Below, piece after piece: positions 1 to 64,000 of a stretch of DNA of 64,000 nucleotides. How positions within the stretch are numbered: the first letter of the stretch is position 1; each line of letters starts with the position of its first letter. Location of the stretch: NCBI GenBank assembly GCA_016218085.1, contig JACREY010000021.1, positions 124,001-188,000 on the forward strand, given 5' to 3'. Source of the DNA: Ignavibacteriota bacterium (GTDB lineage Bacteria; Bacteroidota; Ignavibacteria; Tepidaquicellales; Tepidaquicellaceae). The notes under the pieces were generated by a model. The model ran no database searches. It worked only from the letters and a program-made list of their open reading frames with translations, and was not told the DNA's origin. Both the position numbers and the translations under genes were made by a program.

Positions 1-1
1 A

Positions 2-1462
2 AAAAACATTCGTGCGAAATATATAAAGCATATAGAAAACCTTTTATTGTTAATCGGATACAAGCCGGATGAAGCAAAAAATGCGGCTAAAGAAATTATG
101 AAACTGGAAACACAGCTTGCAAAATCATCGAGAAAGCTGGAAGAGCTGCGCGACTCCTATGCGAATTACAACAGGAGGACATTTAAGGAGTTATCGGAAA
201 TCACGCCTTCCATCAACTGGAGGGAAGTTTTTAATATTTACGGAGTAAAAAAGACTGACACCGTAATTGTGTGCCAGCCGGAATTTTTTGCAGAGCTGGA
301 AAAGGTCCTGAATGATTACGATATAGATGTATTAAAAGATTACCTGAAATGGAATTTAATCGATGAAACGGCAGGGCTTTTGAGCAATAAATTCAGTGAT
401 GAGCATTTTGATTTTCACGGAAAAGTGCTTTCAGGCACGACGGAGCAAAGGCCGAGATTCAAAAGGGTTCTGGATAACACTAACGACCTGCTGGGTGAGA
501 TACTCGGAATGGAATACGTTCGCATTTACTTTTCACCTGAAGACAAGGCAAGGACAAGGCAAATGGTAGATAATGTATTCGACGCTTTTGCAGAGAGAGT
601 AAGGAATCTGGACTGGATGAGCGAGGAAACAAAGCAGAAAGCACTGTTAAAGCTGGGCACGGTAGACAAGAAAATCGGATACCCCGATAAATGGAAAGAC
701 TATTCAACACTTGAAATTTCACGCAATTCATATTTAACAAATATATTCAACGCAAGGAACTGGGAATTCAAAAAGAACATTGCAAAGATGGACAAGCCCG
801 TGGATAAGACCGAATGGCACATGAATCCGCAGACCTGCAATGCTTATTACAGTTCATCCAATAATGAAATCGTATTACCGGTAGCAATAATGACCGTTCC
901 CGGCAAAAAAATGAGTGAACTCGATGATGCATTTCTTTACGGATACGTTGGAGCGAGTACAATTGGTCACGAACTTACACATGGATTCGATGATGAAGGA
1001 AGGAATTACGATGCAGATGGAAATTTAAAAGGTTGGTGGACAGCGGAAGATTCGGCTAAGTTTGTTTCGAAAGCGCAGAAGCTTGTAGAGCAATTCGATA
1101 ATTTTGTAGTTCTTGAGAATATGCACGTAAACGGTAAAGCGACGCTTGGCGAGAACATTGCCGACCTGGCAGGGCTCGTACTGGGATTTGAAGCTTTGAA
1201 AAAAACGAAGGAATGGCAGGAGAAAAAAGTGATAGGCGGATTCACTGTCGAGCAGAGATATTTTCTAGGTTATGCTTTTTCGTGGGCAGTATATTACAGG
1301 GATGAGCTGCTTGCACGTAGAATTATGACAGATGTACACTCGCCGCCGTTCCTAAGAATAAACGGACCGATGTCGAATTTAAAGGAATTTTACGAAGCAT
1401 TCGGAGTGAAAGAGGGGGATAAATTATACAGACAAGAAAGTGAAAGGGTGAAAATCTGGTAA
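2..1462 (+). CDS. M13 family metalloendopeptidase (neprilysin/PepO-like), 5' end outside window
   Basis: This is a zinc endopeptidase of the M13 family, expected to cut peptides outside the cytoplasm. The reading frame is open to the first bases of the window (codons from base 2), so the TTG at 47 is only the first in-window start codon and the true N-terminus lies upstream. The zinc site HELTH is encoded at 968-982 within GHELTHGFDDEG, and the third ligand is the Glu of ENIADLAG (codon 1151-1153), as the family requires. The C-terminus ends in a Trp-containing tail, as in full-length members. About 487 residues are visible; full proteins have roughly 650-700, so a signal peptide and the start of the N-terminal domain are missing. 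The family call is secure; the substrate is unknown. Confidence 0.95.
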   Translation, partial: KNIRAKYIKHIENLLLLIGYKPDEAKNAAKEIMKLETQLAKSSRKLEELRDSYANYNRRTFKELSEITPSINWREVFNIYGVKKTDTVIVCQPEFFAELEKVLNDYDIDVLKDYLKWNLIDETAGLLSNKFSDEHFDFHGKVLSGTTEQRPRFKRVLDNTNDLLGEILGMEYVRIYFSPEDKARTRQMVDNVFDAFAERVRNLDWMSEETKQKALLKLGTVDKKIGYPDKWKDYSTLEISRNSYLTNIFNARNWEFKKNIAKMDKPVDKTEWHMNPQTCNAYYSSSNNEIVLPVAIMTVPGKKMSELDDAFLYGYVGASTIGHELTHGFDDEGRNYDADGNLKGWWTAEDSAKFVSKAQKLVEQFDNFVVLENMHVNGKATLGENIADLAGLVLGFEALKKTKEWQEKKVIGGFTVEQRYFLGYAFSWAVYYRDELLARRIMTDVHSPPFLRINGPMSNLKEFYEAFGVKEGDKLYRQESERVKIW

Positions 1463-1478
1463 AAGAGCAGAATTCAGA

Positions 1479-1564
1479 AGTTATGAAGTTAAGGAGTTAA
1501 GTATAAAACATTTTGATGTACACTCTATCTAAACTTCTTAACTTCTTTAACTTCTTAACTCCTA
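1479..1564. repeat. 8-9 bp tandem repeats arranged as an inverted pair
   Basis: Three units related to AGTTAAGG (1479-1502) are followed after about 29 bases by four units related to AACTTCTT (1532-1564) in opposite orientation. GGAGTTAAG at 1495-1503 is complemented by CTTAACTCC near 1554-1562. The array could fold as a hairpin downstream of the M13 gene, but it lacks a clean T-run. It resembles the repeat patches at 15414, 19049 and 35174. Confidence 0.6.
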
Positions 1565-1574
1565 AAAAGAAGCA

Positions 1575-1604
1575 TTGAAAAAAAATTTATAATTGCTTAT
1601 TTTG
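1575..1604 (+). promoter_or_regulatory. Bacteroidota-type promoter of tRNA-Met
   Basis: TTG (1575-1577), 20 bases, then TATTTTG (1598-1604), about 17 bases before the mature tRNA 5' end. The geometry is the same as at the other promoters listed in this window. Confidence 0.55.
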
Positions 1605-1621
1605 TATTTCTTTAAAAAGTT

Positions 1622-1695
1622 GCCGGGATAGCTCAGCTGGTTAGAGCGTCGGAATCATAATCCGCAGGTCGAGGGTTCAAATCCCCCTCCCGGTA
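1622..1695 (+). tRNA. tRNA-Met (CAT anticodon)
   Basis: A 74-nt cloverleaf can be drawn by eye: a 7-bp acceptor stem (GCCGGGA with TCCCGGT, G1-U72 wobble), D arm GCTC/GAGC, anticodon loop ATCATAA with CAT, 5-nt variable loop and TTCAAAT T-loop. The discriminator is A, and the 3' CCA is not encoded (CTA follows). Two further non-Watson-Crick positions are seen: 27-43 (U-C) and 50-64 (A-C). A CAT anticodon can also belong to initiator tRNA or to lysidine-modified tRNA-Ile2. The initiator is unlikely because there is no C1-A72 mismatch and no GGG/CCC run in the anticodon stem. Elongator Met is the favoured reading; Ile2 is not excluded. Confidence 0.88.
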
Positions 1696-1697
1696 CT

Positions 1698-1734
1698 AAA
1701 AAACCCCGAAAATCAGAAGATTTCGGGGTTTTTT
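1698..1734 (+). terminator. Rho-independent terminator after tRNA-Met
   Basis: Stem AACCCCGAAA (1702-1711) with TTTCGGGGTT (1721-1730), 9-nt loop, followed by a T-run. A-rich and T-rich flanks make it able to work in both directions, so it may also serve the convergent gene ending at 1763. Confidence 0.85.
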
Positions 1735-1762
1735 ATATTTTAATACAAATTTCAGAATTAGA

Positions 1763-3046
1763 TTATTTCATCAGCACCATTTTTTTTGTTTCTTTAAAAT
1801 CCCCGGCAGTTAAAGAGTAAAAATAAATCCCGCTTGCAAGAGTTGAGCCATCGAATGAAACTTCATATGTTCCAGGTTCTTGTTTTTGGTTAATGAAAGT
1901 TGCAATTTCTTTTCCAAATATGTCGAAGATTTTAAGAAGAACCGGATCCCCGCTTAAAACATGCGGGGATGACAACACTGAAATCCGATATTTAATATTT
2001 GTTGTAGGATTAAAGGGATTCGGGTAGTTCTGATGCAGAACAATTTTTTTTGGAACATTATTCTGATTATTACTTATAAAAGTCGAGCCGGCATTTGTAG
2101 TTTTAAGTATCAGCCCGTCGTAGCCGGTAATCCATCCCGTAAATTCATTTGCGAAGAAAATATCGAAATATGGATTGCCGTTTCCCTGCGAGGCGGTTAT
2201 CCAGTTAACTCCTGCATTAGTGGTTTTGATAAGTTTATATGTTGCAATATCCCACCAGTTGCCGATTGCATAGCCGGTATTAGGATTTACGAAAAATACG
2301 GATTCATACCCGATATATGTACCGAGTCTTTGAGAAATCCAGTTTGCCCCACTGTTGGTTGTGCGTAAAACTGTTTCGCTGTCACAGACAGCATATCCGT
2401 GAAGTGAATCGGTAAAGAAAACCGAAGCAACTCTTAAATGTGTTCCGGAATTAAGGAGTGTATAAGACATTCCGCCGTCGGTAGTTTTCCTAATCATTCC
2501 CGATTTTCCAGCAATAAAACCGCAGCGGTCATTAAGAAAGTACATTGACCAGATATCAACGCCGGTTACATAAAGCTCGTTCCAATTACTTCCGCCATCT
2601 GTTGTTCTCAGATACTTTCCGTCGTAGCCGCCGCAGAAACCTGTAGCGGCATTTGCCATCCACAAAGAGAAAAAATACGAACCCGAAAGCGAATATTGCA
2701 CTGACCAGTTAATTCCTCCGTTAGTGGTTGTAATAATTTTGCTCAGACCCGGGCCGCCCATATAACCGCCGCAAATCCATCCCGTATTAGCATTCAGAAA
2801 ATGGATACCGTTGAAGTAATCATCGGGAGATGTTCCGGTTACCAGCCGATCCCAGTTGAATCCCCCGTTAGTTGTTTTCAGCACGAGGGAGCTGTCGCCG
2901 ATTGCATAGCCGGTATTTTCATTTATCATTCTGATTTTCGATATGAAGCAGTTCGTATTAGTCTGCTGTTGAATCCACTGCGAACGGATTTCACTTTTGA
3001 AAGCAAGTATTAAAAAAATAATTACCGCAAGATTTAACTTTTTCAT
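1763..3046 (-). CDS. T9SS cargo protein with YCF48/BNR-like repeats
   Basis: A secreted repeat protein of about 427 residues. I chose the Met at 3046 because it begins a classical signal peptide (MKKLNLAVIIFLILAF) and because a promoter (3079-3109) lies just upstream; an extension to 3109 would overlap it. The body has about seven repeats of the TTNGGxNW / TTDGG kind, typical of YCF48/BNR beta-propellers. The last 90 or so residues are a T9SS type A sorting domain (LHQNYPNPFNP, LKIFDIFG, SSGIYFYSL-like, KKMVLMK end), so export and surface attachment or release by T9SS is expected. The sorting domain holds an extra stretch encoded by a palindromic DNA element at about 1943-1976. The ligand is unknown. 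Confidence 0.88.
   Translation of the reverse strand: MKKLNLAVIIFLILAFKSEIRSQWIQQQTNTNCFISKIRMINENTGYAIGDSSLVLKTTNGGFNWDRLVTGTSPDDYFNGIHFLNANTGWICGGYMGGPGLSKIITTTNGGINWSVQYSLSGSYFFSLWMANAATGFCGGYDGKYLRTTDGGSNWNELYVTGVDIWSMYFLNDRCGFIAGKSGMIRKTTDGGMSYTLLNSGTHLRVASVFFTDSLHGYAVCDSETVLRTTNSGANWISQRLGTYIGYESVFFVNPNTGYAIGNWWDIATYKLIKTTNAGVNWITASQGNGNPYFDIFFANEFTGWITGYDGLILKTTNAGSTFISNNQNNVPKKIVLHQNYPNPFNPTTNIKYRISVLSSPHVLSGDPVLLKIFDIFGKEIATFINQKQEPGTYEVSFDGSTLASGIYFYSLTAGDFKETKKMVLMK
1943..1976. repeat. In-frame palindromic element inside the sorting domain
   Basis: ATCCCCGC (1946-1953), 9 bases, GCGGGGAT (1963-1970), flanked by GGATCC/GGATGAC-like ends. Read on the coding strand it gives SSPHVLSGDP and lengthens the loop before LKIFD by about eight residues compared with the other sorting domains here. 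It resembles the small palindromic repeats known in other bacteria that insert within genes without breaking the frame. Confidence 0.6.
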
Positions 3047-3078
3047 ATTAGACAGAGAAAAGCGAGGTTTAAATTTTT

Positions 3079-3109
3079 GAAAATTATATATCCCGGATAT
3101 AAAATGCAA
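3079..3109 (-). promoter_or_regulatory. Promoter of the 1763-3046 gene
   Basis: On the minus strand: TTG (3109-3107), 20 bases, TAATTTTC (3086-3079). It matches the TTG-N20-TAnnTTTG form except for the last base, and lies 33 bases upstream of the chosen start. Confidence 0.45.
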
Positions 3110-3130
3110 TTCAGGACGAATTTTGATAAA

Positions 3131-3161
3131 TTGAATTTCAGGGATTTATTAGTTATGTTTA
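3131..3161 (+). promoter_or_regulatory. Promoter of the small lipoprotein gene
   Basis: TTG (3131-3133), 20 bases, TATGTTTA (3154-3161). The start codon is at 3174, so the leader would be very short. Confidence 0.45.
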
Positions 3162-3173
3162 ATACTCAGTGAA

Positions 3174-3623
3174 ATGAAGAAGTTATTATTATTAATATTG
3201 CTTCCGATAATTTTTTATTCAAACGGGTGCTTCACTTATTATAATGTAAGCGAGAGGCCGGATTCACTGAACCTGAATGACGGGAGGTATTACAGGATAC
3301 AGAAGCTTTTTTATATTAAAGGATTTTATGAAAATGTCGAAGACACGGATATAGACTATTACGAAAAATTCGGAAATGCCAAAAGAGTTCTTGTTTACAC
3401 AAAATATGATTCAACCCGGGACAGGAACAATCCCGGGGAATTCAAAATCAGCAAATCAAAAAAAATCATTCCGCTCGACAGTTTAAATGCCCTTATCATT
3501 GAGAGGAAGAAGAACGACCTGAAGAGTTCGCTGATTACCGGACTGATAATAGTTACCTCAGTGGTTGTTTTATACATGATTTCATTTTCAATTGCCTTGC
3601 ACAGTGGAAAATTCCACATCTGA
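3174..3623 (+). CDS. Hypothetical lipoprotein with C-terminal membrane segment
   Basis: 149 residues, not assigned to a family. The N-terminus is a lipoprotein signal (MKKLLLLILLPII, then FYSNGC with Cys19 as the likely lipidated residue). The middle is Tyr- and Asp-rich with no motif I recognise. Residues about 118-140 (SLITGLIIVTSVVVLYMISF) form one hydrophobic helix, unusual after a lipid anchor. It stands alone between a cargo gene on the other strand and the CHAD gene 65 bases downstream. Confidence 0.75.
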   Translation: MKKLLLLILLPIIFYSNGCFTYYNVSERPDSLNLNDGRYYRIQKLFYIKGFYENVEDTDIDYYEKFGNAKRVLVYTKYDSTRDRNNPGEFKISKSKKIIPLDSLNALIIERKKNDLKSSLITGLIIVTSVVVLYMISFSIALHSGKFHI

Positions 3624-3688
3624 AAAATTTAACATACTCTTAATACTCTCTCAATATTTTTATTCGTTTTTATTATTTATATTACAGT

Positions 3689-4696
3689 ATGGCAAAAGCA
3701 TTTGAAATAGAGGGATTCGATGTAAACGACGGCATACGTGAATGCCTGTTGAAGCTTTTCAGGGCCAAGACGGATGAAATGTATTTTTATTACGACCAGT
3801 TATTCGACAACAGGGATATTGAGATACTTCACTCAGCACGCGTTTCATCGAGGAGGCTGCTTGCGCTGTTCAAGGTATTCAGGCCTGTTTTCCCACAGAA
3901 GAAATTCTTAAAGATATACAGTCCTTTATATAATTTCAAAAATATTTTAGGTCCGGTAAGGGAAAACGACGTCCTGCTTAAAATGATCGGTGATTACATA
4001 TCAGGATATGCCCAGCAGGATGTCAAGGCATTAATGCTTTTTTTTGCAAAACTGAAGAACGACAATATTTCGGCAAGAGCCCGGCTGTTCAGGAACAAGG
4101 AGTTGGTGAACTTCGCAGGGCACAGGGAAAAGCTGGATGCTTTTTTTGAAAAGCATCTTCTGAACCTGAAAAAAGATACAAACCTGATAGACATTGGTCT
4201 GAGCTTTAAAGAAAACGCCATTCTGGTTTTACCGCACCTTTATGAAAACGTGAAGAAGCATCAAGACAAGGTTCACAACCATCCGAGGAACAAGGTTCTC
4301 TTGCACAAGATGAGAATCAAGGCAAAGCCTCTGAGATACACGATGGAGTTTTACCTCAAGGCATTCGGTGATGAATTCAGAAACTGCTATGAAGAGATAA
4401 AGTCATTTGTAGAAAAAACCGGAGACATACACGATGCCGATGTAATAACCGAACACGTTATGAATTACCTCAAAGAGCTGAGGATATTCAACGACACGCA
4501 GAAAGGGAGAAAAGAAAAGATATCAACAAAATCACTAAGAGAATACCTCGGAATACTCAAAAGTACAAGAAAGGAAAGATTCAACGAAGTGTCTGCCATT
4601 TTAAATAAGTGGGAAGACGACGATTTCGGAATCCGACTGGAAAATACGATGCAGTCAGTTCAGATATGTGAAAATAATATCTGTCCTAAGCCATAA
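3689..4696 (+). CDS. CHAD domain-containing protein
   Basis: A 335-residue, almost wholly helical protein. The first half carries the CHAD signature ILHSARVSSRRLLALFKVF near residues 49-67, with the conserved His and Arg cluster; the second half repeats it (LHKMRIKAKPLRYTMEFY). The CHAD family is known to bind inorganic polyphosphate through these basic residues; an enzymatic role has not been established for stand-alone members. No signal peptide is present, so it should be cytoplasmic. No CYTH or polyphosphate kinase gene lies next to it. Binding of polyphosphate here is inferred from the family. Confidence 0.88.
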   Translation: MAKAFEIEGFDVNDGIRECLLKLFRAKTDEMYFYYDQLFDNRDIEILHSARVSSRRLLALFKVFRPVFPQKKFLKIYSPLYNFKNILGPVRENDVLLKMIGDYISGYAQQDVKALMLFFAKLKNDNISARARLFRNKELVNFAGHREKLDAFFEKHLLNLKKDTNLIDIGLSFKENAILVLPHLYENVKKHQDKVHNHPRNKVLLHKMRIKAKPLRYTMEFYLKAFGDEFRNCYEEIKSFVEKTGDIHDADVITEHVMNYLKELRIFNDTQKGRKEKISTKSLREYLGILKSTRKERFNEVSAILNKWEDDDFGIRLENTMQSVQICENNICPKP

Positions 4697-4706
4697 GCAT
4701 AAAAAA

Positions 4707-4738
4707 AAAGTGCAGTAAAGATTTCTCTACTGCACTTT
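4707..4738. terminator. Bidirectional terminator between convergent genes
   Basis: AAAGTGCAGTA (4707-4717), 10-nt loop, TACTGCACTTT (4728-4738). It has an A-run on the left and a T-rich right flank, and lies between the CHAD gene and the protease gene that meet here. Confidence 0.75.
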
Positions 4739-4761
4739 CGTTTAACTTAAAAACACCGATA

Positions 4762-7650
4762 TTATTTTACAAGAACCATTCTCTTAATATCAGAATAGGA
4801 ATTTGTAGTCATTCTGTAGAAATAAATTCCGCTTGACAGTCCCGATCCGTCGAAACTGAATTCATAATATCCTGCACTCAGTTTTTCATTCACGAGAGTC
4901 ATAATTTCCCTTCCGAGGACATCGTATATTTTAATATTAACAATTTCGTTTTTCGGAATTGCAAAATTAATCTTTGTTACGGGGTTAAACGGATTCGGAT
5001 AGTTCTGCATCAGTTCATATTTTTTGGGGATAATATCGGAAATCTGCTGTATGCCAACGGAGGCATATTTTGTTTTTGCGATATTAACATTATTAATAAG
5101 GTCGCCAAGGTTATTACCTTTAACAATTGCGAATCCGAGCCTAATGGTCTGATTTGCCGCAATTGTAAGAGGACCTGCAGAAAGTGTAAATGCATTACCG
5201 CCCGGACCAATTGAATCGCTGGCAATACCACTGCTGAGTGTTGACCACTTTTCCGCAGTTGTGAAGCCGTTAATTATATCAAGGAATGCCATTGGTTTGA
5301 AGTTCACAGTAACATCCGTATTCATCATTGCAATACCAAGATAAGGATTGGGATCAGACTGTTTATATGAATAACCGACTTTTGACGTCGAATTATAACA
5401 AGAAATATTTCCCGCTAAAGGATTAATACCTGTCGGCTGGAAGAAAGTGAATATTCCCGCATAAAGGTTACTAAGCGAAGTTGAATTTGTATTTTTAATT
5501 GTGTACCTGATAAGAATATAATTCGAATCGTTTGCGCCTGTAAATGCAAAGCTTTCCTGAGTAACTTCCACGCCAATTTTATTAGAGCCTGCACCGTTGT
5601 CGTTGAATTTTCCATTTCCGTCCTGGGCTGAAATTATTCCCGGGAATGTCATAGTATAGGTATTCAGAGCTACGAAATCAGTATCGGAAAAGTTTGCCGG
5701 CGACTGTTCCCTTCTGCTGACGTCGGATACTTTTGTATTGCTGACGCCAATCATAAGGCCTGCTTCATAAATCTGGTTATTTATTCCATTGCCCAGTAAA
5801 AGTCCTGTGCCGTAATTCTGTGCTTTTTTTCCAATAGCACCGTCGCTTGTGAGTGCAAGTTTCAGATTATTTCTGTTATGAGTTGCAAATCCCTGTCTGA
5901 ACCTGACTGTAATGGTATTCGCGGCATTATCCGAATAGCAGGAAGCGGAACCTGAAACTTTCAATACGACATCCCTGTCTAACGGGCAGGTGGATTTTGC
6001 TTTTACCTTAAAAGTATTTGCATAAGTTGTGCTAAACGTTCCGTATGCCGGGATGCTTCCGATGTAAACAGAATCCTGTACTATTTCGACATTAGGATCG
6101 GTTGTAGTCAGTCTGATTGAGGCATTCGTACCTGCTACGTAAGTATTTTTAAAGGAGAAAGCAATGGGTATTACTTCATTGACGTCATAGACTTTATCAT
6201 TATTTCCGTAAATGGAGTCATTATGCATGCTGGAAGTAATTTTTATTATTGGGAAATCCGAAAGGCACTTGTATGCATTCACTCTGCCTGTTCCAAGCAT
6301 ACCAAGGTATGTCGGATTCAAATCATAAATACTATCAACACCAAGCTTAAGTCTATCCACTACCTGAGCCGGAGTCCAGGACGAATACTTTGAGCGAATT
6401 AAAGCGACCGTACCGGAAGTAATGGGAGCTGACATCGAAGTACCGCTGAAATTCGTATAATTATTATCAAATACGGTGCTGAGAATCGATTCACCCGGAG
6501 CAGAAACATCAACATCTGTGTGGAAATTCGAGAATGTTGTTTTCACGTCGCTTGAATTTGTTGCCGCAACAGAAACAACATTAGTATAAGATGCCGGATA
6601 TCTTTGCCAGTTCTGACCAATTCCGTTTGCATCACCGTTTCCGGCCGATGCGCAGATGACCGTACCGTTTGCCCAGGCATTATTCATAACAGTCTGCGAA
6701 TAGGAACTGAAATAAGAGCTTCCGTAGCTGCAATTTATAACTTTAGCACCGTTCTGGTAGCAATAAACAACGCCTGCATCTGTATTATAGAGAGATGATT
6801 CCGGGTTTGAATCGTCTGTATGTTTTGAAATCAGAAGTTTAACTTTAAAACCGATTCCCCCGCCGTGAACTCCGTTATTTGAGACCTGGGAAGCGCAGCC
6901 GCTAACGTGGGAGCCGTGGTTATTACCGCTGGGCATTATATTCGGGTCATTATCGCCAGCGTAAAAATCCCATCCTCTCCAATCATCTATAAATCCATTT
7001 CCATCATCATCCATTCCGTTGATGGGGTCTGTATACCTGATTTTAATATTTGCCTGTAAATCGGGATGGTCCATATCCGAACCTGAATCCACAATTCCGA
7101 TAACAATATTTGTATCGCCCTGGCTCTGGTCCCAAGCCTGATAAGAATTGATTTTACTGATATGCCACTGTGCAGCAATGTTCGGGTCATTTGGGATAAA
7201 ATCAGCTTTATATACGAATGAGGGTTCAGACCAGTCAAGCAAATCCGAAAATTGTTTTTTAAGGTCATTTGCAAAATCCATCGGGTCAACTGTTTTTTCG
7301 AAAACTATCTGGTAAATTTTTGCAAGTTCCTCGTCTCCGATTTTTCTTTTGGAAAGATTCGGATTAAGGGGGTGTTTCTGTTCGATTTTGCTTATACTGT
7401 AAGCAGAAATAAATGCATCCAGATTATTTATACCGAATTTACCGTATCCGGACTGAGAAACTGCATCTTTGAATTTAATATTAATTTTTCCGACTTCATA
7501 GAAAGCATCAGCGCCTTTCTGAATCACCTTTCCGTTTAAGATTTTAAATCCGCCGTTATCCCTGAAACTCAAGAACGGAAAACTCAACAGTACAACGGCT
7601 AAAAGCAAAATACCCTGTCCAAGTATTTTATTCTTAATAATTTTGCTCAT
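4762..7650 (-). CDS. Subtilisin-like (S8) serine protease, T9SS cargo
   Basis: A 962-residue secreted protease. Residues 1-29 are a signal peptide (hydrophobic core GILLLAVVLLSFPFL). The S8 catalytic triad is present: Asp188 in VIGIVDSGSDMDHPD, His245 in NNHGSHVSG and Ser405 in FSGTSMSAP; the oxyanion Asn lies in the ASAGNGD segment near 335. Residues 30-160 look like a propeptide. After residue 460 come beta-rich accessory domains of no obvious family. The end (LMQNYPNPFNP ... IKRMVLVK) is a T9SS type A sorting domain. Expected role: extracellular or surface-bound protein breakdown. An Asp-rich stretch (DPINGMDDDGNGFIDD) between Asp188 and His245 looks calcium-binding. Confidence 0.96.
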   Translation of the reverse strand: MSKIIKNKILGQGILLLAVVLLSFPFLSFRDNGGFKILNGKVIQKGADAFYEVGKINIKFKDAVSQSGYGKFGINNLDAFISAYSISKIEQKHPLNPNLSKRKIGDEELAKIYQIVFEKTVDPMDFANDLKKQFSDLLDWSEPSFVYKADFIPNDPNIAAQWHISKINSYQAWDQSQGDTNIVIGIVDSGSDMDHPDLQANIKIRYTDPINGMDDDGNGFIDDWRGWDFYAGDNDPNIMPSGNNHGSHVSGCASQVSNNGVHGGGIGFKVKLLISKHTDDSNPESSLYNTDAGVVYCYQNGAKVINCSYGSSYFSSYSQTVMNNAWANGTVICASAGNGDANGIGQNWQRYPASYTNVVSVAATNSSDVKTTFSNFHTDVDVSAPGESILSTVFDNNYTNFSGTSMSAPITSGTVALIRSKYSSWTPAQVVDRLKLGVDSIYDLNPTYLGMLGTGRVNAYKCLSDFPIIKITSSMHNDSIYGNNDKVYDVNEVIPIAFSFKNTYVAGTNASIRLTTTDPNVEIVQDSVYIGSIPAYGTFSTTYANTFKVKAKSTCPLDRDVVLKVSGSASCYSDNAANTITVRFRQGFATHNRNNLKLALTSDGAIGKKAQNYGTGLLLGNGINNQIYEAGLMIGVSNTKVSDVSRREQSPANFSDTDFVALNTYTMTFPGIISAQDGNGKFNDNGAGSNKIGVEVTQESFAFTGANDSNYILIRYTIKNTNSTSLSNLYAGIFTFFQPTGINPLAGNISCYNSTSKVGYSYKQSDPNPYLGIAMMNTDVTVNFKPMAFLDIINGFTTAEKWSTLSSGIASDSIGPGGNAFTLSAGPLTIAANQTIRLGFAIVKGNNLGDLINNVNIAKTKYASVGIQQISDIIPKKYELMQNYPNPFNPVTKINFAIPKNEIVNIKIYDVLGREIMTLVNEKLSAGYYEFSFDGSGLSSGIYFYRMTTNSYSDIKRMVLVK

Positions 7651-7686
7651 TTGCTTAGAAAATTAAATTTGAAAATGTTTATTAAT

Positions 7687-7717
7687 CAAAAATAAAACTG
7701 CTATCTCACAAATTCAA
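7687..7717 (-). promoter_or_regulatory. Promoter of the S8 protease gene
   Basis: On the minus strand: TTG (7717-7715), 20 bases, TATTTTTG (7694-7687), a near-perfect TAnnTTTG box, 37 bases before the start codon. Confidence 0.55.
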
Positions 7718-7911
7718 TATAAAACAAAAATATAAATTCAGATATAAACTGTGCTTTTTATATATATTTAGGGAATTCAATACAGTGTTATACTATTTTC
7801 AGCAGTCATATTTTTAAAGGATGCAACATTTTTCTCATTAAATCCGTAATTAATTTTAAGACACCATAGGAAATTTTTACAAAAATTTATCGCGATAATT
7901 GATTTTTTTCA

Positions 7912-7942
7912 TTGACTCATTAATCCATTATTGCTATTTTGG
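7912..7942 (+). promoter_or_regulatory. Promoter of the tetR-RND efflux operon
   Basis: TTGACT (7912-7917) and TATTTT (7935-7940) are 17 bases apart. In the Bacteroidota reading this is TTG-N20-TATTTTGG. The operator starts on the last two bases of the -7 box. Confidence 0.65.
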
Positions 7943-7968
7943 AAACTAAATAAACGGAAATAGTTTCC
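7941..7968. promoter_or_regulatory. Operator palindrome for the TetR-type repressor
   Basis: GGAAACTA (7941-7948) and TAGTTTCC (7961-7968) are perfect inverted arms separated by 12 bases. They overlap the -7 box and the expected transcription start, 12 bases before the tetR start codon. This position suits repression by the gene's own product. Confidence 0.75.
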
Positions 7969-7979
7969 AACGAACAAAG

Positions 7980-8597
7980 ATGAAAGAAAAAGAACTTATT
8001 ATAAAATACGCAGGAAAAAGATTTTACGATGAGGGTTTTCATAAAATCTCAATGGACGAAATTGCCTCAGGTCTGAGGATGAGCAAGAAAACGATTTACA
8101 AGCATTTCCCTACGAAGGACAACCTTATAGAATCACTTATCGATTACGAATGCGAATATCACCTAATAAAGGAAGTTGCCATTCTCGGCCAGAAGATAGG
8201 CGTGATAAAAATGATACTTCAGATGATTGAATTCAACCTCGGCGATTTATCGAAGTACAGCGAAAAATGGATACAGGACCTTCAGAACCTGAAGCCCGAA
8301 CTCTGGGATAAATATCTTCAGTTCAAGCACAACAAGCACGATACATATTTCAAAAAACTGATGGCACAAGGAAGGAAGGAAAAGCTGATAAAAGATATTC
8401 CGCTCGAACTGATATTATCAGGAATAGAATCAATTGTAAAGAATGTGCTTCACTCCGATTTTCTCGTCCGAAACAATCTTTCGATAAACCAGGCACTTAA
8501 CTATTCAATAGACATTCTCGTGAGCGGAATTCTCACGGAAAAAGGCAATAAAATATACAGAAAAGAAAAGAAATTATTAAAATTATTTAAAAAGTGA
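7980..8597 (+). CDS. TetR/AcrR family transcriptional regulator
   Basis: 205 residues. The N-terminal helix-turn-helix is clear (MDEIASGLRMSKKTIYKHFPTKDNL, about residues 24-48), with the usual recognition-helix sequence KKTIYKHF. The C-terminal ligand domain is divergent, as is normal. It is the first gene of a four-gene run (4 bases to the TolC gene), and a palindrome sits on its own promoter, so it probably represses itself and the efflux genes until an inducer binds. The inducer is unknown. The start at 7980 follows an A-rich leader with no strong ribosome-binding sequence. Confidence 0.93.
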   Translation: MKEKELIIKYAGKRFYDEGFHKISMDEIASGLRMSKKTIYKHFPTKDNLIESLIDYECEYHLIKEVAILGQKIGVIKMILQMIEFNLGDLSKYSEKWIQDLQNLKPELWDKYLQFKHNKHDTYFKKLMAQGRKEKLIKDIPLELILSGIESIVKNVLHSDFLVRNNLSINQALNYSIDILVSGILTEKGNKIYRKEKKLLKLFKK

Positions 8598-8601
8598 CAA
8601 A

Positions 8602-9912
8602 ATGATAAAAAAGTTTGCAATAACAATTTGCATTTTGCTTGCGGGTGTTAATTTTTCATACTCCCAGTACAAGAAATCGTATACACTGGGGGATGCAATA
8701 AACGAAGCAATGAGAAACAACTCCGAGCTTGTCAACGCGAGATACGACAAGATGAAGGCAATGGAGAAAGTATCACAAACCTACAATGAGAACCTGATAC
8801 CGACTCTGGAGCTCAGTTCTCAGTACTCGCACGCATATAAAAAGCCGGTATTCAACATATTCGGGCAAAATTTTGAAATCGGTACAGATAACACGGTAAC
8901 GCACACGCTCACGGCTTCGGAGCCGATACCGTTTTTAGGGACACCTGTTTTCTCCGGAATCAGGATAGCAGAATACTATGCAAACCTTCAGAATGAAAAC
9001 GTAGCATCAGTAGAGAGCAAAATAAAAAAGGATGTTAAGAAAGCATATTACAATGTTTTATTTCTTAAGGAAGTAGTTGAATTGAACAGAAAGAGCCTTC
9101 AGAATTCGGTCGATAACCTGACTGTGGTCGAGGCAAGATACAGAAACGGAGTAAATACCGAGTTTGATTTTCTCAGGGCAAAAGTAAAAGTTGAATCAAC
9201 AAAGCCGACCGTGTCACAGTCAGAAAGCAATCTTGAAATCAGCAAGAAGCTGTTCAAAAACACAATAGGGCTTAAAACTTCTGAAGATATTGATGTAAAA
9301 GGATTCCTGACATACGACAGCACTGAGATAACGGGTTCGACAGATGATATTCTGAAAAAGATTGCGGAGAACAATGTATCGGTAAGGCAGCTAAACATCA
9401 GTCAGCTGATTAATGCTGAGATCGTAACAATAGATAAGGCAAGTTATCTCCCTAAATTTTATCTTTTTGCTCAGTACCAGCTGGCAGCAAATGAAAACAA
9501 CGACAAGGCAATCATGGACTGGAGATATTACAATATATTCAATGCAGGAATTGGAATGTCCTGGGATTTGAATTTTTTCAGGACCTCCTATAAGAAGACA
9601 CAGTCCGAGCTTGAAGTCAAGAAAACAAGCGAAACCATTGCCGACGTTAAGCAGAAATTAAAAATATCCGGTCAGAACATAATTTCGAAAATGGAAGATG
9701 CAAAAAGCAGAATCAAGGCAAACCTCGAGACTGTAAAACTTGCCGAGCGAGGATATGAACTGGCAAATATCAGCTTTAAAAACGGAGTTATAAACCAGAT
9801 AGATGTACTGGATGCAGAGCTAATGGTAAACCAGACAAAGTTAGCATACATTCAGGCAATTTACGATTACCTTCAGGCAAAAGCAGAGCTTGAAGAACTT
9901 TTAGAAAAATAA
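8602..9912 (+). CDS. TolC family outer-membrane efflux protein
   Basis: 436 residues with a signal peptide (MIKKFAITICILLAGVNFSYSQ). It has two repeats of the outer-membrane efflux protein fold, each with long coiled helices; the pair VVEARYRNGVNTEFDFLRAK and ANISFKNGVINQIDVLDAE shows the typical FxxGxxxxxDvLdA form. As a trimer it would form the outer-membrane channel for the adaptor and pump encoded next. It is 4 bases after tetR and 45 bases before the adaptor start chosen here. Confidence 0.94.
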   Translation: MIKKFAITICILLAGVNFSYSQYKKSYTLGDAINEAMRNNSELVNARYDKMKAMEKVSQTYNENLIPTLELSSQYSHAYKKPVFNIFGQNFEIGTDNTVTHTLTASEPIPFLGTPVFSGIRIAEYYANLQNENVASVESKIKKDVKKAYYNVLFLKEVVELNRKSLQNSVDNLTVVEARYRNGVNTEFDFLRAKVKVESTKPTVSQSESNLEISKKLFKNTIGLKTSEDIDVKGFLTYDSTEITGSTDDILKKIAENNVSVRQLNISQLINAEIVTIDKASYLPKFYLFAQYQLAANENNDKAIMDWRYYNIFNAGIGMSWDLNFFRTSYKKTQSELEVKKTSETIADVKQKLKISGQNIISKMEDAKSRIKANLETVKLAERGYELANISFKNGVINQIDVLDAELMVNQTKLAYIQAIYDYLQAKAELEELLEK

Positions 9913-9957
9913 ATTCAAATGAAAATTAAAAAGCTTAAAAAGAATAATTACAATACA

Positions 9958-10992
9958 ATGAAAAGAATTATTAATTTATTTGTGATTTTAGCTCTCGCAA
10001 TCGGCTTCACAGCTTGCGGCAAAAAACAGGAAAAGAAAGAAGCAGAGAAAAAACTTTCCCTCGTTAAAGTAAGAGACATAAAAGGAGAAGAGTTTTCGGA
10101 AGTGTATAAGATTATCGGCATTGTCAAGCCTTATGCAAGCGCCAAGCTTTCTTCCGAAGAAGGCGGAATAATTTCTTATCTCACAAAGGATAAGGGAAGC
10201 AGTGTCAGAAAAGGCGAAACTATTGCGGTTTTGAAAAAGGATTTTGACAAGGCAACATACGACCAGGCACTTTCGCAGTACGAGCTTGCAAGGGATAATT
10301 TCGAAAGAGCCGAAAAGCTTTACCGTGAAAATGCAACTACCGAACAGGTTTATACAAGTGCAAAACTTCAATTTAACATTGCCGAAAAAACAGTGGAAAT
10401 GTACCGTACAAGACTTACAAAAGGATATATCATTTCCCCTATCGGAGGAATTGTCGATGCAAAATATATGAATCTCGGCGAAATGACTAGCCCCGGTGCA
10501 CCGATAGTAAGCATTGTGGATGTTTCTAAAGTAAAAATTGAAGCGGGAATACCTGAGAAATATGTTACAAGGTTATCCAAAGGCAGAATAGTGGATATTA
10601 CTTTTGATGTACTACCTGATGAAAAATTCAGCGGAAAAATATCCTATATTTCGCCAACTCTGAATCCACAAAGCCGTACATTTGATATTGAAATTGTTAT
10701 AGATAATAAAGGCAGAAAATTAAAACCGGAAATGTCTGCAAATGTATTTTTCACGAATATGGACCTCGATGAGGCAGTAGTTCTGGAGAGAGATGTCTTT
10801 GTAGATAACGGCGATGAGCAATTTGTATTTGTACTTGATAATGATATTGCAAAGAAAAAAATTGTTAAAATCGGTGGAACTTCTGATAACAAGGTACTTA
10901 TTTCCGAAGGACTGAATATCGGCGATAAACTTATTTATTACGGATTCCGGGCATTGGTTGACGGTGATAAAGTAAAAGTTGTAAGTGAATAA
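9958..10992 (+). CDS. RND efflux periplasmic adaptor (HlyD/MFP family)
   Basis: 344 residues from the ATG at 9958, chosen because it starts a lipoprotein signal (MKRIINLFVILALAIGFTAC, Cys20); an in-frame ATG at 9919 would add 13 basic residues before it. The order is the usual one: first lipoyl half (GIISYLTKDKGSSVRKGETIAVL), a short helical hairpin, second lipoyl half (GYIISPIGGIVDAKYMNLGEM), beta-barrel and membrane-proximal domain. It joins the inner-membrane pump to the TolC-type channel. Confidence 0.93.
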   Translation: MKRIINLFVILALAIGFTACGKKQEKKEAEKKLSLVKVRDIKGEEFSEVYKIIGIVKPYASAKLSSEEGGIISYLTKDKGSSVRKGETIAVLKKDFDKATYDQALSQYELARDNFERAEKLYRENATTEQVYTSAKLQFNIAEKTVEMYRTRLTKGYIISPIGGIVDAKYMNLGEMTSPGAPIVSIVDVSKVKIEAGIPEKYVTRLSKGRIVDITFDVLPDEKFSGKISYISPTLNPQSRTFDIEIVIDNKGRKLKPEMSANVFFTNMDLDEAVVLERDVFVDNGDEQFVFVLDNDIAKKKIVKIGGTSDNKVLISEGLNIGDKLIYYGFRALVDGDKVKVVSE

Positions 10993-11022
10993 TTATTTAA
11001 TAATGAAATAACCTAAAAGATT

Positions 11023-14000
11023 ATGAAATTTTTCAAATTATTAGTTAATAATAAAGTAACGATATATATACTTGTATTAATCATCGTTATTGTTGGTTCA
11101 TACTCGTATATAACCCTTCCAAGAGAATCCAGCCCCGATGTGAAGATTCCTTATATATTTATTGCAACAGTATATCCGGGAGTATCCCCGCAGGATATTG
11201 AAAATCTTGTAACTCAGGAAATCGAAAAGGAAGTAAAAGGAATCAGCGGTGTAAAAGAAGTAACATCGGTATCGAGGGAAAGTTTATCTTCTATTTCGGT
11301 TGAATTCACAACGGATATTAAAATTGATGATGCTCTTCAAAAAGTAAGGGATAAGGTGTCCACTGCAAAAACGAATATGCCTCAGGACATTAAAGAACCT
11401 GTAATTACGGAAATCAATTTTTCGGAACTTCCGATTTTATATGTAAATCTAGTCGGCAATATCGGTGCGGCTGAACTGAAACTTGTTGGAGACAGGATAA
11501 AAGACAAATTCGAACAGATTCCGGGAGTGCTGTCTTCAGATGTAGTGGGAGGGATTGAAAGAGAAGTAAAAATCGATGTAAATGCTGACAGATTAAAATA
11601 TTATAATTTAAGTTTTAATGATATAACCAATACCGTTTCAGCAGAAAATTTAAATATCCCGGGCGGCAATGTTGATGTGGGTAAAACAAGTTTTCTGGTC
11701 AGAACACCCGGAGAATATAAAGACCCTGAAAAAATCAGGGATCTTGTAATAAAATCCAGCAACACAAAACCTGTTTATATCAGAGATGTTGCTGAAGTTA
11801 CATACGGATATAAAGAAAGACAAACCTATGCAAGGACAGGCGGACAGGAAAGTGTGACACTGGTTCTAAAGAAACGTGTCGGAGCAAATATTATAGATAT
11901 CATTGATAAAGCAAAAGAAATTCTCGAAAAAGATAAATCATTAATTCCTCCGGGTGTAAGTTATACAATGACCGGAGACCATTCAAAATCAATAAAAAAT
12001 ACGCTCCACGAACTTGAAAACGGAGTAGTTACGGGTGTTATTTTAGTTTGTTTGATTCTGTTTTTCTTTATGGGATTGAAAAATGCAATTTTAGTGGCTA
12101 CAAGTATCCCCCTGTCTTTTTTGATTTCTTTTATAGTGCTGAGTATGATGGGAATCACTCTGAATATGATTGTCCTGTTTACATTGATACTTGTGCTTGG
12201 AATAATTGTCGATGACGCAATCGTTGTTATTGAAAATATATACAGATTGCAGGAAAAAGAAAATTACAACCCTCACGATGCCGCAATAGAAGCACCAAGG
12301 GAAGTTGTGTTCCCTGTAACTATTGCAACTTTGACTATAATTGCTTCATTTTTCCCGATTCTGTTTTTTCCGGGAATTGTTGGAAGTTTTATGAAATATA
12401 TGCCCATAACTCTTATCGTATGCCTGTTTTCATCGTTATTCGTAGCAATGATTATCAGCCCGATACAGGCAGCCGTGTTTATTAATTTCAAAAAAGAAAA
12501 AGAGAAATCAAGAAGAAAAAAATTCAGACCGATTGCAAGATTTCTCGAGCATTTCGATGAAAAGTTTTTCGGGACCTCTCTAAAATTATACGAAAAAGCA
12601 GTAAGAAAATCTTTAAGGTACAGAAAAACAACTATTGCCCTGGTTTTTGGAATTCTTATTGCCGTATTTATGCTTTACGGAGTTTTTAATAACGGTGTGG
12701 AGTTTTTCCCGGATGTTGAACCCAATTCAGTCAACATTAATATTACAACACCAATTGGTACAAATATAGATGAGACAAATAATATTGCAAAGACAATAGA
12801 AAAAAATATTCCGAAGGATGAGAATATCGAAACCATAGTTGTAAATATCGGCTCTTCGAATAATCCGCTCGATTTCAGCGGCGAGGGAATTCCGAATAAA
12901 GGTGTAATTACAATTAATTTTATTGATAAACTCGATAGGAATATTAGCTCATTTGAAACTTTGGAAAAAATCAGACAAGAGATTTCAAATATTCCGGGAG
13001 GGACAATTGAAGTTGAAAAAGAAGAGCATGGTCCGCCTGTAGGTAAACCTATTAACATTGAAATTTCAGGTGATGATTTTTCCAAACTTGGAGAAATATC
13101 CGAAAATCTAAAAAGAGAAATTCAGAATATCCCCGGGCTTACAGACTTAAAAGATAATTTTGATAGAACAAAACCCGAAATTCAGATTATTGTTGACAGG
13201 GAAAAAGCGGCACTATATGGCTTAAATACTGCGATGATAGGTATGACTGTAAGAACCGCAATAAACGGAACCGAAGCAAGTAAATTCAGAGTCGGTGAGG
13301 ATGAATACGATATAACAGTCAGATTAAGCAAACAGCAGAGAAATGAAATCAGTACTTTAGAAAATCTATACATTTCAAATCGGGATGGACATAAAATTCC
13401 TTTATCCTCTATTGCACAAATTAAATTCTCCGGCAGTATTGGAGCAATCAACAGAAAAGATATGAAAAGAGTGGTTACCGTGTCAGCTAATGCAGAAGGC
13501 AGGCTCGGTAACGACGTTTTAAAAGATGTTATGGTTAAACTTGAAAATTTCAAACTACCCGAAGGTTATAATATAGATTATACAGGCGAACAGGAAATGC
13601 AGAAAGAATCGGGAAACTTTCTGGCAAAAGCACTTGTGATTTCATTACTCCTGATTTTCTTTTTAATGGTTATAGAATTTAATTCTGTCAGGGTCCCGGT
13701 TCTGATTATGATTTCAATATTACTTTCACTCATCGGTGTACTTTTAGGTCTGATGTTTACGAGCACACCGTTTGGAATTATTATGACAGGAATCGGAGTA
13801 ATAGCACTTGGAGGAATTGTAGTAAGGAATGCAATCGTAATGCTTGACTTTGCCTACGAGCTGAGAAAGAGAGGACTCGACAGAGATGAATCATTGGTTC
13901 AGGCAGGTATAATCAGGATGCGACCGATATTTCTTACAGCTGCCGCTACAATACTCGGCATTACACCTCTTGCTTCGGGAATAGATTTCGACTGGCGCAC

Positions 14001-14220
14001 ATTCAGCTGGCTGATAGGCGGAGAAAATACTGCTTTCTGGAGACCGATGGGAGTTGCAATTATTTTCGGACTTATGGTTTCGACTTTTCTTACATTGGTA
14101 ATAACACCAACCCTCTATGCAGTGTCTGATGATTTATTTCAGAAATTTCAATTCTGGAAGAAAAAGCATAAGCATTACGAAATAGAAACTGAGGCTGAGC
14201 CTGTAAAAGGTGTTGAATAA
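11023..14220 (+). CDS. RND family efflux pump, inner-membrane permease (AcrB/HAE1-like)
   Basis: 1065 residues, a full-length resistance-nodulation-division pump. TM1 is at 10-30, followed by a large periplasmic loop, TM2-6 (about 330-480), a second loop, and TM8-12 (about 860-1040). The proton-relay pair is Asp397-Asp398 in GIIVDDAIVVIEN, the double Asp of the HAE1 (hydrophobe/amphiphile) group rather than the metal-exporting group. It is the last gene of the tetR-tolC-adaptor-pump unit and is followed by a strong terminator. The substrates cannot be told from sequence alone. Confidence 0.95.
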   Translation: MKFFKLLVNNKVTIYILVLIIVIVGSYSYITLPRESSPDVKIPYIFIATVYPGVSPQDIENLVTQEIEKEVKGISGVKEVTSVSRESLSSISVEFTTDIKIDDALQKVRDKVSTAKTNMPQDIKEPVITEINFSELPILYVNLVGNIGAAELKLVGDRIKDKFEQIPGVLSSDVVGGIEREVKIDVNADRLKYYNLSFNDITNTVSAENLNIPGGNVDVGKTSFLVRTPGEYKDPEKIRDLVIKSSNTKPVYIRDVAEVTYGYKERQTYARTGGQESVTLVLKKRVGANIIDIIDKAKEILEKDKSLIPPGVSYTMTGDHSKSIKNTLHELENGVVTGVILVCLILFFFMGLKNAILVATSIPLSFLISFIVLSMMGITLNMIVLFTLILVLGIIVDDAIVVIENIYRLQEKENYNPHDAAIEAPREVVFPVTIATLTIIASFFPILFFPGIVGSFMKYMPITLIVCLFSSLFVAMIISPIQAAVFINFKKEKEKSRRKKFRPIARFLEHFDEKFFGTSLKLYEKAVRKSLRYRKTTIALVFGILIAVFMLYGVFNNGVEFFPDVEPNSVNINITTPIGTNIDETNNIAKTIEKNIPKDENIETIVVNIGSSNNPLDFSGEGIPNKGVITINFIDKLDRNISSFETLEKIRQEISNIPGGTIEVEKEEHGPPVGKPINIEISGDDFSKLGEISENLKREIQNIPGLTDLKDNFDRTKPEIQIIVDREKAALYGLNTAMIGMTVRTAINGTEASKFRVGEDEYDITVRLSKQQRNEISTLENLYISNRDGHKIPLSSIAQIKFSGSIGAINRKDMKRVVTVSANAEGRLGNDVLKDVMVKLENFKLPEGYNIDYTGEQEMQKESGNFLAKALVISLLLIFFLMVIEFNSVRVPVLIMISILLSLIGVLLGLMFTSTPFGIIMTGIGVIALGGIVVRNAIVMLDFAYELRKRGLDRDESLVQAGIIRMRPIFLTAAATILGITPLASGIDFDWRTFSWLIGGENTAFWRPMGVAIIFGLMVSTFLTLVITPTLYAVSDDLFQKFQFWKKKHKHYEIETEAEPVKGVE

Positions 14221-14241
14221 ACATATTTATTAATTTAGATT

Positions 14242-14281
14242 AGCTTTACTGAATACAAAATTCAGTAAAGCTTTTCTTTTT
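14242..14281 (+). terminator. Terminator of the RND efflux operon
   Basis: Perfect 13-bp stem AGCTTTACTGAAT (14242-14254) with ATTCAGTAAAGCT (14260-14272), 5-nt loop, then a T-rich run. It ends only about three bases before the mtnA start codon, so mtnA must be transcribed from within or across it. Confidence 0.9.
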
Positions 14282-14283
14282 TT

Positions 14284-15387
14284 ATGCTGGTAAAAAATAA
14301 ACATTATATCACTATCTGGATTGATAAAAATAATCCCAAAGTTGTCAGAACAATTGACCAGACACTTCTCCCCCATCAATTTAAAATTGTCTCTTTAAAA
14401 TCTTCTGATGAAATTATAAAAGCTATCAGAACAATGATTGTACGCGGTGCGCCGCTGATAGGTGTTTCGGCGGCTTACGCAATTTATCTCGCTGCGCTCG
14501 AAGCCCAAAAAAAATGCAGGACAATCTACCAATTTGACAGGTATATTTTTAAAAAATCAGAAGAAATAAAAAATACACGCCCTACTGCCGTAAATATTTC
14601 CTTTGCCGTCAATGAATCTTTGAAAGTATTAATGAAAGAAAATACAATTGAGGATAAAATTGCTGCTGCACTAAACTGTGCGAGCTTGTTATCCGTGCAG
14701 GAAATCCTGAACTGCAAAAAAATCGGTGAGTACGGATTAAATATTATCGGGAAAATCTCGAAATCAAAGAAAGGAAAAACCGTAAACATCCTAACCCATT
14801 GCAATGCAGGATGGCTGGCTTGCATAGATTACGGTACTGCAACAGCTCCGATTTATTTTGCACATAAAAAAGGAATTAAACTCCACGTTTACGTGGAAGA
14901 AACCCGCCCCCGTAATCAGGGAGCAAGTCTTACTGCCTGGGAGTTTCTTCAGAATAAAATTCCGCATTCAATCATCACGGACAATGCCGGAGGATATGTT
15001 ATGCAGAAAGGAATGGTAGATATGGTAATAGTCGGTTCGGACAGGACTACTTTAAGCGGTGATGTCTGCAATAAAATCGGTACATATAAAACTGCACTGG
15101 CGTCAAAGGACAATAATATACCTTTTTACGTTGCTCTTCCATCTTCTTCAATTGATAAAAAAATCAAAAACGGACTGACGGAAATCCCTATTGAAGAAAG
15201 AAACCTGGATGAAGTCAAATATATTTCAGGAAAATCCGGTAAAAGAATAGAAAAAATTCTGATAACTCCGCTTAAGAGCAAAGCAAAAAATTACGGCTTC
15301 GATATAACTCCTGCTCGTTTAGTAACGGCTCTTATAACTGAAAGAGGTGTGGTGAAACCAATAAAATCAGAAATATCAAAGATTTAA
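14284..15387 (+). CDS. mtnA: S-methyl-5-thioribose-1-phosphate isomerase
   Basis: 367 residues. MtnA converts 5-methylthioribose-1-phosphate to methylthioribulose-1-phosphate in the methionine salvage pathway. Family marks are seen: MIVRGAPLIGVSAAYA near residue 58, the catalytic Cys173 in THCNAGWLA and the catalytic Asp253 in VIVGSDRTT, then NKIGTYKTALAS. Length and motifs separate it from the eIF2B subunits of the same superfamily. No other salvage gene is adjacent. The start lies directly after the terminator of the previous operon. Confidence 0.95.
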   Translation: MLVKNKHYITIWIDKNNPKVVRTIDQTLLPHQFKIVSLKSSDEIIKAIRTMIVRGAPLIGVSAAYAIYLAALEAQKKCRTIYQFDRYIFKKSEEIKNTRPTAVNISFAVNESLKVLMKENTIEDKIAAALNCASLLSVQEILNCKKIGEYGLNIIGKISKSKKGKTVNILTHCNAGWLACIDYGTATAPIYFAHKKGIKLHVYVEETRPRNQGASLTAWEFLQNKIPHSIITDNAGGYVMQKGMVDMVIVGSDRTTLSGDVCNKIGTYKTALASKDNNIPFYVALPSSSIDKKIKNGLTEIPIEERNLDEVKYISGKSGKRIEKILITPLKSKAKNYGFDITPARLVTALITERGVVKPIKSEISKI

Positions 15388-15413
15388 AGTGCCTTGGTGC
15401 TCTTTATTCTTCA

Positions 15414-15449
15414 AATATTACAAATCTTAAGAATCTTACGAATCTTTAA
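15414..15449. repeat. 9-bp degenerate tandem repeat patch
   Basis: Four units of the form AAATATTAC / AAATCTTAAG / AATCTTACG / AATCTTTAA in the gap between mtnA and rplY. The periodicity is similar to that of the patches at 19049 and 35174. Confidence 0.5.
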
Positions 15450-15467
15450 TCAATATCAAAAATAGAA

Positions 15468-15498
15468 TTGATAAATTTCATTAAAATCAATATCTTTG
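15468..15498 (+). promoter_or_regulatory. Promoter of rplY-pth
   Basis: TTG (15468-15470), 20 bases, TATCTTTG (15491-15498), a perfect TAnnTTTG box 27 bases before the rplY start codon. Confidence 0.65.
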
Positions 15499-15525
15499 AG
15501 CTTGTTTAAATTTTATAGATAAAAA

Positions 15526-16173
15526 ATGGCAGAAATTATTTTAAAAGCAGAGCGCAGAACAGATTTTAAAAAATCTACTTCAAACCAGATGAGAAAAGCC
15601 GGAATTATTCCCGGTATTTATTATTCTTTTGGAGAAGAGCCGATTCCCATAAAAGTAAATGAACTTTCACTTCGTCCTTTTGTTTTCACTTCGGAATCTC
15701 ATATTGTAAGCCTTCAGATAGAAGGTGAAAGCAAACCGTTAAGCTGTATTTTAAAAGATACCCAGTTTGAACCTATCACAAGCAGAATAATACATTTTGA
15801 CTTAATAGGACTTAAAGAGGGTGAATTACTTACAATCGAAGTTTCGATATTGCTTAAAGGCAGCGCAATCGGAGTAAAAGAAGGCGGAATAGTTCAGCAC
15901 AATCTGCACAAGCTTGAAATCAAATGTCTGCCCCAGAATATACCACCGCATATAGACGTGGACATCACGAATTTATCAATCGGTGATTCCATAAAGGTCA
16001 GTGACTTAAAATTTGAAGGTATTGAAATTTTGAACGAAGAAAACGCTTCGATAGTGTCAGTTGTTCCGCCTGTACAGGAAGCAAAGCCTGAAGAAGCGGC
16101 AGCAGCAGAAGCTCCGGCAGAACCAGAAGTTATTTCGAAGGGTAAGAAAGAAGAAACAGAGGAAAAGAAATAA
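15526..16173 (+). CDS. rplY: 50S ribosomal protein L25, long (TL5/CTC) form
   Basis: 215 residues. The first about 90 residues are the 5S rRNA-binding L25 domain (opening AEIILKAERRTDFKKS; LRKAGxIPGIxY-like stretch at about 24-35). The rest is the C-terminal CTC domain (LKGSAIGVKEGGIVQHNLHKLEIKC is the family hallmark region). The tail after residue 185 is Glu/Ala/Lys-rich and probably disordered. The gene precedes pth by 47 bases, a very common bacterial pairing. Confidence 0.95.
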   Translation: MAEIILKAERRTDFKKSTSNQMRKAGIIPGIYYSFGEEPIPIKVNELSLRPFVFTSESHIVSLQIEGESKPLSCILKDTQFEPITSRIIHFDLIGLKEGELLTIEVSILLKGSAIGVKEGGIVQHNLHKLEIKCLPQNIPPHIDVDITNLSIGDSIKVSDLKFEGIEILNEENASIVSVVPPVQEAKPEEAAAAEAPAEPEVISKGKKEETEEKK

Positions 16174-16220
16174 TTTCCTATTTCTAATTTTAGGAGTTCA
16201 AAGAAAAAATTAAAGATACT

Positions 16221-16865
16221 TTGAAACTAATAATAGGTCTTGGTAATCCGGGAAGTAAATATGAACTTACAAGGCATAATATTGGTTTTCAGATTTTAGA
16301 TTATTTAGCTGATTATTTAAAAGTTAAGTTTAAGCCATCAAAAGGCGAATGGTACGGGGCTTCAGGAAATTATAACGGGTTTGAGTTTTATTTTATGAAG
16401 CCCTTTACTTTTATGAACAACAGCGGTGAGGCAATATTCGATTTTCTCACCAATAATAATATTCCTTTAAATAATATTCTTGTGGTTTACGATGATTTCC
16501 AGATACCACTGGGAATGATTCGTTTGCGCACAAAGGGAAGTGACGGCGGGCATAACGGCATTGCAAGCATTATATACCGTCTGGAGACAATGTCTTTCCC
16601 GAGAATGAGAATAGGCATTGGAAAAGATCAGCTCATTAACAAAGGTGATTTTGTGGATTTCGTGCTGACAAAATTCAGCAGTGATGAAATAGAAGCCATG
16701 AAGGTAATGTTTCCTGTATATAAGGACTGCATATTAAGTTTTATATCCGGAAGTTTAGCTGACACAATGAATAAATACAACAGGAATTTCCTGAAAAAAG
16801 AAGAGGAGAAAGTTAAGAAAGAGGACAAAAAGCAGGATGAAAATCCTGATGAAAATAAAAATTAG
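16221..16865 (+). CDS. pth: Peptidyl-tRNA hydrolase
   Basis: 214 residues. It frees tRNA from prematurely released peptidyl-tRNA. The start is a TTG giving MKLIIGLGNPGSKYELTRHN; no in-frame ATG lies nearby upstream. The catalytic residues are in place: Asn9, His19 (equivalent to His20 of E. coli) and the Asp of VVYDDFQIPLG. GSDGGHNGIASI is the second family signature. Residues from about 190 on form a Lys/Glu-rich tail beyond the usual end of the enzyme. Confidence 0.95.
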   Translation: MKLIIGLGNPGSKYELTRHNIGFQILDYLADYLKVKFKPSKGEWYGASGNYNGFEFYFMKPFTFMNNSGEAIFDFLTNNNIPLNNILVVYDDFQIPLGMIRLRTKGSDGGHNGIASIIYRLETMSFPRMRIGIGKDQLINKGDFVDFVLTKFSSDEIEAMKVMFPVYKDCILSFISGSLADTMNKYNRNFLKKEEEKVKKEDKKQDENPDENKN

Positions 16866-16899
16866 GAATTTTTTTTATTTAATAAATTAACTTAAAACT

Positions 16900-19050
16900 A
16901 TGGAACTAACTTTAATCTTCTCAGTTAGTATTTTCGCACTCCTGTTTGCGGTTTACCTCATCAAAAACGTGATGAAGCGCGATACCGGAACGGAAAAGAT
17001 GCGTGAAATCTCTAACGCAATCAAGGAAGGAGCGGAAGCATTTCTGAAAAGGCAGAACAGGACTATCATAATCCTGGCAGTTGTCTTTGCATTCTTAGTT
17101 TATCTTTTATACATTATTCAGAAGCCTGAAATAGCGGTATGGGCAGCAGTATCCTTTTTCTTCGGAGCGCTCAGTTCGGTTGCTTCCGGATATATAGGAA
17201 TGTGGACATCAATCCGCACGAATATCAGGACAGCTTCCGAAGCGCGCACTTCGCTTAACGGAGCACTTCAGACGGCACTAAGAGGCGGAGCAGTATCGGG
17301 ACTTTTCGTGGTCGCACTTTCACTTCTGGGAGTAGTAGGACTTTTCTGGATTGCAAAAACGCTCGGCGGATTCGAGCCTGAAAAAATTCCGTTTTACATT
17401 GCAGGTTACGGATTCGGAGCAAGCTTTGTAGCACTTTTTGCGCAGCTCGGAGGCGGAATTTACACAAAAGCTGCTGATGTAGGCGCAGACCTGGTAGGAA
17501 AAGTAGAAGCAGGAATTCCAGAAGACGACCCCAGGAATCCCGCTGTTATAGCAGACCTCGTCGGTGATAACGTTGGTGACTGCGCAGGCCGCGGCGCCGA
17601 CCTTTTCGAATCAACAGCAGCCGAAAACATCGGTGCCATGATTCTGGCAACATTACTTTACAAATCTAACCCTGCAATTTTCGGTTCAAAACCGGAGATA
17701 CTTCTCGGAATTATTTTATTCCCGATGGTTGCCCGTGCATTCGGATTAATTTCTTCAATCATCGGAATAATGTTTGTAAAAACAAAAGAGACAGAAGACC
17801 CGATGAACGCGCTTAACAGAGGATATTATCTTACATCGTTTCTTGCTATAATCGGATTCGGTGCAGCGGCATACTGGACATTCGGTACAGGTGATGTTGC
17901 ATTAAAAGCCCCGAATGCCTGGTGGCACTTTTTCATCAGCGGAATAATCGGAGTGATAACATCAGTTCTCTTCTTATGGATAACGCAGTATTACACGGAA
18001 TATAAATATAAACCCGTAAAAGATATTGCTAACGCGTGTAAAACAGGACCGGCAACTACCATCATTCAGGGTGTTGCAGTCGGATTTGAATGCGTCGCAA
18101 TGCCTGCAATAGTAATAGCAGTTGCAATTATCAGTTCATTTCTGCTTGGTGTTTCGAGCGGTCTTGAAAATGCAGGTTTCTTTTCGACGGCAGTAGCAAC
18201 TATGGGTATGTTAGGACCGGCGGCTTATGTTCTGGCGATGGATACATTCGGACCGATTACGGATAACGCAGGCGGTATAGTTGAAATGTCACAGCAGCCC
18301 GAAGAAATAAGAAAGAAAACAGACAGGCTGGATGCAGTTGGAAACACGACAAAAGCCCTGACGAAGGGATATGCGGTCGGTTCAGCGGCACTTGCAGCAT
18401 TCTTATTGTTCGAAGCATTCATAGTGGAACTCGGTGAATACGGAATGACAAACTTTACAGGCGTCGATATTTCCAAGCCCGAAGTTTTCGTAGGCGCATT
18501 AATGGGCGGTATGCTTGTATTTTTATTCTCAAGCTGGGCAATTAAAGCAGTAGGAAATGCAGCACAGTCAATAATTCAGAACGTACGCGACCAGTTCAAG
18601 AATAAGCCGGGAATACTTACAGGCGAAGATAAACCTGATTATGCACAATGCGTGGATATAGCAGCAAAGCAGGCATTAAGGGAAATGGTAAAGCCCGGAC
18701 TCTTAGTTGTTTTAATGCCCGTAGCAGTCGGATACATATTCAAGCTTTTATACAAGTGGAAAATAACCGAAACATCGGGAGCGGAAGTTGTAGCCGGAAT
18801 GCTATTAATCGGAACAATCACAGGCGTAATAATGGCACTCTTCCTGAACAATTCAGGCGGTGCATGGGATAATGCAAAGAAATACATTGAAATGGGAAAT
18901 CTCGGCGGAAAAGGCTCCGAAGCTCACAAGGCAGGAGTAGTCGGCGATACAGTCGGCGACCCGTTTAAAGATACAGCCGGTCCGTCGCTGCACGTACTGA
19001 TAAAATTGTTATCAACAGTAACATTGGTGCTGGCACCGCTGTTCATTTAG
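16900..19050 (+). CDS. hppA: Membrane-bound proton-pumping pyrophosphatase (K+-independent type)
   Basis: 716 residues with about 16 membrane helices. It hydrolyses pyrophosphate and pumps ions across the inner membrane. The diphosphate/Mg2+ site is seen in NPAVIADLVGDNVGDCAGRGADLFE (parts at about residues 210-235) and, near the end, in GVVGDTVGDPFKDTAGPS. In GNTTKALTKGYAVG the residues at 485 and 488 are Lys and Thr, which mark the K+-independent, proton-pumping class; the K+-dependent class (including all known Na+ pumps) has Ala and Gly/Ala there. Proton pumping is therefore inferred from this signature. Confidence 0.95.
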   Translation: MELTLIFSVSIFALLFAVYLIKNVMKRDTGTEKMREISNAIKEGAEAFLKRQNRTIIILAVVFAFLVYLLYIIQKPEIAVWAAVSFFFGALSSVASGYIGMWTSIRTNIRTASEARTSLNGALQTALRGGAVSGLFVVALSLLGVVGLFWIAKTLGGFEPEKIPFYIAGYGFGASFVALFAQLGGGIYTKAADVGADLVGKVEAGIPEDDPRNPAVIADLVGDNVGDCAGRGADLFESTAAENIGAMILATLLYKSNPAIFGSKPEILLGIILFPMVARAFGLISSIIGIMFVKTKETEDPMNALNRGYYLTSFLAIIGFGAAAYWTFGTGDVALKAPNAWWHFFISGIIGVITSVLFLWITQYYTEYKYKPVKDIANACKTGPATTIIQGVAVGFECVAMPAIVIAVAIISSFLLGVSSGLENAGFFSTAVATMGMLGPAAYVLAMDTFGPITDNAGGIVEMSQQPEEIRKKTDRLDAVGNTTKALTKGYAVGSAALAAFLLFEAFIVELGEYGMTNFTGVDISKPEVFVGALMGGMLVFLFSSWAIKAVGNAAQSIIQNVRDQFKNKPGILTGEDKPDYAQCVDIAAKQALREMVKPGLLVVLMPVAVGYIFKLLYKWKITETSGAEVVAGMLLIGTITGVIMALFLNNSGGAWDNAKKYIEMGNLGGKGSEAHKAGVVGDTVGDPFKDTAGPSLHVLIKLLSTVTLVLAPLFI

Positions 19051-19085
19051 TTTATAAAGTTCGTAAAGTTTATAAAGTTATAAAG
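19049..19085. repeat. 9-bp tandem repeat patch (AGTTYRTAA)
   Basis: AGTTTATAA, AGTTCGTAA, AGTTTATAA and a final AGTTATAAAG, overlapping the hppA stop codon and leading straight into the terminator stem. The units match those at 35174-35209 almost exactly. Confidence 0.7.
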
Positions 19086-19123
19086 CAAAAGCCTGTTAGA
19101 GAAATCTATCAGGCTTTTGCTTT
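19082..19123 (+). terminator. Terminator of hppA
   Basis: 19-bp stem (19082-19100 with 19105-19123) built from AAAGCAAAAGCCTG and its complement, one T-T mismatch, GAAA tetraloop, T-rich 3' side. Confidence 0.85.
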
Positions 19124-19214
19124 TACATAAAAAAAGCTTAGCGTACTCAGTGCCCTTAGTGGTGAAATGCTCTCTTTTATCCTTACAATAAGACAATATT
19201 TTTGCTTGATTTTT

Positions 19215-19232
19215 GTTAACTTTTAAGTTAAC
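19215..19232. promoter_or_regulatory. Likely operator of the toxin-antitoxin operon
   Basis: GTTAACTT (19215-19222), TT, AAGTTAAC (19225-19232): perfect 8-bp arms just before the toxin start. TATAAT/TAACTTTA boxes overlap its right edge. Self-repression by the Xre antitoxin is typical of such operons and is inferred here. Confidence 0.6.
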
Positions 19233-19240
19233 TTTATAAT

Positions 19241-19579
19241 GTGAAGACAGAGCGGAAAATCATATTTCACAAACATTATTTCCAGGATTTTTACCTGAAG
19301 CAAAAAAATAGCGTTCGGGAAAAAATAGGATATGTTTTTCGTATAATAAAAACGGTGGATAGAATTCCCGAGAAGTTTCTGAAACATCTTGAAGGTACGG
19401 ATGGACTTTATGAAATCAGAGTTGAGGCAGACGGGAATATATTTCGTATATTTTGCTGTTTTGACAAAGGAAATTTAGTTGTATTATTTAATGGGTTTCA
19501 GAAAAAAACTCATAAAACACCAAAGCAAGAAATTGAACTTGCTGAAAAACTTAAAACTGAATATTTTAAAATAAAGTAA
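19241..19579 (+). CDS. HigB/RelE-like toxin (phage Gp49-like family)
   Basis: 112 residues. The RelE/ParE superfamily fold is suggested by the strand pattern and by KFLKHLEGTDGLYEIRVEADGNIFRIFCCFDKGNLVVLFNGFQKKTHKTP, the typical core and tail (parts at residues 46-90) of HigB-like mRNA-cleaving toxins. Basic residues near the end (KKTHKTPKQEI) are in the expected place for RNA contact. The start is a GTG lying directly behind an operator palindrome. It precedes its partner antitoxin by 7 bases, the toxin-first order seen in higBA. RNase activity is a family inference. Confidence 0.88.
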   Translation: MKTERKIIFHKHYFQDFYLKQKNSVREKIGYVFRIIKTVDRIPEKFLKHLEGTDGLYEIRVEADGNIFRIFCCFDKGNLVVLFNGFQKKTHKTPKQEIELAEKLKTEYFKIK

Positions 19580-19586
19580 TATATAA

Positions 19587-19895
19587 ATGAAAAAGGATAC
19601 AGCAATAAGAAAAGCGAAAACATTCGATGAATTACTCGATATACAATACGGTAAAATCGGTACCAGGAAGCGAAATGAATTCGAAGAAAAAGCACAATAT
19701 TTTGTGATTAGCGAAATGCTAAAAGTAGCAAGGCGTGAAGCTAACCTGACGCAGGAGCAACTTGCAAAAAAAGTCGGGACAAAAAAGAGTTACATATCGA
19801 GACTTGAAAACGGAAAATGCGATATACAGCTTTCAACACTTTACAGAATTTTTGAAGAAGGTCTTGACAGACAAATTAATTTAATATTCACTTAA
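19587..19895 (+). CDS. Xre family antitoxin (HigA-like)
   Basis: 102 residues. The C-terminal half is a Cro/CI-type helix-turn-helix (LTQEQLAKKVGTKKSYISRL, about residues 52-71, then ENGKCDIQLSTLYRIF). The first 40 residues would provide the toxin-binding part. Its gene follows the toxin gene by 7 bases and precedes rsgA by 2 bases. It is expected to bind the toxin and, with it, the palindrome at 19215-19232. Confidence 0.9.
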   Translation: MKKDTAIRKAKTFDELLDIQYGKIGTRKRNEFEEKAQYFVISEMLKVARREANLTQEQLAKKVGTKKSYISRLENGKCDIQLSTLYRIFEEGLDRQINLIFT

Positions 19896-19897
19896 AA

Positions 19898-20962
19898 ATG
19901 GAATTAGGATATTTAGGATACAGCGAGGATTTGGAAAGATTCAGAACTGAAAATGATTTAACGGATTTTGAAGTCGGGAGAGTAACACAGGAGCATAAGG
20001 AAAGATACGTAGTAAGAACAGAGAAGAATGAGTATGAAGCGGAAATTACAGGGAATATGCGGTTCTCAGCGGAAAGCAGGCAGGACTTCCCTGCCGTCGG
20101 CGACTGGGTGGCTTTAACGGTTTGCGATTCGGATTTTGCGATTATACATAAAATTTTCCCGAGAAAAACAATTCTTGAAAGACAGGCGGTAGCTAAATTC
20201 GGCGAGTCTCAGATTATTGCCGCTAATATAGACTATGTTTTTATCACAAATGCAGTTGACCGCGACTTCAATATAAACAGAATAGAAAGATACCTGACAA
20301 TATGCAACTCCGCAAAGGCAGAGCCAATAGTACTTCTGACAAAAACCGATTTGATACCGGAATCCGAGCTCAACAAAATTATATCAGACACAAAAAACAG
20401 GTTAAAAAATATTTTAATCATTCCAATAAGCAATCAGACAAAATCAGGATATGATAAGTTCACTTCGACCCTTCAAAAAGGAAAGACATATTGCTTCCTC
20501 GGGTCTTCGGGTGTGGGAAAGTCATCGCTGATAAATAATCTGACAGGAAAAGAAGTTCTGAAAACCTTCGGAATAAGCACCAATACAGGCAAAGGGCGGC
20601 ACACAACAACTCACCGCGAACTTGTAGTTCTCGAAAACGGAAGCATACTTATCGATAATCCGGGAATGCGGGAAATCGGAATTGCAGATACTACAGGCGG
20701 ACTCGAAATCACTTTCGACAGCATTATCAAGCTATCTCAAGATTGCAAATTCTCTGACTGCACGCATACAGTAGAAAAAGGTTGTGCGGTTATCGATGCT
20801 GTTGAGAAAGAAATAATCGACAAAGACACATACAAAAATTACCTGAAAATGGAACGCGAAAAAATTCATTATCAATCGAGCGTCTATGAAAAAAGAAAAA
20901 AAGACAAAGCCTTCGGCAAAATGGTAAATGAAGTAATGAAAATAAAGAAGAAGAGCAAGTAA
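19898..20962 (+). CDS. rsgA: Small-subunit ribosome biogenesis GTPase RsgA
   Basis: 354 residues. It assists late 30S maturation. It has an N-terminal OB fold (about 30-105), then a circularly permuted GTPase: G4 TKTDL comes before G1 GSSGVGKSS and G3 DNPGMRE, which is diagnostic of the YjeQ/RsgA family. The C-terminal zinc knuckle CKFSDCTHTVEKGC is present. Only two bases separate it from the antitoxin gene, so it is probably co-transcribed with the toxin-antitoxin pair, an unusual partner. Confidence 0.96.
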   Translation: MELGYLGYSEDLERFRTENDLTDFEVGRVTQEHKERYVVRTEKNEYEAEITGNMRFSAESRQDFPAVGDWVALTVCDSDFAIIHKIFPRKTILERQAVAKFGESQIIAANIDYVFITNAVDRDFNINRIERYLTICNSAKAEPIVLLTKTDLIPESELNKIISDTKNRLKNILIIPISNQTKSGYDKFTSTLQKGKTYCFLGSSGVGKSSLINNLTGKEVLKTFGISTNTGKGRHTTTHRELVVLENGSILIDNPGMREIGIADTTGGLEITFDSIIKLSQDCKFSDCTHTVEKGCAVIDAVEKEIIDKDTYKNYLKMEREKIHYQSSVYEKRKKDKAFGKMVNEVMKIKKKSK

Positions 20963-21077
20963 TGATATTCAATTCATTTATTTGTTAATAATGGTGCTTC
21001 CCTTCCCCCTATTCCAGGGTACCTTCTGGGTCAAATCCCCTTTGGGATCGCACACACCACTCTTTTAAAATTTATCC

Positions 21078-21108
21078 TTGACAATTTAAAAGATATACCA
21101 TATTTTTA
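21078..21108 (+). promoter_or_regulatory. Promoter upstream of rsmG
   Basis: TTGACA (21078-21083), 17 bases, TATTTT (21101-21106); equally TTG-N20-TATTTTTA. It would give rsmG a leader of roughly 265 nt. Confidence 0.6.
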
Positions 21109-21114
21109 TATGGT
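21097..21114. promoter_or_regulatory. Operator-like dyad over the -7 box
   Basis: ACCATAT, TTTT, ATATGGT: perfect 7-bp arms covering the -7 box of the promoter at 21078-21108. A regulator bound here would block transcription. The regulator is unknown. Confidence 0.45.
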
Positions 21115-21185
21115 TATTTACAGTTCTTTGAAATACAAGTTTCGGTATTAGTATGCCTGAATATGGAAAAACAAAAGTACTACAA

Positions 21186-21199
21186 TCCGCCGCGGCGGA
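21186..21199. repeat. 14-bp GC-rich palindrome
   Basis: TCCGCCGCGGCGGA is a perfect palindrome in an AT-rich gap. A near copy (TCCGCCACGGCAGA, two differences) is at 35216-35229. Confidence 0.6.
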
Positions 21200-21378
21200 C
21201 ACCACTTTTTTTTCGTACTTTTAAACTTCGATTTCAGCCCGTTTTCGGCATTCTTCCATTTAAAACGGTTTCCTTGTTTTCCGTAAATTCGTTATTCCTG
21301 TTTGTGGAATCACGGCAAACGCTTTTTAATACAAATTTTAATATTTAATTTTTGATATTTAATTCACATCTTGACATT

Positions 21379-22029
21379 ATGAAGCGGCTGGTATCATTTT
21401 TACACGACGAACTTAAAATCAAAGACAAAAATGTCTATGCGAAATTTATTCAGTATAACAGGCTTCTGCTGGAGTGGAATTCAAAGATAAATTTAATTTC
21501 CCGCAGTTCCGATTCTATCGAAGCGCAGGTTTTGAATTCAATTTTCTTCCTTACAAAATATCCCATTCCATCCGGTGCAAAAATTATCGATATAGGCACC
21601 GGGGGCGGATTTCCCGGGATACCTCTGAAAATACTTGACGAGAGCCTGAATATATTAATGGCGGATTCGATTCTGAAGAAAACAAATGCCGTTTCGGATT
21701 TGGTAAAAAATCTTGGATTAAAAAATACGGAAACGATATGCGGACGGGCGGAAACAATTTCGCGGGAAATGCCGTATATAAGGAAATTCGATATTGTGAC
21801 GGCAAAATCCGTAGCAACGCTTGATAAATTATATTCCTGGACCAGGAATTTTCTGAATGATAACGGCAAAATGATTTTCATTAAGGGCGGTGATATTTCT
21901 GATGAGCTGAAGGCCCTGAAAAAGAAAGAAAAGAACATTTCAGCAGAAGTAATCGAATACAGATTTGCAAGAGTTTACGGGATAGAAGATAAAAAGATTG
22001 TGGTTATACGTTCAGTAAAAACCCGTTGA
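21379..22029 (+). CDS. rsmG: 16S rRNA (guanine527-N7)-methyltransferase
   Basis: 216 residues from the ATG at 21379; an in-frame ATG at 21352 would add nine residues. RsmG methylates G527 of 16S rRNA in the 530 loop. The SAM-binding motif IIDIGTGGGFPGIPL is at about residues 65-79, and YNRLLLEWNSKINLIS is the conserved N-terminal signature of the GidB family. The usual genomic partner (gidA/mnmG) is not adjacent. The gene is preceded by an unusually long leader. Confidence 0.94.
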   Translation: MKRLVSFLHDELKIKDKNVYAKFIQYNRLLLEWNSKINLISRSSDSIEAQVLNSIFFLTKYPIPSGAKIIDIGTGGGFPGIPLKILDESLNILMADSILKKTNAVSDLVKNLGLKNTETICGRAETISREMPYIRKFDIVTAKSVATLDKLYSWTRNFLNDNGKMIFIKGGDISDELKALKKKEKNISAEVIEYRFARVYGIEDKKIVVIRSVKTR

Positions 22030-22073
22030 GACGGTAAATTTTTAATGATAATAATAAGGTAAATATACATTTT

Positions 22074-24461
22074 ATGTTTAAAAGAGTTTTTTTTCTGTTT
22101 TTATTTTTCGCATTTATTATAGCAACTGCTTACTCACAGACTTACAGACTCACCGGAAAAATTTCCGATTCAAAGACAGGCAAGCCGCTGAGCTTTGCAT
22201 CAGTAAAGATAGCCGATACAACATACGGAACGACTTCGGATCAGAACGGCGAATTTATTCTCAGGCTTGGCAAAGGATATTTTAAAGCAATAATTTCTTA
22301 TATCGGATATTTTTCAGACACTGCAAGTGTTTTTATAGATTCAAAAGATGAAGAAAGAAATATTTTCCTGAAGCCAACAGAAATTATCACCGAAGAAATT
22401 GAAGTTCTGGGTGAAGACCCTGCATATGACATTATCAGAAAAGCCATTAATTACAAAAAGCTTTTTCAGAGCAGGCTGTACGAATACGACTACGATGCGT
22501 ATTCAAAATTTGTAATCCGCTCTAATGTAGGCACATCAACTGATAAGGATACTTTAAAGAAAAGTTCTGACCTCGACATTTTCGGAATACTCGAATCCGA
22601 GACAAAGGGATATTTTAAGAAACCCGACATTGAGAAGCAGATTGTAATCAGCAAGAAGGAAACTGCCAATATCCGCAAGGGATTTGCAATTCCGCTTATT
22701 GTGAATTTTTATGATGAGAAAATTGAACTGAACGACGTAAAAATCCCGGGACCCTTATCGGATGATGCCTTCGACAGCTACGAATACAAACTTGCTAAAG
22801 TTACCTCGATGGATTCACTGAGGATTTTTAAGATTAACGTAATAAATACTTCCAACCTTGTACCTCAATTTGCAGGTAATATTTATATTGTAGACAGCAT
22901 ATATGCGCTCCTTAAAGTTGATTTAAAAACAAACGATGCGGGGCTTCCGAGAGGAATTGATAATCTCGAGTTTCTGCAGAAGTTCACTTCATATAAAGAC
23001 AAGGCAAAGAATAATTTTTGGATGCCGACCGATGTTGAAATTTTTGCTGATGGTTCCTTTATGGGGCTGATAAAATTCAAGGGCGAGGTATTCACCATAG
23101 TTTCTAATTACAACCTGAACGTGAAGGCACCAAAAGGCACTTTCGACGACATAGTGATAAAAATCCTGCCCGATGCATCCAAGAAAGATTCATCTTACTG
23201 GTCGGCAAATCAGATAATTAAGAACACGGACGAGGAGAAAAGAGCTTTTGATAAAATCGCGAAGGATGAGGCAGGAAAGGAAAAGTCTGTTGCATTCGGT
23301 TTTACTTCCTTAAAATTCGGCAAAGACCTGAGCATGGATTTGCTCGACCTGTACAGTTTCAACAGGGTAAAGGGACACCAGCTCGGACTGGATTTGCATT
23401 ACAACAGGAATTTCGGAAAATATGTGTTCAATACATATCTTGGTTACGGATTCGGAGATAAGAAAGGCGAATACGAAATTGAAGCAAGGTTAAGAATGTT
23501 AAAAGACAGGAACCTCTGGGTAAATATAAAATTTTACGAGATTCTTAACGCGGCTTTCCTGAATGAGCGCACATCTTCAAGAATATTCGAAAATACTTTT
23601 TATACTTTGTTTTACAAAAAGGACAGGGAGAATTATTATTACGGAAACGGATATTCCTTATACATCAGCAAAACCCTTTTTCCTCATTTCAGGTTCGGGC
23701 TTTTATATTCACAGGAAAAGCAGACCAGCGCATTCAAGCATTCGGATTACAGTATCCTGAAAAAATCACATCTCTATTCCGAAAACCCGTTAATCAACGA
23801 CGCATTCAGGAGGAAAACAGGATTTGAAATAAGGATAGACCCAAATAACTATTACGGAATAGACTGGGGCGACGGTGAAATTACACGATTCAGAAACACC
23901 GAATACCCGCGCCTGACGCTGAAATACGAGTATTCTTCGAAAGAACTCGGAAGCACATATGATTACGGAAGATTCAGCTTTAATTTCTACGGACAGAGCA
24001 GGTTCAACTCTTACCTGAACATTAAATACAGGATTGGAGGTGTGATTATGAACGGGACAGTTCCATACCAGGACCTTGCATTTTTCAGTACGCGCAGCCA
24101 CATAAGTCCCGAACTTATGCCGTTTATAGTGATGGATTACAACGAGTATTTGGGAGACAAGCTATTATTTATTAACTTTGAAAATAACTTCGGGAGAATC
24201 CTTTGGGGAAATGTTCCTCTGATAAAGCGTTTTGACCTGATAGGATTTCTGAATGCGGGGAAAACAGAAATAAGCTCAACCAACAGAAAATTCCTTGGAA
24301 CGGGTTATCCTTTTAATCCGTCGACGACAGACGGGATGTACATGGAAGCAGGTTTTGCAATAGATAAAATTCTTGAAGTTTCAAAACTTTCGCTAGCCTG
24401 GAGGTTAAATAACTTAAAGTCAGGCAAAAACTTCTTTATAATTTACTCCATTAATTTATAA
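22074..24461 (+). CDS. DUF5686 / carboxypeptidase-regulatory-like outer-membrane protein
   Basis: 795 residues with a signal peptide (MFKRVFFLFLFFAFIIATAYSQ). Residues 24-105 form a carboxypeptidase-regulatory-like beta domain (GKISDSKTGKPLSFASVKI ... TSDQNGEF), the module that also starts many TonB-dependent receptors. The rest matches the Bacteroidota DUF5686 type, with a C-terminal half rich in alternating aromatic strands that looks like an outer-membrane barrel. No plug domain is present, so it is not a standard TonB receptor. The function is unknown. It meets the sensor kinase gene tail to tail with only 7 bases between them. Confidence 0.85.
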   Translation: MFKRVFFLFLFFAFIIATAYSQTYRLTGKISDSKTGKPLSFASVKIADTTYGTTSDQNGEFILRLGKGYFKAIISYIGYFSDTASVFIDSKDEERNIFLKPTEIITEEIEVLGEDPAYDIIRKAINYKKLFQSRLYEYDYDAYSKFVIRSNVGTSTDKDTLKKSSDLDIFGILESETKGYFKKPDIEKQIVISKKETANIRKGFAIPLIVNFYDEKIELNDVKIPGPLSDDAFDSYEYKLAKVTSMDSLRIFKINVINTSNLVPQFAGNIYIVDSIYALLKVDLKTNDAGLPRGIDNLEFLQKFTSYKDKAKNNFWMPTDVEIFADGSFMGLIKFKGEVFTIVSNYNLNVKAPKGTFDDIVIKILPDASKKDSSYWSANQIIKNTDEEKRAFDKIAKDEAGKEKSVAFGFTSLKFGKDLSMDLLDLYSFNRVKGHQLGLDLHYNRNFGKYVFNTYLGYGFGDKKGEYEIEARLRMLKDRNLWVNIKFYEILNAAFLNERTSSRIFENTFYTLFYKKDRENYYYGNGYSLYISKTLFPHFRFGLLYSQEKQTSAFKHSDYSILKKSHLYSENPLINDAFRRKTGFEIRIDPNNYYGIDWGDGEITRFRNTEYPRLTLKYEYSSKELGSTYDYGRFSFNFYGQSRFNSYLNIKYRIGGVIMNGTVPYQDLAFFSTRSHISPELMPFIVMDYNEYLGDKLLFINFENNFGRILWGNVPLIKRFDLIGFLNAGKTEISSTNRKFLGTGYPFNPSTTDGMYMEAGFAIDKILEVSKLSLAWRLNNLKSGKNFFIIYSINL

Positions 24462-24468
24462 AGTAATT

Positions 24469-26958
24469 TTAAAAAATGAACTTTGTAATCTTGCTGTAGA
24501 GTTCATTCTGTTCGAACGGTTTCAGCACAAAATCATTCATTCCGCTGGAGTTCACTTTTCTTTTTGTTTCAGGGGAAATATCAGCCGTCAGTGCAATTAC
24601 AGGAATGTTATGATTCTTAACTTCAGAAACCGGGTCGCGTATTATTTCCACTACCTGGAATCCGTTCATTTCCGGCATTTGCAGGTCAAGCAGGACAATA
24701 TCATAATCATTTTTTTTCAGCAGGTCAACGGCAATCAAACCGTTATCTGCCACATCCACATTAATTTTCCATTTTGCAAAAAGCTGTTTTGCAAAGAACT
24801 GGTTCATCTTGTTATCCTCTGCCAGCAGAAGTTTTATTCCGGATAAATCCTTATGGTGATGTGTTTTTTTCTCGGCAACAAGGACATCCTGATTATCGCT
24901 TATACCAAATACGAGGTTAAACCCGAAAGAAGAGCCTTTGCCAGTAGTGCTTTCAACTTTAATCTTTCCGCCCTGCATTTCAACGAGTCTTTTTGTAATG
25001 GCAAGTCCTAGTCCTGTACCGCCGAATTTCCTTGTTGTATCTTCGTACGCCTGAGTGAAGCTTTCGAATATTTTCTCCATTTTTCTTTCAGGGATGCCGA
25101 TTCCTGAATCAATGACTTTCAAATTAATTTCGATTTTATTTCCGTTGATTTTTTCCGCTTTAGCTTTTATTTCTATGCCTCCTGATTCGGTAAATTTCAC
25201 TGCATTGCCGAGCAGGTTAATAAGAATCTGATTAAGCCTTACCGGATCACCGTTCAGCATTCTCGGAATTTTTACATCAAGAGAAGTTTTAAGGAAGAGT
25301 CCTTTTTCTTTAGTTTTAAGTTCGAAAGTTTTTGCACTATTGCTGACCAGTTCATATAAATCAAAGTCAATTTTTTCTAGAGAAATTTTGCCCGCTTCGA
25401 TTTTTGAATAGTCGAGTATATCGTTAATAATAGCGTGAAGATGGTCGGCAGAAAATTTTATTGCTTTCATATTATCCTTAATCTTTTCATCGATTGCGCT
25501 TTCGCTCATCATCAGGTTTGTAAGTCCAATAATAGCATTAAGAGGGGTTCTGATTTCGTGGCTCATATTTGAAAGGAACTGAGCTTTCATCTGAGCGGCT
25601 TTTTCGGCTTCATTTTTTGCCTGATGCAAATCATTTTCTGCTTTTTTCCTTTCCGAAATATCATGGACAATCACGAAAAGAACTTTATTATCTCCGAAGA
25701 TAATCGGTGTACTATATACTTCCACATCCCTGATTTTGCCGCCTGAAAGTTTGTGGCTGTAAATAAAATAATTCTGTTCGCCTCTTGTTGATTTTGTAAG
25801 TTCCGTTTTCAGTTCACCCCTGTCTATGATGTCTATTTCTGATATATTCATCGATTTCAGTTTTTCGCTTGAATAACCATAGAATGCGCCCGCAGATTTA
25901 TTTGCATCAATAATTTTGCCAGAATTAGGGTCAATTAAAATCATCACAGCGCTGTGATGTTCGAACATATCCTTGAATTTTTTTTCGCTTTTTTCTATTT
26001 CACCTTTATGCCTGAAAAATTCTACCATCATTTCCGATATATTACCGAAAACGCTTTTTTCCCCTACAATATTTTTTATAAATTTCGAATCGCCGGTATT
26101 TAATGTTTCTGAAATCCTGTTCAGAGGAACAATAAACCAAAGCCAGAATATAAAAGAGGTAGCAAGGACAAGCACAACAAAGAAAATCATTATTCCGCTG
26201 AATGTATTTCTAGAAAGTTTTTCGATATCTTTAAGCTGCCTGATGTCTTTCGAAACTTTTATTACTGCAATATCTTTACCCGAAACAGGGTCTTTAACTT
26301 CTTTGTTAAAAGACCTTACCAATACGTTAGTATTTAAAGTGTCCTTATCGCCCGGAAAGGAAATATCAATCGAACAATCTGCAATTTGCTCTATTCCGTT
26401 CTCGTATTTTTTATCCCATAAAATACCTACAAAGAAATAGCCTCCAGGCGGGGTTTTCCTTTCAAAATCATTTGTCGGATGAACGGAAGCGCCGTAAATT
26501 TCCATTAATCCTTCTTTAGTTTCGGCAAAAAAATGAGGGAATTTTGTATCGGAAAACAAACCCGAAACAAGTGAATCAGAAACAGCTAATTTGATTAAAG
26601 ATGCATCGCCGAGATTGCTTACCGAGTAAACTAAATTATTTTTATCATTATAAACCCAAACAGAATTCGCCCTGTGAACGTCAAGCATAGTGTTAATATT
26701 TTCCTTTGCCCATTTTTCATCCGGGCGGCCAATAAATTTTATCATATCATCCCAGAGTGTATTTTCTTCAAGTACACGTTTATAAGGCTGGCCTTTTAAA
26801 TCCATCACTGTATTGAACAAAACCTCTTTTTGCTCGATAATGCGGGTAATATAGAGTTCGACAAAATCCTTCTGTTTGTCGGTCTGATATTTTACTGCAA
26901 CAATGATAACGATACAGACGAAAATTATATATAAATTTATTTTTGTTGTCAGTTTCAT
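24469..26958 (-). CDS. Hybrid sensor histidine kinase with CHASE4, PAS and receiver domains
   Basis: 829 residues from the Met at 26958, chosen because it begins a first membrane helix (KINLYIIFVCIVIIVAV); an in-frame extension to 27069 is AT-rich and unlikely. Order: TM1 (7-23), extracytoplasmic CHASE4-like sensor (to about 250), TM2 (255-277), PAS (about 328-438), dimerisation domain with His467 in MSHEIRTPLNAIIGL, ATPase domain with NLLGNAVKFT, DSGIGIPE and GGTGLGLAI, then a receiver domain with LLAEDNKMNQ, the phospho-accepting Asp of DIVLLDLQMPEMNG and the Lys of DFVLKPF. The phosphorelay output protein is not in the window. Confidence 0.95.
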   Translation of the reverse strand: MKLTTKINLYIIFVCIVIIVAVKYQTDKQKDFVELYITRIIEQKEVLFNTVMDLKGQPYKRVLEENTLWDDMIKFIGRPDEKWAKENINTMLDVHRANSVWVYNDKNNLVYSVSNLGDASLIKLAVSDSLVSGLFSDTKFPHFFAETKEGLMEIYGASVHPTNDFERKTPPGGYFFVGILWDKKYENGIEQIADCSIDISFPGDKDTLNTNVLVRSFNKEVKDPVSGKDIAVIKVSKDIRQLKDIEKLSRNTFSGIMIFFVVLVLATSFIFWLWFIVPLNRISETLNTGDSKFIKNIVGEKSVFGNISEMMVEFFRHKGEIEKSEKKFKDMFEHHSAVMILIDPNSGKIIDANKSAGAFYGYSSEKLKSMNISEIDIIDRGELKTELTKSTRGEQNYFIYSHKLSGGKIRDVEVYSTPIIFGDNKVLFVIVHDISERKKAENDLHQAKNEAEKAAQMKAQFLSNMSHEIRTPLNAIIGLTNLMMSESAIDEKIKDNMKAIKFSADHLHAIINDILDYSKIEAGKISLEKIDFDLYELVSNSAKTFELKTKEKGLFLKTSLDVKIPRMLNGDPVRLNQILINLLGNAVKFTESGGIEIKAKAEKINGNKIEINLKVIDSGIGIPERKMEKIFESFTQAYEDTTRKFGGTGLGLAITKRLVEMQGGKIKVESTTGKGSSFGFNLVFGISDNQDVLVAEKKTHHHKDLSGIKLLLAEDNKMNQFFAKQLFAKWKINVDVADNGLIAVDLLKKNDYDIVLLDLQMPEMNGFQVVEIIRDPVSEVKNHNIPVIALTADISPETKRKVNSSGMNDFVLKPFEQNELYSKITKFIF

Positions 26959-27332
26959 AAAAAAAATTAACCATTGAAAATACAATAAATAAGCAAATAT
27001 TGAAACAGAAAAAATAATTTTTTTTATTTTTCGGGAACTATTTGAACCGGAATATGTTATAAATATCAAATAACTTTTTCATAACAATCCATAACTTCCT
27101 CTAAAGCCAACCTCCTCCGGGTTGGCTTTTTTTATTTCCCAAAATCTTTTTTTAAAAACAATATTCAGATTTGAAGATTCTAAATTCATAAATCAATATT
27201 TATTCCTGCGAATCAGTAAATTGCAGATAGATTAAAATTGCATTCACATTTTTTTACAATTTTTTACAACTGATTCATAGGATTACCAAAAGAATTATCA
27301 TAAATTAAGCGAAATTTAAAAAGGAGTGCGTA
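26959..27332. other. Intergenic region between divergent genes, with orphan terminator
   Basis: 374 AT-rich bases between the kinase start (leftward) and the first CxxCH cargo gene (rightward). Besides the terminator at 27103-27133 I see an AAGGAG-type ribosome-binding site just before 27333, and no clear promoter of the TTG-N20-TAnnTTTG form. Confidence 0.5.
27103..27133 (+). terminator. Orphan Rho-independent terminator, rightward
   Basis: AAAGCCAACC (27103-27112), 7-nt loop, GGTTGGCTTT (27120-27129), then a T-run. It faces right, yet no rightward gene ends here: the nearest rightward gene upstream stops at 24461. Confidence 0.8.
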
Positions 27333-28127
27333 ATGAAAATTTCCAAAATCAGGAAAGCAATAATATCAATGAGCTTCATCTTCATTTTGTTGCTTGGTAT
27401 TTCTCCGGCGGTATATCCATATGCAAACGGTGTAGCGGGAAGGACGCTACTTGGTTCACCCGGATGCACGTGCCATTCATCCTCTTCAAACTCAGCAGTA
27501 GTCGTTTCCGTAACCGGGCCGACAACCTTGACTGCAGGACAGACGGCAACTTACACATTATCAGTATCAAGAAATTCAGGTACATTTTCAACAGGGGGAA
27601 TCGATATAGCGGTAACTTCCGGAACTCTTGGTATCGGTTCAAGCACGGGTATAAAAATTCTAAGCGGAGAAGTTGTACACAGTGCCAAATTCACAGGTGC
27701 TACGACCAAGACCTTTACATTTACAGCACCGAATACATCTGGAACGGTAACAATGGCAGTTACAGGGGCGGCGGGTACAAATCCACCGGCCTGGAATCAC
27801 GGCACAAGTTTAACAATTACAGTAAATCCTGCGACAGGAATTTCCAAAACGGGAGAAATTATATCAAGTTATTCACTCGCTCAGAATTTTCCGAATCCCT
27901 TTAATCCTGTCACAAAAATCAATTATTCGATTCCAAAATCATCGAATGTGAGTCTTAAAATATTTGATATCTTAGGAAGGGAAGCGGTTGTTCTGGTGAA
28001 TGAGATGCAGGAAAGCGGGTTATATTCTGTCAATTTCGATGCATCTAGCCTTACAAGCGGTGTATATTATTACAAGCTTGAGGCAGGAGAATTCACATCA
28101 ATAAGGAAGATGACCCTGATAAAATGA
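27333..28127 (+). CDS. Choice-of-anchor V/Reeler-like T9SS cargo protein with CxCH motif (paralog 1)
   Basis: 264 residues. Signal peptide (MKISKIRKAIISMSFIFILLL), then the family opening ANGVAGRT and a Cys motif GCTCHSS (Cys45, Cys47, His48), a beta-sandwich (GPTTLTAGQTATYTLSV ... GGIDIAV), and a T9SS sorting domain (QNFPNPFNP ... IRKMTLIK). The second and third paralogs have true CxxCH, so here one residue between the cysteines is lost. Whether a heme is bound is unknown; the family name describes only architecture. It is one of the few genes here with a good Shine-Dalgarno (AAGGAG at about -10). Confidence 0.85.
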   Translation: MKISKIRKAIISMSFIFILLLGISPAVYPYANGVAGRTLLGSPGCTCHSSSSNSAVVVSVTGPTTLTAGQTATYTLSVSRNSGTFSTGGIDIAVTSGTLGIGSSTGIKILSGEVVHSAKFTGATTKTFTFTAPNTSGTVTMAVTGAAGTNPPAWNHGTSLTITVNPATGISKTGEIISSYSLAQNFPNPFNPVTKINYSIPKSSNVSLKIFDILGREAVVLVNEMQESGLYSVNFDASSLTSGVYYYKLEAGEFTSIRKMTLIK

Positions 28128-28150
28128 GCATTATTTTATGCATTATTTTG

Positions 28151-28183
28151 AAGCCCTGTAATTTTCATTACAGGGCTTTTTGT
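28151..28183 (+). terminator. Terminator of CxxCH cargo paralog 1
   Basis: AAGCCCTGTAAT (28151-28162), TTTC loop, ATTACAGGGCTT (28167-28178), then T-run. Confidence 0.9.
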
Positions 28184-28219
28184 TAATAGCATAAAATATT
28201 TCATATGTGGAATTTTTCC

Positions 28220-28232
28220 CCACAATTTGTGG
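28220..28232. promoter_or_regulatory. Dyad upstream of a sigma-54 promoter
   Basis: CCACAA, T, TTGTGG, about 58 bases upstream of the -24 element at 28290. Its position would suit an enhancer-binding-protein site. It is weak on its own. Confidence 0.35.
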
Positions 28233-28289
28233 ATTTTTGTCCAAATTATTAAATTACTTGTTTAAAAAATCACATTTTGCTTGTTTATA

Positions 28290-28305
28290 TGGCATAAATA
28301 TTGCA
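28290..28305 (+). promoter_or_regulatory. Sigma-54 (-24/-12) promoter of CxxCH cargo paralog 2
   Basis: TGGCAT-AAATA-TTGCA: GG at 28291-28292 and GC at 28303-28304 are exactly 10 bases apart, with 10 of 11 defined positions of TGGCAC-N5-TTGCW matched. The expected start of transcription is near 28316, and the chosen start codon is at 28350. Confidence 0.75.
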
Positions 28306-28349
28306 GATATGGTTTTAACTCTTATTTCATTAAATTACTCAAATTAATT

Positions 28350-29141
28350 ATGAAAAACTTTTTAAACAGAAAAACAAAATTCATCATTTCTTTAGCAGTT
28401 ATTGCATTAATTACTTCAATTTCGATTGAGTTGATAGCATACGGAAGTGGATATACATTAAGGACACTAAAAACCACGACTCAGGGATGCGGCAGTTGCC
28501 ATTCCCAAAATTCAGCCTGTGTAGGAACGATTACAGGACCTGACACTGTAATTGCGGGGCAAAACGCAATATTTACAATTACAGTTACCCAATCAGGAAA
28601 AACAAAAGCAGGTATAGATATAGCCGTGAGATTGGGTTCATTACTTGCGGCACCGGGGGCAAATTTAAAGATTCAAAACAATGAAATTACACAATCTTCA
28701 ACTTTATCAATGAGCGGAGGAACCGTTTCAAGGCAGTTTACATATGTTGCCCCAACTACAGCAGGAATTGACACAATATTTGCGACCGTAACAACGGGAA
28801 CATCTGCGTGGTACTGGGCACCGAGCAGGAGGGTTGTAGTAAAAACAGCATCCGGAATAGAAAACAATACAACACCTGTTTCATTCAGACTCAACCAGAA
28901 TTATCCTAATCCATTCAACCCTGTTACGAAAATCAATTATTCAATTGCCAAATCAGGAAATGTGAAAATCACTGTATACGATATACTTGGAAATTCAGTA
29001 TACACATTAGTCAATCACAAGCACGAAACAGGAAACTACTCATTGGATTTTGACGGTTCTAATCTGGCGAGCGGAACTTACATTTACAAAATCGAGGCAG
29101 GTGAATTTACGGACGTAAAGAAAATGACACTTATAAAATAG
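28350..29141 (+). CDS. Choice-of-anchor V/Reeler-like T9SS cargo protein with CxxCH motif (paralog 2)
   Basis: 263 residues from the ATG at 28350, which begins a signal peptide (NRKTKFIISLAVIALITSIS); an upstream in-frame ATG at 28281 lies before the sigma-54 promoter and is rejected. The heme-c-type motif is CGSCH (Cys47-His51), with a further Cys57. A beta-sandwich follows (GPDTVIAGQNAIFTITV ... AGIDIAV), then WYWAPSRRVVV and a T9SS sorting domain (QNYPNPFNP ... KKMTLIK). It is clearly homologous to its two neighbours. Regulation through sigma-54 and an activator is inferred from the promoter. Possible roles are redox or ligand binding at the cell surface; unproven. Confidence 0.87.
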   Translation: MKNFLNRKTKFIISLAVIALITSISIELIAYGSGYTLRTLKTTTQGCGSCHSQNSACVGTITGPDTVIAGQNAIFTITVTQSGKTKAGIDIAVRLGSLLAAPGANLKIQNNEITQSSTLSMSGGTVSRQFTYVAPTTAGIDTIFATVTTGTSAWYWAPSRRVVVKTASGIENNTTPVSFRLNQNYPNPFNPVTKINYSIAKSGNVKITVYDILGNSVYTLVNHKHETGNYSLDFDGSNLASGTYIYKIEAGEFTDVKKMTLIK

Positions 29142-29202
29142 AAAGCAAGCTTTCTAATTCTTTATAAAGGATTAGTAAATGCAGATATTTAATGTGGCCG
29201 GC

Positions 29203-29240
29203 AAGACTCTTATTATCTTACAATAAGGGTCTTCTTTTTT
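29203..29240 (+). terminator. Terminator of CxxCH cargo paralog 2
   Basis: AAGACTCTTATT (29203-29214) with AATAAGGGTCTT (29222-29233), 7-nt loop, one T-G wobble, then a strong T-run. Confidence 0.85.
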
Positions 29241-29276
29241 TGTAAAAAAAATATTATTTTTAAAGAAAATCAACAA

Positions 29277-30062
29277 ATGAGATATTGTTTCGGTATGAGT
29301 CTGATTTGTGCATTTCTGATTATTCTCTTAACATCAAATCAATTATTTTCCTGGCCGAACGGAATATCAGGCAGGACAAAAAAATCAAATAACAACGGCT
29401 GCGGAACGTGTCACAGTGCAGGAACAATTAATACAGCAGTATTTTCAGGACCTGATACGGTTTACAAAGGCCAGACTGTTATATACTCACTTACAATAAA
29501 CAAATCCAGTACAGGAAACGGCGGAGTCGACATAGCAGCTTTAAACGGCTTGCTGGATACATCATATACGTGTGCATATTTAAAAATTATGAATTCGGAG
29601 CTTGTACATTTTATGCCAATTCCGATTTCCGGTTCAATTTCGCTTAACTTTAAATACATTGCCCCGAATTACATCGGAACAGATACGCTATACGCAACTT
29701 TTGATATTGGATATATGGGAAACTGGAGATGGGCACCCAACAGAGTGATACACATCAAACAGCCAATTGGAATAACGAATAATACTGAGCCGGCATATTA
29801 TGAATTATACCAGAACTATCCGAATCCTTTCAATCCTTATACAATTATAAGTTACTCTCTGAAATACAACACTTTTGTAAATCTGGACATATACAATATT
29901 GAGGGAAAATTCATAACATCTCTGGTAAGCGAGTATCAGAGAACGGGTAAATACAGTATTCCATTCAAAGTTTCAAATTATCCCCTTTCGAGCGGAGTAT
30001 ATTATTACCGTTTGGCAACGGACAGGACATCTGAGGTAAAATCGATGATACTATTAAAATAA
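29277..30062 (+). CDS. Choice-of-anchor V/Reeler-like T9SS cargo protein with CxxCH motif (paralog 3)
   Basis: 261 residues. Signal peptide (GMSLICAFLIILLTSNQLF), then WPNGISGRT and CGTCH (Cys42-His46), the same beta-sandwich (GPDTVYKGQTVIYSLTI ... GGVDIAA), the sequence WRWAPNRVIHI that matches paralog 2, and a T9SS sorting domain (QNYPNPFNP ... KSMILLK). It lies 136 bases after paralog 2, behind a terminator, so it has its own promoter, which I could not place. It meets the HD-protein gene tail to tail with one base between them and no obvious terminator. Confidence 0.87.
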   Translation: MRYCFGMSLICAFLIILLTSNQLFSWPNGISGRTKKSNNNGCGTCHSAGTINTAVFSGPDTVYKGQTVIYSLTINKSSTGNGGVDIAALNGLLDTSYTCAYLKIMNSELVHFMPIPISGSISLNFKYIAPNYIGTDTLYATFDIGYMGNWRWAPNRVIHIKQPIGITNNTEPAYYELYQNYPNPFNPYTIISYSLKYNTFVNLDIYNIEGKFITSLVSEYQRTGKYSIPFKVSNYPLSSGVYYYRLATDRTSEVKSMILLK

Positions 30063-30063
30063 A

Positions 30064-31266
30064 TCAGATATAAAAAACTTTTTCGAGTTTTTTTATTTTA
30101 AAAAGTGCAGACATAACAAAATCCTGCGAAGACTGTGTCTGGAGCAAGTCGCTCAGAATAAGGTATTCAGCCGACTGGAGAGCGTCTTCCATAATTTCCT
30201 GAATTTTATCATTAAGCGGTCTCCAGCTCGAATGCAGCCTGTAACCGAGTTTTCCCCAAAGCATATTTTTCCTAATATTCCTGATTTTAGCTTCGCTGGA
30301 CAGGGCACCTTTTCCGTGCGCATTATCCGAGAGGTCAACACCTTTAATTTCAAAAAGCCGGTAATCATTCATTGAAATCGAAGCTTCCGCAATTCCGTTG
30401 AGGTAAAGGTTTTTATAGCATTCCCATCGGGAAGATTCCAGCAGTTCACCTTCGGGTTTTATATTCATTAAAAGAGTATACATTTTTTCTATATATTCAT
30501 TCAAGTCACCAAGTTTTACTCTCTGCATTTTTTCCAAAATGCTCAAAATATTTTTCAGGCTAACAGATTTATCATCTGATTTTAATTTTTCAGTAATAAA
30601 ATTTATGAGGAAACTATAATGGTTTGTAAGTTTTCTAACGGATTTCTGAAGGTCTTTCGGGATAATCTCATCCAGAAATTTATTATAGTAATCAATATGA
30701 ATCTTGCCTCCTTTGCTTAACTCGGAATAGTCAAGCAGGTCTTCCACGGCATCGTGCATCATTGCAATCGAGCTGTATTTATACGTTCCGGCATCGTTCA
30801 TTTTCAGTTGATAGACAACAGCTCCAACCCTGCTCAGGTGAGTTGCGGCATTAAGTTCACATTTCCTTTTAAGGTTAAGCTTCCTGTATATTTTAATAAT
30901 ATTATAAATATATCCGGTATATTCTCCATAAAAGAATTCAAGGTCAGTCTTAGCAGGGAGTTCGTATCTGAGAAGGGCAGACTGAATACCCTGGAAACGA
31001 ATATTATTTTCAACATCCTTTCTTGCATTAACAATTTCCTGAGGCGCATTTGGATTATGTGATCTTACAGTTAATTTTTTCCGTTTATCCGAAGAGAAAT
31101 AATTAATTATATTTCCCTTAATGATATCAGCTTTCTTTTCACCGTATAATTTTTTAAGAAGATTAATATCCGGACAGGATCCTGATAATAAAGCCGTAAA
31201 GACTTCATAAGCCATTTTATAATTCGGCTCTTTGTTCAATCTTTTCAATTCACTATTAGCCCACAT
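30064..31266 (-). CDS. RelA/SpoT-type HD domain protein
   Basis: 400 residues. Residues about 135-260 have the residues of the (p)ppGpp hydrolase HD fold: His143 in NAATHLSRVGAVVYQL, His171-Asp172 and Glu175-Asp176 in MMHDAVEDLL, and Asp254 in VKLGDLNEY, in the order H...HD..ED...D seen in SpoT. There is no synthetase, TGS or ACT domain. The N-terminal 100 and the C-terminal 140 residues match nothing I recognise. No signal peptide is present, so it should be cytoplasmic. Degradation of an alarmone or other nucleotide is a family-level inference; the true substrate is open. Confidence 0.75.
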   Translation of the reverse strand: MWANSELKRLNKEPNYKMAYEVFTALLSGSCPDINLLKKLYGEKKADIIKGNIINYFSSDKRKKLTVRSHNPNAPQEIVNARKDVENNIRFQGIQSALLRYELPAKTDLEFFYGEYTGYIYNIIKIYRKLNLKRKCELNAATHLSRVGAVVYQLKMNDAGTYKYSSIAMMHDAVEDLLDYSELSKGGKIHIDYYNKFLDEIIPKDLQKSVRKLTNHYSFLINFITEKLKSDDKSVSLKNILSILEKMQRVKLGDLNEYIEKMYTLLMNIKPEGELLESSRWECYKNLYLNGIAEASISMNDYRLFEIKGVDLSDNAHGKGALSSEAKIRNIRKNMLWGKLGYRLHSSWRPLNDKIQEIMEDALQSAEYLILSDLLQTQSSQDFVMSALFKIKKLEKVFYI

Positions 31267-31378
31267 ACATAAATAATTTAAACTTATTGATAATAAGGGA
31301 TTTAAAAATTAAATAATATTGAAAATTCCAGTATTTTTAAAGTATTTCAGGCATTTCGAAAAATAAAATATTCTTTCA

Positions 31379-31400
31379 TTTAACTTTTAATTAAGTTAAA
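31379..31400. promoter_or_regulatory. Operator-like palindrome before a T9SS cargo gene
   Basis: TTTAACTT (31379-31386), TTAATT, AAGTTAAA (31393-31400): perfect 8-bp arms 25 bases before the start codon. It shares TTAACTT/AAGTTAA with the toxin-antitoxin operator at 19215, with wider spacing. Confidence 0.4.
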
Positions 31401-31424
31401 TTTAGGGATTATAAAATCATTACC

Positions 31425-33875
31425 ATGAAAAATTTATTTTTATTTTACCTGATATTCTTCTCTTCATTGTTATATTCACAGGATTTATACATCCCAAATA
31501 ATCCTTATGATAATGTAGATTTGTATAACAGCAAAAAGAACGCATTCAACAGGGAAAGATGGTTTTACGAGCAGAGAATGTACCCCAATAATTACATTCC
31601 TGACAATGCATACGAAAATGCTTTCAAGCAGAAAGAAATGCTTTTCAAAAAAAGCGGTTATTTTTTCAGCAAGGATATCAACTGGGTAAGCATTGGTCCG
31701 ACGCCGGGATTTTATTTCAGCTACGGCAACATATCTTCGAGGGTTACTTCGGTAAAATTCGACCCGAGAAATCCAGAGACAATTTATATCGGTGCGGCCT
31801 TCGGAGGTATCTGGAAATCGACAAACAGCGGAATGAACTGGACTCCGAAAACGGATTTTGAGATATCACTGTCAACAGGTTCGATAGCGATAGACGCGAC
31901 GACAAAGAACAGCATAATATATTACGGAACAGGTGAAGCAACATACAGCAGTGTTTCATATTACGGAAGAGGACTACTAAAATCGACTAACGGCGGCGAT
32001 ACGTGGACCAATCACAGAACAGGCCTGCCGACATCGACATACTTTTCAAGGCTGATAATCAGGCCGGGACACAATACGGAACTGCTTGCGGCTCTGGGAA
32101 ACAGCGGGATATACAGAAGCACAAATTCGGGGCAAAGCTGGGTGCAGGTGAGAAGCGGGAGATGCGACGATGTATTATTTTCGGTAACAGGAGACACTGC
32201 ATATGCAATAGGCAGCGGTCAGAACATGAGAATATCCACCGACGGCGGAGCAACATTTCCGACTGAAATAGGAACAGGAATAGTTATTGGCACAAGAAAT
32301 CATATTGCTTACTGCAAATCCGCACCTGATATATTTTACGCTTCGGTATATAACTCTTCGGGAACCGTTTCGGTTTTTAAATCGACTGACAAAGGATTAA
32401 ACTTTACGCAGCTTGTTCCGAGCAATACTTTCAGCGGAGGGCAGGCCTGGTATGATTTTTACCTGCACGTAAGTCCTTTTAATCCTGATGTTGCATTCGT
32501 AGGTACATTAACGATTTTCAGGACAACAGACGGAGGTGTTACATTCCAGACAATATCGGGAGGTGTACACGTTGACCAGCACAATATGGATTTTCACCCG
32601 ACTGACCCGAATAAAATTTTCTGTGTTAACGACGGTGGTGTATGGAAATCAGATGATTTAGGGAACACCTGGTCAAATATGAATACGAACCTGACACTTA
32701 CTCAGTTTTACAGAATGACTTCAAATCCTGAGAACCCATTCCATTTACTTGGAGGGACACAGGATAACGGCACACAGCAGACGACGGGTACATTGAACTG
32801 GACAGCGGCATACGGCGGAGACGGCGGAGAAGTATGTTTCGGAAGCAAGGACCAGAATTACATACTGGGAGAGACTCAGAACAACGGTGTATTCCGTTCG
32901 ACAGACAAGGGATTAACCTGGTCAGGAGCTACGTCAGGTTTATCCGGTTCAGGTTCGTGGGTTGCGCCTATAATGTCACATCCTGATTCAGCCGGAATTT
33001 TTTACACTGCAAGGCAGCAGGTTTTCAAGACAACAAACAATGCGGCAAGCTGGACGGCGATTTCGACAGGAACAAGCGGAACTATAAGGGAAATGGCAAT
33101 CTGCAGAAGCAAGGCGGCTTCGATGTACGCTTCTTCAGGAAGTGCTTTATACTATTCAAGTGACGGAGGATTGAATTACAAATTAGTATCCAGCGGAATG
33201 CCGAACAGGACTATTACGGGAGTTTATTTTCATCCGGATTCATTCAGGGTTGCAGTTGTATGCTTCTCGGGTTTCGAAGCGGGAAAAGTTTACAAGACAA
33301 CAGATGAAGGAACGACCTGGTTCAATATAAGCGGCGACCTGCCTGATGTACCAATAAACGATGTATTGATATATTATCCCGGAGCACCAACGAGCAATTA
33401 TCTGGCGGCAACGGATGTCGGGGTTTTCATGACATCAAACTTCGGCGCGAACTGGTCAGAGCTTGCAAACGGGCTGCCCAACACGGTGGCGATGCATCTT
33501 GATTACAATGAAAGTTCGGGAAAAATCCGCATAGGGACACACGGCAGAGGGACCTGGGAAATAAACGGTGTAATAACAGGGCAGAATGTCGGAAACACGC
33601 AAATTCCACAGAAGCACTCATTAAGGCAAAATTATCCGAATCCATTTAATCCGAAAACCAAAATCGAATACAGCATAAAGGAAAAGGGATTTGTAACGAT
33701 GAAGGTATATGATATTCTCGGCAATGAAATACTGACTCCGGTAAGTAAATATCACAATGCAGGTAATTACGAACTTACATTTTTCGGAGAAAGATATTCA
33801 TCAGGAATGTATTTCTATAGTTTATTTATAGACGGAGTAAAAATAGATTCGAAGAAGATGATACTGATAAAATAG
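31425..33875 (+). CDS. Large T9SS cargo protein with BNR/sortilin-type propeller repeats
   Basis: 816 residues. Signal peptide (MKNLFLFYLIFFSSLLYSQ). The body has many repeats of the type TTNSG/STDGGxTW with FDPRNPETIYIGAAFGGIWK near residue 108, as in BNR/VPS10-sortilin ten-bladed propellers and WD40-like glycosyl-hydrolase-related surface proteins. The end is a T9SS type A sorting domain (QNYPNPFNP ... SKKMILIK). No catalytic motif can be named, so a binding or adhesive surface role is as likely as an enzymatic one. It is transcribed alone and closed by a strong terminator. Confidence 0.88.
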   Translation: MKNLFLFYLIFFSSLLYSQDLYIPNNPYDNVDLYNSKKNAFNRERWFYEQRMYPNNYIPDNAYENAFKQKEMLFKKSGYFFSKDINWVSIGPTPGFYFSYGNISSRVTSVKFDPRNPETIYIGAAFGGIWKSTNSGMNWTPKTDFEISLSTGSIAIDATTKNSIIYYGTGEATYSSVSYYGRGLLKSTNGGDTWTNHRTGLPTSTYFSRLIIRPGHNTELLAALGNSGIYRSTNSGQSWVQVRSGRCDDVLFSVTGDTAYAIGSGQNMRISTDGGATFPTEIGTGIVIGTRNHIAYCKSAPDIFYASVYNSSGTVSVFKSTDKGLNFTQLVPSNTFSGGQAWYDFYLHVSPFNPDVAFVGTLTIFRTTDGGVTFQTISGGVHVDQHNMDFHPTDPNKIFCVNDGGVWKSDDLGNTWSNMNTNLTLTQFYRMTSNPENPFHLLGGTQDNGTQQTTGTLNWTAAYGGDGGEVCFGSKDQNYILGETQNNGVFRSTDKGLTWSGATSGLSGSGSWVAPIMSHPDSAGIFYTARQQVFKTTNNAASWTAISTGTSGTIREMAICRSKAASMYASSGSALYYSSDGGLNYKLVSSGMPNRTITGVYFHPDSFRVAVVCFSGFEAGKVYKTTDEGTTWFNISGDLPDVPINDVLIYYPGAPTSNYLAATDVGVFMTSNFGANWSELANGLPNTVAMHLDYNESSGKIRIGTHGRGTWEINGVITGQNVGNTQIPQKHSLRQNYPNPFNPKTKIEYSIKEKGFVTMKVYDILGNEILTPVSKYHNAGNYELTFFGERYSSGMYFYSLFIDGVKIDSKKMILIK

Positions 33876-33900
33876 TCAGCCGAATAAATTTTTTCTTTTT

Positions 33901-33931
33901 AAAATCCCCGTTACTATACGGGGATTTTTTT
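33901..33931. terminator. Terminator between convergent genes
   Basis: AAAATCCCCGT (33901-33911), 6-nt loop, ACGGGGATTTT (33918-33928), then T-run. It lies between the propeller gene and the SDR gene, and can serve both because both flanks are A/T runs. Confidence 0.85.
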
Positions 33932-34823
33932 ATTTCCAATACCCTTTTGTTTTAAGGATTTCGAAAATAGCTTCTTCAGCAGATTTGATTTTGAATCCGA
34001 AAGATTGTATCAGACTCGTATCGAGAGAAACATCTTTAACTGCCGGAAATCCCGGGACATCTGTCATCTTGATTTTTTCAATCAGGTTTTTATCGAATCC
34101 TGCCAAGTCACATACGAGTTCCCCGAGCTCAACGCGTGACAATCTGTCCCTTCCGCTGAAATTCAGAATAATTTCTTTTACATCCGAAACTGCGAGTTCA
34201 GATATTACTTCAGCCGCATTAAGCAGAGAAAAAGGAGTTCTGAACTGGTCGGAAAAGAGTTTCGGGCTACTTCCCTCTTTCAGGGCATCGTACATAATAT
34301 GAAAATTGGTTTTTGAATGATTAAGACCAAAGCCGATTAACAATGATGTTCTGAGAATAACATAATTCCGGAAAGTGTTTTGAATTTCTTTTTCCGTTTC
34401 GAGTTTAGTTTCAGCGTACATGCTGAGAGGTTTCAGCTTCCCGTTTTCTTTCATCATTCCGCCCGAATCACCGTCATAGACGAGGTCAGTGGAAGTATAA
34501 ATGAGTTTTGCATTATGCTTATCGCACAATTCGGAGATATGCTTTGTTGCTTCTACATTTGTGAAAATCACTTCTTCTTTATTTTCTTCAGAGCAGGCTT
34601 CGGGGCGCGTGAATCCTGCGCAATGCACGACTGCATCGGGTCTGAAGCTGCTGAATAATTCCGACATTCCCTTGAAACCGGTAATATCCTGACACAAAGA
34701 ATTATAGTTAATACAGTTGCCCGGATTATTTCTATAAAGAGTCAGGATTTCATTTTCCTTCGACAGAAAAATATTAAGATACTGCCCCAGCAGACCGCTT
34801 CCGCCCGTGATTAAGATTTTCAT
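33930..34823 (-). CDS. SDR-family sugar-nucleotide reductase (RmlD-like)
   Basis: 297 residues from the Met at 34823, which directly precedes the NAD(P)-binding motif (KILITGGSGLLGQYLN); a longer frame to 34928 adds a spurious-looking hydrophobic leader. YAETK (the YxxxK catalytic pair) follows STDLVYDG, and VVHCAGFTRPEAC matches the RmlD type. The closest named family is dTDP-4-dehydrorhamnose reductase, but its pathway partners (rmlA, rmlB, rmlC) are not adjacent, so the substrate is uncertain. It may feed surface glycan synthesis, as do the genes at 53610-61444. Confidence 0.82.
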   Translation of the reverse strand: MKILITGGSGLLGQYLNIFLSKENEILTLYRNNPGNCINYNSLCQDITGFKGMSELFSSFRPDAVVHCAGFTRPEACSEENKEEVIFTNVEATKHISELCDKHNAKLIYTSTDLVYDGDSGGMMKENGKLKPLSMYAETKLETEKEIQNTFRNYVILRTSLLIGFGLNHSKTNFHIMYDALKEGSSPKLFSDQFRTPFSLLNAAEVISELAVSDVKEIILNFSGRDRLSRVELGELVCDLAGFDKNLIEKIKMTDVPGFPAVKDVSLDTSLIQSFGFKIKSAEEAIFEILKTKGYWK

Positions 34824-34887
34824 AATCCAATTTAAATTTAATGCTAAAAATAATAAATACAATAAAACAAAGATTACTTTACATAAT

Positions 34888-34930
34888 AATTGCGCTTTAC
34901 TATGTTCAAAAGCGCAAAAATAGCGCAATT
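34888..34930. repeat. Nested inverted repeats of GCGCAA
   Basis: TTGCGCTTT (34890-34898) pairs with AAAGCGCAA (34909-34917), while AATTGCGC (34888-34895) pairs with GCGCAATT (34923-34930). The two hairpins share the left arm and exclude each other. It lies in the 5' leader of the leftward SDR gene. Confidence 0.55.
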
Positions 34931-35021
34931 TTATTCCGCCTAAAAATTATGTTATTTGTTATCGGATTTTTGTTAATATTGTATTTACAGCAGTATATCA
35001 TCAGTTTTCTGATAACAAATA

Positions 35022-35051
35022 TTATCGGATGTTATCGAGTGTTATCCGAGG
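35022..35051. repeat. Three 10-bp iteron-like tandem repeats
   Basis: TTATCGGATG, TTATCGAGTG and TTATCCGAGG follow each other without gaps, with a further TTATCGGAT at 34959. The 10-bp period would put each unit on the same DNA face. Confidence 0.5.
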
Positions 35052-35173
35052 TCAGCAGACATTGGAAACTGCAGAAGACAATTTGCCTGAAAAAAGTTTT
35101 TATTTAAAAGAACGGAATATGCCCATATTAATATATGGTATTATTATTCAAATGTCAATGGGAAAAGTTTTTA

Positions 35174-35209
35174 AGTTTGTAAAGTTCATAAAGTTTATAA
35201 AGTTCATAA
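35174..35209. repeat. 9-bp tandem repeat patch (AGTTYRTAA)
   Basis: AGTTTGTAA, AGTTCATAA, AGTTTATAA, AGTTCATAA without gaps. It is the same family as 19049-19085. Confidence 0.75.
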
Positions 35210-35215
35210 AGATTG

Positions 35216-35229
35216 TCCGCCACGGCAGA
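35216..35229. repeat. GC-rich imperfect palindrome
   Basis: TCCGCCACGGCAGA, a near copy of the perfect palindrome at 21186-21199. Confidence 0.45.
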
Positions 35230-35259
35230 TCTTCGAGATGTAAAGAGGGTTAATGATTT

Positions 35260-35334
35260 ATAAGAGCAAGAGATGAAATAAACATATAGAAAATTATAAA
35301 CTGCAGGAGCTTAGTTGCTTTTGCAGTTTTATTT
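35260..35334 (+). repeat. 75-bp direct repeat, copy A
   Basis: It aligns without gaps to 36871-36945 with 10 differences (about 87% identity). Its right half is a hairpin (AAACTGC 35298-35304 with GCAGTTT 35323-35329) followed by TATTT, like a terminator. No rightward gene ends before it. Confidence 0.8.
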
Positions 35335-35417
35335 AAATACATACGCAGTAGTGATAGTTAATGTTTTAATAATATTAATTTACAGAATAATATAATACGA
35401 TTATTGATTTATTGAAT

Positions 35418-35448
35418 TGACTATTGATTGGAATCGTTTTAAGTTACA
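35418..35448 (+). promoter_or_regulatory. Promoter of the frameshifted cargo gene
   Basis: TTG (35418-35420), 20 bases, TAAGTTAC (35441-35448); the -7 box is only a partial match. Confidence 0.35.
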
Positions 35449-35489
35449 AAAAAGTACTTCGGGATTTTTAATAATTTATTACTTGGGGT

Positions 35490-36790
35490 ATGAAAAAATC
35501 ATTATTTTTATTTTTGCTCTTAATTGTACATTTGTCATTTCACATTGATAATTGTATGAGCCAGTGGCTCTTACAACCCTGGCCTGTATCGGGGAGTGTA
35601 TACACAATTAAATTCTTCGATAGCAATTACGGATTGGCTTCGCTGGATAATCCTACCGTTATTCGGACAACAAACGGCGGAGTAAACTGGCAGGTAATAA
35701 CATATATGAGGATTTATGACCTGCAAAAAATAAATGATTCTACGATGTATGGAAATGGAAGACCGACACTTCAAACAGATAGAATTTATAGACATTCAAT
35801 AAAGGATTAACCTGGGATAGTGTAGCTATCTTAGGAAATGCGTATTCAGGAATATCATTTATTAATAAAGATACGGGTTTTATAAGTGGTGGTGATGGAA
35901 CAAATTATAGAATCTGGAAAACTACCGATGGAGGTGTAACATTAACATCACTGACTAATGTTTTAGGTCATGGAAAAATATTCTTTTTAAGATATAAAAT
36001 CAGCGGAGAATATTACGGCTGGTGTTGTCACGATGTATATATGTATAAGACCACAAACAGTGGTGCGAGTTGGTTTCAGGTGGGGAGTACCGGGTATAGC
36101 ATACATCAACTCGAATTCATAAATGAAAACACCGGATTTGCTACATACGGAGGTGGGGCAATGCTTAAAACAACAACTGGTGGATTGAATTGGATTCAGT
36201 ATAATATGCCAAATGCTTTTGGAGTTGTACTAAATGATATTAAAAATTTTAAGATTATTGATAGTAATACAATATATGGAGATAGAGCAACAAGGCAATT
36301 TCCAAATGGAAGATTAAAAGGTATAATATGGAAATCAACAAATGGAGGTATAAATTGGGGATTTCAGCAACCGGATACAAATTCATTATATCAATTATAT
36401 CTGGGGATTGAGTTTGCCGATAGCCTGGCAGGCTGGAGTTCAAATATTCGTACCACAAATGGAGGTGGTCCAATAATAATAAATGAAATATTTCCGATTA
36501 ATACGGAAACACCTAAAGGTTATACGCTTTATCAGAATTACCCGAACCCATTTAATCCACAAACGACTATATCATTTTCCATAACAAAAAAATCTTATGT
36601 AAATATTAAAATTTATGATTTAATGGGAAAAGAAGTAATAAAGATTTATGCTAATGAATTTCTGGAGGCGGGGATTTATAAAACAGTATTAAATTTTGGG
36701 AATGCAAATCTATCAAGCGGAATATATTTTTATTCTCTTTATTCAGACGGCGAGCGTGTGGACTCGAAAAAAATGTTGATGCTGAAATAA
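35490..36790 (+). pseudogene. T9SS cargo protein with YCF48/BNR repeats, broken by one frameshift
   Basis: Two frames make one protein of about 433 residues. The first frame (35490-35810) gives the signal peptide (MKKSLFLFLLLIVHLSFHI) and the first repeats, then stops. The protein continues in the third frame from about 35792 (TFNKGLTWDSVAILG ...) through to the stop at 36790, with further TTNSGASW-type repeats and a T9SS sorting domain (QNYPNPFNP ... SKKMLMLK). Restoring one base near 35790-35792 would join Tyr-Arg to Thr-Phe-Asn in frame. Length and layout match the cargo gene at 1763-3046. It may be a real pseudogene or a sequencing error. Confidence 0.85.
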
Positions 36791-37096
36791 CACAAGTTAT
36801 TATATCATAATCCGGATAGCGGAGTGTATTAGGAAATGAGTAATAATTAATGAAAATTGATTAATAAATAATAAGAGCAAGAGCTAAAATAAATATAAAG
36901 GAAACTTTAAACTGCCAGAGCTTAATTGCTTTTGCAGTTTTATTTTTTAAAATCCTCAATTTTTCAGTTTATTTTAAAGGTATTTTATATAATTTCCCAT
37001 ATTCCTTAAACGTTTTAGCTAAGTATAGTGTTTATATTATATTAGCACTCTTTCAGAGGATGAGGAGATTTTATATAAATTTTAAATTTATTTAAG
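36791..37096. other. Intergenic region holding repeat copy B
   Basis: 306 AT-rich bases. The only structure is the 75-bp repeat copy B (36871-36945) with its terminator-like hairpin. A half CIRCE-like sequence at 37042-37050 has no partner. No clear promoter for the next gene was found. Confidence 0.55.
36871..36945 (+). repeat. 75-bp direct repeat, copy B (includes a terminator hairpin)
   Basis: Gap-free alignment to 35260-35334. The hairpin AAACTGC (36909-36915) with GCAGTTT (36934-36940) and T-rich tail lies about 120 bases after the broken cargo gene and could terminate it. Confidence 0.8.
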
Positions 37097-37954
37097 ATGG
37101 AAGAACAAATTACAGCAGAAGTACCGGTTAAGAAAAAATTTGACAAGGTAAATATTACTTTATGGGTAGTTGCGGTGATATTGACGATAGCTTCGATATA
37201 TTATCAGAACACGACAGGACCGACCTATCCAAAAAAAGGACACATAGTTTTTGCAGGCAAGCAGATTGATTACAAGCTGGACAGGAGCTGGCTGATAAAT
37301 ACTGACTGCCAGATAAAAATTTTAACAAATGACAGCCTGATAAAGGGTTCGATAATATGGAAGCGGTATAAGACACAGGACAATGAAAGCAGCAGACCGA
37401 TGAGGTATGAAAACGGCTACCTGATTGGTGACCTTGACAGGCAGGACAAGACAGCGACAAAGCTGCAATATTACATTCAGCTAAGCACATTCCAGCCGGG
37501 TAATCAAAATGTTGACCAGCTTGCATTCATTCCCGATAAAAACGGGGTGGTAATCAGGTTCCGAGGCGATGTACCGTTTATGATAATTATTCTTCACATC
37601 ATTTTCATTTTTGCATTTGAGCTGATGTCCCTGAAAACGGGAATGGAATTTTTCAGAAAAGAACCAAAATACAAGAAATATACTTTCTGGACGATAGGGC
37701 TTGCGGCGGTAGGCGGATTACTTTTGGGACCGCTGGTTCAGTATTTTGCATTCGGAGAGTGGTGGACGGGATTTCCGTTTGGCATAGACCTTACGGACAA
37801 CAAAATGCTGATTGCATTTATAGCGTGGATTGGCGCATTAATTGCGCTTTATAAATCGAAGAAGCCCGGATACTGGATACTTGGGGCAACAATAATTACA
37901 CTTGCAATATTTTTAATTCCGCACAGCGTATTAAGCGGCAATGTACCAAAATAA
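37097..37954 (+). CDS. Conserved-looking membrane protein of unknown function
   Basis: 285 residues, family not recognised. A 20-residue cytosolic start is followed by TM1 (about 22-39), an extracytoplasmic beta-rich domain (40-155) with several Lys/Tyr-rich strands, then TM helices at about 160-180, 196-215, 233-250 and 257-278. There are no signal peptide and no catalytic motif. It is followed after 21 bases by the M28 peptidase gene and then by the SIMPL gene, so the three are likely co-transcribed; a role in the cell envelope is inferred only from that. Confidence 0.8.
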   Translation: MEEQITAEVPVKKKFDKVNITLWVVAVILTIASIYYQNTTGPTYPKKGHIVFAGKQIDYKLDRSWLINTDCQIKILTNDSLIKGSIIWKRYKTQDNESSRPMRYENGYLIGDLDRQDKTATKLQYYIQLSTFQPGNQNVDQLAFIPDKNGVVIRFRGDVPFMIIILHIIFIFAFELMSLKTGMEFFRKEPKYKKYTFWTIGLAAVGGLLLGPLVQYFAFGEWWTGFPFGIDLTDNKMLIAFIAWIGALIALYKSKKPGYWILGATIITLAIFLIPHSVLSGNVPK

Positions 37955-37975
37955 TTTTTAAGAATTAAATACAAT

Positions 37976-39775
37976 ATGAAAAAAATATTTTTATTAGCAT
38001 TAATCTTCTCTGCAAGCTTTATCTTTGCCCAGTATGACATAGATAAAGTAAGGAACAACGAAATTACGAAGGAAGAAATTTACGAGCATATAAAATATCT
38101 TGCATCGGACAAGCTGGAAGGCAGGTATCCCGGCTCCACGGGCGGAGTGCTAGCGATGGATTATTTAAGCAAGGAATTTCAGACATACGGGCTGGTTCCA
38201 TTCGGCGACAGCAGTTACATACAGCCATTTGATATGATAACGGATTTGAAGCTGGGGAGCGATAACACACTGGAAATATTAAACAAGGATAAGTCAAAGA
38301 AGTTGGAGGTCGCGAAAGACTGGATGCCTTTGAGTTATTCATCGAACGGAAATATGTCGGGTTATTTAATGTTCCTTGGTTACGGTATATCGGCACCCGA
38401 TTTAAATTACGATGATTACAAAGGAATGCTTGTGGAAGGAAAGGTTGTTGTGATTATGGCAAATTCCCCTACCAGCAATTCAACGGTAAATAAATTCAGT
38501 TCATACGAGAGCATATACAAAAAGATAGTAAAAGCACGTGAAAATAAAGCGGCGGGTGTAATAATCATTTCAGATCAGAAAACGGAAGATAATCTCCCGA
38601 GACTCGTTTACAGTTTATCGAGCAAGAGTTCGGGAATACCTGTAATCAGGGTAAAGAGAGAATTCATAGCAAATATTTTCAAGGAAATGAAATACGATCT
38701 GGACAAGGTTCAGAAAAACATAATCAAGAATCAGAAGCCCGAGTCATTTGCACTCACTAATTATACTGCAAGCGGAAAGATTTCATTGGATCAGGTAAAA
38801 GCAAGGACTGGGAATGTGCTTGGTTACATCGAAGGCAGCGACCCTGTTTTGAAAAACGAAGTTATTGTTATCGGCGGACATTACGACCATCTGGGATGGG
38901 GCGGAGAAAATTCGCTTTACGACGGCAAGGACAAAAAGATACATTACGGAGCGGACGATAATGCATCGGGAACGACCGGCGTACTGGAGCTTGCACAGAA
39001 ATTATCCGCTAATAAAAGCAGTCTGAAAAGGAGTATATTATTAATGTGCTTTACGGGAGAAGAGGAAGGGTTAATTGGTTCTGCTTATTTTACCAACTCG
39101 CCGCTTTTCGGCAAGGTAAATATTGTCAGCATGATAAATATGGATATGATAGGAAGAATTGAAAACGACAAGCTCGTGATAAACGGAACGGGAACCTCGA
39201 CGGGATGGGTAAGCACACTGGACGAAGTGAACAAGAATTATAATTTCTCGATGTCATACATTCCGGACGGATTCGGACCATCGGACCAGTCTTCATTTTA
39301 TTCAAAAAATATTCCTGTGCTTTTCTTTTTTACGGGGCTGCACACTGATTATCACAAGCCATCGGACACATACGACAAAATAAATATATCGGGTGAAGAG
39401 AAGGTTGTAAAATACGTTTATGACTTTGTTTATAATTTAGCTAATGCAGAAAAGAAACCAGAGTACTCCAAAGTAGCGGAGTCGAATGAAAAGAAACAGG
39501 AAACGGGACCGGTAAAGGTATATGTGGGAACGATACCCGATTTTTCCTCGAATGAAGAGGGGTATAAAATTTCGGGAGTGAAGGAAGGCAGTCCTGCTGA
39601 GAAAGGCGGAATAACAGCAGGAGACCTGATGATAAAATTCGGAGCTAGGGAAATAAAAAACATATATGATTACACGGCAGCACTCGGGGAATACAAGCCG
39701 GGGGATGAAGTTGAGATTGTAGTTAAAAGGAATAACGAATCTATTATCTGTAAGGTAATTTTAGGAAAAAAATAA
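37976..39775 (+). CDS. M28 family zinc aminopeptidase with PA and PDZ domains
   Basis: 599 residues. Signal peptide (MKKIFLLALIFSASFIFAQ). A protease-associated (PA) domain occupies about 125-240. The M28 catalytic core carries the two-zinc ligands: His302 in GGHYDHLG, Asp327 in HYGADDNASG, the Glu362-Glu363 pair in TGEEEG, Asp390 in NMDMIGR, and the final His in HTDYHKPSD. A PDZ domain closes the protein (YKISGVKEGSPAEKGGITAG). It is expected to trim N-terminal residues from peptides in the periplasm or outside the cell. It has no sorting domain, unlike the S8 protease in this window. Confidence 0.95.
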   Translation: MKKIFLLALIFSASFIFAQYDIDKVRNNEITKEEIYEHIKYLASDKLEGRYPGSTGGVLAMDYLSKEFQTYGLVPFGDSSYIQPFDMITDLKLGSDNTLEILNKDKSKKLEVAKDWMPLSYSSNGNMSGYLMFLGYGISAPDLNYDDYKGMLVEGKVVVIMANSPTSNSTVNKFSSYESIYKKIVKARENKAAGVIIISDQKTEDNLPRLVYSLSSKSSGIPVIRVKREFIANIFKEMKYDLDKVQKNIIKNQKPESFALTNYTASGKISLDQVKARTGNVLGYIEGSDPVLKNEVIVIGGHYDHLGWGGENSLYDGKDKKIHYGADDNASGTTGVLELAQKLSANKSSLKRSILLMCFTGEEEGLIGSAYFTNSPLFGKVNIVSMINMDMIGRIENDKLVINGTGTSTGWVSTLDEVNKNYNFSMSYIPDGFGPSDQSSFYSKNIPVLFFFTGLHTDYHKPSDTYDKINISGEEKVVKYVYDFVYNLANAEKKPEYSKVAESNEKKQETGPVKVYVGTIPDFSSNEEGYKISGVKEGSPAEKGGITAGDLMIKFGAREIKNIYDYTAALGEYKPGDEVEIVVKRNNESIICKVILGKK

Positions 39776-39804
39776 TTCTTAAAATATAAACTAATACATT
39801 TCAT

Positions 39805-40506
39805 ATGAAAACACTATTTGTTTTTGTTTCACTAATTCTATCAGTTTTTTTTGCAAGGACAGCCATAAGCCAGGAGAGGCCGCCTTCAATTGAAGTAACC
39901 GGCACGGCAAGTATTTCGGTAACACCGGACATTATGAAATGGACAGTAGACATACAGAACGACAACGATAATATACAGGAAGCAAAAACGAAGAATGACA
40001 ATACACTGACAAAGGTCCTGAATGTGATAAAATCATACGGAATAGAAGACAAGGACATAAAGACGAGCGGGATAAGAATGACAAAGCGAACATACATTTA
40101 CGGACAGGAAAAGAAGTATAATGTATCGAATACAGTTTGGTTTAATTTAGATAATCTGGCAAAGTATGATTTGCTCACAAATGACCTTATAAAAATCGAA
40201 GATGTATTCATTACAAACACATTTCTTGAATATTCAAAGGCAATAGAGACAAGGATTCAGGCAAGAGCCAACGCATTGAAAGTTGCAAAGGAAAAAGCGC
40301 TACAGATGGCAGAGGCGCTTGGCATGACAGTTGGAAAGCCGCTTTTGATACAGGAAGAGCCGATTTATGATTACTGGGGAATGCAGAATTTCACGCAGAA
40401 CAATGTACAAAATTATTCATTAAGCGGTTCGACATCATCGCAGCACTTCAGCGAAGGGATAATGAAAATAGAAACGAAAGTAAAAGTAGTATTTGAGTTG
40501 AAATAA
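39805..40506 (+). CDS. SIMPL domain-containing protein (DUF541)
   Basis: 233 residues. Signal peptide (MKTLFVFVSLILSVFFARTAISQ). The remainder is a SIMPL/DUF541 domain: IEVTGTASISVTPDIMKWTV at the start, the KNDNTLTKVLNVIKSYGIEDKDIKTSGIR segment (parts at residues 63-91), and ARANALKVAKEKALQMAEALG near 160. Such proteins form ring-like oligomers in the periplasm or outer membrane; their role is not settled. It lies 29 bases after the M28 peptidase. Confidence 0.9.
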   Translation: MKTLFVFVSLILSVFFARTAISQERPPSIEVTGTASISVTPDIMKWTVDIQNDNDNIQEAKTKNDNTLTKVLNVIKSYGIEDKDIKTSGIRMTKRTYIYGQEKKYNVSNTVWFNLDNLAKYDLLTNDLIKIEDVFITNTFLEYSKAIETRIQARANALKVAKEKALQMAEALGMTVGKPLLIQEEPIYDYWGMQNFTQNNVQNYSLSGSTSSQHFSEGIMKIETKVKVVFELK

Positions 40507-40511
40507 AAAAA

Positions 40512-40533
40512 GCCGGCTGTTTTAACAGCCGGC
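40512..40533 (-). terminator. Terminator of the leftward cargo gene
   Basis: GCCGGCTGTT (40512-40521), TT loop, AACAGCCGGC (40524-40533). The A-run on the left becomes a T-run on the minus strand, so it terminates the gene ending at 40546; the plus-strand side has no T-run. Confidence 0.75.
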
Positions 40534-40545
40534 GGCAATAAATAA

Positions 40546-42366
40546 TTATTTAAGAAGAATCATTTTCTTTACATCAACGAAATCTCCAGCAATAATTTTA
40601 TAGAAATATACTCCGCTTGTATATTTTGAAGCATTCCAAGTCAGGGTATACAACCCCTGCTGTTGGTTTTCATTCACAAGAATTTCGACTTCCCTGCCGA
40701 GCATATCAAACACTTTTATAGTTACAAAAGTATTTTTAGCGATACTGTATTTAATCTCGGTTGCAGGATTAAACGGATTCGGATAATTTTGGGACAGCTC
40801 GAATTTATCAGCTGTATTCGAATTTTGCGTAATGCCGGTCGGCAGATGTTCCTGATTATAATATACATTTGTCGGACCGAATCCGGGATATGCGAAAGCT
40901 GAATATTTCGTAGAGCCTAATTTAAATACTGCACATACAGGAGACACAACTCCGGATGCTCCGTAGTAATTTCTTTTATAATTATATGTACCAAGGCTTC
41001 CTGTAATATTACCTCTCCTGACTGTAATAGAATCTCCGTTCTGGTCAACAAAACAAGCAATAGCATAACCATCTCCTGCTGTAAGAGAGTCGGAATTGCA
41101 CCATGTATAGTCCGCAAGTCCGTTTGTTCCCAGGGTATAGTCAACATTCCAAGAATTTCCTCCGTTGGTAGAGTAGTGATAGCGGGCAACATTATTTTTT
41201 GTACAGGTAATCAGAATTCTTCTGGGTACATTAGCTTGCTGCTGCTGTACCGTAATGCAGGGTTTTTCATATTTCGTACCTGAGGTTGCGCTGGTAATAT
41301 AATAGGCATAATGATTTGTAGTAAGCCATTCACAGGTAATGATCGCTCTGATTTCATACTCGGTCGTTGATATTCTTCTTTCTACTGCAATATAAATTGA
41401 ATCGTTTCCGGTTCCTTTTTCGCAGTATGCTGCACTCGGATACCAGTCATTATTACTTGTATTAATTAACACATTAGTATAATTGCGTCCCCAGTCAGTC
41501 GTAAGCCAGTGCCTCAGACCGTAATAAGTATTTCCGTCATTGGATTCTTCCCGTGCAAGTATGTGCATATAGGTAGGAGTATCCCAATACATACCATCAC
41601 TGCAGGCAGTAGGATAAACATAGCGGTGACCCGATGGCGGAGCTCCAAAGTTTAAAGCAAAAGCGCCAGTGCCATCTCTTTTAGTGCATAATATTTCAAC
41701 CGATGCATCTGTAAAAGATGTACTTGAACTTCTGTTATAAAACAACAATATTCTGGTCGAATCATTATTTGTCGCATGGCGTTTTTCCACAAGCATTGTG
41801 ATATTTCCGAAGTAAGCAGAGGCATTATTAGCATAAATAACCTGAGTCCAGTTAAGACCTCCGTTTGACGACCTGTAAATAGCGACATATCCGTTAAAGC
41901 CGGACACTACCCTGTTAACTGCAAGGTACTGCCAGCCGTCCTCGCCATATTTCAAATCAAGCTGTCTGTATCCGCTTGATTTAATATCTCCTGATAAAAT
42001 AGTAACATCAGTCGGATTCCAGTCCGGATTGAACGGCGGCTGGTTATTTATCCCCGCGTGTATCTGAGTTTTTTCGTAAGTACCTTCCTGAGGGGGAATA
42101 TTCTGAGGCAGGTATTTCTGAATTTCATTCCCTATTCTCAGTTTTTCTTCGGCGTTTTTAGTCAGCTTTGCATTTCTGTATTGCTCGACAAGATAATCAG
42201 GAATTACAGATTTTTCCTGAGTACCGTTATTATGAATTCTCTCGGAAGAAGATTTACCCCAGTCATTCGGCATGTTGTTTTTAGATTCACTGTTGAAATC
42301 TGATTGGGCTAAAACTGTAGAAAATGAGAACACCATAGCAAAAAAGTACAAATAACTTTTTTTCAT
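40546..42366 (-). CDS. T9SS cargo protein, sialidase/BNR-like
   Basis: 606 residues. Signal peptide (KKSYLYFFAMVFSFSTVLAQ). After a charged linker (to about 105) the body shows Asp-box-like stretches (YRSSNGGLNWTQV, YHYSTNGGNSWNV), the mark of sialidase/BNR propellers. I do not see the catalytic Arg triad or Tyr needed to call a true sialidase. The end is a T9SS type A sorting domain (QNYPNPFNP ... VKKMILLK). Probably a secreted or surface-bound protein. The gene is transcribed alone, leftward, with a terminator just after its stop. Confidence 0.86.
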   Translation of the reverse strand: MKKSYLYFFAMVFSFSTVLAQSDFNSESKNNMPNDWGKSSSERIHNNGTQEKSVIPDYLVEQYRNAKLTKNAEEKLRIGNEIQKYLPQNIPPQEGTYEKTQIHAGINNQPPFNPDWNPTDVTILSGDIKSSGYRQLDLKYGEDGWQYLAVNRVVSGFNGYVAIYRSSNGGLNWTQVIYANNASAYFGNITMLVEKRHATNNDSTRILLFYNRSSSTSFTDASVEILCTKRDGTGAFALNFGAPPSGHRYVYPTACSDGMYWDTPTYMHILAREESNDGNTYYGLRHWLTTDWGRNYTNVLINTSNNDWYPSAAYCEKGTGNDSIYIAVERRISTTEYEIRAIITCEWLTTNHYAYYITSATSGTKYEKPCITVQQQQANVPRRILITCTKNNVARYHYSTNGGNSWNVDYTLGTNGLADYTWCNSDSLTAGDGYAIACFVDQNGDSITVRRGNITGSLGTYNYKRNYYGASGVVSPVCAVFKLGSTKYSAFAYPGFGPTNVYYNQEHLPTGITQNSNTADKFELSQNYPNPFNPATEIKYSIAKNTFVTIKVFDMLGREVEILVNENQQQGLYTLTWNASKYTSGVYFYKIIAGDFVDVKKMILLK

Positions 42367-42589
42367 GATAACCCCTTTCTAAATTATTTAAAAAAACAAA
42401 TTTTTTGAGGTAGGACTTTACTAAAATATTTGTATTTTTTTTATAAAAGTCAAGTATATATTTTATATGAAAACAGCACTAATCATTAAAAAATCAATAG
42501 ATTACAATAATATATATTCATTAGTAACACTTTGATAAAAAGAAAAAAGCACAATAAAGTTAAAAATTTATTTCAATACAGAATATTTT

Positions 42590-43888
42590 CTATGAATATC
42601 TGAGTGAATGCACCTTATTCAGGGGGACTGATTTTTCTTCAACTTCAGGAATTTTAGCTTCGAACTCTTTCCTGAATTTTTTAATAGTCCATTTGACAGG
42701 CCAGGCGGCGGCATCGCCAAGAGCGCAGATAGTATTGCCTTCGATATTCTGAGCAACTTCGATTAGTAAATCCAGGTCACTCATTCTGCCTTTACCTTCG
42801 TCGATTCTTTTCAGGACTCTCATCATCCAGCCTGTTCCTTCGCGGCAGGGAGTGCACTGTCCGCAGGATTCGTGGTAGTAGAATTTTGATATGCGTAACA
42901 GAACTTTTACGATGTCTGCTTCTTCGTTCATCACCATCACGCCTGCGGTACCTATAGCAGAGCCGATGGCTTTAAGGGAAGCATCATCCATTTTAATTGT
43001 AAGTGCTTCTTCTTTTGTAAGCGGTGGCATAGAAGAGCCTCCCGGTATCACCATTTTTATTTCTTTTCCGTCAGTCACGCCTCCGCAATAATCATTAATG
43101 ATAGTCATCAGGGGGGTACCTGTTTCGAGTTCATAAACACCGGGTTTATTCACGTGTCCGCTGACACCAAAGAGCAGAGTACCGGGATGTTTGGGTTCTC
43201 CGATTTTCGAGAACCACTGGCCGCCGTTTTTAATAATTTCGGGAATGTTGGAAAGGGTTTCAATATTGTTTATGGTAGTAGGATTTCCCCAGAGCCCATA
43301 AGCGGCAGGGAAAGGTGGTTTTACTCTTGGATAACCGCGCTTGCCTTCTACGGAATTCATAAGTGCAGATTCCTCCCCGCAAATGTATGCGCCAGCTCCG
43401 CGGTGAATATAAATATCGGTTGAAAACTCCGAGCCGAGAATATTTTTCCCTATATATCCTTTTTTATAAGCATCATCTATTGCATTTTGCAGAAGGTTAA
43501 TCCATTTATAATACTCACCTCTTATATAGACATAGGCAGCTTTTATTCCCATTGCATAGCAGGCAAGCAGAGTACCTTCGATAAACTGGTGGGGATTCTT
43601 TTCAAATATTTCCCTGTCCTTAAAGCTTCCAGGTTCTGATTCGTCACCGTTGCAGCAGAGATATTTCGGTTTGGGAGTTTCTTTCGGCATGAACGTCCAT
43701 TTCAGGCCTGTATAAAAGCAGGCGCCGCCCCTGCCTCGCAGGTTTGAGGTTTTCACTTCATTAATAACTTCATCGGGAGTCATTTTCTTTAGCGCTTTTT
43801 CCAAAGCAGAATAGCCGCCGTTTGATTCATAAACTTCGATTTTGTGTAAATCAGGTATGTCTTTTAAAATTATTTTCATATTTTCCAT
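42590..43888 (-). CDS. nuoF: NADH-quinone oxidoreductase subunit F
   Basis: 432 residues. This is the NADH- and FMN-binding subunit of complex I, which takes electrons from NADH. GRGGACFYTGLKW (about 51-63) is the FMN/NADH site, CGEESALMNSVEGKRG is the second conserved block, and ESCGQCTPCREGTGW holds cysteines of the 4Fe-4S cluster N3, with the last ligand in NTICALGDAAAWP. The start codon overlaps the nuoE stop by one base (TAATG), pointing to coupled translation. It is the last gene of the cluster; nuoG is not behind it. Confidence 0.97.
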   Translation of the reverse strand: MENMKIILKDIPDLHKIEVYESNGGYSALEKALKKMTPDEVINEVKTSNLRGRGGACFYTGLKWTFMPKETPKPKYLCCNGDESEPGSFKDREIFEKNPHQFIEGTLLACYAMGIKAAYVYIRGEYYKWINLLQNAIDDAYKKGYIGKNILGSEFSTDIYIHRGAGAYICGEESALMNSVEGKRGYPRVKPPFPAAYGLWGNPTTINNIETLSNIPEIIKNGGQWFSKIGEPKHPGTLLFGVSGHVNKPGVYELETGTPLMTIINDYCGGVTDGKEIKMVIPGGSSMPPLTKEEALTIKMDDASLKAIGSAIGTAGVMVMNEEADIVKVLLRISKFYYHESCGQCTPCREGTGWMMRVLKRIDEGKGRMSDLDLLIEVAQNIEGNTICALGDAAAWPVKWTIKKFRKEFEAKIPEVEEKSVPLNKVHSLRYS

Positions 43889-44385
43889 TACGTATTATTT
43901 ACTTTTTGTTCGCTGTGCAATGAATCTATAAGTTTATCCACTTTTTCCTGAGAAAGATTTTCATAAAAATTCTGATTATTCACCTGAAGCATAGGAGCGG
44001 TAGCGCAGGAGCCGAGGCATTCCACTTCTTCGACAGAGAACATACCGTCGGCAGTCACTTCCTTATTTTTTATACCCAGCTTATCCGATACATATTTGAA
44101 TAACTCATATCCGCCTCTAAGCATACAGGATACATTCGTACAAATCTGGAGATGAATTTTTCCGACAGGTTTTTTATTATACATTGTATAGAAAGTAACA
44201 ACGCCTAAAATGTGTTCATAAGGAATGTTTAGCAAATCCCCTACTTTTTTCATCGAGTCTTCAGAAATCCATCCGTACTTTTCCTGAACCATCCATAGCA
44301 CAGGCAGCAGAGCCGCTTTTGATTCGGGGTAGTGAGATTTTATTTCATCAATTTTTTTAAGTTCTATTTCGTTAAAAAATTCCAT
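43888..44385 (-). CDS. nuoE: NADH-quinone oxidoreductase subunit E
   Basis: 165 residues from the ATG at 44385; a TTG at 44397 would add four residues. A thioredoxin-like 2Fe-2S protein that sits beside NuoF. The cluster ligands are CTNVSC (C-x4-C) and CLGSC (C-x3-C), as expected for cluster N1a. ALLPVLWMVQEKYGWIS is the usual N-terminal signature. It lies between nuoD (26 bases) and nuoF (1-base overlap). Confidence 0.96.
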   Translation of the reverse strand: MEFFNEIELKKIDEIKSHYPESKAALLPVLWMVQEKYGWISEDSMKKVGDLLNIPYEHILGVVTFYTMYNKKPVGKIHLQICTNVSCMLRGGYELFKYVSDKLGIKNKEVTADGMFSVEEVECLGSCATAPMLQVNNQNFYENLSQEKVDKLIDSLHSEQKVNNT

Positions 44386-44411
44386 TATAAAATTCAATAA
44401 TTAATTACAAA

Positions 44412-45689
44412 TTATTTATCGGCTTCACCCATAACCGGGTCAACGCTGCCGATAATCACAACCGTATCGGATATCATACAGTTTTTCATCATAACAGGCA
44501 GAAGCTGGAGATTGCTGAAGCTTGGGGAGCGGATTTTCATTCTGAACGGATAACCGCTTCCGTTGCTTTTGATATAGAATCCCAGTTCGCCCTTGGATGA
44601 TTCCACAGCAGAATAAGATTCACCGGGCGGAGGATTGACCCCAAAATTAATCAGCATAAAATCGTGAATAAGTTCTTCCATTTTTGAATATACTCTTTCT
44701 TTTTTCGGAAGCACTTTTTTGGGGTTATTTGCGTTATAAGGACCTTTGGGAATTTTTTCAAGACATTGCCTTATGATTTTTGCAGATTCAATCATTTCCT
44801 CAACTCTGACATAATATCTTGAAAGGCAATCGCTGTCGCTGTAAACCGGGACATCAAAGTCAAGCCTGTCGTAAATCAAGTACGGAGCATCTTTTCTTAA
44901 GTCCCTTGAAATGCCTGCTGCCCTGAGTATTGGTCCTGTTGCACCCATATTGATTGCATCTTCGGGTGAAATATAACCGATTCCTTCGGTTCTTATTATA
45001 AAAATTTTATTCCTTTCAACAATATCTCTCATTTCCTTCAGGTATTTCGGAAACTCATCAATAAATTTTTTAATTGCGGCAAGAGCTTCACCTGTAATAT
45101 CCTGTGCCACCCCGCCGATTCTGGTGTATGAAGTTGTAAACCTAACACCTGTCAAAATATCATATACATCCAGAATTTTTTCCCTTTCCCTCATAGCCCA
45201 GAGGAAAGGTGTCAGAGCACCTATGTCCATCACCATAGTTCCGAAAGCAATCAGATGCGACTGGATTCTTCCAAGTTCAGAGCATATTGTACGTATGAAT
45301 TGTCCTCTTTCAGGAACTTCGAGATGTATAAGTTTCTCGACCGCCATAGTATATGCAACGTTATTGGCAACGGGCTGGAGGTAATCGAGCCTGTCCGTAT
45401 GTGGAATAAATTCGTGATACGTGGTCGCCTCGGCAAGCTTTTCGTATCCCCTGTGCAGGTATCCCAAATCAGGAACGACATTTTTAATTGTTTCCCCGTC
45501 GAGACTGACGAGAAGCCGAAGCACGCCGTGAGTAGCGGGATGCTGGGGGCCCATATTAAGCACCATCTCATTTTCGAGGGCATCATCAAAAGACACGCTT
45601 AAATCTTCGGATTCAAGTGCTTCGAGAATTTTCGTTTTCTTTATATCCGGGTCGTCGTTCTTTAATTTTTCAAAAACTGTATTATGCAT
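44412..45689 (-). CDS. nuoD: NADH-quinone oxidoreductase subunit D
   Basis: 425 residues. The 49-kDa subunit that, with NuoB, forms the quinone-binding pocket. GPQHPATHGVLRLLVSLDGE is the conserved N-terminal quinone-site block (with the key His), GYLHRGYEKLAE and RLDYLQPVANN follow, and the C-terminus (VVIIGSVDPVMGEADK) has the family's ending with the conserved Asp. About 40 extra residues precede the block. It is a separate gene from nuoC (not fused). Confidence 0.97.
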   Translation of the reverse strand: MHNTVFEKLKNDDPDIKKTKILEALESEDLSVSFDDALENEMVLNMGPQHPATHGVLRLLVSLDGETIKNVVPDLGYLHRGYEKLAEATTYHEFIPHTDRLDYLQPVANNVAYTMAVEKLIHLEVPERGQFIRTICSELGRIQSHLIAFGTMVMDIGALTPFLWAMREREKILDVYDILTGVRFTTSYTRIGGVAQDITGEALAAIKKFIDEFPKYLKEMRDIVERNKIFIIRTEGIGYISPEDAINMGATGPILRAAGISRDLRKDAPYLIYDRLDFDVPVYSDSDCLSRYYVRVEEMIESAKIIRQCLEKIPKGPYNANNPKKVLPKKERVYSKMEELIHDFMLINFGVNPPPGESYSAVESSKGELGFYIKSNGSGYPFRMKIRSPSFSNLQLLPVMMKNCMISDTVVIIGSVDPVMGEADK

Positions 45690-45712
45690 ATATTTACTTC
45701 AGGGTCGCTAAG

Positions 45713-46198
45713 TTATTTTTTTGGCAAATAAATTGAGTCGGGAATACCGAGCAGAGGAAAATCTTTCCTGAGGGGATAATGTTCAAACTCCTCAGGCATA
45801 TATATTCTTCTCATATCCGGATGTCCGGTGAAATTTATCCCGAACATATCAAATGTTTCCCTTTCGTACCAGTCTGCACTTTTCCATAATGCAGTAAGGC
45901 TTGGCATTTCAGGGTTTTTGCTGTCGTTCAGAGTTATCTTTACAAAAATTCTGTCCCTGAATTTAATTGAATAAAGGCTGCAAACAACTTCAAACCTTTT
46001 TTCTTTTTTGAAATTATCGACGCCCAGCACATCAAGCAGCATTTCGAACGAGATATCAGCATCGGTTTTCAGAATCCCGCATATTTCGAGTACAGATTTT
46101 TCGTCCGTTACAACTGCCGGAGTGCCATTCACATCCGAAAATTCGACATAAAGACTTGCTAACTTCGATTTAATTAACTCTAAACGTTCCTGATTCAT
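45713..46198 (-). CDS. nuoC: NADH-quinone oxidoreductase subunit C
   Basis: 161 residues, the 30-kDa subunit of the peripheral arm. The signature ADWYERETFDMFGINFTGHPDMRRIYMPEEF (in parts, residues about 109-139) with HYPLRKDFPL identifies it without doubt. It lies 23 bases before nuoD and 47 bases after nuoB in the direction of transcription. Confidence 0.97.
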   Translation of the reverse strand: MNQERLELIKSKLASLYVEFSDVNGTPAVVTDEKSVLEICGILKTDADISFEMLLDVLGVDNFKKEKRFEVVCSLYSIKFRDRIFVKITLNDSKNPEMPSLTALWKSADWYERETFDMFGINFTGHPDMRRIYMPEEFEHYPLRKDFPLLGIPDSIYLPKK

Positions 46199-46245
46199 TT
46201 ATATCTGAGATGCAATTATTATTTTACATTAAAAACTTTATAAAC

Positions 46246-46734
46246 TTAAACTTTCTCGCTTGCTGCCTTTTCCCCGTTTTTGATTTTCTCCTGAAGTGTT
46301 ATAAGCGCGTTCAAAAGATTATCCGGTCTTGGCGGACAACCTGCAACATAAACATCGACCGGCAGGAACTGGTCAATTCCCTGCACGACAGAATAAGTGC
46401 GGTACATTCCGCCGCTGGAAGTGCAGGCACCCATAGCAATCACCCATTTCGGTTCAGGCATCTGGTCGTAAATTTTTCTTACCACTTTTGACATTTTATA
46501 TGTAACTGTACCGGCGACAATCATCACATCGGACTGCCTGGGAGAAAACCTGAATACTTCGCTCCCGAATCTTGCAATATCAAATCTCGCGGCTGCCGAA
46601 GCCATCATTTCGATAGCACAGCAGGAAATTCCCATCGGCATAGGCCACAAAGCGTTGCTTCTGCACCACTGAAGAAGCGCATCGATTTTCGAAGTCACAA
46701 ATCCGTCTTTGCTTAATTTTTCTTCTAATCCCAT
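46246..46734 (-). CDS. nuoB: NADH-quinone oxidoreductase subunit B
   Basis: 162 residues. It carries the terminal 4Fe-4S cluster N2, which passes electrons to quinone. The ligands are seen in [11 protein letters not shown] (tandem Cys), MGACTSSGG and AGCPPRPD. The start overlaps the nuoA end by 10 bases, so the two are translated together. Confidence 0.97.
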
Positions 46735-47093
46735 TCGGTTACCTTCTTTCTGAATTCATATAAAAGCCCGAGTATGAGTATAATTATAAATACTAGAGCT
46801 ATTATAAAAGAATAAACCATTTGCGGCTTGGGAAAGTTCAGAAAAGATACGGCCCAGGGGTAAAGGAAAACCACTTCAATATCAAACACGATAAAGCTGA
46901 CGGCGACCATATAATATTTTACTGAAAATCTTTCTCTTGCCGACCCAATCGGTTCCATTCCGCTTTCATAAGTAGATTGTTTTTCCTTATTAGGTTTCTG
47001 AGGTCCGAAAATTGTTGATGCTTTGATGCTTGCAACGGCAAATCCTATTGCAAACAGAAACACGAAGAATATTGGGATATAATTTTCAATCAT
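46725..47093 (-). CDS. nuoA: NADH-quinone oxidoreductase subunit A
   Basis: 122 residues with three membrane helices (about 5-25, 62-82, 91-112). [24 protein letters not shown] (in parts) is the family signature loop, and [12 protein letters not shown] follows in TM2. It is the first gene of the nuoABCDEF cluster. Only 52 bases separate it from the acyl-CoA ligase gene on the same strand, and I see no promoter in that gap, so both may share one transcript. Confidence 0.96.
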
Positions 47094-47145
47094 ATTAAAT
47101 AAATATACGATTTTTTGAGTTTAAAAAAAGTAGATATGATAGGTT

Positions 47146-48927
47146 CTAAACCCTGTGATACATCTGTTCTATTGCATCTTTATATTTTTCTTCTACAAAT
47201 TTCCTTTTTATCTTCAAAGTAGGAGTCAATTCGCCCGCTTCAATCGTAAAAGGATGATTTAACAGCGTAAATTTCCTTATTTTCTCGTGAGTTGCAAGGT
47301 TCACCTGCACTTCATTGATATCACTTTCAATTTTTTTCAGGATTTTAGGATTCGTGAGAAGTTCCGATTCGACACTTACATCGGCTTCAATTTTTCTTGC
47401 AAGATTAGCGAGTTCATTCAGTTCAGGAACAATAAGAGCGGTCACGTACATTCTTTCATTTCCGATAACGAGAACCTGATCCACATAAGGAAGCTGAAGC
47501 ACCAAATCTTCAATATGGGCAGGTGCAATATATTTTCCGCCGGATGACTTGAATAGGGATTTTTTCCTGTCTGTAATCACGAGATTTCCTTTTTCATTCC
47601 ACATTCCGAGGTCGCCGGTATGCATCCATCCGTCTATTATTACAGCGTCTGTTTCCTCCTGATTGTTATAATAACCCTTCATCACGAGATCACCTTTTGC
47701 AAGTATCTCGCCGTCTTCGGCAATTTTTACTTCAACACCTTGGAGAGGCCTGCCAACCGAGCCGAACATTAGGTAATCCGGCAGGTTCACGCTTATGACA
47801 GGTGAAGTTTCAGTCATTCCATAACCTTCCAATGTAGTAATTCCTATTGCTTCGAAAAATTCGCCTACTGCTTTATTCAGAGCGCCTCCACCCGACACGA
47901 AGAATCTTAGCCTGCCGCCTGTTTTTTCCCTGATTTTTTTATAGACAAGTTTATCGAGCAGTTTCCATCGCAAAGAGTTAACATTTTTTCCGTGAGTTTT
48001 AGCATAGTAAATAGCAAAAAGGAATAATTTCTTTTTATAGCCATCAGGCATATCGTCACCGCTTTTCATCAGGCGGTTATACATTTTATCCAAGAGTCTT
48101 GGAACCGTCATCACCATAGTCGGTTTTACTTCCGCCATTTGCACTCCGATAGTATCAATGCTCTGAGCGTAATAAATTTTTGCACCGGTAAAAAACGCAA
48201 GATAATAACCCGCAGTCCTTTCAAAAATATGTGAATAAGGGAGGTATGAAAGAAAAATATCTTTTTCGTTAATAGGCAGAGTCTTTGTACAGGAAATTAC
48301 ATTCGAATAAAGATTCTTCTGGGTCAGCATCACGCCTTTAGGAACGCCGGTAGTTCCTGAAGTATATATAATAGTAAGCAAATCATCTTCATTAACTTTT
48401 TTCAGGATTTCCTCTACCTTGATTATCATCTTTTTCCTGTCGAGATGCTGGTTTTCTTTTAAAATTTCCGAAAATGAAATTATCTGCTTGCCGAGCGAAT
48501 TTGCCTTAATATCATTATAGGAAACTATATATTTCAAATCAGGCAGGTCGTGCTGAACTTTCAGCACTTTATCGAGCTGCAGATTATTGGATACAAAACA
48601 AACAGTGCATTGCGAGTCATTAAGGATGTATTTTATAGATTCCGGGCTTAATGTGGTGTAAATCGGCACATTCACGAAACCCGATAAAACGCAGGCAAGG
48701 TCAGTGATGATCCATTCAGTCCGGTTTTCCGAAATTATCGCCAACTTGCTTCCCTGCTGAAGGTTCAGTTTATATAAAAAATTTCTGAGTATAAAAACCC
48801 TGTTAAAAAGCTCAATCCTGTCAATTCCATCGTATTTATCGCCGATTTTAGTAAAAACAAAATCATCGTGTGGTGCATATTTATTCAGCGAATTTAAAAT
48901 AAGCTGTACAAGTGTCTTTTTAGCCAT
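47146..48927 (-). CDS. Long-chain fatty acid--CoA ligase (AMP-forming)
   Basis: 593 residues. It activates fatty acids to acyl-CoA through an acyl-AMP. The ATP-binding P-loop-like motif is IIYTSGTTGVPKGVML (about 190-205), followed by LSYLPYSHIFERT, GYGMTETSPVISVN and the hinge region HTGDLGMWNEKGNLVITDRKK. Length and order match the bacterial FadD15/long-chain group. It may lead into nuoABCDEF on the same transcript, linking fatty acid use to respiration; this is inferred from spacing only. Confidence 0.94.
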   Translation of the reverse strand: MAKKTLVQLILNSLNKYAPHDDFVFTKIGDKYDGIDRIELFNRVFILRNFLYKLNLQQGSKLAIISENRTEWIITDLACVLSGFVNVPIYTTLSPESIKYILNDSQCTVCFVSNNLQLDKVLKVQHDLPDLKYIVSYNDIKANSLGKQIISFSEILKENQHLDRKKMIIKVEEILKKVNEDDLLTIIYTSGTTGVPKGVMLTQKNLYSNVISCTKTLPINEKDIFLSYLPYSHIFERTAGYYLAFFTGAKIYYAQSIDTIGVQMAEVKPTMVMTVPRLLDKMYNRLMKSGDDMPDGYKKKLFLFAIYYAKTHGKNVNSLRWKLLDKLVYKKIREKTGGRLRFFVSGGGALNKAVGEFFEAIGITTLEGYGMTETSPVISVNLPDYLMFGSVGRPLQGVEVKIAEDGEILAKGDLVMKGYYNNQEETDAVIIDGWMHTGDLGMWNEKGNLVITDRKKSLFKSSGGKYIAPAHIEDLVLQLPYVDQVLVIGNERMYVTALIVPELNELANLARKIEADVSVESELLTNPKILKKIESDINEVQVNLATHEKIRKFTLLNHPFTIEAGELTPTLKIKRKFVEEKYKDAIEQMYHRV

Positions 48928-49000
48928 GCCCCTGAAAAATTTTGAAAAAAGAAGTTAATTATATAATAATTATTAAGAAATGAAAAAATTTTGAATCCCC

Positions 49001-49031
49001 TTGACTTCAAATTCTGAAAATAATAATTTTA
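49001..49031 (+). promoter_or_regulatory. Promoter of the T9SS-glycan gene cluster
   Basis: TTGACT (49001-49006), 17 bases, TAATTT (49024-49029); equally TTG-N20-TAATTTTA. It gives a leader of about 100 nt before the first gene at 49137. Confidence 0.5.
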
Positions 49032-49136
49032 TATAAAATAACCTAAAATACCTTTTTATACTTCATTTTTACTATTTATTTTCTAACTTAGATTTATAAT
49101 TCAAAGAGCTAAAAACTTTAATTTAACTTATTTATT

Positions 49137-49982
49137 TTGAATAAAAAGATTCAAAAAAGTAATTTATGCATTGTTTTACTTGCATTTATGCTGGGATTGA
49201 TTTTAACATCCTGCGAGAAAACGAATGACTCTGTGATAGACCCTTCGTATAAGTCCCCTCTTTTGAGCAATCCGTACAAATCAAAAGATACGGTTTTTAC
49301 GACTTCTTCAACACCTGTAATAAACCTAGTTTCATCGGTTTCGGTGAATACAAATGACGGGGGGGAAATAAAATCGGTTACCTGCAAGGTATATGCACCC
49401 GATAACACACTGATGGCGACTTATCCGATGAAGGACGACGGCTCAGCGCCTGATACGGTTTCGGGAGACGGAAGGTATTCCTGTCAGATAAACATCACGA
49501 ATATCAATTGCCTGCTGACAGGGCAATATTCGGTTCAGCTGATTGCGGAAAACACTGCCGGACTTGTCAGCAACCAGATAAATAGCACTGTGTTGGTAGT
49601 AATGACAAATAATCAGGCGCCGATAGTTTGGGGTTTGACTTCGCCAGACAGCATTGCAATTCCAACTTCGGGTATAAATGTAACCACGCTTGTAATAAAT
49701 GCGCTGGATTCAAACGGATATTGCGACATTAAAAGGGTTTTCTTTAATTCATACAGGCCAGACAGCTCAATAACAGGCGGAAGTCCGTTCGCTATGTATG
49801 ATGACGGAGATATAATAAACCACGGAGATACTACGGCGGCAGACGGAAAATTTTCCCTGATAATCAAAATAGAATCCACGCAGACAACAACAGGCTGGTA
49901 TACATTCAAATATCAGGCAGAGGATAATTCAGGACTTCACAGCAACCAGTATATCGGAAGAATAAATATTTATCGTCCATAA
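49137..49982 (+). CDS. Lipoprotein with two immunoglobulin-like repeats
   Basis: 281 residues, starting at a TTG. Lipoprotein signal with lipobox LTSC (Cys26). Two similar beta-domains follow; each ends in a run such as MKDDGSAPDTVSGDGRYS (about 98-115) and MYDDGDIINHGDTTAADGKFS (in parts, about 221-241), the form seen in Ig-like domains of surface proteins. No enzyme motif is present. It heads an eleven-gene run (3 bases to the next gene), and its role may be to assist the outer-membrane proteins encoded after it. Confidence 0.82.
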   Translation: MNKKIQKSNLCIVLLAFMLGLILTSCEKTNDSVIDPSYKSPLLSNPYKSKDTVFTTSSTPVINLVSSVSVNTNDGGEIKSVTCKVYAPDNTLMATYPMKDDGSAPDTVSGDGRYSCQINITNINCLLTGQYSVQLIAENTAGLVSNQINSTVLVVMTNNQAPIVWGLTSPDSIAIPTSGINVTTLVINALDSNGYCDIKRVFFNSYRPDSSITGGSPFAMYDDGDIINHGDTTAADGKFSLIIKIESTQTTTGWYTFKYQAEDNSGLHSNQYIGRINIYRP

Positions 49983-49985
49983 AAA

Positions 49986-51617
49986 ATGAATATGAAAAAA
50001 TATAATATAATATTATTAATAATCTTATTAATTACAGGTTTTCTGAAAGCGCAGCAGTATGTGTTTCCGACTGAATACCAGCTGTCGGATATTAAATTCA
50101 AAGTATATAAAAGTGAATTTGACAGGAAGCCGGCATCAATAGCAGTAAGTCCGAATAAATCAAAATACCCGGTAAGCAATTTCATAATCAGGATGTTTCC
50201 CTTCGGCGATACGACCTGGTTTTCGACGGGAAGCGGCCTGATGAGAACGACCGACAGATTTAATAGTTTTGAAAATTATTACGGACTTGAGCCATTCGGG
50301 AAAGACGATTTATCGGGGCTTGCAGTTTTAAATAATGTAGTGGTAGTAGCAACGGCAACGAGCGAGGAAATCAGCGGTGAAAGCGTAGCAGTCGGCACGG
50401 GGATAAAAGTTTCAACCGATTACGGTATTCATTGGAATTCATATCCACAGCCGATTGACGGCAGGTATGACACTACAATAACTTACGGAAGCAACCAGAT
50501 ATACGCTTTGCCCGTTGTTGTTCCCCAGCAGAATCTTTCATACGACATTGCCATAACAAAGACAAAAAACGACCCTTTAAATTACACAATCTGGATAACA
50601 TCCTGGGGTGGAGGTTTGAGAAAATCAACGGACTACGGAAGCACCTGGCAGAGAGTTGTTTTACCTCCCGATAATCTCGACAGTATTGTGGTAACGCAAA
50701 CAGGATATACATTTGCAGTTAACGTGAGGAATAACAGAAACCAGACACCTTTTTGCGTTAAGGCGCTGAACGATTCAACACTTTTCGTCGGGACAGCAAA
50801 CGGAATAAACAAATCAACCGACTGGGGTTTAAGCTGGAGGAAATACAATTACCAGAACACGGGACCCGGGGTGAATAAAGTTTCCGGAAATTTTGTAGTG
50901 AACCTGCACGTTCAGAAATACGGCGGAAAGAATATTTTATGGGCTGCAACGAGGTTTGCCGAGGATAAGAACGAAAAGAATGCATTCAGTTACACTACAA
51001 ATTCGGGACTGAACTGGGCTTATACTCTTACAGAAAATCCTCCGAGAAACATCAGCTCGAAAGATTCAGTAGTATTCTGTGAATCGGAAAGCGGGTTGTG
51101 GAGAAGCTATTTCGGTAAATTTGACTGGACAAAGCCGGGACTGATATATGATGAAGTAACCAAAGACCAGCTAAGGACGAGTTATTTTTATTCGGGCATG
51201 AACCTGAATGACACTGTTTATTTCGGTAGCGCAGACGGGCTCTGCAGGACGATAGAGAACGGACAATCCTGGACAAGCAAATGGAAAATATACAGGGCAA
51301 TGAAATCCATAGACCTCAATTCGGATTTAAAGACATACGCGGCACCGAATCCTTTTGCCCCTAACAATGAAGTGGCAAGAATATTTTACAAAACGGGAAA
51401 AGCAACATCTAAAATCACTATAAAAGTTTTTGATTTCGGGATGAGCCCGGTGAGAACGGTGATTCAGAATGCAACAAGGAACAGCCCCGATGAGCTTTTC
51501 ACAATATGGGACGGAAAAAACAACGACGGCAATCAGGTTGCAAACGGTGTTTATTTTTACAGGATAGAAATTGACAACGATACACCCGTTTGGGGGAAAA
51601 TTTTAGTAATTCAATAA
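49986..51617 (+). CDS. Secreted propeller protein with C-terminal FlgD-Ig-like domain
   Basis: 543 residues. Signal peptide (MKKYNIILLIILLITGFLKAQ after two extra residues). The body has propeller-type repeats (KVSTDYGIHWNSYP, RKSTDYGSTWQRV, NKSTDWGLSWRKY). The last 80 residues match the FlgD Ig-like fold (TIKVFDFGMSPVRTVI ... IWDGKNNDGNQVANGVYFYRI), related to but distinct from the NYPNPFNP sorting domains elsewhere in this window. It is probably exported to the surface. It is co-transcribed with the PorV/PorQ-like genes. Confidence 0.82.
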   Translation: MNMKKYNIILLIILLITGFLKAQQYVFPTEYQLSDIKFKVYKSEFDRKPASIAVSPNKSKYPVSNFIIRMFPFGDTTWFSTGSGLMRTTDRFNSFENYYGLEPFGKDDLSGLAVLNNVVVVATATSEEISGESVAVGTGIKVSTDYGIHWNSYPQPIDGRYDTTITYGSNQIYALPVVVPQQNLSYDIAITKTKNDPLNYTIWITSWGGGLRKSTDYGSTWQRVVLPPDNLDSIVVTQTGYTFAVNVRNNRNQTPFCVKALNDSTLFVGTANGINKSTDWGLSWRKYNYQNTGPGVNKVSGNFVVNLHVQKYGGKNILWAATRFAEDKNEKNAFSYTTNSGLNWAYTLTENPPRNISSKDSVVFCESESGLWRSYFGKFDWTKPGLIYDEVTKDQLRTSYFYSGMNLNDTVYFGSADGLCRTIENGQSWTSKWKIYRAMKSIDLNSDLKTYAAPNPFAPNNEVARIFYKTGKATSKITIKVFDFGMSPVRTVIQNATRNSPDELFTIWDGKNNDGNQVANGVYFYRIEIDNDTPVWGKILVIQ

Positions 51618-51635
51618 AAAATTAATTTTACTTTA

Positions 51636-52670
51636 ATGTATAAAAAGATTTTTTTAATAATAACGGTTTTAATCACAGCACAGATAAGTGTTTACGGACA
51701 GTCAGGGAGTTTTGCCGGAAGTTTTGCCAGGATGGGTTTCGGAGCGAGAGGACTATCAATGGGAAATGCGATGGTATCTGATATTTTCGGAGATGTGAAC
51801 GGATATTACAATCCTTCGCTTGCCTGTTTTCAGGAGGAAGGTTTTCTGAACCTGGGATACACTGCAATGACGCTGGACAGGCGGATGAATTTTGTCGGTT
51901 TTGCAAGGAAGTTTAAGATGCCCAGCAATAACAAAGGCGGTGCAGGAATATCGCTTTCGTGGATAAATGCAGGAGTATCCAACATAGACGGCAGGGATAA
52001 CGACGCACAGGAGTTAGGTGAGCTGTCCACATATGAAAACCAGTTTTATCTGGGCACGGGATTCCTGCTCGATGAAAATTTTGCATTCGGAGTGGGATTC
52101 AAGCTATATTATTCAAAGCTTTACGATGAAGTCAAGACCAATTCTATCGGTTTTGACATTGGGGCTGTATATAAATTAAGGCCTGACCTGAGTCTGGGAT
52201 TTGCAATCAGGGATATTTCAGCAAGGTACAAATGGGAAACAAACAAAATATACGGCGAGCAGGGTACGACAACGGAAAATAAATTCCCTGTTCTCACGGA
52301 CCTTGGTGCAACATACCTGTTGCCGAATAATTTCGGAATTGCATCGATACAATTTGAGACTTTAGTAAATCCGGGGTTCGAATCGAAAGATTCGACAGGG
52401 ATAACCGTAAAGAGCGACAAGACATACGATTACATTATAAAAGCAGGAACAGAAATCAGGTTATCCGAAAACCTGAAGATCCGTGCAGGAATAGACAGGA
52501 TGGACTTAAAGTCGGACGACTTTTTTGGCAACATTAAACCCGGTTTTGGTGTTGGATTCTATAAGGCAATGGGCAAGGAAACAAAACTGGGTATAGATTA
52601 TTCATTCCAGCTGGAGCCATACACTCACGACGGAATTCACAATGTGAGCATAGGATTTAAATTTAAATAA
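51636..52670 (+). CDS. PorV/PorQ family outer-membrane protein (first copy)
   Basis: 344 residues. Signal peptide (MYKKIFLIITVLITAQISVYGQ), then the family opening GSFARMGFGARGLSMGNAM (about 28-46) and FGDVNGYYNPS, typical of PorV/PorQ (UPF0164-like) 14-stranded barrels. The rest alternates aromatic and Gly-rich strands and ends in FKFK, as outer-membrane barrels do. In T9SS, PorV shuttles cargo to the attachment complex and PorQ works with PorZ and PorU; which role applies here cannot be told. Another copy follows 43 bases later. Confidence 0.86.
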   Translation: MYKKIFLIITVLITAQISVYGQSGSFAGSFARMGFGARGLSMGNAMVSDIFGDVNGYYNPSLACFQEEGFLNLGYTAMTLDRRMNFVGFARKFKMPSNNKGGAGISLSWINAGVSNIDGRDNDAQELGELSTYENQFYLGTGFLLDENFAFGVGFKLYYSKLYDEVKTNSIGFDIGAVYKLRPDLSLGFAIRDISARYKWETNKIYGEQGTTTENKFPVLTDLGATYLLPNNFGIASIQFETLVNPGFESKDSTGITVKSDKTYDYIIKAGTEIRLSENLKIRAGIDRMDLKSDDFFGNIKPGFGVGFYKAMGKETKLGIDYSFQLEPYTHDGIHNVSIGFKFK

Positions 52671-52713
52671 TTTATTTGCACAAAAGTTAGTATATTTATT
52701 ATTCAATAAAATA

Positions 52714-53610
52714 ATGAGAAAATATTTTTTAACAGCACTGGTTTTATTATTTACGGCAAATGCTTTTTCGCAGAATGACGGCAGTGCAAATACGGGCTTA
52801 TCATTCCTGAAGCTCGGAGCGGGAGCAAGGTCGATGGCAATGGGAGATGCATATTCATCAGTCTGCAACGACGGTACAGCATTTATTTACAATCCTGCAA
52901 GGTTAAATGCGGGACCCGACAACAATGTAACCCTGATGTACAATTCCGCAATGCAGGACCTTACAAACAATTACATCGGAGCAAAAGTAAGGTACAGCAA
53001 GCTGGGCATCGGGTTCGGCCTGCTGAAGACATCGGTTTCGGACATCGAAGTAAGGACAATTCCCGGAGCACTGATTGACAAGTTCGATGCACAGAATCTG
53101 GCAATGGGAATATCACTAAGTTACGAGATATACAAAAATCTTTCCTTTGGCATTACTTCAAAACTGATTTACGAAAAGATATACATTGAAGAAGCGTCAG
53201 GCGTAGGATTTGATTTCGGGACAAATTACAGCAGAGATAATTACAGCTTATCGTTTGTACTTTCAAATCTCGGTTCGATTAACGAACTGAAGGACGCAAG
53301 CACCAAGCTTCCAAGTTCAGTTAGATTCGGGGGAGCATATAACATAAAGAAAAATAATCTCGATATAATACTTGCGCTTGAAGGATACAAGGTACTTGAC
53401 GGAGGCAAGCTGCATATAAATTCCGGAGCTGAAATCGGCTACAAGGACCTATTATATGTAAGGTTAGGCTACCAGACCGCATATGAAAACAAGGGATTTA
53501 CTTCAGGTATAGGATTGAAATACAAAGGGATTCTACTTGATTATGCATTTATTCCTTATTCGGATTCATTCGGAGCCAGCAATACTATTTCATTAGGTTT
53601 TAACTTCTGA
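52714..53610 (+). CDS. PorV/PorQ family outer-membrane protein (second copy)
   Basis: 298 residues. Signal peptide (MRKYFLTALVLLFTANAFSQ), then LSFLKLGAGARSMAMGDAYS and GTAFIYNPARL, the PorV/PorQ signature. It is shorter than the first copy and ends in LGFNF, a barrel-type C-terminus. Its stop overlaps the GT39 start (TGATG), so the outer-membrane part and the glycan part of the cluster are translationally joined. Same functional limits as the first copy. Confidence 0.86.
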   Translation: MRKYFLTALVLLFTANAFSQNDGSANTGLSFLKLGAGARSMAMGDAYSSVCNDGTAFIYNPARLNAGPDNNVTLMYNSAMQDLTNNYIGAKVRYSKLGIGFGLLKTSVSDIEVRTIPGALIDKFDAQNLAMGISLSYEIYKNLSFGITSKLIYEKIYIEEASGVGFDFGTNYSRDNYSLSFVLSNLGSINELKDASTKLPSSVRFGGAYNIKKNNLDIILALEGYKVLDGGKLHINSGAEIGYKDLLYVRLGYQTAYENKGFTSGIGLKYKGILLDYAFIPYSDSFGASNTISLGFNF

Positions 53611-55283
53611 TGTTAAATAAAATATTAAATTATTTAAACGACGTAAAAAACATTTACAGGATATTTTTTTTTATCGTCGTTTTTTTATGTATTGTAAAAC
53701 TGCCGCCCTTAATTACAGCTGATATCCAGCCCTGGGATGAAGGGATGTACGCAGCACGCGTATTATCGATTTCGGAAAACGGTGATTTCATTGACCAGAG
53801 CAGTCATTCCGTCGGGAAATTTTATTCGGGCTCGCATCCTCCGCTTCTAATCTGGATAGGTTATTTCAGTTCACTGATATTCGGTCTTAACTCTGTCACG
53901 CTGAAGATGATTCCTTTTATATTCAGCCTGCTCTGCTTACTTCTGCTGATTTTAATCGGGAAGGAAATGTTCAGTCCGCTAGCGGGAATAACAGCGGCGC
54001 TTATTTTTTCGGGTAACATCATATTCAATATTTTTTCAAAGAGATTCCAGTTTGACATACCATATACTTTTTTTATTCTTCTGTCGTTCTATTTTTTCCT
54101 GCTATATCTTTCGAAGAAAAAGACAGCATACAACATACTTGGCGGGGTTGCATTCGGATTGTGCCTGATGGTTAAAATTCTCGTAGGTTTTTACATCCCG
54201 ATAATCATTTTCATATTTTACCTATTCACCAGAAAGAAAACCGGATACAGGTTTACGGACCTTTTGATATTTTCCTTAACCGGAATAATTATCTCTCTTC
54301 CCTGGCATCTGTACATGCTTTCGGCGCACGGCACGGATTTTCTGGATTACTTTTTCAGGTTTCACATATTTGACAGGGCTTTTTCCGGAGTTGAGCATAA
54401 CACAAAGGGTTCGGGATATTTTTACCATATAAACTACCTGCTGTCAATAATTCCATTTGGTATACTGATTTTCATATCAACAATAAAGGACTTTATAGAA
54501 ATTAAAATCATTGGAATAAAGAAACTATTTCTGGTTATCTGGTTCCTTACGGGTCTGGTGATAATTACGCTGTTTAAGACGAAGCTTGAGGTATACATAC
54601 TATTGATACTTGCACCGGGGAGCTTATTGCTTGCAGAGTATCTTCTCCGACTGAATGATTTATCCGCAAAGGAAAAAAACACTATAATATTTCTCACAGC
54701 ACTGAATATTATCTGGTCCATCACGCTTATATTAAGGGACAGCCTTCAATACAGGGAATTACTTTTTAAAAATATATTTATTGTTTCAACCGTGATGCTA
54801 ATTTCCGGAATAGTTTTATTTTTTGTAATAAAATTAATTTCGGACAGGATAACTATTGTAAATTTCTATTATTTATTTATTTTTCTATTTTGTACAGGTA
54901 TAAATGTATATTACCTATTCCGGGTACCGGAGTGGGAAGATACATACAGGATAAGAGAAGTAAAGGAAATGATTGAAACCGGCGGAAGCAGTGGAATAAT
55001 ATACATAAGCCCGAATTACAGGGCAAACCCGCAACTGAGCTTTTACTTTAACGGAATTGACCTTGGCTGGGGCAAGTGCAGATACAGATTCGAACTGCTC
55101 GAGACAAAAAACGGAACTGATAAAATAATAAACAGACTGTCAGAGTTGAGAGATAAAGAAAGCGATGTGATTGTTGAGACGGATAACATAAACAGAAGCG
55201 AATACACGGAAGCCGGAAAATTTATTCCGGGAAATTTCAGATTAATTTATAAAACAAGGGGTTACGAACTTTACAGGAAATAA
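53610..55283 (+). CDS. GT39-type (ArnT/PMT-like) membrane glycosyltransferase
   Basis: 557 residues with about 11 membrane helices. The first periplasmic loop has ADIQPWDEGMYAARVLSI with the Asp-Glu pair that is the catalytic mark of ArnT/PMT-type (GT-C) enzymes. YFFRFHIFDRAFSG is a second typical loop. Such enzymes move a sugar from a polyprenyl-phosphate carrier to lipid A, protein or another acceptor on the outer side of the inner membrane. The C-terminal 120 residues are soluble. The acceptor is unknown; its place directly after the PorV-like genes suggests work on exported surface molecules. Confidence 0.87.
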   Translation: MLNKILNYLNDVKNIYRIFFFIVVFLCIVKLPPLITADIQPWDEGMYAARVLSISENGDFIDQSSHSVGKFYSGSHPPLLIWIGYFSSLIFGLNSVTLKMIPFIFSLLCLLLLILIGKEMFSPLAGITAALIFSGNIIFNIFSKRFQFDIPYTFFILLSFYFFLLYLSKKKTAYNILGGVAFGLCLMVKILVGFYIPIIIFIFYLFTRKKTGYRFTDLLIFSLTGIIISLPWHLYMLSAHGTDFLDYFFRFHIFDRAFSGVEHNTKGSGYFYHINYLLSIIPFGILIFISTIKDFIEIKIIGIKKLFLVIWFLTGLVIITLFKTKLEVYILLILAPGSLLLAEYLLRLNDLSAKEKNTIIFLTALNIIWSITLILRDSLQYRELLFKNIFIVSTVMLISGIVLFFVIKLISDRITIVNFYYLFIFLFCTGINVYYLFRVPEWEDTYRIREVKEMIETGGSSGIIYISPNYRANPQLSFYFNGIDLGWGKCRYRFELLETKNGTDKIINRLSELRDKESDVIVETDNINRSEYTEAGKFIPGNFRLIYKTRGYELYRK

Positions 55284-55285
55284 TC

Positions 55286-56260
55286 TTGGACATACACAAA
55301 GTTGAAATATCGAATAACAGGGAATGGAACGAGATTCTGAACATTGATTATAATATGTTTTATGACAACAAATTCATTTCCTACAATGATCATTTCGGAA
55401 AGAATATAAAATGGCATCATCTGGTAATCAGGGGGAGAGACAAGAACAAGACAATTGCAATCCTTAACGGATGCGAAAAGACAAGGAACGGGAAGAAGCT
55501 TTATGTTTCCTGTGACGGAGTCAGTTTTGGCGGGTTTCACTGGCGTGACAAGCTTAACGTAGTGGATTACATTGAAATAATCGCTTCGTTCAAGGAATAT
55601 CTTGGTAAGAATAATTTTGACTCATGCATAATCAGAAATCAGCCGACTCTTTATTTGAAAAATCCAAACGAGGAGTATGATTATGCGTTAATAAACCAAG
55701 GATTTATTATTTCGAACAATTCAATTACAAATATTATAAGTCTGAATGAATTCGAATTTGAAAAGCTGACAAATCCCAAAAAGCGCGCCATACAGAAATC
55801 GGAGAAGAACATCGAAATTCAGATGATCAACGATAACATCACCACAGATTCCCTTAAAACTTACTATGATGTACTTTTCAGGAACAGGCAGTCCAAGAAT
55901 GTCACCCCAACACACACTCTTGAAGAGCTTGTATACCTTAAAAACAAGCTTCCTGAAAAGATTATCTTTTTCTCAGCACTAATAAACGGGGAAATAGCAG
56001 GGGTATGCATTCTCTTCCTTGTAAAAAAAGATGTTGTACTGAACTTTTATCTTGCAACGGATGAGAATTTCAAGAAAGACAGGGTTGCGGATTTTTTACT
56101 TTACAAATCTATTGAATGGGCAAAGAAAAGCAATTTCCGTCTGTATGATATAGGCACATCCAATGTCGGAATAAATTTTCTCGAGGGCTTGTTCGAATTT
56201 AAGAAGAAATTTATGGCAAACGGTTTTCTGAGGAAGACGTTTGAATTTTACATAACTTAA
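55286..56260 (+). CDS. FemAB/GNAT-type acyl or aminoacyl transferase
   Basis: 324 residues, starting at TTG. The fold is suggested by two GNAT-like halves; the second (residues about 200-290: KIIFFSALINGEIAGVCILFL ... ATDENFKKDRVADFLLYKSIEWAKK) matches the FemAB/BioF2-like acetyltransferase group, common in exopolysaccharide clusters. It probably acylates or peptidylates a sugar amine. The first half is divergent. It lies 2 bases after the GT39 gene and 11 before the SDR gene. Confidence 0.75.
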   Translation: MDIHKVEISNNREWNEILNIDYNMFYDNKFISYNDHFGKNIKWHHLVIRGRDKNKTIAILNGCEKTRNGKKLYVSCDGVSFGGFHWRDKLNVVDYIEIIASFKEYLGKNNFDSCIIRNQPTLYLKNPNEEYDYALINQGFIISNNSITNIISLNEFEFEKLTNPKKRAIQKSEKNIEIQMINDNITTDSLKTYYDVLFRNRQSKNVTPTHTLEELVYLKNKLPEKIIFFSALINGEIAGVCILFLVKKDVVLNFYLATDENFKKDRVADFLLYKSIEWAKKSNFRLYDIGTSNVGINFLEGLFEFKKKFMANGFLRKTFEFYIT

Positions 56261-56271
56261 AATAATTTTTT

Positions 56272-57237
56272 ATGGCAATCAGAAACAAAAGAATATTACT
56301 GACCGGAGGAGGCGGATTTATCGGAAGCAAACTCGCCGAAGCGCTGGGAAGGGATAATGAAATTCTGGTTTATGATATATTTTTAAGAGACTCACTGAAG
56401 TACAAGAAAATAAACAGGAAGAATTTTACAGTAATAGACGGAGACATCCTCGACTACGACAAGCTGAAAAAAGCATGCGAAGATTTCAGACCTCAGGTAG
56501 CTGTACACCTTGCGGCAATAGCGGGTGTGGATACAGTGATAAGAAATCCAATCCGCACAATGGATATAAACATAGTCGGAACCATGAATTTTCTTAAAGC
56601 ATTAAAAAAATATTCTCACAATCTGGAAAGAGTTGCGAACCTTTCCACGAGTGAGGTTTTGGGAGCATATTCATATAAATCCAGCGAGAAATCAGGAACG
56701 AAGTTTGCGCCTGTAGGCGAAGCCCGCTGGACATACTCAGTCAGCAAGGTAGCTGGTGAGCACCTTGCATACAGTTTTTACAAGGAATACGGATATCCAA
56801 TAGTCACAATCAGGCCTTTTAATATATACGGCCCAGGACAGATCGGAGAAGGGGCGATTCAGATATTTATAAAGAATGCAGTAAGGAATAAGAATATTGA
56901 AATCCACGGCGACGGCGACCAGATACGCTCCTGGTGTTACATAGACGATATGATGGACGGGATAATGCTTTCTCTTACAAATAAAAAAGCTATAGGAGAA
57001 ATTTTTAACATAGGTAATCCGAAGGGTACAGTAACTATCAGTTCCCTGGCGGAAAAAATAGTAGCTTTATGCAAGACAAAATCGAAAATCATTTATGTGC
57101 TAAAAAATTATGTTGATGTAGAGCTAAGAATTCCAACAATCGAAAAGGCAGAAAGGCTTCTCGGGTACAAGCCGAAGGTGGATTTGAACGACGGAATAGT
57201 TAAGACATTTGCCTGGTATAAAAAATATCTGAAATAA
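56272..57237 (+). CDS. NAD-dependent sugar-nucleotide epimerase/dehydratase (extended SDR)
   Basis: 321 residues. NAD-binding GGGGFIGSKLAEALG (about 12-26); catalytic LSTSEVLG and YSVSK (the Tyr-x3-Lys pair); then RPFNIYGPGQIGEGAI and GDGDQIRSWCYIDD, all typical of UDP- or GDP-sugar 4-epimerases and 4,6-dehydratases. The exact reaction cannot be told. It probably supplies a modified nucleotide sugar to the glycosyltransferases of this cluster, perhaps the amino sugar precursor used by the formyltransferase next door. Confidence 0.9.
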   Translation: MAIRNKRILLTGGGGFIGSKLAEALGRDNEILVYDIFLRDSLKYKKINRKNFTVIDGDILDYDKLKKACEDFRPQVAVHLAAIAGVDTVIRNPIRTMDINIVGTMNFLKALKKYSHNLERVANLSTSEVLGAYSYKSSEKSGTKFAPVGEARWTYSVSKVAGEHLAYSFYKEYGYPIVTIRPFNIYGPGQIGEGAIQIFIKNAVRNKNIEIHGDGDQIRSWCYIDDMMDGIMLSLTNKKAIGEIFNIGNPKGTVTISSLAEKIVALCKTKSKIIYVLKNYVDVELRIPTIEKAERLLGYKPKVDLNDGIVKTFAWYKKYLK

Positions 57238-57242
57238 AACAT

Positions 57243-58172
57243 TTGGAAAATAAACCGAAATATTTTTATCTTGCTCATGGGGTAATGGCGCTGGAGGGTT
57301 TAAAAGGGTTGATAGTCAGAAATTATACTCCGGAGTTTGTTATCGTTCATAAGGATTACGATATTCAAAAAATGCATGAAAGTTTCTATTCACCGATAGA
57401 AAAGTTATGTTCAGATTATGATATTCCGCTGATAAAATCAGAAAAGCTGGCTGGTCAGAAGGATAATTTCAGAAATTTTGATTTCGGTATCAGTGCCGGA
57501 TTCATGGAGATAATCGGGAAAGATGTTTTTGGAATTCCGAAGCACGGGATTATCAACCTGCACTGCGGGAAACTTCCGTTTTACAGGGGCAGGGCGCCGA
57601 TATCAAGGACTATAATGGATGGGAACAAATACCTTACAATTTCTCTGCATAAGATTGATGAAGGTGTGGATTCGGGCGATTTACTCATCGAGCATAATAT
57701 CGAAATCGGGATTGATGACGATGTAAATTCGCTTTATAAAAAATGCTGTGAACAGGCTGCGGACATGCTGATTAAAGGTGTCGAAAAATTATTCTCGGGT
57801 GAAGAAGATATATTCACGGCGCAGGATTTATCCCTGAAAGAAAAGCCCAATAAGAAAATCACTGATGCAGAGAGAAGAATAAACTGGGTAAAGAGCGTAG
57901 AAGCAATTCACAATTTAATCAGGGCACTGACAATTCCCTATCCGTGCGCATACTCTGAATATGACAGCAAAAAATACAATTTCATAAAATCGGAGATATT
58001 CGACAGGGACAGGTGCAACGCAAGGCAGCCCGGAGAATTGTATTTTGCAGATGATGAATACATTCTTATAAACTGCGTGGACGGATTAATTAAGATAACT
58101 GAAATAAGGGATGAAAATAATCAGAAAATAAATTACGAAGAAATTTTTAAACCGAGAGGCATATTCAGATGA
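57243..58172 (+). CDS. Formyltransferase of the methionyl-tRNA/sugar N-formyltransferase family
   Basis: 309 residues, TTG start. The formyl-THF catalytic core is INLHCGKLPFYRGRAP (Asn-x-His, about 112-127) and IDEGVDSGD (catalytic Asp). A C-terminal domain like that of Fmt/ArnA follows (RRINWVKSVEAIHNLIRAL, PYPCAY). In a glycan cluster the likely substrate is an amino sugar nucleotide, giving an N-formyl sugar; the housekeeping fmt would normally lie near def. Its stop overlaps the next start by four bases (ATGA). Confidence 0.85.
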   Translation: MENKPKYFYLAHGVMALEGLKGLIVRNYTPEFVIVHKDYDIQKMHESFYSPIEKLCSDYDIPLIKSEKLAGQKDNFRNFDFGISAGFMEIIGKDVFGIPKHGIINLHCGKLPFYRGRAPISRTIMDGNKYLTISLHKIDEGVDSGDLLIEHNIEIGIDDDVNSLYKKCCEQAADMLIKGVEKLFSGEEDIFTAQDLSLKEKPNKKITDAERRINWVKSVEAIHNLIRALTIPYPCAYSEYDSKKYNFIKSEIFDRDRCNARQPGELYFADDEYILINCVDGLIKITEIRDENNQKINYEEIFKPRGIFR

Positions 58173-58900
58173 AAATAATAGACGGGCATATTCATATAGG
58201 AAAATGGAGCAATTTATTTTTTAATTACGAAACAACGGTGGAGCAGGCAGCAGCTATTATGAAAAGAGCCAGAATAGAAGGAGCCGTATGCCTTCCTGCA
58301 GATGACACACCAAATATTAAGCTGCTAACTGAAACAAAAAGCAGAAATGATTTTAATTTTTATTTTGCTGCCTGGATAAATCCGGATGATAAGGAACTTG
58401 ACAGTTTTCTGGAGAATAATTTAAATGATGTTTCACTTTTTAAATTTCATCCATCTGTACAGAGAAGAAGAATTACAGATGAATCATACAGGAAATACAT
58501 TGAGCTGGCATCTGAAACGGGGAAGCCAATTGTTGTTCACTGCGGGAGATGGCAGGAAATCGCATCTTATAAATTCCCGCTTGAGCTAGCAAGGAAATAT
58601 CCGACGTTGAAGATAATACTTGCTCATCTCGGGGGTGACCAGCCGTCAATATACCTTGAATGCGCAAGGGAAGTCAGTACATTAAAATCAGGAAATATTT
58701 TTCTCGGTACCGAATCTGTTAGAGAATTTTACTTCGTAAACGAAGTTGTAAAGACAGTCGGCGCCGATAAAGTTATTTTCGGAAGCGATTACAATCTCGG
58801 ATTACCGGAGATGTATATTCCTGTAATCGAGAACCTATCCGTTTCAAATGAAGAGAAGGAAATGATTTTTTCGGGAAATATTTTAAGAATATTAAAATAA
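58169..58900 (+). CDS. Amidohydrolase-type metal-dependent hydrolase
   Basis: 243 residues. The TIM-barrel metal site is visible: DGHIHIG (residues 5-11), PIVVHCGRW near 112, ILAHLGG near 150, and FGSDYNLG near 197, giving H-x-H, H, H and D in order. This is the compact amidohydrolase-2/TatD-like group. Deacetylation or lactone/amide cleavage of a sugar or precursor is possible in this setting; the substrate is unknown. It overlaps the formyltransferase gene by four bases. Confidence 0.83.
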   Translation: MKIIDGHIHIGKWSNLFFNYETTVEQAAAIMKRARIEGAVCLPADDTPNIKLLTETKSRNDFNFYFAAWINPDDKELDSFLENNLNDVSLFKFHPSVQRRRITDESYRKYIELASETGKPIVVHCGRWQEIASYKFPLELARKYPTLKIILAHLGGDQPSIYLECAREVSTLKSGNIFLGTESVREFYFVNEVVKTVGADKVIFGSDYNLGLPEMYIPVIENLSVSNEEKEMIFSGNILRILK

Positions 58901-58906
58901 TATTCA

Positions 58907-59965
58907 TTGCAGGGAAAAGTACTGAAAATATTGCATATTGCACCACAGAATTTCGCAGGAATGCCGATGGACTTCGTGAATATGCACAGGGAATCGGGGA
59001 TTGAATCAAGGCTAATCACAATTTACAAGAACACACTAAACTTCGAGGAAGATATTGCATTGAATCTTCCTATCCGAACGGGAAAATTCGCAAAAAAATG
59101 GAGAGACAGTAAAATAGATGAATTAAGATATTACAAGCCGAAAAATTTTCTTGAAGCTGCATATTTCAAATTCAGGGATTTCAAGAATAAAAATAATATC
59201 AACTACTATATTGACAACTACAATCTCTATGATTATGATATTTACCATTTCGACGGCGGGATGGACCTTTTCAGGGACTTGCGGTTTGCTAAAGAATTGA
59301 AAAAACGCGGGAAGAAAATTATCTGTTGCTATTTCGGCAGCGATTTAAGAACAAGGGGCATATTCAAGGAGCTTGACGACATGAGCGAGCTTAATCTTAC
59401 GGTCGAATATGACCATCTGGCACTTTACAAGGATTTGCATTATCTTTTTTTTCCGTTTGACACGAAAAGCTATCCATATTTTTTTAAATTCAGTCCGAAA
59501 GTAAAAATTATTCACTCCCCCACTAACAGGATTTTCAAGGGTACAAATAAAATTCTTAAAATAATCGAGGAGCTTAAGAAAGAGCGTGATTTCGAATTCA
59601 TTCTTGCAGAAAATATGGACAGGGAAAAGGTGCTCAAGCTAAAGCGCGAATGCAACCTAGCGATAGACCAGGTAGGCGGAGAGCTTGGCGGGACTGGATA
59701 CGGCAAGAATTCCATCGAAAATCTTTCAATGGGGCTGCCGACCATCACTGAATTTGCAGGGGATTACCTAAATTTCATTCCGGAAAATCCGTTTATTACA
59801 TGCGATATAAATTCCCTGAAAGATTCCCTGACAAGATTAATTGACAATACGGAATTGCTGAAAACATATTCCGAAAAAGGAAGGAAATGGGTGGAAAAAT
59901 TTCATTCATTCGAATCAGTCAATGCAGGATTAATGGATTTATACAAATCAAAAAATATTATTTAG
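58907..59965 (+). CDS. GT-B type glycosyltransferase (GT4-like)
   Basis: 352 residues, TTG start, giving KVLKILHIAPQNFAGMPMDF. The C-terminal half has the nucleotide-sugar-binding pattern of GT4 enzymes in loose form: IDQVGGELGGTGYGKNSIE with the conserved Glu, then LSMGLPTITE and a closing helix (SEKGRKWVEKFHSFE). The N-terminal half is poorly conserved, as is normal for acceptor domains. No membrane helix; it acts at the cytoplasmic face, adding a sugar to the lipid-linked glycan that the next gene's product flips. Confidence 0.8.
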   Translation: MQGKVLKILHIAPQNFAGMPMDFVNMHRESGIESRLITIYKNTLNFEEDIALNLPIRTGKFAKKWRDSKIDELRYYKPKNFLEAAYFKFRDFKNKNNINYYIDNYNLYDYDIYHFDGGMDLFRDLRFAKELKKRGKKIICCYFGSDLRTRGIFKELDDMSELNLTVEYDHLALYKDLHYLFFPFDTKSYPYFFKFSPKVKIIHSPTNRIFKGTNKILKIIEELKKERDFEFILAENMDREKVLKLKRECNLAIDQVGGELGGTGYGKNSIENLSMGLPTITEFAGDYLNFIPENPFITCDINSLKDSLTRLIDNTELLKTYSEKGRKWVEKFHSFESVNAGLMDLYKSKNII

Positions 59966-59968
59966 CAG

Positions 59969-61444
59969 ATGGCTAAGTCACACGTAAAGGAACTATTCTC
60001 TCATACCGCTATTTACGGCGCAGGCATAATGCTTAATAAATTTCTGTCATTCCTACTTATTCCCGTTTACACATTTTATTTTTCACCGTCCGATCTCGGA
60101 TTGTATAATCTTATTCAGTCTTTATGGCTGTTCATAATCCTGATATATGTTTACGGAATGGAGACATCCTTCATAAAATTCTTTATCGACGCAAAAGATG
60201 AAAAGAAGAAAACAGAAATTTACTCAACATCCTTAATTCTGATAACTTTAACTTCAATAATCTTTTCGGGTATTCTTTACATTTTTGCGGGAAATATAAG
60301 CAGTTCAATAGGATTCGAGAATATTGAAAAAGGAAAATACCTCATAAAAATACTCAGCATATTGCTGTTCTTTGATACAATATCGCGATTTCCGCTTTTG
60401 TTATTGCGCGCAGAACTTAAGGCAAAAACATATTTATTTCTATCGGTTTCGACTCTAATGATAAACTTATCCCTGAACATATTTTTCATTATGTTCATAA
60501 AGCTGAATGTAGAAGCAATCCTGTACAGCTACATAATATCGGTTATTTATACACTAGCTGCCGGAATGATAATAACAAAGAAATTCTTCTCATTAAAATT
60601 CTCTTTTCAGGAAGCAAAAGCACTGGTTGTTTACGGAAATAAGTTCATTTATTTCGGTTTATTCCTGCTGCTCATCGATGTTTCGGACAGGTTTTTTCTT
60701 AAGTATTATTTTGATGAAAGTGTTGTTGGCATATACAGTGCAAGCTACCGGCTTGGAACGGTAATGAGTTTAGCGATAGCGGCATTCAGGTTTTCCTGGA
60801 CTCCTTATTTCCTAAACATTGCCGATAATCCTGATAACAAAAGGATTATACCGGAGATTTTCACATATTTTGTTTTTGCAGGTTTAATTCTTTTTCTTTT
60901 CTTTGCTTTTTTCACGGAGCCAATAGTAAAATTTTCAATAGGAGGATATTCACTGCTGGATTCAAAGTATTACGGCGGACTTGTAATTATCCCGATTATC
61001 CTTCTTTCTTATTTTTTCTCAGGGCTTTTCGCAAATATGAACGTAGTGCCGTTTTATGCAAATAAAACTTCAATATTATTATTGATTTCATCCGAGGGTT
61101 TATTATTGAATGTTATACTTAATGTCATATTAATCCCAAAATATATGATGTTAGGAGCAGCATACTCCACTTTGATTACATATGCCGTTATGTTTATTCA
61201 TATTTATTTCCTATCCCAAAAAATTTACAAGATTAAATATCAATGGCGTGAAATATTGATTCTGTCTGCATTTTCGTTGATTCTGTTTTCTGCATACTAT
61301 TATGTTCAGAATTACACCGGAATAAGAATATCACTAAAAGTGGCTATATATATATTTCTTTTAACAGTTTTTTTAGCCATTTCCAACCTTTTCAAAATCA
61401 TAAAAATAAGTAGCATAAAACTACTAATTAAGCGCGGTTCTTAA
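59969..61444 (+). CDS. Polysaccharide flippase (Wzx/MATE-like oligosaccharide exporter)
   Basis: 491 residues with 12-14 membrane helices spread through the chain. It opens with LFSHTAIYGAGIMLNKFLSF and has SPSDLGLYNLIQSLW, the usual pattern of Wzx-type lipid-linked oligosaccharide flippases; VVGIYSASYRLGTVMSLAI marks the second half. It would move the finished glycan-lipid across the inner membrane. It is the last gene of the co-directional run starting at 49137. No ligase (WaaL) or polymerase (Wzy) gene is visible in the cluster. Confidence 0.9.
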   Translation: MAKSHVKELFSHTAIYGAGIMLNKFLSFLLIPVYTFYFSPSDLGLYNLIQSLWLFIILIYVYGMETSFIKFFIDAKDEKKKTEIYSTSLILITLTSIIFSGILYIFAGNISSSIGFENIEKGKYLIKILSILLFFDTISRFPLLLLRAELKAKTYLFLSVSTLMINLSLNIFFIMFIKLNVEAILYSYIISVIYTLAAGMIITKKFFSLKFSFQEAKALVVYGNKFIYFGLFLLLIDVSDRFFLKYYFDESVVGIYSASYRLGTVMSLAIAAFRFSWTPYFLNIADNPDNKRIIPEIFTYFVFAGLILFLFFAFFTEPIVKFSIGGYSLLDSKYYGGLVIIPIILLSYFFSGLFANMNVVPFYANKTSILLLISSEGLLLNVILNVILIPKYMMLGAAYSTLITYAVMFIHIYFLSQKIYKIKYQWREILILSAFSLILFSAYYYVQNYTGIRISLKVAIYIFLLTVFLAISNLFKIIKISSIKLLIKRGS

Positions 61445-61468
61445 AGTTGCACTTTAAGAATTTTTCTC

Positions 61469-61499
61469 TTGACATTTATTTATATAGTACTTATGTTTG
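61469..61499 (+). promoter_or_regulatory. Strong promoter with no gene behind it
   Basis: TTGACA (61469-61474), and TATGTTTG (61492-61499) 20 bases after the TTG: the best TAnnTTTG match in the window. Transcription would run into the terminator at 61576-61609. Confidence 0.6.
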
Positions 61500-61503
61500 T
61501 ACT

Positions 61504-61617
61504 GGATAATAATTGTGCAAGATGTTAGGTTGAGTATTTGCAAAAAAATAAGATTTACCCTTTCTTATTTTAATGAAATCCAGTCACCCCGCAACCAGTG
61601 GCTGGATTTTTTTTATT
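61504..61617 (+). ncRNA. Candidate small RNA, about 110 nt
   Basis: It is bounded by the promoter at 61469-61499 and the terminator at 61576-61617. A second hairpin (AAATAAG with CTTATTT near 61545-61570) precedes the terminator hairpin. No open frame of meaning is seen. The terminator could instead simply close the glycan cluster that ends at 61444. Confidence 0.4.
61576..61617 (+). terminator. Terminator of the glycan cluster or candidate sRNA
   Basis: AAATCCAGTCAC (61576-61587), 10-nt loop, GTGGCTGGATTT (61598-61609) with one T-G wobble, then a long T-run. Confidence 0.88.
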
Positions 61618-61650
61618 CTTTCCTTAAGTTGAATTTATTTTCAATAAAAA

Positions 61651-61705
61651 GAAAAATATTTCACAATTTTTAGAAAATATATTCACTATTTATGAAATAT
61701 TTTTC
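61651..61705. promoter_or_regulatory. Paired upstream dyads, likely activator sites for hsp20
   Basis: GAAAAATATTTCA (61651-61663) and its exact complement TGAAATATTTTTC (61693-61705). Their centres are 42 bases apart, four helical turns. They lie 55-110 bases upstream of the sigma-54 -24 element, where enhancer-binding proteins usually bind. Confidence 0.5.
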
Positions 61706-61759
61706 GTAACAAATCCTCTCAAACATAGAAAAACTTTATTTTTTGTAAAATTTCAACAT

Positions 61760-61775
61760 TGGCACGCGTATTGCT
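61760..61775 (+). promoter_or_regulatory. Sigma-54 (-24/-12) promoter of hsp20
   Basis: TGGCAC-GCGTA-TTGCT matches TGGCAC-N5-TTGCW at every defined base. GG and GC are 10 bases apart. Predicted start near 61786; start codon at 61839. Confidence 0.88.
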
Positions 61776-61838
61776 AATAAATAAGCAAAGTCAAAATAAA
61801 TTATAAAAATTAAAAAAAAATAATAAGGAGAATTCACA

Positions 61839-62273
61839 ATGAACTTAATAAAGTATAAAAGAGACAATGATTGGTTTAACGATACCTTTAAATCGTTATT
61901 CAATTCACCTTTTTTCACAAGGGATGAAGTTCTTGACAAATCATCTTTCACCCCGAGGGTAAGAATTACAGAAGATAAGGATAATTTCTTCCTTAACCTT
62001 GAAATGCCCGGTATTCCGAAAGAAGAAGTAAAAATTGCACTTGAAGACAACACACTTACAATCAGCGGAATGAAGAAGCACCAGAACAAGACGGAAGACA
62101 CTAACTTAATAATGAACGAAATTTTCTACGGAGAATTTAGCAGGAGCTTTAACCTGAGCGAAGATATAAAGAAAGACAACATAGATGCAGAATTCAAAGA
62201 CGGATTGCTGATAATCACGCTTCCAAAAAAGGAAGAAGTGAAACCGGTGGTAAAAGAGATTAAGGTAAAGTAA
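61839..62273 (+). CDS. Small heat shock protein, Hsp20/alpha-crystallin family
   Basis: 144 residues. An ATP-independent holdase that binds unfolding proteins. The alpha-crystallin domain runs from about 38 to 130 (FTPRVRITEDKDNFFLNLEMPG; AEFKDGLLIITLPK with the GLL-type strand), and the C-terminal tail carries a VKPVV stretch, a loose form of the IxI oligomer motif. A good ribosome-binding site (AAGGAG) is 12 bases upstream. The promoter is of the sigma-54 type, which is unusual for hsp20. dnaK follows 169 bases later. Confidence 0.95.
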   Translation: MNLIKYKRDNDWFNDTFKSLFNSPFFTRDEVLDKSSFTPRVRITEDKDNFFLNLEMPGIPKEEVKIALEDNTLTISGMKKHQNKTEDTNLIMNEIFYGEFSRSFNLSEDIKKDNIDAEFKDGLLIITLPKKEEVKPVVKEIKVK

Positions 62274-62352
62274 TTTATTAATATATATTTTCCGTGACTT
62301 AAGCGCAGGGAACAGAAAGGCGAAGCAAAACAAAATAATTAATTAATTTAAA

Positions 62353-62412
62353 CCATTCCGGGCACAGCCCGGAATGGCATTTGTTTAAAATAACATTCCG
62401 GAAAAACCGGAA
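62353..62412. promoter_or_regulatory. Two hairpins between hsp20 and dnaK
   Basis: CCATTCCGGGC (62353-62363) and GCCCGGAATGG (62367-62377) form a perfect 11-bp stem with a 3-nt loop; TTCCGG (62396-62401) and CCGGAA (62407-62412) form a second. Neither is followed by a T-run, so they are not ordinary terminators. They could slow transcription or stabilise mRNA ends. No CIRCE element is present. Confidence 0.5.
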
Positions 62413-62442
62413 CGATTCGCAGAAAGGAATCAAATTTAATTT

Positions 62443-64000
62443 ATGGGTAAAATAATTGGAATAGACCTGGGAACAACAAACTCCTGCGTCGCTGTAATGG
62501 AAGGTAACGACCCTGTTGTAATCCAGAACTCGGAAGGCGGCAGGACAACTCCGTCCGTAGTTGCATTCACGAAGACAGGTGAAAGAATCGTCGGCGACCC
62601 GGCAAAGCGCCAGGCTGTAACGAATCCTTCCAATACTGTGTTCTCAATCAAAAGATTCATGGGCAGAAGGTACGACGAAGTGAGCAGTGAGATATCTGAA
62701 GTTCCCTACAAAGTAATCAGGGGTGATAACGACGTAGCAAGGGTTGAAATCGATGATAAGAGCACAAATCAGAAGAGAGTTTACTCTCCGCCTGAAATAT
62801 CGGCAATGATACTTCAGAAGATGAAGAAGACTGCGGAAGATTATCTCGGACAACCTGTTACCGAAGCCGTCATTACAGTACCCGCTTATTTTAACGATTC
62901 CCAGAGACAGGCGACAAAGGATGCAGGCAAGATAGCAGGACTCGACGTTAAGAGAATAATAAACGAACCAACGGCAGCAGCTCTTGCATACGGACTGGAT
63001 AAGAAAAAGAAAAATGAGAAAGTAGCAGTTTATGATTTAGGCGGTGGAACATTCGATATATCAATACTGGAACTCGGCGACGGAGTATTTGAAGTAAAAT
63101 CCACAAACGGAGACGGGCATTTAGGCGGTGATGATTTTGACCAGAGACTTATGGACTACCTGGCAGATGAATTCCAGAAAAAAGAAGGCATTGATTTAAG
63201 AAAAGACCCGATGGCACTTCAGAGATTAAAGGAAGCTGCAGAAAACGCAAAGAAGGCACTTTCAAACAGCACGCAAACTGAAGTTAATCTGCCTTATATA
63301 ACAGCAACTGCTGACGGGCCGAAATTCCTTCTTGAAACCATAACAAGGGCAAAGTTTGAATCATTAATAGGCGATCTGGTAAACAGGACAATAGGACCGT
63401 GCGAAAAGGCAATTGCGGATTCGGGCTTCAGCAAGAGTGAAATAAACGAAGTAATACTGGTTGGCGGTTCCACACGTATCCCAATGGTACAGGAAGCAGT
63501 AAAGAATTTATTTGGTAAAGAGCCACACAAAGGTGTGAATCCGGATGAAGTTGTAGCAGTAGGAGCGGCTATACAGGGCGGTGTTTTGACAGGTGATGTA
63601 AATGATGTTTTATTACTCGACGTAACTCCTCTTTCACTCGGAATAGAAACACTTGGCGGTGTAATGACAAGATTAATCGAAGCAAATACTACTATACCGA
63701 CAAAGAAATCGCAGGTATTTTCGACTGCAGCGGATAATCAGCCTTCGGTGGAAATTCACGTACTACAGGGTGAGCGCCCGATGGCAATTGATAACCGCAC
63801 ACTCGGCAGATTCCACTTAGACGGAATTCCGCCAGCTCCAAGAGGCATACCGCAGATTGAAGTTACATTCGATATAGATGCAAACGGAATATTGCACGTT
63901 GCCGCAAAAGACCTGGGAACGGGAAAACAGCAGGATATAAAGATTACGCATTCATCTGGACTCACGGACCAGGAAATTGACAGGATGAAGAAAGATGCAA
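62443..64000 (+). CDS. dnaK: Chaperone DnaK (Hsp70), 3' end outside window
   Basis: The first 519 codons of DnaK, cut by the window end. [19 protein letters not shown] is the first phosphate-binding motif; [19 protein letters not shown] is the second; [14 protein letters not shown] the third; the linker [16 protein letters not shown] leads into the substrate-binding beta domain. The ATPase domain is complete and normal. The rest (helical lid and tail, usually 110-130 residues more) lies outside. The start at 62443 agrees with the family N-terminus. hsp20 lies upstream on the same strand. Confidence 0.98.

Follow-up and report, generated by a model that had tools for sequence, protein, structure and literature searches.

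The holding of type IX cargo at the cell surface is known from a few members of the Bacteroidia. In the window, that is, the whole 64,000-nucleotide stretch of DNA from an Ignavibacteriota bacterium that was analysed here, genes for outer-membrane barrels of the PorV/PorQ family stand in one row with genes of a glycan pathway (Table 1). The locus raises the question whether the products of both groups act together and whether, as was proposed in a sequence-only reading of this DNA, they form an anchor system for type IX cargo.

Gene order and distribution of the unit

The ORF listing of the window contains eleven tightly packed genes on the plus strand (g01 to g11, positions 49137 to 61444), with intergenic gaps of, in order, 3, 18, 43, -1, 2, 11, 5, -4, 6, and 3 bases. 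These coordinates bear out the earlier description of eleven rightward genes with gaps of at most 43 bases and TGATG and ATGA overlaps, both of which are present among the junctions. An Rfam scan of the g01-g11 locus gave no match.

Table 1 Features of the g01-g11 locus (positions are those of the window)
Feature	Position	Strand	Basis and remarks
Promoter-like site, TTG-N20-TAATTTTA	49001..49031	+	5' of g01; weak, pattern match only
g01, outer-membrane lipoprotein candidate	49137..49982	+	ORF; choice-of-anchor X domain; first quartet gene, conserved
g02, predicted secreted beta-propeller with C-terminal CTD-like Ig domain	49986..51617	+	AF2 model, Foldseek
CTD-like domain of g02, aa 445-543	51318..51614	+	local HMM; PorU structure 6za2, E 0.002
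g03, PorV/PorQ-family outer-membrane barrel	51636..52670	+	own orthologous group
g04, PorV/PorQ-family outer-membrane barrel	52714..53610	+	own orthologous group
g05, GT39/ArnT-like membrane glycosyltransferase	53610..55283	+	PF13231, 60.4 bits
g06, FemAB-fold N-acyl/aminoacyl transferase, VimA-like class, GNAT	55286..56260	+	PF13480
g07, NAD-dependent nucleotide-sugar epimerase/dehydratase/decarboxylase	56272..57237	+	PF01370
g08, ArnA/Fmt-type formyltransferase	57243..58172	+	PF00551 and PF02911; ArnA and Fmt structures matched
g09, Amidohydro_2 metal-dependent hydrolase	58169..58900	+	PF04909, 57.2 bits
g10, GT4-like (GT-B) glycosyltransferase, without Pfam family	58907..59965	+	predicted fold
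g11, Wzx-type lipid-linked oligosaccharide flippase	59969..61444	+	PF01943, 66.7 bits
Intrinsic terminator	61575..61610	+	3' of g11; 13-bp stem, about -17 kcal/mol (-16.9), then T run; strong

All eleven genes are present in 13 of the 26 genomes of the GTDB family, and their order is kept across the family. A shorter unit recurs through the class Ignavibacteria; it joins g01-g04 to genes for a FemAB-type enzyme, a GT4 glycosyltransferase, and a Wzx flippase. GT39, epimerase, formyltransferase, and amidohydrolase are additions in this GTDB family. Because it is kept in many genomes, the g01-g11 arrangement is far beyond chance. The adjacency of PorV-like and glycan genes in relatives, by which the sequence-only reading had proposed to be judged, is thus conserved in the family and in the class, and gene order in relatives supports both a single conserved gene unit and the joining of PorV-family barrels to a glycan pathway. 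Within the class, a glycan gene directly follows the quartet g01-g04 in 10 of the 13 families examined, the GT families being different, and of the 32 genomes having both g02 and g06, 26 carry g06 downstream of g02, on the same strand and no more than about 6 kb away.

The quartet is found without glycan genes in some families of the class and in nearly all examined families outside it. Since g02, essentially a single-copy orthologue, occurs throughout the phylum (127 of 297 genomes) and the quartet is mostly devoid of glycan genes outside the class, the quartet is, judged from these sequence comparisons, older than its association with the glycan genes. PorU, called present at E ≤ 1e-100, was detected in 116 of the 127 g02-positive and in 81 of the 170 g02-negative genomes (raw counts, phylogeny ignored). 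This leaves 11 g02-positive genomes without PorU at that threshold, and PorU-bearing members that are devoid of g02 exist within the class.

The quartet and the canonical attachment genes of the genome

The propeller protein and the two barrels of the quartet are distinct from PorZ, PorV, and PorQ. The g01 gene has a TTG start and its product a lipobox (LTSC) and a match to NF041940 of 40.5 bits (cut-off 25). The AF2 model of g02 (pLDDT 86) contains a single propeller domain, for which Foldseek returned propeller matches including PorZ (5m11, E 2.7e-11) with a TMq of just 0.35, so that the modelled likeness to PorZ is one at the propeller level only. Toward the C-terminus of g02, matches to CHU_C/FlgD_ig are weak and the best local match is the PorU CTD; in the local HMM comparison, PorU CTDs reached 40-43 bits, cargo CTDs 26-33 bits, and PorZ CTDs 14-17 bits. 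According to these scores the g02 domain is nearer to the PorU CTD than to the type A cargo CTDs, and conservation of the CTD-like end runs to the final residues. The sequence-only reading had not singled out g02; with a propeller protein carrying a most PorU-like CTD, the surface part of the unit becomes PorZ:PorQ-like. An assignment of g02 as PorZ itself was rejected, as it has one propeller rather than two and is devoid of PF21544, which was matched only at C3:11601 in this genome.

Compared with NF033709 (cut-off 90), g04 scores 143.1 bits and g03 86.3 bits, slightly below the cut-off. In the tree of the barrels, g03 (100/100), g04 (100/99), PorV, and PorQ form four separate groups with a support of 99-100. 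The unit contains no PorU sortase; PorU (C21:138494-141808) with PorV, PorQ, and PorZ are all encoded away from g01-g11 in this genome. Because of this, and because g03 and g04 represent separate orthologous groups, an identification of the two barrels with the canonical anchoring ones is not supported: their earlier assignment to the PorV/PorQ family stands, but neither gene can be taken as the true PorV or PorQ gene. A dedication of the unit to the eight sorting-domain proteins of the window, which had also been suggested, is not supported either. Sorting domains of type A number at least 150 and are dispersed over the genome, so that nothing ties the unit to the cargo genes of the window, which holds about the expected number and shows no enrichment (TIGR04183 was passed by five of ten large window ORFs scanned).

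The glycan genes

Several of the enzymes encoded by g05-g11 have invariant residues. The DE motif of g05 (43-44) is invariant in 22 of 22 sequences, and in g09 the HxH motif, H124, H153, and D207 are invariant in 26 of 26. The STSEV and YxxxK motifs and R286 of g07 are likewise invariant (26/26); the TSE, YxxxK, and R residues are typical of ArnA/UXS-type decarboxylases. The closest match of g07 is PDB entry 8vr2 with 329 bits, followed by further families with 128-142 bits; a literature search for 8vr2 gave no match. The AF2 model of g10 (pLDDT 90) has a Foldseek match to the GT4 enzyme BshA (E 6.6e-11, TMq 0.65). For g06, an aminoacyl-tRNA-dependent peptide synthase was matched in the PDB (E 2.8e-6). 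Its score on TIGR03019 (cut-off 260) is weak in the window (26.8 bits) and 57.8-77.5 bits in sister lineages. Two other FemAB genes of this genome score above g06 on this model, one of them clustered with an AsnB-type gene, and in the genomes G029-G033 of the sister family the operon g06 is the sole TIGR03019 match and the operons also carry an AsnB-type amidotransferase. By this model, g06 could thus be the only VimA in the sister-family genomes scanned, but not in the genome studied here.

The g08 product has the Formyl_trans fold with the N-H-D triad of sugar N-formyltransferases, the triad N105-H107-D143 being intact in 20 of 20 sequences. A function as housekeeping tRNA formyltransferase is unlikely, as two other formyltransferases are encoded in the genome and the close relatives of g08 that were found sit in the operon. 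Since g08 is missing in 7 of the 26 family genomes and no DegT aminotransferase is encoded in the operon (DegT genes are located on other stretches of the genome), formylation would be a decoration and not the core of the pathway. The FemAB enzyme, the GT, and the flippase persist in operons from which the formyltransferase is gone, and it was not seen in the operons of other families; the original designation as an N-formyl-sugar pathway is therefore not supported as far as the core is concerned. A formyltransferase-deformylase pair of g08 and g09 is also unlikely, as g09 is retained where g08 is lost.

A possible joint function at the cell surface and its relation to known systems

The conserved co-occurrence of type IX-related surface proteins and glycan genes in one operon suggests that they act jointly at the cell surface. 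An earlier description of the unit was not found in the open literature searched. Our best explanation, to which we assign a probability of about one half, is a type IX-associated surface-glycan module in which a propeller protein on barrels of its own handles a lipid-linked glycan that the operon itself produces. In such a module, an oligosaccharide on undecaprenyl would be built and decorated by g06-g10 in the cytoplasm and flipped by g11; it may receive a sugar from g05 on the periplasmic side and would arrive at the surface, probably on LPS. The type IX system would export g02 via its CTD, g03 and/or g04 would keep it on the outer membrane by analogy to PorQ-PorZ and PorV-PorU, its propeller would bind and present the glycan of the operon, and the lipid-anchored g01 might be its partner. 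In favour of the module are the gene order in family and class, the linkage of g06 to g02, the co-occurrence of g02 and PorU, the PorU-like CTD, and parallels to two known proteins. PorZ, likewise a propeller protein, keeps its CTD uncleaved, binds A-LPS, and has PorQ as its holder (PMC8545088, PMC5562754); VimA, from which the linking sugar receives its amino acid, also matches TIGR03019 (PMC7468200). The operons of G029-G033, in which an AsnB-type amidotransferase accompanies the sole TIGR03019 match of the genome, add to this. Against the module speak the frequent occurrence of the quartet without glycan genes, the 11 PorU-less g02 genomes, the single propeller with its low TMq to PorZ, and the better-scoring FemAB genes elsewhere in this genome, including the one beside an AsnB-type gene. 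More tentatively, the quartet might constitute a second, hitherto undescribed station for type IX attachment or presentation alongside PorU-PorV-PorQ-PorZ. In it, the PorZ-like propeller on its own barrels would read a linker glycan specific to the lineage, and the genes for the synthesis of this glycan would have been captured into the operon in the Ignavibacteria.

Other explanations have to be weighed against this module. It is unlikely that the operon makes a glycan, equivalent to A-LPS, to which type IX cargo would be covalently anchored, with g02-g04 as second attachment station. A FemAB/VimA-type enzyme, a GT, and Wzx in the conserved core, the AsnB-type gene of the sister family, the PorZ/PorQ-like surface part in the same operon, and the presence of PorU in nearly all g02 genomes would fit such an anchor, but PorU, PorV, PorQ, and PorZ are encoded elsewhere, some class members have PorU but no g02, the WbpA/B/D/E and CE4 deacetylase (VimE) families are absent among the operon genes, and the FemAB and AsnB-type cluster elsewhere in the genome could supply the linking sugar. 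We consider it quite unlikely that the operon serves LPS core or O-chain synthesis, the quartet being an outer-membrane assembly or structural unit independent of type IX with PorV-family barrels put to another use; the most PorU-like g02 end, conserved to its last residues, and the strong co-occurrence of g02 and PorU argue against this, in spite of GT9 heptosyltransferase-like genes after the quartet in several families, a gene reading like KdsC beside the g10-g11 pair in two genomes, and the 11 g02-positive genomes without detectable PorU.

There is a slim chance that the genes are mere neighbours in a convenient transcription unit with functionally unlinked products. Quartet and glycan genes are indeed apart in some lineages (G191, G199, G207, and G233 among them), yet the association recurs in 10 families whose GT sets differ, and the linkage of g06 to g02 (26/32) points in the same direction. 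An Arn-like pathway that attaches an aminopentose, formylated or deformylated, to lipid A or core, and in which g07 and g08 would form a split ArnA, g05 would act as ArnT, and g09 would replace ArnD, is barely credible. The best named matches include ArnA and ArnT, and the invariant residues of g07 are presumably of the decarboxylase type, but the scores are far below the cut-offs (for ArnT, 79 of 567 bits), the operon genes include no ArnB, ArnC, or ArnD family, g09 outlasts the loss of g08, and g07 is much nearer to 8vr2 than to ArnA.

The analysis provides an old, essentially single-copy outer-membrane quartet that is widespread in the phylum and stands beside a probable glycan partner in one class, and thereby a set of defined genes with which to ask if attachment at the surface follows the same logic outside the Bacteroidia. 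In addition, two PorV-family barrels that are lumped by general family models have now been given orthologous groups.

With the PorU-PorV-PorQ-PorZ complex and A-LPS of Porphyromonas gingivalis (PMC5562754, PMC8545088), the unit shares a surface propeller with CTD, PorV-family barrels, and a dedicated surface glycan; it differs in the separate orthologous groups of its barrels, the single propeller of g02 without PF21544, the missing sortase, the extra lipoprotein, and the glycan genes in the same operon. The Wbp/Vim linking-sugar pathway and the A-LS pentasaccharide linker (PMC7468200, PMC13086638) share with the unit a FemAB-type (possibly VimA-like) transferase, a nucleotide-sugar enzyme, a GT, and Wzx, and the AsnB-type amidotransferase of the sister-family operon has its counterpart in the P. 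gingivalis pathway. In place of the Wbp dehydrogenase, aminotransferase, acetyltransferase, and CE4 deacetylase, however, the operon encodes a formyltransferase and an Amidohydro_2 protein, and g06 of the window reaches just 26.8 bits on TIGR03019. The ArnA/ArnT aminoarabinose pathway is resembled in the adjacent formyltransferase, decarboxylase-type SDR, and ArnT-like GT, whereas ArnB, ArnC, and ArnD are missing here and the scores are well under the cut-offs. In type B CTD cargo with cognate PorP/SprF shuttles (PMC12618676), the gene of a CTD protein also lies beside that of its own outer-membrane barrel; in the unit described here, the barrels are PorV/PorQ-family proteins, the CTD is Ig-like, and glycan genes have been added.

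Organization and conservation of the unit

The sequence-only reading had described eleven closely spaced genes joining PorV/PorQ-like proteins to an N-formyl-sugar glycan pathway, and all eleven open reading frames (g01 to g11 in order, 49137-61444) were found on the forward strand, with -4 to 43 bases between genes and both of the overlaps it had named. The unit has clear ends, since its upstream neighbours, an AMP-ligase-like gene and then nuo-like genes, are oppositely oriented; a putative promoter was recognized by a pattern match only. A further match to a Bacteroidota-type promoter (TTG-N20-TATGTTTG) lies at 61469, just 3' of g11 and 5' of the terminator, and the two elements could define a transcript of about 100 nt between g11 and the hsp20 gene; 61469-61610 gave no Rfam match.

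Features of the eleven-gene unit and of a second cluster in the same genome
Feature	Position	Description
g01		lipoprotein with choice-of-anchor X domain
g02		propeller and C-terminal Ig-like domain (AlphaFold2 model, pLDDT 86)
g03, g04		PorV/PorQ-family barrels
g05		GT39/ArnT-like
g06		FemAB-like
g07	56272-57237	SDR
g08		formyltransferase
g09		amidohydrolase
g10		no family; model (pLDDT 90) matches GT4 enzymes, e.g. BshA
g11		Wzx flippase
terminator	61575-61610	strong, intrinsic, 3' of g11
second FemAB cluster	L295 (G000:C6:22000-41900), 5236-16316	FemAB gene, two AsnB-type genes, SDR, FkbM methyltransferase

Gene order was compared in 40 stretches from relatives, several of whose genomes are fragmented, and the adjacency of PorV-family and glycan genes proved to be conserved in Ignavibacteria. 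In the window's own family (f1), the complete set of eleven genes is present in identical order in 13 of the 26 genomes with data, and incomplete units mostly reflect contig ends or single gene losses. The sister family (f2) has g01-g04, g06, an EpsG-like gene, an AsnB-type amidotransferase, g10 and g11 and lacks g05, g07, g08 and g09; many other Ignavibacteria possess g01-g04, g06, g10 and g11 without insertions, and still others have different GT4, GT2 or GT9 genes after the quartet g01-g04. A glycan gene directly 3' of the quartet occurs in at least one genome of 10 of the 13 families of the class examined (f1, f2, f3, f4, f8, f10, f12, f16, f18, f20) and in none of f6, f13 and f19. Beyond the class the quartet is kept, and among about 12 families examined a GT-like gene follows it only in f23.

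Additional or relocated g10-g11 pairs were seen at about 9400-12500 in the stretches L200, directly after a gene reading like KdsC (Kdo-8-phosphate phosphatase), and L217, where an equal-sized gene is present; L217 and G012:C8 are apparently one contig, and the main operon of G012:C8 has neither g10 nor g11. The quartet of L214 and of similar Ignavibacteriaceae loci is repeatedly preceded, in the same orientation, by genes for a GT2, a radical SAM protein, a secreted protein of 276 aa and an M50 (site-2-type) protease (580-4494 in L214).

The quartet and the type IX system

The canonical attachment complex is encoded elsewhere in the 3.3-Mb genome (the window is G000:C14:124001-188000): PorU (870 bits) adjoins PorV, and PorQ (245 bits, above the family cut-off) and PorZ (PF21544 within a 778-aa frame) are also present. 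A tree of 46 PorV-family proteins separated g03, g04, PorV and PorQ into four groups with support of 99-100. Foldseek returned propeller proteins for g02, and since the TM-score of PorZ (rank 4) was low, the predicted likeness is confined to the fold level. When the C-terminal domain (CTD) of g02 was compared, PorU CTDs gave 40-43 bits, type A cargo CTDs of the window 26-33 and PorZ CTDs 14-17.

Within the phylum, g02 was found in 127 of 297 genomes, single-copy in all but two, and PorU in 197; both occurred in 116, g02 only in 11, PorU only in 81 and neither in 89 (odds ratio 11.6, Fisher p 2e-16, a statistic that ignores shared descent). The genomes with g02 and without PorU at E<=1e-100 are G113, G133, G160, G171, G198, G221, G244, G248, G252, G316 and G323. 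As g02, g03 and g04 are still together in G133 (locus L157), the quartet may persist where the sortase is missing.

Genome-wide, type A sorting domains (TIGR04183) number at least 150, a large type IX cargo set, and they occur in five of the ten large window ORFs scanned. Dedication of the unit to the window's own sorting-domain proteins was not borne out: their number is about that expected from the genome-wide density, so this cargo is not special.

Glycan genes and a possible mechanism

In g05, g07, g08 and g09 the expected active-site residues are invariant across all collected orthologues. The SDR g07 is closest to PDB 8vr2 (329 bits; next match 142 bits), for which the literature search found no function, and named sugar dehydratases and decarboxylases are much more distant; close named relatives of g10 come from Ignavibacteria MAGs. 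An N-formyl-sugar pathway as the core of the unit was not supported: g08 is intact, with matches that include sugar-type relatives, but no aminotransferase gene lies in the operon (the genome has eight strong DegT genes elsewhere) and g08 is dispensable in the family, being absent from seven f1 genomes (G002, G009, G013, G014, G015, G022, G024), all of which retain g09. The formyltransferase is best interpreted as a decoration that varies.

From the gene set, its conservation and linkage, the families and the predicted folds, all shown by the analysis, we infer the steps of a mechanism. A lipid-linked oligosaccharide would be built and decorated by g06-g10, flipped by g11, possibly modified in the periplasm by g05, and destined for LPS. 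The g02 protein would be exported by type IX secretion, with g03 and/or g04 holding it, and its propeller would bind the operon's glycan by analogy with PorZ, which binds A-LPS, the Porphyromonas surface glycan, while held by PorQ (PMC8545088, PMC5562754). The module may serve covalent cargo anchoring, display of a single protein or glycan delivery. In the open-access literature searched on type IX genes in Ignavibacteria, no description of the unit was found.

Comparison with the Porphyromonas linking-sugar pathway

The Porphyromonas protein VimA is of the FemAB/GNAT type and matches TIGR03019; its proposed role is to attach serine or glycine to the cargo-joined sugar, which is amidated by the AsnB-type enzyme WbpS (PMC7468200). 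The full linker was described in 2026 (PMC13086638), with proposed assembly on undecaprenyl pyrophosphate followed by flipping, the last GT being VimF. The window's g06 scores only 26.8 bits against TIGR03019 and two other FemAB genes of the genome score better, so it is a VimA candidate only. One of these two lies with AsnB-type genes in the L295 cluster, which is a candidate for the genome's true linking-sugar cluster or for an exopolysaccharide cluster.

Among 32 genomes of the class with g02 and a g06 match, g06 lies about 6 kb or less downstream of g02 on the same strand in 26, where about 1/1000 would be expected for a random gene, near g02 on the opposite strand in two and elsewhere in four. 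Two likenesses to the Porphyromonas pathway emerge: g06 proteins of the class match the family of VimA with 58-77 bits, and the f2 operon contains an AsnB-type gene. Five sister-family genomes, including one that consists of two contigs and is scored 100% complete, have no TIGR03019 match other than g06. These points, which the sequence-only reading had not used in its argument, favour a link of the module to type IX attachment.
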